Assembly: GCA_018660305.1 (NCBI GenBank)
Contig: JABJKO010000110.1
Location: 1 to 24,198, forward strand
Reading direction: 5' to 3'
DNA: 24,198 nt
DNA from: Rhodospirillaceae bacterium
GTDB taxonomy: Bacteria; Pseudomonadota; Alphaproteobacteria; MPNO01; UBA2964
The first letter of the stretch is position 1. The number at the start of each line of letters is the position of its first letter. Under the pieces are notes generated by a model, which saw nothing but the letters and a program-made list of their open reading frames with translations, was not told the DNA's origin and did no database searches. Both the position numbers and the translations under genes were made by a program. Shown piece after piece: positions 1-24,198 of this stretch.

Positions 1-2
1 AC

Positions 3-86
3 GCCGCCGCCGACCCCGACGCGTTGTTTACGGATCGCAATTTGCTGGCGTCACAGGTCGCTGCCTGCACCCTGTTGATGGACTAG
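3..86 (+). CDS. 3' end of an unidentified gene (partial)
   Basis: An open frame enters from the left edge and ends at TAG 84-86, giving about 27 residues that finish LLASQVAACTLLMD. Base composition and codon choice resemble the genes downstream, and a 70-bp gap separates it from the amidohydrolase on the same strand. The piece is too short to assign to a family, and it could be a chance open frame. Its orientation suggests it belongs upstream of, or in the same operon as, the amidohydrolase. Confidence 0.4.
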   Translation, partial: AAADPDALFTDRNLLASQVAACTLLMD

Positions 87-156
87 ATTTATGTAGCTGT
101 GGACCGGCTCCGTTTTGCGCTAAACTTTCAACACAAGACGTAATAGGGAGAAAACA

Positions 157-1185
157 ATGACCATAGACATGCATGCCCATTGGCGCCCGTCCGTCCTGAT
201 AGAGGCGCTGCGCAGCCGTAAAACCGAACCGATGATTATCCGGAACGAAGACGGTGAGGAAGTTCTCAAAACCCGGCGCGGCGAGGAACCCATCGCGAAG
301 GCGTTCGATGATATGGAACAACGTCTGGCGGAAATGGATCGTCTCGGAATAAGTACGGGCGTGCTGTCCCTGGTGGGCTCCTTTACGTGGATCGAACGTC
401 TGCCCGTCCAGGAATCCCTGCCGCTGGTCCGTCTCGTCAACGACAGCGTCTCCGCGCTCTGCAAAACCCATGAAGGACGATTCGCCGGCTTCGCGTCGCT
501 GCCCATGGATAACATAGCGGCCGCCGCGGAAGAGTTTGAGCGCGCCATGGCACTCCCCGGAATGGTCGGAACACAGGTGCCGGGTAATGCCTTTCTGACG
601 TACAAGGACGCCGAACAGATTCGTCCCATACTGGAAGTCGCCAACAGACACAAAGCGGTAGTGTTTATCCATTTCGGGCCCCGGCCGGGAGACGACTGGC
701 CACGGGTGCCAGGGGATGCCGACAATGTGCGGCGGCGCATGGGGACTCTCGATATGCAGGCCAGCCTGTCATCCAACATGGTGACGTTGTGCATGACCGA
801 TATCCTGGATGATTATCCCGACGCCATAATTCAGGTGCACAATCTCGGCGGTAATATTCCCTATGAGATGGAGCGCATGGATCACCGCAGCCTCCTCGAT
901 ACACCCGACGAGGAGCTTCCGTCGAAACGGTTTGCAAATTCCAGGGTCTATGTGGATTGCAATTCCTTCGGACCGCACGCCATCGAGGCCGGGCTCCGTG
1001 CCTATGGGCCGGATCGAATCGTATTTGGTACCGACGGAACCGAGTTCGGGGTCGAATGGTCCACCAAGGCCGTGAACGATGCCGACATCAGCGATGAGGA
1101 GCGGCGAAAAATCATGCACCAAAACGCCGCCAACATGCTGTCGCATCTTGCGCCAATCGCCGATTACGGCGTAGCGGCGGAATAA
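157..1185 (+). CDS. Amidohydrolase-2 family protein, ACMSD-like decarboxylase/hydrolase
   Basis: A 342-residue TIM-barrel metal enzyme of the amidohydrolase-related family that includes aminocarboxymuconate semialdehyde decarboxylase. The N-terminal MHAHW places the HxH metal ligands at H6 and H8. Further ligand candidates are H172 (IHFGPRPGDD), H228 (QVHNLGGN) and D293 (FGTDG), a spacing very close to ACMSD (His9/11/177/228, Asp294). Start ATG 157 is preceded by GGGAG at 146-150. It probably acts in the cytosol on a ring-derived or beta-oxo carboxylate by nonoxidative decarboxylation or hydrolysis; the substrate cannot be told. It heads an apparent operon with an enoyl-CoA hydratase (36 bp downstream) and an acyl-CoA synthetase, which suggests a CoA-linked degradative pathway. 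The family call is firm and the exact reaction is not. Confidence 0.9.
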   Translation: MTIDMHAHWRPSVLIEALRSRKTEPMIIRNEDGEEVLKTRRGEEPIAKAFDDMEQRLAEMDRLGISTGVLSLVGSFTWIERLPVQESLPLVRLVNDSVSALCKTHEGRFAGFASLPMDNIAAAAEEFERAMALPGMVGTQVPGNAFLTYKDAEQIRPILEVANRHKAVVFIHFGPRPGDDWPRVPGDADNVRRRMGTLDMQASLSSNMVTLCMTDILDDYPDAIIQVHNLGGNIPYEMERMDHRSLLDTPDEELPSKRFANSRVYVDCNSFGPHAIEAGLRAYGPDRIVFGTDGTEFGVEWSTKAVNDADISDEERRKIMHQNAANMLSHLAPIADYGVAAE

Positions 1186-1221
1186 TTGTCTTTACCCCTG
1201 CCCTAATTTCTGGAGGCACCC

Positions 1222-2049
1222 TTGGCCGAAAATGGATCCGCATCGCCCGGCGATGCTGAGAGACCGACAGCTGATCGCATCGAGATCGAGCAACGGGATC
1301 ACGTTGCCATCATCGCTCTGAACCGGCCCGACGTGCATAACGCCATGGATGACGCGCTGCGCGGAGAGCTTGTCGATATCATCGACTGGGTATCCCGTGA
1401 CGATTCCATTCGCGCGATGGTGTTGACCGGCCGGGGGCGATCCTTTTGCGCGGGCGGTGATATCAGCGCCATGAAGGAACGGCTGGACGCCCCCGCCGGG
1501 CAGGTCGCCATCAATGGCTGGCAACGGCAGCGACGGACCCATGGCGCCATCACCCAATTACACGGCCTGACCAAGCCAACCATTGCGGCAGTGAACGGCG
1601 CGGCGGCCGGGCTTGGTTGCGACATGGCGCTTTGCTGCGATTTCATCATCGCCTCCGACCGGGCGAAGTTTGCCATGAGTTACGTGCTCCGCGGGCTGAT
1701 ACCCGATGGCGGCGGGCTCTATTTTCTGCCCCGGCGGGTCGGCCTGGCCCGCGCCAAGGAACTCATTTTTTCAGGCCGTCGCGTCGAAGCCCCCGAAGCG
1801 CTCCAGATAGGCATGATCGATGCCATTTCCAGCGGAGAGAGTTTACTCGACGATGCCGTGGAAATGGCGGACCGCATGACCGCCGGCTCCTCGGTCGCCG
1901 TAGCCCTGTCCAAATCCATTCTCGACCAGAGTTTTGAATTGCCGATGGATCAGCTCTTTGCCCTGGGACGGCAGGCGCAGGCGATCTGTTACACCACCGA
2001 CGAACATCATGAATCGGTGAACGACTTTCTGCAGAAACGGAATCGCTGA
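1222..2049 (+). CDS. Enoyl-CoA hydratase/isomerase (crotonase) family protein
   Basis: A 275-residue crotonase-fold protein. The CoA and oxyanion-hole signatures are SFCAGGD (residues 74-80) and NGAAAGLGCDMALCCD (125-140). Aligned by eye to classical hydratase, the first catalytic Glu position (GCEL) is D134 and the second (PEIL) is Y154. An Asp in IPDGGG (D162) resembles the acidic residue of PaaG-type isomerases. It may therefore be an isomerase or a hydratase of altered chemistry rather than a FadB-type hydratase. Start is TTG 1222 with TGGAGG at 1211-1216 at good distance; the first in-frame ATG lies well inside the conserved fold. Translation ends one base before the next gene's start, so coupling is likely. 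Its role is inferred as a middle step in CoA-thioester degradation. Confidence 0.9.
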   Translation: MAENGSASPGDAERPTADRIEIEQRDHVAIIALNRPDVHNAMDDALRGELVDIIDWVSRDDSIRAMVLTGRGRSFCAGGDISAMKERLDAPAGQVAINGWQRQRRTHGAITQLHGLTKPTIAAVNGAAAGLGCDMALCCDFIIASDRAKFAMSYVLRGLIPDGGGLYFLPRRVGLARAKELIFSGRRVEAPEALQIGMIDAISSGESLLDDAVEMADRMTAGSSVAVALSKSILDQSFELPMDQLFALGRQAQAICYTTDEHHESVNDFLQKRNR

Positions 2050-2050
2050 T

Positions 2051-4168
2051 TTGACGCCTCCCCGCCGGTCCGCGTTAGAGCGTCTGTTTCGTCCGGAGAG
2101 CGTCGCGATCATCGGCGCTTCCAGTGATCCCGGCAAAACAGCCGGACGTCCCCTGCGGTTCCTGCAGCTGCACGGTTTTACGGGCCATGTCTGGCCAGTC
2201 AATCCGCGCTATGAAGCCATTGGTGAGCTGCCCTGCTTCGCCAGCATCGATGCCCTGCCGCAGGCCCCGGATGTCGCCATTGTGCTGGTGGGCCCTGCCC
2301 ATGCGGAACAATATCTTCGCGACCTCGCACGCGTCGGGACCGGTGCGGCCATCGCCATCGGCGGCGGCTATGGAGAGGTAGGCGGCGACGGCATCCGCAG
2401 GCAGGAAGCGCTCCGTGAAGCGGCCGGCGGGATGCGTCTCCTGGGGCCGAACACCATCGGGCTCGTCAATCTCGTCGATCATGTAACCCTGTCAGCCTCC
2501 GGCGCATTGGATGTGGAAGACCGCCACGCGGGAGCCATTGCCGTTGTCTCTCAAAGTGGCGGAATCCTCGGTTCGATCCTGTCGCGTGCCGCCTACAAGG
2601 GTGTTGGGCTCTCCCATCTCGTGGCGACGGGGAATGAAGCGGATCTGGAAATATGCGATTTTGTCGAATTTCTCATCGAGGACCCGGCGACATCGGTGAT
2701 CGCTCTTTATCTCGAGGCGCTGCGGCAACCCGACCGCTTCCGCCGCATCGCCCTGCTTGCCAGGGAACGGGGAAAGCCGCTGGTGGTCTATAAGGTCGGC
2801 CGCTCCGAGCCCGGGGCCCGGTCGGCGGCGTCCCACACCGGCGCTCTGGCCGGAGAAGACCGTCTCTATGACGCCCTGTTCAGGCAGGCAGGCGTGATTC
2901 GGGTACAGAATTATGGCGATCTTATCGATGTCCCCATGGCACTCACCTGCCGGACAAATCTTGAGGGAAAACGGCTGGGCATTCTGACCTCAACCGGCGG
3001 CGCCGGCGGGCTGGTTGCCGATGTTTGCGGCATGGCGGGTTTCGATGCGCCGGAACCAGGTGCGGATACGGCGAAAGCTTTGGGCTCCTTGCTAAGCCAT
3101 GACGGGTTTGCGCCGGACCGCAATCCCATCGACCTCACCCTTGCCGGTCTACAGCCGGAAACCATTCATGGCGCCATTACCGCCCTGATGGACAGCGAGG
3201 ATTACGATGGGGTGATCAGCATCGTCGGATCTTCCGGTGTGGGCCGGCCCGATCTTGTTGCGACACCGGTAATCGAGGTCAGCAGGACCGCCACAAAACC
3301 GCTCATCGTCTATAGCAGCCCCTCGGCGCCGGACATCATTCGCCGCCTGAACCAGGCCGGCGTGCCGGCCTATGACACCCCGGAAAGCTGCGCCGCCGCG
3401 CTGGAGGCGATCTTCCAAGCCAGCCGGCAGGCGCCAACCGGCGATCTCCCCGTGAGCAAGCGCTCCGGCACTTTGCCTGCGTTGGACCATTGGGCCGGCC
3501 GCCTGAACGAGGCCGAGTGCAAGCAATTGTTTGCTGCCTGCGGAATATCGTGCGTTCGGGAAGCCATCGCACCAACACCGGAAGAAGCCGGGCGGGCCGC
3601 CGGATCACTTGGGCCCCGGCTTGTGGTGAAGATCCTGTCGCGCGATCTCATCCACAAAAGCGATGTGGGCGGCGTGCATATCGACGTGGCAACGGCTGAT
3701 GTCACCCGCGTTTGTGATGAGATCAGCGCCAGCACCCGCGATCATATATCCGGTGAGGCGGAAGGGTTTCTGGTTCAGGAATACGTCACCGGGGGAATTG
3801 AAATGCTGCTGGGCTTTGTCCGGGACCCGCAACTAGGTCCGGCGGTGATGCTCGGCGCCGGAGGCACAGCCGCCGAGCTCTATGACGATACGGCCATCCG
3901 CCTCCTGCCGCTGGGATCGACCGATGTCGCCGAAATGCTCGACGAATTGACGATCACAACCAGGCTGAAAGGATTTCGCGGCGCGCCGGCGGGAGACATG
4001 GAGGCCCTCATTCATGCCGTAATGTCTTTCGCTCATATGTGCGAGGCCTTCGGACCGCGCCTCGCCGAAGCGGAAATCAACCCGCTGTTCGTTTTGCCGG
4101 ACGGAAAAGGCGTCAAAGCCGCTGACGGCGTGCTCCTCCTGTCGTCTTCAGACCGTCAAAGTGGATAG
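2051..4168 (+). CDS. Fused NDP-forming acyl-CoA synthetase (acetate--CoA ligase family, alpha-beta fusion)
   Basis: A 705-residue single-chain homologue of ADP-forming acetyl-CoA synthetase. In order it has a CoA-binding Rossmann domain (residues 15-135, with SVAIIGASSDPGKTAGRP), succinyl-CoA-ligase-like domains (about 160-460, SQSGG at 167-171), and a C-terminal ATP-grasp domain (about 485-700, with VVKILSRDLIHKSDVGGV and LGAGGTAAELYDD). H262 in SHTGALAGED is the expected phosphohistidine. The enzyme should ligate a carboxylate to CoA with ATP giving ADP and Pi, or run in reverse. It starts at TTG 2051, one base after the hydratase stop, with little Shine-Dalgarno of its own, so it probably depends on translational coupling. 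Its last 21 bases overlap the end of a convergent membrane-protein gene. The acyl substrate is unknown. Confidence 0.92.
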   Translation: MTPPRRSALERLFRPESVAIIGASSDPGKTAGRPLRFLQLHGFTGHVWPVNPRYEAIGELPCFASIDALPQAPDVAIVLVGPAHAEQYLRDLARVGTGAAIAIGGGYGEVGGDGIRRQEALREAAGGMRLLGPNTIGLVNLVDHVTLSASGALDVEDRHAGAIAVVSQSGGILGSILSRAAYKGVGLSHLVATGNEADLEICDFVEFLIEDPATSVIALYLEALRQPDRFRRIALLARERGKPLVVYKVGRSEPGARSAASHTGALAGEDRLYDALFRQAGVIRVQNYGDLIDVPMALTCRTNLEGKRLGILTSTGGAGGLVADVCGMAGFDAPEPGADTAKALGSLLSHDGFAPDRNPIDLTLAGLQPETIHGAITALMDSEDYDGVISIVGSSGVGRPDLVATPVIEVSRTATKPLIVYSSPSAPDIIRRLNQAGVPAYDTPESCAAALEAIFQASRQAPTGDLPVSKRSGTLPALDHWAGRLNEAECKQLFAACGISCVREAIAPTPEEAGRAAGSLGPRLVVKILSRDLIHKSDVGGVHIDVATADVTRVCDEISASTRDHISGEAEGFLVQEYVTGGIEMLLGFVRDPQLGPAVMLGAGGTAAELYDDTAIRLLPLGSTDVAEMLDELTITTRLKGFRGAPAGDMEALIHAVMSFAHMCEAFGPRLAEAEINPLFVLPDGKGVKAADGVLLLSSSDRQSG

Positions 4169-4504
4169 ATAGAAATTGTTGGTAATCACCAGGGCGTAAA
4201 TAAGGACAATTGCCTGACCTTTTCTAATCATCGATTTTGACGGCAGCCACAGAACAAACATAGCCGCAAGGACGTGGACAAGTAGTTTGGGTATGAACCA
4301 CCAAACGCCCAAATTTTCCTGCAGGCTAGCCATCATCGCATTGGCCTCGATGTTACCCGCCGCCAACATGGCATTGGTCGAAAGCACATCCAATATGCCA
4401 ACCGCCACAATCAATGCCGCCAAAATCTGAGCCAACAGCACCATATTCTGATCGAGCCGGCACCGGAGGCTCTGCCGTTGCAGTTTTCTGAATCCGTAAG
4501 TCAT
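4148..4504 (-). CDS. Small three-helix membrane protein, DUF5658-like
   Basis: 118 residues with three predicted membrane helices (about 21-41, 67-86 and 97-113). The sequence D39-x-LST...GNIEAN in and after the first helix matches what I recall of DUF5658 proteins, a family of unknown function. I chose ATG 4504 over an upstream TTG (4561) because it has AGGGA about 10 nt upstream on the minus strand and the upstream extension is not membrane-like. The stop lies inside the last codons of the convergent acyl-CoA synthetase gene (21-bp antisense overlap). It is unlikely to belong functionally to the catabolic operon. Translation of the frame is supported by clear hydrophobic segmentation; function is unknown. 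Confidence 0.65.
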   Translation of the reverse strand: MTYGFRKLQRQSLRCRLDQNMVLLAQILAALIVAVGILDVLSTNAMLAAGNIEANAMMASLQENLGVWWFIPKLLVHVLAAMFVLWLPSKSMIRKGQAIVLIYALVITNNFYLSTLTV

Positions 4505-4905
4505 GGTTGCACATTCCCTGTCGAAGTTTGTTTGCCGCGCCCACCGCGGTCTAATTAACAAGGAACATGCAAATCCCGTGCCAGACGGGTTAATTCGGCC
4601 TTTTCCGCGGCACTGGATGGTTAAGGCGATTCACCAAATACCCAAAGTGTAAAATCCACCGACAGTTTTGGGCCGATATACGGTTAATCCGCTGAAAACT
4701 GTAAAATCCACCGACAGGAAAGTGTTAACGGGACTCTCCTGTGTCCGCAGAGCCCAGACCCAAATCAGCCGGTATCCGGTTTTAGAGTCAGCCCATTACG
4801 CAGCAGGCGGAAAATAGACCTTTTTCTTGCCGCGAAAGTTCCGCTAAGGTTCACCGTCGCAAAAATAATAATATTGACGCAATCATTAGGAACGAGAGGA
4901 TCAAA
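4505..4905. other. Intergenic region between divergent genes, about 400 bp
   Basis: No convincing coding frame is seen. The region separates the minus-strand membrane protein from the TRAP operon and must hold the TRAP promoter, but I see no good sigma70 hexamer pair. It contains a conspicuous repeat structure at 4644-4717 (listed separately) and an A/T-rich stretch at about 4858-4885. A GAGAGGA Shine-Dalgarno at about 4895-4901 precedes ATG 4906. Confidence 0.7.
4644..4717. repeat. 18-bp direct repeat with nested inverted repeat
   Basis: TGTAAAATCCACCGACAG occurs perfectly at 4648-4665 and 4700-4717, extending to 22 of 23 positions or so when the preceding AAA(G/C) is included. ACAGTTTT at 4662-4669 is the inverse complement of AAAACTGT at 4695-4702, so the two copies are joined by an 8-bp inverted repeat with a 25-nt centre. 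Multiple short repeats of this kind occur at the ends of IS21-type elements and also in operators; no transposase remnant is present. Confidence 0.75.
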
Positions 4906-5865
4906 ATGAAGACATTCAAATTATTGGCGGGCGCCGCCATCGCGGCCGGTTTTGTTACCAGTGCCGCAAGCGCGCAGACGGTTGCTATCGGAAGCACCAA
5001 GGGTTCGATGGTCGCTGCCATGACGACCGCTATTTCGAAATTCGTTTCGGGAAAATCCATTCTGAAAATGCGGCGCCAGATCATGGGCGGCACGCAGAAA
5101 TATATTCCGGTCGTCAATGCCGGTGAGCTTCAGTTCGGATTGTCCAACATCGTTCAATACACCATGGCCAAGGAAGGCCGTGATCTGTCCAAACGGCCCT
5201 ACAAGAATTTGCAGCTGGTGACGACGCTGATGCGGTTCCGCACCGGCCTGCTGGTCCGTAACGATTCACCCATTCGCAGGATCGAGGACCTTCGCGGCAA
5301 GCGTTTTGCCGCCGGCTTCAAGGGCGCGCCTTTGTTCCAGACATATTTCAGCGCCTTTTTGACCAATGCCGGTCTGACCTGGAAAGACGTTAAACAGATT
5401 CCCGCTGTCGGATTGCGGCAGCACTGGAACCTGTTCAAGCAGGGCAAAGTCGATGTCGCCATGGCCGGTGTCGGTGGCGGGCCCAACAAAGACATGAATG
5501 CCAAGATCCCCAGCGGTGTTCGTTACATCAGCTTCAACACGGACACCTCCGGCGCGATGAAGGCGACCACCAATCTGAAGGGTGGCAAATATGAAAAAGT
5601 CGGCAAGAAGAAAAATTACGTAGCCATCCGTGAACCAGCTGTCCTGTTCGGCTATGACTTCACGTTGTTCACCAACAAGAATGTATCCACCGACACGGTA
5701 TACGCCGTCACCAAGGTCATGCATGACAGCGTAAAGGACTTCCACGCCGTCAGCGGTGTATGGCGTTCCTACAATGAAAAGAGAATGTCAAAGGACCAGG
5801 GTGGTCTCGCCTATCACGCGGGCGCCATGAAGTTCTACAAGGAAAAAGGTCTCTGGAAGCGCTGA
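4906..5865 (+). CDS. TAXI-family TRAP transporter solute-binding protein
   Basis: A 319-residue periplasmic receptor. A Sec signal peptide (MKTFKLLAGAAIAAG...SAASA) is predicted to be cleaved after A23. The mature start VAIGSTKGSMVAAMTTAISKF and later features (QFGLSNIVQYTMAKEG, ...RIEDLRGKRFAAGFKGAP, VDVAMAGVG) are typical of TAXI receptors, which partner with fused TRAP permeases. The next gene is exactly such a permease. It probably binds a small carboxylate; the ligand is unknown. Start ATG 4906 follows GAGAGGA. A strong hairpin lies in the 111-bp gap before the permease, consistent with making more receptor than permease. The C-terminal half is rich in Lys (GKKKNYVAIREP), which is slightly unusual for a periplasmic receptor. 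Confidence 0.93.
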   Translation: MKTFKLLAGAAIAAGFVTSAASAQTVAIGSTKGSMVAAMTTAISKFVSGKSILKMRRQIMGGTQKYIPVVNAGELQFGLSNIVQYTMAKEGRDLSKRPYKNLQLVTTLMRFRTGLLVRNDSPIRRIEDLRGKRFAAGFKGAPLFQTYFSAFLTNAGLTWKDVKQIPAVGLRQHWNLFKQGKVDVAMAGVGGGPNKDMNAKIPSGVRYISFNTDTSGAMKATTNLKGGKYEKVGKKKNYVAIREPAVLFGYDFTLFTNKNVSTDTVYAVTKVMHDSVKDFHAVSGVWRSYNEKRMSKDQGGLAYHAGAMKFYKEKGLWKR

Positions 5866-5889
5866 GCGCGTCCGGTTCATTCAGACCCG

Positions 5890-5922
5890 CTGGCCCGCAT
5901 CGTCATGGACGGTGCGGGCCAG
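5890..5922 (+). terminator. Strong hairpin between TRAP receptor and permease genes
   Basis: A 15-bp stem (one G-T pair) closes an ATG triloop; the outer arms are CTGGCCCGCA (5890-5899) and TGCGGGCCAG (5913-5922). It is followed by AATTTTCC rather than a full U tract. It may be a partial terminator or an mRNA-stabilising 3' structure that lowers permease expression relative to the receptor. Confidence 0.6.
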
Positions 5923-5976
5923 CAATTTTCCACACGACTAATTTTATTTCGTACCAATTGAATTTGTTTCGGATAG

Positions 5977-7935
5977 ATGGCAACCAACCCAGCAGATATC
6001 TCCGCCGCCCATAGCGAGGGCGATTCACAGCTAACGCTTACAGGCCCCTGGATCCACATCGTATCGTGGCTCGGCGGATTTCTCGCCCTGATCCCTATTT
6101 TCTTCGCCTCGGAAATTCATTTAACGCTGGGCCTGCAGATATTCACCGAACAGGGCATGGCGCTCGCGCTGGGGCTTGGCCTCGCCATCGTTTTTATAAA
6201 ATCACCCTTCAACCCCAAGACGAAGAAAACCACCGTCCCGTTCTATGATGCATTTCTCGCCCTTCTGGGACTAGCCGCCGGCGCCTATCTCGCCTGGCGC
6301 TTCCCTATTCTCCAGGACGAACTCTTCGAACGACGGCCGGAAGCATCCACCATTGGCACTATCCTGATCCCGCTGATCGTTGAAGCCATCCGGCGCACCG
6401 CGGGTTGGAGCCTGACCAGTATCGTGCTGTTCTTTCTCGCCTATACGGCGTTCGGCCATCACATACCCGGGGTGTTTCAGGCCACCGAAGCAACGTACGT
6501 GGTGTTCACGGCACGCATCGTCGCCGACAGCGTCGCGGTTCTCGGTCTGCCTCTGACCATTGTCGTTGTGGTGGTCCTTCCCTTTGTTTTCTTTGGGCAA
6601 CTCCTGATGAAGGGCGGCGCTTCGGAATGGTTCACCAATATCTCGACGGCGCTCATCGGGCGCAGCCGAGGCGGATCCGCTAAAATCGCGGTGGTGGCGT
6701 CTGGTCTGTTTGGCGCGATCTCCGGCACCGCCGTCTCGAACGTTGCCTCGACGGGACTCATCACAATTCCGCTGATGAAACGGGGCGGTTACGACCCCCG
6801 CACAGCCGCTGCCTTCGAGGCCGTTGCCTCGACCGGTGGCCAGATCATGCCGCCGATCATGGGCGCGGCCGCCTTCCTGATGGCTGAGATATTGGAGATC
6901 GGCTATACCGAAGTCGTCCTGGCCGCGATCATTCCGGCGCTTCTCTATTACGTCGCCGTGTTTGTCTATGCCGACCTCGAAGCCGCCAAGAAGAATATTC
7001 AACCGGTTCCCGAAGAGCTGATCCCCCCTCTGGGAAAGACCCTGAAAGAGGGCTGGTTCTTTGTCGTGCCGTTTGCCGTGCTGATCTACGCCTTGTTCGT
7101 CATGAACCGGGCGCCGGAAACCGCGGCGCTGTGGTCCGGTGCGACGGTCGTCATCGTCAATTGGATCTTCGGCTACAAAAAAACGCGCATCACGGTGCCG
7201 CAGATCATCACCGCTGTCCGCGACACCGGCGTTCGCGGCGGCAGTGAAATCGTGATCATCGGCGCCATGGCCGGGCTGATTATCGGTATTCTCGGCGCCA
7301 CGGGTCTCGGCGAGGCCCTGACACAGGCGCTGGTGACCGTCGGTGAAGGCAATCTGGCGCTGCTCCTCGGTATTACCGCAATCATCTGCATCGTACTGGG
7401 CATGGGCATGCCGACGACGGCGATCTACCTCCTGGTCTCGATTATCGCCGCACCGCCGCTGATTAAACTCGGTATCAACCCGCTCGCCGCCCACATGTAT
7501 GTGTTCTATTTCGGCATTGTGTCGCTGATAACACCACCGGTCGCCATCGCTGCCTTTGTCGCGGCTAATCTCGCGGGGTCCAGCCCCATGGCAACCGCCG
7601 TTACGGCCGTGCGGCTGGGATGGACCGCCCTCGTCGTCCCGGTCATGTTTGTCCTGTCGCCCAACCTGATCATGCAAGGCGAGCCGGTGGATATTATCAT
7701 CGCCTTTGTCACCGCTGTCGCTGGGGTATGGGTAACAACGTGCGGCATCCAGGGCTATTTCGTTCGTCCCCTGAACTTCCTATTGCGAATAGGATTTATG
7801 GTGGGGGGCATCCTGTTGCTGATCCCTGTCGAAGCTTTCCCAAACGCGATTTATACTGAATTGGCTGGCATCGCGCTGACCTTACTGCTTGTCGGCAGGG
7901 AAATGTTGGCCCGCCGCAAACTGGAAGCCGCCTGA
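5977..7935 (+). CDS. TRAP transporter fused permease (DctQ-DctM type)
   Basis: A 652-residue integral membrane protein in which the small (4-helix) and large (12-helix) TRAP subunits are fused, as is usual for TAXI systems. Hallmarks are AVSNVASTGLITIPLMKR followed by FEAVASTGGQIMPPIMGAAAF (about residues 250-300) and GMGMPTTAIYLLVSIIAAPPL with ITPPVAIAAFVAANLAG (about 475-535). The substrate would be carried with Na+ or H+ across the inner membrane after delivery by the upstream receptor. Start ATG 5977 gives the expected N terminus; its Shine-Dalgarno is weak (GGAT). It lies 111 bp after the receptor gene with a hairpin between. Length and hydrophobicity are normal for the family. Confidence 0.94.
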   Translation: MATNPADISAAHSEGDSQLTLTGPWIHIVSWLGGFLALIPIFFASEIHLTLGLQIFTEQGMALALGLGLAIVFIKSPFNPKTKKTTVPFYDAFLALLGLAAGAYLAWRFPILQDELFERRPEASTIGTILIPLIVEAIRRTAGWSLTSIVLFFLAYTAFGHHIPGVFQATEATYVVFTARIVADSVAVLGLPLTIVVVVVLPFVFFGQLLMKGGASEWFTNISTALIGRSRGGSAKIAVVASGLFGAISGTAVSNVASTGLITIPLMKRGGYDPRTAAAFEAVASTGGQIMPPIMGAAAFLMAEILEIGYTEVVLAAIIPALLYYVAVFVYADLEAAKKNIQPVPEELIPPLGKTLKEGWFFVVPFAVLIYALFVMNRAPETAALWSGATVVIVNWIFGYKKTRITVPQIITAVRDTGVRGGSEIVIIGAMAGLIIGILGATGLGEALTQALVTVGEGNLALLLGITAIICIVLGMGMPTTAIYLLVSIIAAPPLIKLGINPLAAHMYVFYFGIVSLITPPVAIAAFVAANLAGSSPMATAVTAVRLGWTALVVPVMFVLSPNLIMQGEPVDIIIAFVTAVAGVWVTTCGIQGYFVRPLNFLLRIGFMVGGILLLIPVEAFPNAIYTELAGIALTLLLVGREMLARRKLEAA

Positions 7936-8039
7936 CGCGATACACGATTCGGTGAGAAAATCTTGTTGCGGTTGGATTTAATCCCCAACTCTGCGACACT
8001 TGCCATAAATATTTTTAGTCATTTATCCGGGAGAACTCC

Positions 8040-8891
8040 ATGAAACGCGCCATTATTGCATGCGCGATGCTCGCCGTTAGCGTCACCCTACCGGGGTCTG
8101 TCCTTGCCCAGAAGAAGATGTCACCCGCCGCACAGGATCTTGTGGTGGCGACCGTCAACGGCAAGCCCATCATGAACTCCGACGTCCAGGAATTTTATAA
8201 AAGACTGCCACCCCAGTATCAGCAGGTTCCGCTGGAACAACTCCAGCCACAGCTTGTCCAGAGACTTATCGATCAGAAAGTGGTGGCCGACGCGGCCCGC
8301 AAGGCAGGCTTTCTCAAGCGCCCGGATATCCAACGGCGCATCGCCAGTGTCACCGAGAGCATTCTCAACGACATCTATATGTCGGAACGCGTTAATTCCG
8401 TCGTAACCGAACAACGGGTCCGCGACACATACCAAAAATCCATCGCCCTGGGGCCAAAGAAGGAGGAAGTCCGCGCACGCCATATCCTGCTCAAGACCAA
8501 GGCCGAAGCGATGGCCGTGATCGGGGAATTAAAGGGGGGCGCCGATTTCGCCGGACTGGCAAAAAGCAAATCCACGGGACCGTCCGGCCGCTCCGGTGGT
8601 GATCTCGGCTATTTTGAGTTCAAACAGATGGTTCCACCCTTCTCGCAGGCCGCGTTCGCGCTTAAACCCGGTGATATTACCAACGAACCGGTACAGACCC
8701 AGTTCGGCTGGCATGTCATCAAGGTCGAAGACCGCCGTGTCAGCGGCGCCGGCAACTATGAAGAAGCGGCGGGGAAGATCCGCCAAGAAATGTCTGATAA
8801 GGTTTTCCAGGAGACCATCGGCGGCCTTCGCGCCAAGGCAAAAGTAAGTATTACCAGCGCCGGCGGTTCGAAAATCAAGCGGCTGCAGTAA
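8040..8891 (+). CDS. Periplasmic peptidyl-prolyl cis-trans isomerase (SurA/PrsA-like parvulin)
   Basis: A 283-residue secreted foldase. The signal peptide MKRAIIACAMLAVS...GSVLA is cleaved after A23. An N-terminal SurA-like helical region follows (about 30-130, beginning VVATVNGKPIMNSDV), then a parvulin domain at about 144-241 with VRARHILL, SGGDLGYF, MVPPFSQAAFAL and TQFGWHVIKVEDR. It should assist folding of exported or outer-membrane proteins. Start ATG 8040 has GGGAGA a few bases upstream. It is placed 104 bp after the TRAP permease and 20 bp before the racemase-type enzyme on the same strand, so it may be transcribed with the transporter, an unusual partner for a general chaperone. A dedicated role for the TAXI receptor is only a guess. 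Confidence 0.9.
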   Translation: MKRAIIACAMLAVSVTLPGSVLAQKKMSPAAQDLVVATVNGKPIMNSDVQEFYKRLPPQYQQVPLEQLQPQLVQRLIDQKVVADAARKAGFLKRPDIQRRIASVTESILNDIYMSERVNSVVTEQRVRDTYQKSIALGPKKEEVRARHILLKTKAEAMAVIGELKGGADFAGLAKSKSTGPSGRSGGDLGYFEFKQMVPPFSQAAFALKPGDITNEPVQTQFGWHVIKVEDRRVSGAGNYEEAAGKIRQEMSDKVFQETIGGLRAKAKVSITSAGGSKIKRLQ

Positions 8892-8911
8892 CGAAAGCCA
8901 TAGACAGTCCC

Positions 8912-9649
8912 ATGACGGAAGCAAGCAGCCCAGCCAATTGGCGGACACGGATCGGAACAATTGTTCCTGTCAGCAACACCACCAATGAGGTGGAATTCAA
9001 CCGGATGAAACCGGATGGCGTCTCCGTCCATTTCACCCGTGTGCCCCTCGAAAGCAATCCGGCCGAGGACGATTTCAAGGTCATGCTGGAGCAAGCCGGC
9101 CGGGCCAGCACGGAACTGGCCGCCGCCGGCGCCGATGTCGTCGCCTATGGCTGCACCTCGGGCTCCATGGCCTGCCCGTCCGACCGGTTGGTGGGCGCCA
9201 TGCAGGATGCGTCAGGAAAACCCGCCCTTACCACGGCCGGCGCCATACTCGAGGCCCTGAAAGCGCTCGGCACGAAACGCATTGCCATGGCGACACCCTA
9301 TACGGACGCGACCAATGCAAAGGAAAAAGCGTTCGTCGAGCGCCACGGAGTGGAAGTCGCGGACATCAAAGGGTTGGGTCTGGGAGGATCGCTGGATAAA
9401 ATTCAAAAGATTTCGCGCATTTCACCCTCCGAAATCTATGAGCACGCGAAATCCGTCGATCAGCCCGATTGTGATGCCCTGCTCATCTGCTGTACGGATT
9501 TCGGATCCGCCGACGTCGTCCAGGCACTGGAAGACGAGCTGCGAAAGCCGGTCCTGACCAGCAATACCGCGACCATGTGGGCCGCCCTTCGGCAAACCGG
9601 TATCGATACTCCGGTTAAAGGCTACGGCCGCCTGCTGGAAAACTTCTGA
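8912..9649 (+). CDS. Maleate cis-trans isomerase / arylmalonate decarboxylase family (Asp/Glu racemase superfamily)
   Basis: A 245-residue two-domain racemase-fold enzyme. Both expected active-site cysteines are present: C81 in YGCTSGS and C193/C194 in LICCTDFGSADV. The pattern RIGTIVPVSNTTNEVEF near the N terminus and TTAGAILEALKALG in the middle match maleate isomerase-type proteins. It probably isomerises, racemises or decarboxylates a small dicarboxylate in the cytosol. It is the last gene of the TRAP operon, 20 bp after the foldase, so its substrate may be what the transporter brings in. The ribosome site upstream of ATG 8912 is poor, suggesting coupling. It is distantly related to the protein encoded at 19050-19775, which lacks both cysteines. 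Confidence 0.88.
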   Translation: MTEASSPANWRTRIGTIVPVSNTTNEVEFNRMKPDGVSVHFTRVPLESNPAEDDFKVMLEQAGRASTELAAAGADVVAYGCTSGSMACPSDRLVGAMQDASGKPALTTAGAILEALKALGTKRIAMATPYTDATNAKEKAFVERHGVEVADIKGLGLGGSLDKIQKISRISPSEIYEHAKSVDQPDCDALLICCTDFGSADVVQALEDELRKPVLTSNTATMWAALRQTGIDTPVKGYGRLLENF

Positions 9650-9664
9650 CCCAGGGCGCCGGCC

Positions 9665-10069
9665 CTATTTCTGATCCGCTTCGTAGGCATCGATAGCTTC
9701 CTTCGCATTGCGGAACGCATCGACACCAGCCGGAATACCACAATAGACGGTGGCGTGGATCAGAAGCTCGCGAATTTCCTCCACCGTCACGCCATTGCGT
9801 AGCGCTCCACGGGTGTGGGCTTTGAGCTCATTGGGCTTGCCAAGCGCCGTCAGCATGGCGAGGACCAGCATGGAGCGTGTCTTGCGGTCGAGTACCCCTT
9901 CCCGGCCCCAGCCCATGCCCCAGCAATATTCCGTCACAACATCCTGAATAGCGCCGTCGAAATCGTTTTCCTTGGATTTGGCGATATTCGGATCGACATA
10001 TTGTGAACCGAGCACCTCGCGGCGAATATTGAGTCCCTTGTCGTAGGTGTCCTGATTGGAAATCGCCAT
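9665..10069 (-). CDS. Carboxymuconolactone decarboxylase family protein (PcaC-like)
   Basis: A 134-residue single-domain protein with the gamma-carboxymuconolactone decarboxylase pattern: SMLVLAMLTALGKPNELKAH (H85) followed by RGALRNGVTVEEIRELLIH and ATVYCGIPAGVDAF. Length equals that of PcaC. True PcaC decarboxylates 4-carboxymuconolactone in the protocatechuate branch of the beta-ketoadipate pathway, but no other pca gene is in the window, so a related reaction is as likely. ATG 10069 has GGGAGAT directly upstream. It is the last gene of a three-gene minus-strand operon, 24 bp after the EthD-like gene, and its end faces the racemase gene with a 15-bp gap. Confidence 0.88.
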   Translation of the reverse strand: MAISNQDTYDKGLNIRREVLGSQYVDPNIAKSKENDFDGAIQDVVTEYCWGMGWGREGVLDRKTRSMLVLAMLTALGKPNELKAHTRGALRNGVTVEEIRELLIHATVYCGIPAGVDAFRNAKEAIDAYEADQK

Positions 10070-10093
10070 TTATATCTCCCAATATATTTGCGG

Positions 10094-10786
10094 CTATGAG
10101 CCGGTTTTCAAAAATCGTTTATTGCGACGATGGTAGGTAACAAAGAGCGGTGTGAACCATGATTGAGCCGCCAGTTTTTTTCGCCACTCGGTCTCGCGTG
10201 CCTGCTTAAGCGCCTCGGACTCAAGAGCGCTCTCGTCCTTCAGATAGTGAAGGATCATGTGGGTGTAGGGCTCGGGATCACACGTGACGATATCGAAGCG
10301 CCGCGCCATCAGCCAATCGGGACATTCCAGCAGCATGGGGATGTGCTCTGTGTCATACCAGGATTCAAAATTCCCCCGCTGTTCCATGGGAACGGCGAAG
10401 AAAACACACAACACCATCGGCGCGTCCAATGCTATCTCTTTAAGATCCTCGCGGGTTTGGGAAAAAGCCTCTACCCCGATATAGCGGGTAAAGCCAGAAA
10501 CCGACTGCAGCATCTCATAGGTCGGGCTGTCGGGCGTCAGCTTGCGCTTTTTGTACTCCTCATGATCCAGGGTCTCCGGACCGTCGAGTTCGTAAACCGC
10601 CAGATAGTGCGGTCCCTCACCGGACTGATAGCGCATGGCACTGACGAAACCCGGCACACCCTGCACATGACTTGGAGAATGATGGCCATCGTACCAGTCG
10701 TTGAAGGCATCCTCCTGACCATCCGGCGGTGTCATTTCGGAAAACAGAACCGCACTGCCTTTGACCTCTTGCAGGGTCTTGGACAT
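10094..10786 (-). CDS. Tandem dimeric alpha+beta barrel protein (EthD-like)
   Basis: 230 residues containing two related half-domains: FNDWYDGHHSPSHVQGVPGF (residues 28-47) and FESWYDTEHIPMLLECPDW (130-148). The WYD-x-x-H signature is typical of EthD/monooxygenase-like ferredoxin folds, here duplicated in one chain so that a monomer could mimic the usual dimer. I chose ATG 10786 because GAGGAG lies 6 nt upstream; the longer start at 10816 would run into the aminotransferase gene. It sits 11 bp after that gene and 24 bp before the CMD gene, so all three are co-transcribed. EthD-like proteins appear in degradation clusters with often unknown roles; an isomerase, cyclase or decarboxylase-like role is possible. 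Confidence 0.8.
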   Translation of the reverse strand: MSKTLQEVKGSAVLFSEMTPPDGQEDAFNDWYDGHHSPSHVQGVPGFVSAMRYQSGEGPHYLAVYELDGPETLDHEEYKKRKLTPDSPTYEMLQSVSGFTRYIGVEAFSQTREDLKEIALDAPMVLCVFFAVPMEQRGNFESWYDTEHIPMLLECPDWLMARRFDIVTCDPEPYTHMILHYLKDESALESEALKQARETEWRKKLAAQSWFTPLFVTYHRRNKRFLKTGS

Positions 10787-10797
10787 ATCCAACTCCT

Positions 10798-12129
10798 CTA
10801 TGCCATGGCCCGGCAAGCAGCATCGAGCGCCCGCGTGGTCTCCTCGAAATCCTCATCGGAATGAACCGCGGAGACAAACCGCCGGACACCCGGCAACACA
10901 TAAATCCCATTCTTCATCTGGTGAAGATCCAGATCGCGTGTCGAAGCCATGTCCGCCTGGATAAAATCGCTGAAATCCTGCGGCTCGTTTTCCATGAACA
11001 CGATTTGCCAGAGAGATCCCTTGCCAATCGCCTTCGCCGGAAGATTATGACGATCCAGAACATCCTGGCAGGCCGCCTGAAGATCAGCCGCCCGGCCGTG
11101 GAGCCGGTCATAAAACCCCGGTGTGCGAAGCTCCGCCAACGTCGCCAGACCCGCCGCGCACCCGATGGGATTTCCGTGCAGAGTGCCGTTGATATAGGCG
11201 TAATTGTCCTTGCCCCGGTTCACCGGATTGCACTGCTCCATGATCTCGTTCTTGCTGGCGACGCAGCCGACGGGTCCGCCGCCGCCGGCAATTTTGCCAT
11301 AGCTCGCCAGATCCGGCGTCACGCCGAAATATTCCTGAGCCCCGCCATAGGCAAGACGAAAGCCGGTAACCACCTCATCGAAAATCATCAGCACATCATT
11401 GTCGTCGCAAATCTTGCGGAGACCCTCCAGATAACCGTCCTTGGGAAAGATGATCCGCTGCACCGGCTCAACGATGATGGCAGCCAGGTCGTCGCGGTGC
11501 TCTTCGACGATCTTCCGCACCGTCTCCAAATCGTTATAGGGGGCGACAAGCACTGATTCAGCCAGGGACGCCGGCATGCCCGCCGTGTCAGGCCGACCAG
11601 CCGGGTAGTTGGACAGCGCCCGCGGTGACACCGAAAAATTCGAGTAATCGTGATTGCCGTGATAGCCGCCTTCGCATTTCAGGATCTTGCTGCGGCCGGT
11701 GAACGCCCGGGCGATCCGCATGGCATAAAAGGTGGCTTCCGACCCGGTGGAGGTAAAGGCGATCTTTTCCGCACAGGGAATGGCGTCCACCAGTTCCCTG
11801 GCAAGAAGAACCGCCGCCTCATTGAGAGTCCCGAAAAAATGCAGCCCCTTGGGCGCCTGCTCTCGTACGGCGGCGACAACCGATGGGAAGGCATGTCCCA
11901 GAATAAGGGCGCCGGCGCCGCCCACGTAATCGATATACCAGCGGCCGCGAACATCCTGCAGTCGCGATCCTTCGCCTTTATGGATCATGAAACGAACATC
12001 ATCGGGAAGCGAATAGCCGCCCAGGCCGGCGCCCGGCAATACCTGAGCCGCTAGATCGTAATACTCTTCGTGGCTCATCGCGCCGACCGGCTGGCCGGTT
12101 TGGTCGATGGCGGTTTCCGCTGGGGACAT
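10798..12129 (-). CDS. Class III PLP-dependent aminotransferase (glutamate-1-semialdehyde aminomutase-like)
   Basis: A 443-residue fold-type I PLP enzyme. STGSEAT (127-133) should bind the cofactor phosphate, GGYHGNHD (154-161) stacks on the ring, D251 in IFDEVVTGFR holds the pyridine nitrogen, and K279 in YGKIAGGGGPVG is the Schiff-base lysine. The overall pattern is that of HemL-like aminotransferases outside the haem pathway, acting on an amino or oxo acid. ATG 12129 is preferred because AGGAG lies about 10 nt upstream; an open extension to 12252 has no homology-like character. It is first in the minus-strand operon with the EthD-like and PcaC-like genes. Substrate unknown; a beta-amino acid transaminase or an aminomutase are alternatives. 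Confidence 0.9.
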   Translation of the reverse strand: MSPAETAIDQTGQPVGAMSHEEYYDLAAQVLPGAGLGGYSLPDDVRFMIHKGEGSRLQDVRGRWYIDYVGGAGALILGHAFPSVVAAVREQAPKGLHFFGTLNEAAVLLARELVDAIPCAEKIAFTSTGSEATFYAMRIARAFTGRSKILKCEGGYHGNHDYSNFSVSPRALSNYPAGRPDTAGMPASLAESVLVAPYNDLETVRKIVEEHRDDLAAIIVEPVQRIIFPKDGYLEGLRKICDDNDVLMIFDEVVTGFRLAYGGAQEYFGVTPDLASYGKIAGGGGPVGCVASKNEIMEQCNPVNRGKDNYAYINGTLHGNPIGCAAGLATLAELRTPGFYDRLHGRAADLQAACQDVLDRHNLPAKAIGKGSLWQIVFMENEPQDFSDFIQADMASTRDLDLHQMKNGIYVLPGVRRFVSAVHSDEDFEETTRALDAACRAMA

Positions 12130-12330
12130 GGCACTTTTTCTCCTGTGACTCTCATAGCGAGACCGCTTGAAACCTAATGCCGCCTCTGCAGGAGTACAAG
12201 CGTATCCCTTGAATTGCGTCGAATTTATCCCCGCTGGACTTATCCAGATCAATTTGGGGCGAGCAGAAGGGGTGCAATGTCAATTTTTGGGCTATTGTTT
12301 TGGTTCATCAGATGGGACGGAGGCAACACG

Positions 12331-13779
12331 ATGACAGGTCATCACAATAACGGCATCACCGGGACGGATATCCACGCCAAGCTCAAGCATCCAGTAGTTG
12401 ATGCCGACGGGCACATGATCGAGACCACTTTCGCGATCCTTGATTTCCTCAAGCAAGTTGCCGGCCCGGATATGGCCGCAAAATACGAGGTCGAGTTGAA
12501 TGCCGACATGACCTCGCGTGGCAGACGCGCGGTGTGGGTCGGCAATTCGGGTCCCTCTTCCATCGACCGCGCTACCGCCATGCTGCCGCGGCTCTATTAC
12601 GAACGGCTTGACGAGGCGGGCATCGATTTTGGCATCGTATATGGTACCCAGGCGTTGAGCGTCCTGCGGACCAGCGATGACGAGCTTCGCCCAGCGCTTT
12701 ATCGGGCCATGAACACCATGTATGCGGACATGTTCGACGGGCTGGCCGACAGGTTGACGCCGGCGGCGCTGATCCCCATGCACAAGCCCGACGAGGCCAT
12801 TGCTGAGCTGGAATTCGTGGTGAAGGAGCTGGGGCTCAAGGCCATCGTCATGAATACCCAGATTCATAAAGCGGCGAAACAGGTCCTCGACGAGGCACCT
12901 CATCTGGCACATTTTGCTACGACACCCACCTCGCCGGCGATCGACCAGGGCGATGCCTATGATCCAGTATGGGCAAAGTGCGTCGAGCTTGGTGTGGCAC
13001 CAACCTGTCACAATTCATCGCGTGGTTGGGGCACCCTGCATAACTCTCCAAGCAATTACGTATTCAACTCGCTCAACAGTTTCGGCAAGGGTAGTGAATA
13101 TTTTTGCCGCGCGTTATTTATGGGCGGCGTACCGCACCGGTTCCCGACACTTAAATTTGCTTTCCTCGAAGGTGGCGCGGGCTGGGCAGCGCAACTTTAT
13201 AACAGCCTGTTCGAATATTGGGAGAAACGGAACCTTGAAGCCTTGAGGACTACGCTTGATCCCACGACGCTCGATGTGGATTTAGTGGTCGAAATGTTCG
13301 AGAAATACGGCAATGCCTACCTGACACCGGAACGCATTCGCGCCGATCCCGATCATCCAATCTCGACGCGCCTCAAAGTACCGCCGGAGGAAATGGATGA
13401 TTTTGCGCCCACCGGTGTCAAGAAACCGGAGGATATTCGCGACATCTTCAATCGTAACTTCTATTTCGGCTGCGAGGCCGACGATAGCCTCAACGGCGTC
13501 GCGTTTGATTCCCGCATCAACCATTACGGGCTCAAGCTTAATGCCATACTGGGATCGGATATCGGCCACTGGGACGTGCCCGACATGACCAAGGTCATGG
13601 TGGAAGCTTACGAGATGGTCGATGACGGATTCATGACTGACGACGATTTTCGCGAATTTACTTTCGGCAATGTAGTTAGCATGCACACCGGCATGAACCC
13701 CGATTTTTTCAAGGGCACCGTGGTCGAAGGCGCGGTCGATAAGTATCTGACCGAGTCCGCTGCAGCCGCGGCAGAGTAA
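12331..13779 (+). CDS. Amidohydrolase-2 family metal-dependent hydrolase
   Basis: A 482-residue amidohydrolase-related protein, longer than the ACMSD type. The N-terminal VVDADGHMIE (21-31) has Asp in place of the first His of the usual HxH, a variant common in this subfamily. H227 (TCHNSS), the segment GGVPHRFPTLKFAFLEGG (265-282) and D410 (ILGSDIGHWD) supply the other likely metal or catalytic residues. ATG 12331 is the start because GGAGG lies 7 nt upstream (12319-12323); the open frame runs back to 12214 without a ribosome site. It leads an operon with a Lin0512-family gene (34 bp downstream) and a CMD-family gene. A decarboxylase or hydrolase role on a ring acid is probable; the substrate is not known. 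Confidence 0.88.
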   Translation: MTGHHNNGITGTDIHAKLKHPVVDADGHMIETTFAILDFLKQVAGPDMAAKYEVELNADMTSRGRRAVWVGNSGPSSIDRATAMLPRLYYERLDEAGIDFGIVYGTQALSVLRTSDDELRPALYRAMNTMYADMFDGLADRLTPAALIPMHKPDEAIAELEFVVKELGLKAIVMNTQIHKAAKQVLDEAPHLAHFATTPTSPAIDQGDAYDPVWAKCVELGVAPTCHNSSRGWGTLHNSPSNYVFNSLNSFGKGSEYFCRALFMGGVPHRFPTLKFAFLEGGAGWAAQLYNSLFEYWEKRNLEALRTTLDPTTLDVDLVVEMFEKYGNAYLTPERIRADPDHPISTRLKVPPEEMDDFAPTGVKKPEDIRDIFNRNFYFGCEADDSLNGVAFDSRINHYGLKLNAILGSDIGHWDVPDMTKVMVEAYEMVDDGFMTDDDFREFTFGNVVSMHTGMNPDFFKGTVVEGAVDKYLTESAAAAAE

Positions 13780-13813
13780 CGCTCACCAAACCAACAAACG
13801 GAGGAGTCGCTAA

Positions 13814-14155
13814 ATGGCCCTTAAACGCATGATCCTTGAAATCGGTATGGGCAATGATTTGCATGGCGGTGATTACACCAAGGCCGCCGTGCGCGCTGTG
13901 CAGGATGCGGTGCACCACAGCTCGCTGAGTATGATCCGCTCGCTGGGAATCGATTGGAAAGAGGTCCGGATCACCATTACCATTGGCGTTCAGAACCCCG
14001 ACACCATCGATGCCGACGCCGTCAAAGCCACACTTCCGGGAGGGCAGATTACCGTCCACTCAGTCCAGGGCGGTCTCGACATCCCCGATCCCGGCGCGGA
14101 CGATCTCGCCGTCATTGCCACAGCCGCCGTCGAGGTCTTTGTGGATTTGCCCTGA
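13814..14155 (+). CDS. Lin0512 family protein
   Basis: 113 residues matching the Lin0512 family of short conserved proteins: EIGMGNDLHGGDYTKAAVRAVQDAV (about 9-33), then a conserved VRITITIGVQNPDTID and a C-terminal IPDPGADDLAVIATAAVEVFVD. The family's role is unknown to me; homologues often lie in degradation clusters. ATG 13814 has a strong GGAGGAG 7 nt upstream. Its position between an amidohydrolase and a CMD-family protein, with gaps of 34 and 49 bp, suggests the three act together, perhaps with this protein as a partner or small-molecule binder. The conserved D-x-x-K-A-A-x-R stretch could be a ligand site, but this is speculation. Confidence 0.85.
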   Translation: MALKRMILEIGMGNDLHGGDYTKAAVRAVQDAVHHSSLSMIRSLGIDWKEVRITITIGVQNPDTIDADAVKATLPGGQITVHSVQGGLDIPDPGADDLAVIATAAVEVFVDLP

Positions 14156-14204
14156 GTAGGGCACACTGATGGAACACCATAAGTAACAAACAGGGAGACG
14201 AGAC

Positions 14205-14750
14205 ATGACACGCATTACCATATTGTCGTCGGACGACATGAATGACGAACAGAAAGCCGTGATCGAGGCCTCCAAGGCCAGTGGCAAGCCCCATGGCGGC
14301 CCCTTCTGGGCTTATATCCGTCATCCGAAGCTGATGCAGAATGTCCAGGATACGGGCGGCCTTATTGCCGGCAGCACGCTTTCCGCCCGCGAACAGCAGA
14401 TCGCCACGCTCACCGTCGCCCGGTTCTGGAGCGCCAATTATCCCTGGGCCGTCCAGGTGCGAAACGGGCTCAAGGTCGGGCTGAGCGAAGAGGAAATTAA
14501 CGCCCTCAATAACCGAAGCGCCCTTCCCACCGACGACAATCGGGAACTCCTGGCGCATCAGGTCGCCAACGAACTCCTTGCCGACAAGGGATTGAGCGAC
14601 GCGACCTACGCGGCAGCGGAAGACGCCTACACCACAGAAGAACTGGTCGCGTTGGTTGCTCGGGTGGGCTCGTTCTCGATGACCTGCTGCACCGCCAATG
14701 CTTTCGATATCACGCCGCCCGACGACGCGCCGTCACGGCTCGTCGGTTAA
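14205..14750 (+). CDS. Carboxymuconolactone decarboxylase family protein (AhpD-like fold)
   Basis: A 181-residue CMD-domain protein. The core is SAREQQIATLTVARFWSANY followed by PWAVQVRNGLKVGLSEEEI (about 61-100), the segment that usually reads Y-E-W-x-x-H. Here the His is replaced by Gln (AVQVR). There is no CxxC peroxidatic motif at that site; a CC pair (MTCCTAN) occurs near the C terminus. It therefore belongs to the redox-inactive CMD branch rather than true AhpD. ATG 14205 follows AGGGAGA. It closes the amidohydrolase/Lin0512 operon, and a repeat-rich promoter region follows it. A ring-opening, decarboxylation or lactone step is plausible but undetermined. Confidence 0.85.
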   Translation: MTRITILSSDDMNDEQKAVIEASKASGKPHGGPFWAYIRHPKLMQNVQDTGGLIAGSTLSAREQQIATLTVARFWSANYPWAVQVRNGLKVGLSEEEINALNNRSALPTDDNRELLAHQVANELLADKGLSDATYAAAEDAYTTEELVALVARVGSFSMTCCTANAFDITPPDDAPSRLVG

Positions 14751-14761
14751 TTTCAAAACTC

Positions 14762-14821
14762 GTCAATTGCTGGGGACACTAATTGACAAGCCAGATTGGG
14801 CGGTATTAGTTATCGCATAAC
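14762..14821 (+). promoter_or_regulatory. Putative promoter and operator upstream of the ABC importer operon
   Basis: GTCAATT (14762-14768) and AATTGAC (14781-14787) form a 7-bp inverted repeat with a 12-bp centre. Its right arm overlaps a perfect -35 hexamer TTGACA (14783-14788). The best -10 candidate, TATTAG (14804-14809), is only 15 bp away and imperfect. A second palindrome, GTTATCGCATAAC, covers 14809-14821. The arrangement looks like operator-controlled initiation, but no regulator gene is adjacent. Confidence 0.4.
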
Positions 14822-14890
14822 CATAACGGATCGTGCCTCGGAAGAAGAGAAACGGTCGTCGCAAAAACAATTTTAGCAATGGGGGATTCA

Positions 14891-16000
14891 ATGACTCGGC
14901 GTAGTGACAAGAAGACGAACACCAGCGTTTCACGGCGTACAATCATCAAGGGCAGCACCGGTCTCGGGCTCATGCTGGCCGCGGGCGTCGCACCGGCCTT
15001 TATCCGTGAGGCAGGCGCTTCGAAAATGCGGAAAGTCAATTTCATGCTGCCCTGGCTGTTTGTCGGCGGCCATACGTTCGAATTCGCCGCCCAGGCCGAA
15101 GGCTGGAAGAAACGCGGTCTCGACGTCTCCATCCAGCGCGGTTACGGATCAGGCGCGGCCATCAAATCCGTCGCCACCAAGACCGTCAATTTCGCCGAAG
15201 CCAGCTACGGCCCGGCGGTGAACGCGGCCTCTAAAGGCCTCGATGTCGTCGCCATTGGCGCCAAATTGCAAAAGAATCCCATGGCGATTTCCTGCCGCAA
15301 GGATTCCGGCATCCGCTCACCAGGGGATTTGATGGGGAAATCCATGGTGCAGGCAGCCGCTTCTGGCGACACGCTATTGTTCCCCGGCTTCGCAAAGGGC
15401 GCCGGCATTGACGTGAGCAAGATCAACCGCAACATGGTTCATCCCAGCAAGCTCATCAGTTCGGTTGTCAACAAGCAGGCCGATTGCACCGGCACATATT
15501 ATGTGAGTAATGCCGCATCGTTGGCGAGCAGGACACCCACCGTGCATTTCATGTATGCCGATTACGGCCTGCAGACTCTCGATCTCGGACTTATCAGCCG
15601 CTCGGACATGATCAAGAATGAGCCCGATCTGGTGCAGGCAATGGTCGATGGTGCCATGGAGGGGCTGAAACTTCAGTTGCTCAATCCGGAAAAAGCCCTC
15701 GATTACATGATCGCGGCCCGGCCCGAACTCAAGACCAAACCGCGCAGCCTGCTGCTGACCCATTCGGGGAATACCAACTTCCTCTCCATCGGACCGTCAG
15801 TGGAACAGAATGGTCTGGGCTGGATGGGCGAAGCCGATCAGACGCGGACACGTGACGTGGTCATCAAATACATGAATGCCAAAAACGTACCGCCCATCAG
15901 CAAATTGTTCACAAACAAGTTTGCCGGCAATGTCAAACTGTCGGCTGCCGAGTGGGCTCAGGCCAAGGCCAAAACCGCGAAATTCAATCCGAAGGGCTGA
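14891..16000 (+). CDS. ABC transporter substrate-binding protein, NMT1/SsuA-like, Tat-exported
   Basis: A 369-residue receptor for a nitrate/sulfonate/taurine-type importer. It has a twin-arginine signal (SRRTIIKG at about 14-21, then a hydrophobic stretch ending near REAGA). The mature part begins KMRKVNFMLPWLFVGGH and has the two-lobed NMT1 features GYGSGAAIKSVATKTVNFAEAS and GIRSPGDLMGKSM. The family binds pyrimidine precursors, sulfonates, riboflavin or aromatic acids; the ligand cannot be assigned. I chose ATG 14891 because GGGGGA lies just upstream; the ATG at 14879 overlaps that site. The ATPase and permease genes follow on the same strand. A strong hairpin lies just after the stop, probably setting receptor excess. 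Confidence 0.92.
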   Translation: MTRRSDKKTNTSVSRRTIIKGSTGLGLMLAAGVAPAFIREAGASKMRKVNFMLPWLFVGGHTFEFAAQAEGWKKRGLDVSIQRGYGSGAAIKSVATKTVNFAEASYGPAVNAASKGLDVVAIGAKLQKNPMAISCRKDSGIRSPGDLMGKSMVQAAASGDTLLFPGFAKGAGIDVSKINRNMVHPSKLISSVVNKQADCTGTYYVSNAASLASRTPTVHFMYADYGLQTLDLGLISRSDMIKNEPDLVQAMVDGAMEGLKLQLLNPEKALDYMIAARPELKTKPRSLLLTHSGNTNFLSIGPSVEQNGLGWMGEADQTRTRDVVIKYMNAKNVPPISKLFTNKFAGNVKLSAAEWAQAKAKTAKFNPKG

Positions 16001-16020
16001 GCAGCGCGATAACACAGCAT

Positions 16021-16057
16021 GGTTTGTCCGTCCCCGATCCATGGGGACGGACAAACC
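16021..16057 (+). terminator. 15-bp perfect hairpin after the ABC receptor gene
   Basis: GGTTTGTCCGTCCCC (16021-16035) pairs perfectly with GGGGACGGACAAACC (16043-16057) around a 7-nt loop. No U tract follows (CGCGCATG). It lies in the 92-bp gap between the receptor and ATPase genes, matching the position of the hairpin in the TRAP operon, and probably protects receptor mRNA or attenuates the downstream genes. Confidence 0.6.
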
Positions 16058-16092
16058 GCGCATGACCCATCAGTCACCTAGTATCCAGTATC

Positions 16093-16857
16093 ATGACAAC
16101 CGAAAACGTCCACGTCCGGGTCAGGGATCTCCGAAAGACCTATCAAACCCGTCGTGAGGATATCGAGGCCATTCGCGAAGTCCAGATGGAGGTCGCGCAG
16201 GGCGAATTTGTGTCAATCCTCGGACCGAGCGGCTGTGGCAAAAGCACCCTGTTGATGATCATCGGGGGCCTGCTTCCCATGACGTCGGGCAATGTGGAAG
16301 TCGGCGACGAACCGGTCGCAGGACCCAGACGCGATACCGGGGTGGTCTTTCAGGCCCCGGTCCTCATGCCTTGGCGCACCATCTTCAAGAACGTGATGTT
16401 CCCCATCGAAAGCCTGGGGCTGACGCCATCGGATTATCACGACCACGCAAATGAATTGCTGGAAATGACCGGCCTCGGCGGGTTTGGCGATAATTTCCCG
16501 AGCGAATTGTCGGGCGGCATGCAGCAGCGGGTCGCCATCTGCCGGGCATTGATCCACAACCCCAATCTCCTGCTGATGGATGAGCCGTTCAGTGCGCTGG
16601 ATGCCATAACCCGCGACACCATGAACCAGGAATTGCTGCGCATCTGGGAGGAATTCCAGAAAACCGTGCTGTTCGTGACCCACAGTATTCGCGAGGCGGT
16701 GTTTCTATCGGACAGGATCTTCGTCATGTCGCCCCGGCCGGCCACCATCAGCGAAATCGTCACCATCGACCTGCCCCGCCCGCGCGATCTGTCCATCGAG
16801 GAAACACCCGAGTTCAACAAATATGTCGCCCATCTGCGGGCGGCCATAGATCACTAG
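16093..16857 (+). CDS. ABC transporter ATP-binding protein (SsuB/TauB/NrtD-like)
   Basis: A 254-residue ATPase with all motifs intact: Walker A GPSGCGKST (44-52), Q-loop Q87, signature LSGGMQQR (139-146), Walker B LLLMDEP (159-165), D-loop SALD and switch H197 (FVTHS). The C-terminal MSPRPATISEIVTIDLPRPRD is characteristic of the nitrate/sulfonate/taurine importer branch. It powers the importer formed with the permease 18 bp downstream and the receptor upstream. ATG 16093 has little Shine-Dalgarno but is the first start consistent with family length. Confidence 0.95.
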   Translation: MTTENVHVRVRDLRKTYQTRREDIEAIREVQMEVAQGEFVSILGPSGCGKSTLLMIIGGLLPMTSGNVEVGDEPVAGPRRDTGVVFQAPVLMPWRTIFKNVMFPIESLGLTPSDYHDHANELLEMTGLGGFGDNFPSELSGGMQQRVAICRALIHNPNLLLMDEPFSALDAITRDTMNQELLRIWEEFQKTVLFVTHSIREAVFLSDRIFVMSPRPATISEIVTIDLPRPRDLSIEETPEFNKYVAHLRAAIDH

Positions 16858-16875
16858 GCGGAAAGAGACGCAGCG

Positions 16876-17667
16876 ATGGCAAAAAAGGATGAAGACGGCC
16901 GGATTTACACGATTGCAAGCCGTTCGGCCGGTCCCACCGCCATCTTTCTTCTGATGCTGGTCATCTGGCACGTGGCGGTTATTACGCTCGAGATCCCCGA
17001 GCCCATCCTCCCGACACCGTGGAAGATCATTACGACCATCTTCACCCATTGGGAATTGCTGCTGATCCATAGCTGGCCCACCACCAGCGAATGCCTGATG
17101 GGTTTCTTCCTGGCCGTGGTCATCGGCATGGGGTTGGGTACGTTACTCGCCCTCTATCCGGTGTTCCACAATACGGTCTATCCGTTGATCGTCGCCTTCC
17201 AGGTGGTGCCAAAAGTGGCCCTGGCACCGCTCTTTATCGTGTGGTTCGGGCTGGGAACCCTCAACCGTGTGCTGCTTGCCTTCGTCATCGCGTTCTTTCC
17301 CATGGTGGTGAACACCTATGCCGGCATCCTGAGCACCGATCCCCTCATGGTGCGCATGGCCCATGCCTTCAACGCCAGCCGGTGGACAGTCTTCCTCAAG
17401 ATCGAATTCCCCAACGCCCTGCCTTCAATCTTCAGCGGGCTAAAAATCGGCATCACCTTTGCGGTTATCGGCATCATCGTCGCCGAAATCGTCACCGCGC
17501 AAAGAGGACTGGGCTATTTGATCGTCTTTGCCGAAGGCAACGTGGACACGCCCATGCTCATGGCGGCCCTGACCGTTCTCAGTCTGGTGGGCATGCTTCT
17601 TTATGCCGCCGTGGCCGCCGCCGAGAAGCTGGTCATCACCTGGGATCATGGCCAGAAGCTGAACTGA
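16876..17667 (+). CDS. ABC transporter permease (SsuC/TauC-like)
   Basis: A 263-residue inner-membrane permease with about six helices. The family segment VPKVALAPLFIVWFGLG (111-127) and the EAA coupling loop (about 164-192, with FLKIEFPNALPSIFSGLKIG) identify the BPD_transp_1 fold of the sulfonate/nitrate group. It probably forms a homodimer with the ATPase encoded 18 bp upstream. AAAGAGA precedes ATG 16876. Its last 32 bases overlap, on the opposite strand, the end of the EamA permease gene, so transcription of the two genes converges without an intergenic terminator. Confidence 0.93.
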   Translation: MAKKDEDGRIYTIASRSAGPTAIFLLMLVIWHVAVITLEIPEPILPTPWKIITTIFTHWELLLIHSWPTTSECLMGFFLAVVIGMGLGTLLALYPVFHNTVYPLIVAFQVVPKVALAPLFIVWFGLGTLNRVLLAFVIAFFPMVVNTYAGILSTDPLMVRMAHAFNASRWTVFLKIEFPNALPSIFSGLKIGITFAVIGIIVAEIVTAQRGLGYLIVFAEGNVDTPMLMAALTVLSLVGMLLYAAVAAAEKLVITWDHGQKLN

Positions 17668-18535
17668 TTGCCGTTTCCGCCTTCTTTTCCTGGGCCGCCT
17701 CGGCGCGGGCAAGGACATAGGTGGAAATAAAGATCACCGCCGCCCCGATCCAGGTCCAGAGATCCGGCGTCTGGGCAAAGAGAAAATAACCAATCGCCGC
17801 CACGCAGGGCAGCCGGATGAACATCACCGGCTCCACCAGGCTAGCATCGGCCACCGCGAAGGACCGCGTCAGGCAATATTGCGCGCCAAAGGCGACCGCG
17901 CCGAACCCGAGGAGCGGCAGCACATGGTCCCAGCCCGGCGTGACCCAGACAATGGCCGCCGGAATGGCCGCCATGGGGAGTTGCAGCAGGAAACCGTAGA
18001 ACATGATCACAGAAGTGGATTCGGTGCTGGTCAGCGCCCGGTTCGTCACATTGCTGCTGCCATAGAGCACAGCCGCCAGGATGGCGATGGGCACACCGGC
18101 ATTAACGGCCTCAAAGCCGGGGCGGACAATGATCCCGACCCCGACAAAGCCGAAGACCAGTGCCGCCCAGCGATGCTTACCGACTATCTCCTTGAGAAAG
18201 ACGATGGCGAGAATGGTGGTAAAGAGCGGCGTGGTGAATTGCAGCGCCACCGCATCGGCTAGCACGATCAGCGTATAGGCATAGTATGATGCGAGCATGC
18301 CCGTGTAGGACAGGGCGGCCCGCAGGGTCAGCATGGGCAACCGGCTGGTCCGCATGGAGGAGACGCCAATGCGCATGAGCCACGGCACCATGAACACCAC
18401 GCCGATCAGCTGACGGATGAAGACAATTTCAAAGGTATTCAGCGTTTCCGACAGATGGCGGACAAACCCCACCGACGTGGAAAAGAACAGGGCGGCGCCC
18501 AACATCCACAGCATGCCCCTCGTGCCGGGGGTCAT
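17636..18535 (-). CDS. EamA/DMT-family transporter (RhaT/YdcZ-like ten-helix exporter)
   Basis: A 299-residue membrane protein with ten hydrophobic segments arranged as two EamA repeats (about 8-140 and 150-285). MLGAALFFSTSVGFVRHLS, FIRQLIGVVFMVPWL and the second-repeat SLVEPVMFIRLPCVAAIGYFLF are typical of drug/metabolite transporters with broad substrates. ATG 18535 has GGGAGG a few bases upstream on the minus strand. It is transcribed alone, convergent with the ABC operon and overlapping the permease end by 32 bp. An efflux role for a metabolite or amino acid is inferred from the family; the substrate is unknown. Confidence 0.9.
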   Translation of the reverse strand: MTPGTRGMLWMLGAALFFSTSVGFVRHLSETLNTFEIVFIRQLIGVVFMVPWLMRIGVSSMRTSRLPMLTLRAALSYTGMLASYYAYTLIVLADAVALQFTTPLFTTILAIVFLKEIVGKHRWAALVFGFVGVGIIVRPGFEAVNAGVPIAILAAVLYGSSNVTNRALTSTESTSVIMFYGFLLQLPMAAIPAAIVWVTPGWDHVLPLLGFGAVAFGAQYCLTRSFAVADASLVEPVMFIRLPCVAAIGYFLFAQTPDLWTWIGAAVIFISTYVLARAEAAQEKKAETAISSASGHDPR

Positions 18536-18670
18536 GACTTGCCTCCCTTCCGGACAGGTCTATGCCGGTGTCTGATCAATTTTTCTTCACGCAACTTTGT
18601 GGAATGAAAGGATGCCTGCGCATGTTTATAAGCTTGAAGATTGCATCATTCCGTTCAGGAGGACCCGGTC

Positions 18671-19039
18671 ATGGCCCGAATGTCTTATTCTGTCATAGGC
18701 GTGCTCATCGCGACAGCGCTCACCGGGTGCAAAACGGATTATCAAATCCTCAATGAGCAGGCGCGGGCCTATGTCGCCGTTCATAAAGACCTCGACCGGA
18801 ACACCGCTAGTGCCATCGCCGCCAATCGCATCCGAAATGGCATGAGCAAGAACCAGGTCGTCGCCGCCTGGGGCCATCCCGTACTGGTTCAACGATTCGA
18901 CAACGGCCTGGAATATTGGTTTTTTGGCTGCGTCTGGCCGCACCAATGCGAAAGCCTGTCAATCGGCATGTCCCCCGAGGAACAATATCTGTCCCGCGCC
19001 CTGTTCCGTGACGGCAGGGTCATCGATTGGCGGGGATAG
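18671..19039 (+). CDS. Small lipoprotein with BamE/SmpA-like fold
   Basis: 122 residues. A lipoprotein signal ends at the lipobox LTGC, so C20 should be lipidated. The segment RNGMSKNQVVAAWGHPVLV (about 56-74) followed by the aromatic-rich GLEYWFFGCVWP resembles the start of BamE/OmlA and related beta-lactamase-inhibitor-like domains (GM-x-x-x-x-V-x-x-x-x-G-x-P). ATG 18671 is preferred because GGAGG sits at 18658-18662; an open extension to 18641 has no such site. Envelope location is likely and a Bam-complex role is not shown. Two extra cysteines (GCVWPHQC) could form a disulfide. It is a single gene between convergent and divergent neighbours. Confidence 0.7.
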   Translation: MARMSYSVIGVLIATALTGCKTDYQILNEQARAYVAVHKDLDRNTASAIAANRIRNGMSKNQVVAAWGHPVLVQRFDNGLEYWFFGCVWPHQCESLSIGMSPEEQYLSRALFRDGRVIDWRG

Positions 19040-19049
19040 CGCTGTCCCG

Positions 19050-19775
19050 CTAGGATTTCTCGAAAAGACGCCCCAGTTCGGGAGGCGGTTGATATTCGCC
19101 GACCTTCGACGCCAATCGGCGAATACCGGCCCACAGGGCCGCCTGGATACTGGTCACGACGGGCTTGCTGAGTTTTTCCTCGATGGGTGCGATCCCTTCC
19201 AGCATGGTCGTATAGGAGCCGCTCAGAAAAAAACCGTCTCCATCTTCGCGATCATGGGCCTGCGCCGCGGCGACCCATTCGGCGGGCGCTAGCAAGGCCG
19301 ATCCCTCTCCCAACCCGAGGCCGGCGGCATGGGCGACCGTGAAGCCGGCGGCTTCCAGATAAATCCGCTCCCGGCCAAAGGCCGCCTCGTCCAGGGGATG
19401 GATCAGGATAACCCGTTCAATGGCGAGGGCCTGAAGCGATTCCACCACGGCCTGCGTCGCCGTAAAAGTTGGAATACCGGTGGCCTCGGCAATGGCGCGC
19501 ACGATGTCCGCCTCGCCTTCCGGCCCGCGCTCCATCATGATGCCAGTGGCCTGCAAATCGATAACATCGACACCGGCATCGGCCAGCAATTCCGCGCAGG
19601 CGATGGCGTCGCCTCTGATATCGTCGCTTGGCCGGCGGCCGCCTGACCCCATCTGCATTCTCGTTACGTGAATGCCCAGCCCCCGCGGGGCAAAGGTCCG
19701 GAAATAGGGCTCCACCGTCCGGTTGCCGGAAGACAGGATGACCCCGAGGCGGGCTGTCGGCAGAATCGTCGACAT
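19050..19775 (-). CDS. Asp/Glu racemase-superfamily protein lacking both catalytic cysteines
   Basis: 241 residues related to maleate isomerase/arylmalonate decarboxylase proteins and to the product of 8912-9649. Shared landmarks are LGVILSSGNRTVEPYF, the T-x-T-Q-A-V-V-E-S-L-Q-A-L segment (about 105-117) and KPVVTSIQAALWAGIRR (about 204-220). At the first active-site position the usual GCTS is replaced by LQATG (74-78), and at the second the usual CC-T-D by LSGSYT (184-189). The only cysteine is C60, elsewhere. The chemistry must differ or be lost. ATG 19775 has AAAGGA about 10 nt upstream; the extension to 19859 lacks a ribosome site. It is a single minus-strand gene. It could be a decarboxylase with another acid/base, a ligand-binding protein, or inactive. 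Confidence 0.75.
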   Translation of the reverse strand: MSTILPTARLGVILSSGNRTVEPYFRTFAPRGLGIHVTRMQMGSGGRRPSDDIRGDAIACAELLADAGVDVIDLQATGIMMERGPEGEADIVRAIAEATGIPTFTATQAVVESLQALAIERVILIHPLDEAAFGRERIYLEAAGFTVAHAAGLGLGEGSALLAPAEWVAAAQAHDREDGDGFFLSGSYTTMLEGIAPIEEKLSKPVVTSIQAALWAGIRRLASKVGEYQPPPELGRLFEKS

Positions 19776-19921
19776 GGCAGACGTCCTTTTATTACGCTGA
19801 TCGGTTGCGCAGCCCGATAGTTTAGCCCCCAATGGTCGGAACACCAAATGGCGCGCCACACCTTTAGGCGGGGTACGCCGATCCGGAGCGATCCCGGATT
19901 CCGGTGGCGGGGGAACATGTC

Positions 19922-20323
19922 ATGCAAAGGCTTTTGATATTTTGTTGCCTGACCATAATGGCCTGTAGCCCTGCCGGGGCCATTGAGGTTCTCCATTGCA
20001 CCGATACGGATGCGATCGGTTATCAGTGGAAAAATGGGATGCCAAGCGCCACCCGCTATGTCCCGCTGAGCTTCGTGGTCAAAATCAACGGCCCGACTGA
20101 GCGGATCATCGATAGCCCAAGCCGGGATTACAATGATCAAAAATATCGCTGCAGCGCGCTGGAAAACCCACCAGGAACGCTCGCGTGCGCGCGCATGAAC
20201 TCGGCCACCGGCTATCCCATTAATTTCAGGGACAACCGCTTTGAACGCGTCGGTAATTTAAGCGCCCAGATAGGGGGTTCGCCGGACCTTTATGTGGCTT
20301 ATGGCCAATGCGAACCCTTTTGA
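19922..20323 (+). CDS. Small secreted hypothetical protein with four mature cysteines
   Basis: 133 residues. The N terminus MQRLLIFCCLTIMACSPAGA is a likely Sec signal with cleavage after A20; a poor lipobox (IMAC) makes a lipoprotein possible but less likely. The mature part has four cysteines (LHC, YRC, LAC, GQC), consistent with two periplasmic disulfides, and mixed beta-like character. I do not recognise the family. ATG 19922 follows GGGGGA; a longer start at the GTG 19904 is also open. It ends 8 bp before the end of the convergent selenoprotein-like gene. Confidence 0.55.
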   Translation: MQRLLIFCCLTIMACSPAGAIEVLHCTDTDAIGYQWKNGMPSATRYVPLSFVVKINGPTERIIDSPSRDYNDQKYRCSALENPPGTLACARMNSATGYPINFRDNRFERVGNLSAQIGGSPDLYVAYGQCEPF

Positions 20324-20331
20324 ATCCCAAG

Positions 20332-20883
20332 TCAATCAGCCGAATCCGGCTGATAACGGCCCTCGGATTCCACCAGGAAGACGCGGTTGATCCGCGCCCG
20401 GTAATTCTCCAGCGCCACGGTCGCGGCGAGTTCCACTAACTGCGCCTCACTGAAATGCGCGGCGGCATCGGCGAACATCGCGTCAGATATATCCGCCGGC
20501 ATTTCCGTCATGGCTTCGGCGATTTCCAGCGCAGCCCGCTCGGCCTCGCTGAACAGATCGCTATCGCGCCACAGGGCAACAGCCGCAATTTTGTCATCGG
20601 AACTTCCGGCAACGCTGCTCCCGGCAGCGTTGGTGTCAATTCAGAACGGACAGGTGATCATCTGAGCCGCCCGGAGACACACCAGCCCCCGCAATTCGGC
20701 ACTCAGGGTCCCGCTTTTGGCGGGCATGACGTTGAGCGCGCGGCTGGCAATCAGGACTTCCGGGCAACGGGACATAATACCGATACCGGCACCCACATGT
20801 CCGGCGGCCTCCTGCGCGGCTTCCATAATCGGCCTCGCTTCCGCCGGCGCTTGTTCGATGGTGAGCGGCTCTAATCTGGTCAT
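20332..20883 (-). CDS. Candidate selenoprotein, CMD/AhpD-like, with in-frame UGA (C-P-F-U)
   Basis: Reading through one UGA (20641-20643) gives a 183-residue CMD/AhpD-family protein ending at TGA 20332-20334. The 80 residues before it end LVCLRAAQMITCPF, and the frame resumes IDTNAAG, where the family normally reads C-x-x-C-I-D-x-H. The UGA thus replaces the second redox cysteine, giving C78-P-F-U81. The normally following His is Asn. After the UGA the family pattern continues: ALWRDSDLFSEAERAALEIA, EMPADI, AAHFSEAQLVELAATVALEN and a YRARINRVF end. ATG 20883 has GAGGGA 8-9 nt upstream. A SECIS-like hairpin follows the UGA (separate entry). Family members act as thiol peroxidases or reductases. 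The alternatives are a nonsense-mutated pseudogene or an 80-residue fragment; no other frame damage is seen, which argues against both. Confidence 0.75.
20610..20632 (-). promoter_or_regulatory. Putative bacterial SECIS element downstream of the in-frame UGA
   Basis: On the coding (minus) strand, the arms CAACGCTGC and GCAGCGTTG form a perfect 9-bp stem closing the 5-nt loop CGGGA. The stem starts 8 nt after the UGA and the loop 17 nt after it. A G is the second loop base, as recalled for the general bacterial SECIS consensus. It lacks the GU loop and bulged U of E. coli fdhF, so fit to a given SelB is uncertain. It lies wholly inside the coding frame, as bacterial SECIS elements do. Confidence 0.6.
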
Positions 20884-21047
20884 GGGTTTTCCCTCGTGAT
20901 CATTCGGTCAGGTCATAGGGTATTGCTGTTCTCGATGGACGGCAAACCCGGAATTGGGTGTGCCTGCGGAATGAGTCGCCGGCCCATCCGCCCCGTGTTA
21001 GGCTTTTTTTGCTATCTCCACATCGAACAACAAATAAGGAGGGAGTC

Positions 21048-22085
21048 ATGGTAGTACGTGTTTTCACGACAGCTATCCTATCCGCGTCCGTATTTGGTTT
21101 AGTTGCGGCCATGCCGATGGCCGGTGTATCGGCAAAAGATTTCTTTAAGGACAGAACAATCACGGTGGTCGTGCCGTCCGGCAGCGGCGGGTCATTTCAC
21201 ATCTATTGCCAGCTTGTGCAGCGTCACATCGGCAAGTACATACCCGGCAGGCCCAAGGCCATCATCCAGAACCGGCCCGGGGCCGCCGGCGTCAAATCGT
21301 TACGCTTCATGTCCACGGCAGCGCCGAAGGACGGCACCATGATCGCGATGATCAATCCCGGTACGACGATGACGCCGATCCTGAGGCCCAAAATGGGTTA
21401 TGACGCGACGAAGCTGCAATGGCTTGGCGCCGCGTCGGTACGCACCTATACGCTGGGCGTCTGGCACACCGTGCCCATAAAGAGCATCGCCGACGCGAAG
21501 AAGCGGGTGACCACGCTGGCTTCCAGCGGCAAAGGCGCGACAAGCACACTTTTGCCGCAGCTGATGAATAAGCTTATCGGCACGAAGTTCAAGGTTATCC
21601 ATGGCTATAAGGGCGGTGGGGCGATGAACCTCGCGGTCGAACGTGGCGAGGTGGAAGGCCGCACCAATTATTATTCGGGTTACACCGGTGCGCGGCCGCA
21701 CTGGCTTCGGGAGGGCAGAATTACCTTCCTCGCGACCTTCGGGCCGCCGCGCCCCGAAGTTAAGAATGTGCCCCGGTTCGTCGACATGGTGAAACCCGGG
21801 ATCGACCGTGAGATGGTCAACATTCTCGAATCCAACTTCAATGTGGGACAGGCGTTCTACGTGCCGCCCGGCGTGCCCAAGAAAACCGTCAATATTTTGC
21901 GGAAATCCTTCGGCGCCATGGTCACGGACGCGGCCTTTAAGGCCGAAGCGAAAAAACGGGGCGTACCGACCTACAGCCGCACCTGGCAGCAGGTCGAGGC
22001 CGCGGTGAAGATCGGATACGGCAGTCGAAAGGAAGCGGCGGAACAACTCGCCACCCTCCTCGGCTTCCGCAAGAACAAGAAATAG
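21048..22085 (+). CDS. TctC/Bug-family tripartite tricarboxylate transporter receptor
   Basis: A 345-residue periplasmic binding protein with a signal peptide cleaved after about A29 (MAGVSA|KD). The mature segment DRTITVVVPSGSGGSFHIYC, IIQNRPGAAGVKSLRFM, the Gly-rich ASSGKGATSTLLPQLMNKLIG and YKGGGAMNLAVERGEVEGRT are hallmarks of TctC/Bug receptors, which capture small carboxylates for TctAB or act as sensors. ATG 21048 has a strong GGAGGGAG upstream; the longer open frame to 20958 has none. No TctA or TctB gene follows; a terminator does, so it is an orphan receptor here, as Bug genes often are. It is divergent from the selenoprotein-like gene across a 164-bp region. Ligand unknown. Confidence 0.92.
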   Translation: MVVRVFTTAILSASVFGLVAAMPMAGVSAKDFFKDRTITVVVPSGSGGSFHIYCQLVQRHIGKYIPGRPKAIIQNRPGAAGVKSLRFMSTAAPKDGTMIAMINPGTTMTPILRPKMGYDATKLQWLGAASVRTYTLGVWHTVPIKSIADAKKRVTTLASSGKGATSTLLPQLMNKLIGTKFKVIHGYKGGGAMNLAVERGEVEGRTNYYSGYTGARPHWLREGRITFLATFGPPRPEVKNVPRFVDMVKPGIDREMVNILESNFNVGQAFYVPPGVPKKTVNILRKSFGAMVTDAAFKAEAKKRGVPTYSRTWQQVEAAVKIGYGSRKEAAEQLATLLGFRKNKK

Positions 22086-22096
22086 CGGCGTGGATC

Positions 22097-22135
22097 GGCG
22101 GGCGCTCTTTATAAAGCGCCCGCCACCGCTTTTTT
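22097..22135 (+). terminator. Rho-independent terminator of the TctC/Bug gene
   Basis: GGCGGGCGCT (22097-22106) and AGCGCCCGCC (22115-22124) form a 10-bp GC-rich stem with an 8-nt loop, followed after five bases by T6 (22130-22135). It ends the receptor transcript and lies just before the convergent dehydrogenase stop. Confidence 0.75.
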
Positions 22136-22137
22136 AA

Positions 22138-23121
22138 TCAAGCCAAAACTTCGGGATTGATGACGTTGATTGGCGCACCGGCTTCATAGGCCGTGATCTG
22201 CTCGAAGATTTCACCGAACTGAATTTCGTATTCTTCCTGCGTCACATAACCGATATGCGGCGTACAGATCACATTATCCATATTGAGCAGAGGATGATCC
22301 GTATCGCGCAACGGTTCCTTGACCTCATGGTCCTCATAAACGTCCACCGCCGCCATACCGGGCCGCCCGGCGCGCAACGCCGCCACCAGCGCGCCCGGCT
22401 CGATCAGGGGCGCCCGGCTGGTGTTGACGAGCAGCGCGGTCGGTTTCATGCGCGCCAGATCCGCCGCTGTCACAATGCCCCGGGTCGCGTCATAGAGCCG
22501 CATATGAAGCGTCAGCACATCGCTCTCGGCGAAGAAGTCTTCCTTGCTGGCCGCCACATCATGGCCGTCCGCCCGCGCGCGGTCGCGCGACGCTTCGCGG
22601 GCCCAGACCAGGATACGCATGCCGAATGCCGTGCCGTACTCCGACACCGCCTTGCTGATGCGGCCATAACCGTAGATGCCGAGGGTCTTGCCGCGCAGGG
22701 ACCGGCCGACCTCCATCTGCCAGTGGCCGGCCTTCAGCGACGCCATCTGTTGCGGAATTTTCCGCATGGCCGCGAGCATCAATCCCCAGGTCAATTCGGC
22801 GGTGGCATAGGAGGGCGTCCCCACATGCTGGTTCGAGCACAGGATCACCCCCGCCCGGCTACAGGCCTCCACATCGATATGGGGATAGACGCTGCGCTGA
22901 CTGATGAGCTTCAGATTAGGTAGGCGTTCAATCAGCGGCGCCCGGATATGAGTCCGCTCGCGGATCAGCACCAGCACCTCGGTGTCGGCCAACCGCTCCG
23001 CAAGCGCGTCCAGATCCTGCACATGGTCGTTCCAGATGGTGACGTTGTGACCATCAACCGCAGAGAAAACATCGAGTGTGCGGACAGTATCGAAATAATC
23101 GTCGAGAATGGTGATGTTCAT
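22138..23121 (-). CDS. D-2-hydroxyacid dehydrogenase (NAD-dependent)
   Basis: A 327-residue D-isomer-specific 2-hydroxyacid dehydrogenase. The NAD fold motif is [11 protein letters not shown] (147-156), a GxGxxS variant. The catalytic residues are R236 ([10 protein letters not shown]), an acidic residue in DVYEDHE (260-266, E266 by spacing) and H289 (CTPHIGY). One extra residue between Arg and Glu relative to SerA shifts the Glu. It interconverts a D-hydroxyacid and a 2-oxoacid in the cytosol; 3-phosphoglycerate, hydroxypyruvate and others are possible. ATG 23121 is chosen because upstream starts (23142, 23151) overlap the preceding amidohydrolase. The gene lies 7 bp after that gene, so they form an operon. 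Confidence 0.9.
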
Positions 23122-23128
23122 GGGTTTA

Positions 23129-24037
23129 TCAGCCCTGTTCATCCCATCCAAACAACCGGGCCGGGTTGTCGACGAAGATTTTCTGTCTCAATGCTTCGTC
23201 CGGTGCGAGGTGCGCCAACAAATCCACAAGATCGCCGTCATTGGGAATTTGCCCTGGCGTAAAGGTATTGCCGTGGGGCCAGTCGGTGCCCCATAGCAAA
23301 CGGTCCGGCGCGACCGTTATCAGCGCCTCGGCGAATGGCAGGGCATCGTCCCACGGCGCGCCCGTCTGCGACAGCCGATTGATGCTGCACAGCTTGCACC
23401 AGAAGCGCTGGTCTCGCATGAGATCGACAAGGGTCTGGAACGGCGGGTAGTTAACGCCGTGAACGAAGTCGCAGCGACCCAGATGATCGATGATCACCGG
23501 GATCGAAATTTTGCGGAACCACTCGGCATATTCTACCAGCCCGTCGGGCATAACATGAAACTCGACACACCAGCCGAGCGGCGCAATGCGGGCAATGGCG
23601 CGCTCGAACATGTCGAGATCTACACCACCGCCAAGCTCGTCGATGAGGTTGAAGCGGGCCCCACGAAATCCAGCCGCGTGCAAGCGTTCCAGCTCCGCAT
23701 CGCTGGTCTCATCGTCTATTTTGGCAATTCCGCGGAACCGGTCGCCGACCTCGATCAAAGCATCATGAACAACGCTGTTATCGGTGCCATGCGCGTTGGG
23801 CGTGACCAGCACCGTGCGCTCGATGCCGGTAACCGCGATGATCGCGAGATAATGCTGCAACGGAGCCGCCGGTGGCGTATAGACCCGCTTCGACTGAAAC
23901 GGATAAAGATGCGGCGGCCCGAACAGATGAACATGGGTGTCGCACGCCAGTGGCGGCGGCGCGATCCTGGGCTTCTTCGGATTAGGATCGGGCGGATAAC
24001 AGATGCGGTTCTGCAGCGCCTTGTAGTCCTTTGCCAT
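23129..24037 (-). CDS. Amidohydrolase, 2-pyrone-4,6-dicarboxylate hydrolase (LigI)-like
   Basis: A 302-residue TIM-barrel hydrolase. The metal motif DTHVHLFGP has H35 and H37. DHLGR (184-188) and GTDWPHGN (250-257, D252 the catalytic Asp) match LigI and its relatives, cog3618-type lactonases acting on pyrone or sugar lactones. It may hydrolyse a lactone to an open-chain acid that the neighbouring dehydrogenase could then oxidise or reduce. ATG 24037 has GGGAGGA 7-8 nt upstream; the longer start at 24076 has no such site. It is followed 7 bp later by the dehydrogenase gene. Whether pyrone dicarboxylate itself is the substrate is unproven. Confidence 0.88.
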
Positions 24038-24085
24038 GGTCAAATCCTCCCAATTAGCACCCGCCAATCCGATCATATGGCTTTG

Positions 24086-24198
24086 TTATTCCGCTGGACC
24101 CGGCTGTTCGACCGGGATGGCGCTGCGGCGGGCGTACCAGACGATGCCGGCGCCGGCAGCCGCGACGGCCAGGGTCAAAGGCTGTTCGGCGCCGAGCC
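24086..24198 (-). CDS. C-terminal end of a membrane protein (partial)
   Basis: A minus-strand frame enters from the right edge and ends at TAA 24086-24088. The 37 residues include one hydrophobic segment (PLTLAVAAAGAGIVW) followed by YARR and a short polar tail. The YARR after the helix suggests a cytoplasmic end. It is 48 bp upstream of the LigI-like gene in the same direction, so it may be a transporter subunit of that operon. The family cannot be told from this fragment. Confidence 0.55.
   Translation of the reverse strand, partial: LGAEQPLTLAVAAAGAGIVWYARRSAIPVEQPGPAE

Follow-up and report, generated by a model that had tools for sequence, protein, structure and literature searches.

Selenoproteins of the AhpD-like kind, in which selenocysteine (Sec) takes the second place of a CxxU motif, were reported in 2005 from the Sargasso Sea survey, the excerpted text of which gives 27 sequences (PMC1088965). 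The GOS survey, again as excerpted, counts 299 and 70 AhpD-like selenoproteins (PMC2398784), and several AhpD/CMD entries stand on the excerpted review lists of selenoproteins. The first-pass annotation of the DNA considered here had placed AhpD-like proteins among the families with reported selenoprotein members, and these two surveys bear it out. In classical AhpD (M. tuberculosis type), the proton relay uses a Glu 12 residues before the first Cys and a His 4 residues after the second; the relay positions are those given in the excerpted text of PMC3141380. The bacterial SECIS element is summarized, in the part of PMC13188914 available, as a stem of 4-16 bp with a loop of 3-9 nt, a G among the first two loop nucleotides, a distance of 16-37 nt and a folding energy of at most -7.5 kcal/mol.

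In this study, we analysed a stretch of 24,198 nt, hereafter the window, that carries a CMD/AhpD-like gene interrupted by a UGA at codon 81. The gene very probably encodes an AhpD/CMD selenoprotein in which this UGA is read as Sec. Read-through by means of a SECIS element is strongly supported by comparative evidence: the UGA is conserved, homologues have Cys at the same place, the hairpin that follows is conserved and relatives possess the Sec machinery. Thus, the probable selenoprotein proposed in the first-pass annotation is upheld. The features of the locus are listed in Table 1.

Table 1. Coordinates of the predicted selenoprotein gene, its parts and its neighbours in the window.
Feature	Position	Strand	Details
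CMD/AhpD-like selenoprotein gene (predicted)	20332..20883	-	183 codons and TGA stop; from frame, Pfam and orthologues
In-frame UGA, codon 81, predicted selenocysteine	20641..20643	-	same codon is TGA in 7 close and 3 distant orthologues
C-P-F-U redox motif, codons 78-81	20641..20652	-	from sequence and alignments
SECIS-like hairpin	20610..20632	-	9-bp stem (conserved core 6 bp), loop CGGGA, 17 nt from UGA to loop; from fold and conservation
Asn85 codon, at the position of the AhpD relay His	20629..20631	-	from alignment; relay positions from excerpted text of PMC3141380
GAGGG, Shine-Dalgarno-like	20891..20895	-	7 nt 5' of ATG; read directly in the sequence
Neighbour, arylmalonate decarboxylase-like	19050..19859	-	Pfam; order and strand as in the nearest relative's locus L001, 69% over 97 aa
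Neighbour, presumably 2-hydroxyacid dehydrogenase-like	22138..23151	-	order and strand as in L001, 81% over 327 aa

The frame, whose strand the first-pass annotation had left unnamed, is on the minus strand; it runs from an ATG at 20883 to 20332 and has a lone internal TGA at codon 81, in the surroundings ITCPF-U-IDTN, so that the UGA stands where the second Cys of a C-x-x-C was expected. It is followed by 102 further open codons up to the terminal TGA with no other stop or frameshift in frame, in agreement with the about 100 family-like codons noted earlier. Translation with table 11 yields an 80-aa ORF only, the 80-residue fragment foreseen for standard annotation. The Pfam CMD domain (PF02627) covers residues 57-124, across the TGA, and its score of 44.6 bits passes the gathering cut-off of 23. 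In the window TGA is a normal stop: it terminates 11 of the 23 other long genes and is internal in none of them. The name of the dehydrogenase-like neighbour comes from reading the sequence by eye. Two further CMD-domain genes, at 9665-10069 (minus strand) and 14205-14750 (plus strand), have translations that lack CxxC; one is near the 4-carboxymuconolactone decarboxylase PcaC (127.2 bits, cut-off 155.7) and the other shows weak kinship to NF053654 (34.2 bits). The region 5977-23151 holds a catabolic-looking set of genes by Pfam, with DctM and TctC transporter parts, an EamA transporter, the arylmalonate decarboxylase-like gene and amidohydrolase genes, besides genes that we take, from reading alone, to be aminotransferase-like and ABC-importer-like.

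The same TGA was found in other genomes. The nearest relative, locus L001 of the metagenome-assembled genome Proteobacteria bacterium casp150-mb.13 (G001), is 75% identical and has TGA at the same codon; it was the one locus that a scan of the genome contigs yielded. In the order of this relative, 7 of 27 genomes carry an orthologue (57-75% identity), and codon 81 is TGA in all seven. The close relatives thus keep the UGA at one codon instead of showing the varied stops and frameshifts that the first-pass annotation had named as a sign against its reading; the one TAA found besides TGA, in the orthologue of G019, is its terminal stop. In a sample of the class, a match at E<=1e-25 occurred in 4 of 190 genomes, namely G001 and three outside the 27 of the order, each with one TGA. 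The three distant genes share 38-44% identity with the window gene and have TGA at the same C-P-F-U position; they are mutually 63-71% identical, i.e. kin of one another. The next-best matches in the order (13 loci) have no internal stop, and CxxC where read. Column 81 is occupied by Cys in all eight aligned Cys homologues, as the first-pass annotation had expected of such an alignment, and in 19 of 19 in a second alignment. A paralogue in the nearest relative's own genome (L078, G001:C437:590-1111) is 37% identical and reads CPFC-IDIN, with the codon TGT; it makes a natural Sec/Cys pair with the Sec orthologue of G001. A second CMD-family gene with an in-frame TGA, in the motif CRYU, was seen at L076:1461-2102 (G003) and L077:1041-1682 (G005), the former scoring 62.7 bits against NF053654 (cut-off 310). 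Weaker TGA-bearing matches occur in five genomes of the order (G003-G007), and in the two that were read they are this CRYU gene.

Annotated database proteins, which were judged from protein records, bear the trace of the same codon. Among 93 homologues, 54 start at a motif M/V-D-x-N/T-A that corresponds to codon 82, just after the UGA, another stops right at CPF, and five span the whole length and carry Trp at position 81 (CPFW), on contigs of 837-1631 bp. This is the outcome expected from automatic gene calling of a conserved UGA. The subfamily probably reaches beyond Proteobacteria, because one of the fragments carries the name Dehalococcoidia. Four short CMD fragments (P0068 and P0089-P0091) start near the same point without the M/V-D-x-N/T-A start (MDFG in P0068), and may stem from other branches of the CMD family with a UGA.

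Downstream of the UGA the frame codes for protein and, like the part upstream, evolves under purifying selection. Between the window gene and each of the seven orthologues, dN/dS was 0.11-0.17 after the UGA (codons 92-176) and 0.14-0.59 before it, with synonymous differences from the window near saturation (pS 0.5-0.7). In three pairs among the close orthologues, the values before and after the UGA were 0.13/0.27, 0.43/0.47 and 0.17/0.23, so among these pairs the downstream part is not more constrained than the upstream part.

The hairpin of the window begins after an 8-nt spacer and has a perfect stem of 9 bp, a 5-nt loop, CGGGA, with G at loop position 2, and an energy of -19.4 kcal/mol. This is the hairpin described in the first-pass annotation, although its conserved core is 6 bp: the full 9-bp stem is present in two of the eight close genes (the window and G001), whereas the core is present in all eight. 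When the SECIS rules in the excerpted text of PMC13188914 were applied by script, which answers the SECIS check proposed for this region in the first-pass annotation, the window hairpin fell within every limit, and those of the window and 10 relatives fell within the limits on stem, loop and spacing; the energies across the genes folded range from -9.2 to -19.4 kcal/mol. The stems of the three distant genes read GCATCA/TGATGC, TCCGTCA/TGACGGA and TTCCATC/GATGGAA. Their letters differ, but pairing of 6-7 bp is retained, and in all three a G is among the first two loop nucleotides and the loop lies 18-19 nt after the UGA. At the hairpin, 21 nt are invariant across the eight close genes, where the next-longest invariant run is 8; a run of 21 was reached in none of 2000 synonymous shuffles, which ignore shared ancestry. 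At invariant residues, identical codons were found at 6 of 7 sites in codons 82-91 vs 10 of 67 elsewhere (Fisher p=2.6e-4). By a count on the letters, the loop GG of the E. coli fdhF control stands at +19/+20 after the UGA, as in the window.

How often would such a hairpin occur by chance? Under a tight rule (at least 6 bp, a G among the first two loop nucleotides and a distance of 16-20 nt to the loop), 286 of 6492 codons (4.4%) in 20 other genes of the window have a passing hairpin downstream, and 921 of 6492 pass under the loose rule of 16-37 nt. The hairpin alone is therefore weak evidence, and its weight rests on its conservation. Because a comparable hairpin occurs at 4.4% of the other window codons, several differing stems at the same place are very unlikely to have arisen by chance, although the three distant genes are kin (63-71%). 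Folding z-scores were weak (above -2) in five of the seven close genes folded and in all three distant ones (-0.25 to 0.21). Since the fdhF control was equally weak (-0.36), the z-score was dropped as an argument. At locus L079 the minimum-energy fold lies in another register than the SECIS-like one. A scripted scan of the Cys paralogue L078 found no SECIS-like stem of more than 5 bp, but the 48 nt of it that were folded form a different stem-loop, interrupted and farther downstream (-12.6 kcal/mol), so it is no clean negative control. A search of Rfam with the window and with the hairpin alone gave nothing above the gathering score. A scan of 385 genomes of the class with a hairpin pattern gave three matches, of which only that in G001 is the gene; those at L059 and L060 have two mismatches each and stops all round, and are chance matches. 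Because the pattern was built on the close orthologues, it missed the divergent hairpins, which the protein search found later. A scan of viral contigs yielded six stretches matching a pattern, none of them a relative.

The first-pass annotation pointed to the Sec machinery as a test of its reading, and this was sought in the relatives. In the order, SelB was above cut-off in 26 of 27 genomes, SelA in 25 and SelD in 22, and tRNA-Sec was found in 26; wherever SelA was present (25 genomes), its gene is immediately upstream of selB. Among the seven genomes with close orthologues, SelD was not above cut-off in G003. The nearest relative, G001, has SelD and selB, the latter followed 79 nt on by the start of a tRNA-Sec match, while the genome search found no SelA in it. 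We considered that selA had been cut off by the contig edge, but the 142 nt between that edge and the selB match hold repeat-like sequence and no selA end, so selA is absent or unassembled. In the class, full-length SelA is present in just 23 of 190 genomes, yet in all three with a distant UGA gene (p=0.0016). This count takes only full-length matches (E<1e-140); without this restriction 36 of 190 genomes match at E<=0.001, 35 of them over cut-off, and the 13 genomes with only short or weak matches were taken as having other PLP enzymes. With SelA at 35 of 190 instead, the chance of three out of three is about 0.006. tRNA-Sec was also found in all three; because RF01852 also matches every one of 14 controls at E<=0.001, five of them over cut-off, only the top match of each genome was counted. 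The SelB figures pertain to the order and do not extend to G083, G093 and G212. We infer from these relatives that the host of the window would itself have selABCD. In the window and L001 alike, the dehydrogenase-like gene, the Sec gene and the decarboxylase-like gene (81%, 75% and 69% identity) keep the same order and strand with differing spacing, which makes G001 a fair proxy. Synteny is claimed for this pair only and not for G003-G007 and G019, because there the antisense frames of the Sec gene itself confuse the clusters built from raw stop-to-stop frames.

These data also bear on other readings of the UGA. An 80-aa ORF is what standard annotation yields, and it would suit a pseudogene or a sequencing error, with the TGA as a nonsense mutation or a miscall. 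The same TGA in 10 other genomes, a frame without any other stop or frameshift, and purifying selection downstream make this exceedingly improbable; those 10 genomes also tell against the miscall that the first-pass annotation had allowed for. It is only slightly less improbable that the UGA is read as Trp, as in a code-4-like genetic code, or by general read-through. Code-4 gene calls would yield just such proteins as the five CPFW entries; we take these, from their protein records and short contigs, to be such calls. Against Trp stand the 11 of 23 other window genes that end in TGA and the lack of an internal TGA in any, the Cys of homologues at that column, and the SECIS-like hairpin with the Sec machinery. 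Two separate proteins, the second restarting at codon 82, where 54 of the 93 annotated matches begin, can be given no more credit. In the window and six of the seven close orthologues codon 82 is ATT, ATC or ATA, not ATG, the CMD domain would be halved, and the Cys at the UGA column would be left unexplained.

What the protein does is a separate question, on which its fold and motif give hints. Under the selenoprotein reading, SelB bound to the hairpin just downstream would bring Sec-tRNA to the UGA at codon 81, and the product would be a 183-residue all-helical protein with the redox pair C78-P-F-U81. Sec81 would occupy the place of the second Cys in the catalytic CxxC of AhpD-like proteins. 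Most likely its selenolate would attack a peroxide or related oxidant, and a selenenylsulfide with Cys78 would then form, which a thiol donor would re-reduce. Such peroxide/thiol chemistry, by a peroxidase or oxidoreductase, is somewhat favoured by the fold and motif. The predicted fold is confident (pLDDT 96.3) and matches AhpD-like structures, with chains of the debrominase Bmp8 heading the Foldseek matches (6ohj/6ohi, E 1.5e-7) and ranking second in phmmer. The classical relay is not seen here: in all 13 full-length Sec or CPFW rows position 66 is G, Y, F, A, S or H and position 85 is N, so the Asn that the first-pass annotation read in place of the nearby His is general to them. In a tree built without L078-L081, these 13 rows are set apart by a branch whose support is modest (75/90).

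Bmp8 at the head of the Foldseek matches, which is a match of fold only, and the absence of the relay Glu and His would fit a Sec-dependent reductive dehalogenase like this debrominase rather than a peroxidase. Deiodinases offer a further analogy. We regard this as unlikely. A broader idea, which is doubtful but a shade less so, is that the genes form a Sec clade of wide distribution with the AhpD fold. This clade would have lost the thiol-activating acid/base relay, a non-acidic residue standing for Glu and Asn for His, and the low-pKa selenolate would suffice; the clade might have turned to another reaction, e.g. Bmp8-like reductive dehalogenation via attack on halogen. The Sec and Cys versions, in the same CPF(U/C)-ID-x-N surroundings and one each in G001, would allow a direct test of the benefit of Sec without the AhpD relay residues.

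As for gene annotation, a selenoprotein reading means that standard annotation halves a sizeable subfamily, with 54 of 93 matches starting after the UGA and five given a Trp. A family model would mend gene calls in many metagenome-assembled genomes.

Compared with known families, the window protein scores below every NCBIfam cut-off. The best-scoring NCBIfam model is NF053654 (YciW-related (seleno)protein), against which residues 1-175 align with positions 1-175 of 179, at 99.1 bits vs a cut-off of 310; four orthologues and three CPFW proteins scanned gave 100.9-127.5. The score against TIGR01926 (peroxidase-related enzyme) is 46.7 bits vs a cut-off of 81.8. None of the four orthologues reaches a selenoprotein or peroxidase subfamily cut-off, and one passes the general AhpD core domain TIGR00778 only. 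Our searches of an open-access collection of papers yielded no description of the CPFU/DxN subfamily. Bmp8 (6ohi/6ohj) matches in fold over its full length, aligned over residues 4-168, but has a CMYC motif and about 24% identity, and its structure was solved with tribromopyrrole bound. AhpD-like proteins of the PA0269/Atu0492 type (2o4d, 2gmy) have Cys, not Sec, and their +4 residue is His, as against Asn in the Sec subfamily. The selenoproteins AhpD-like 1 (COG2128/TIGR01926) and AhpD-like 2 (PF02627), as excerpted from PMC1088965 and PMC2398784 and set side by side by description only, are alike in the CMD/AhpD domain, the CxxU motif with Sec second, a bacterial SECIS and Cys homologues. 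The first-pass annotation had spoken of a probable new selenoprotein, where "new" holds for the subfamily and not for the kind, as AhpD-like CxxU proteins have been published since 2005. Since no NCBIfam selenoprotein or peroxidase subfamily cut-off is reached while the CxxU kind is published, we conclude, the published sequences being compared by description, that the gene represents a new, largely misannotated subfamily of the already known AhpD-like CxxU selenoproteins.
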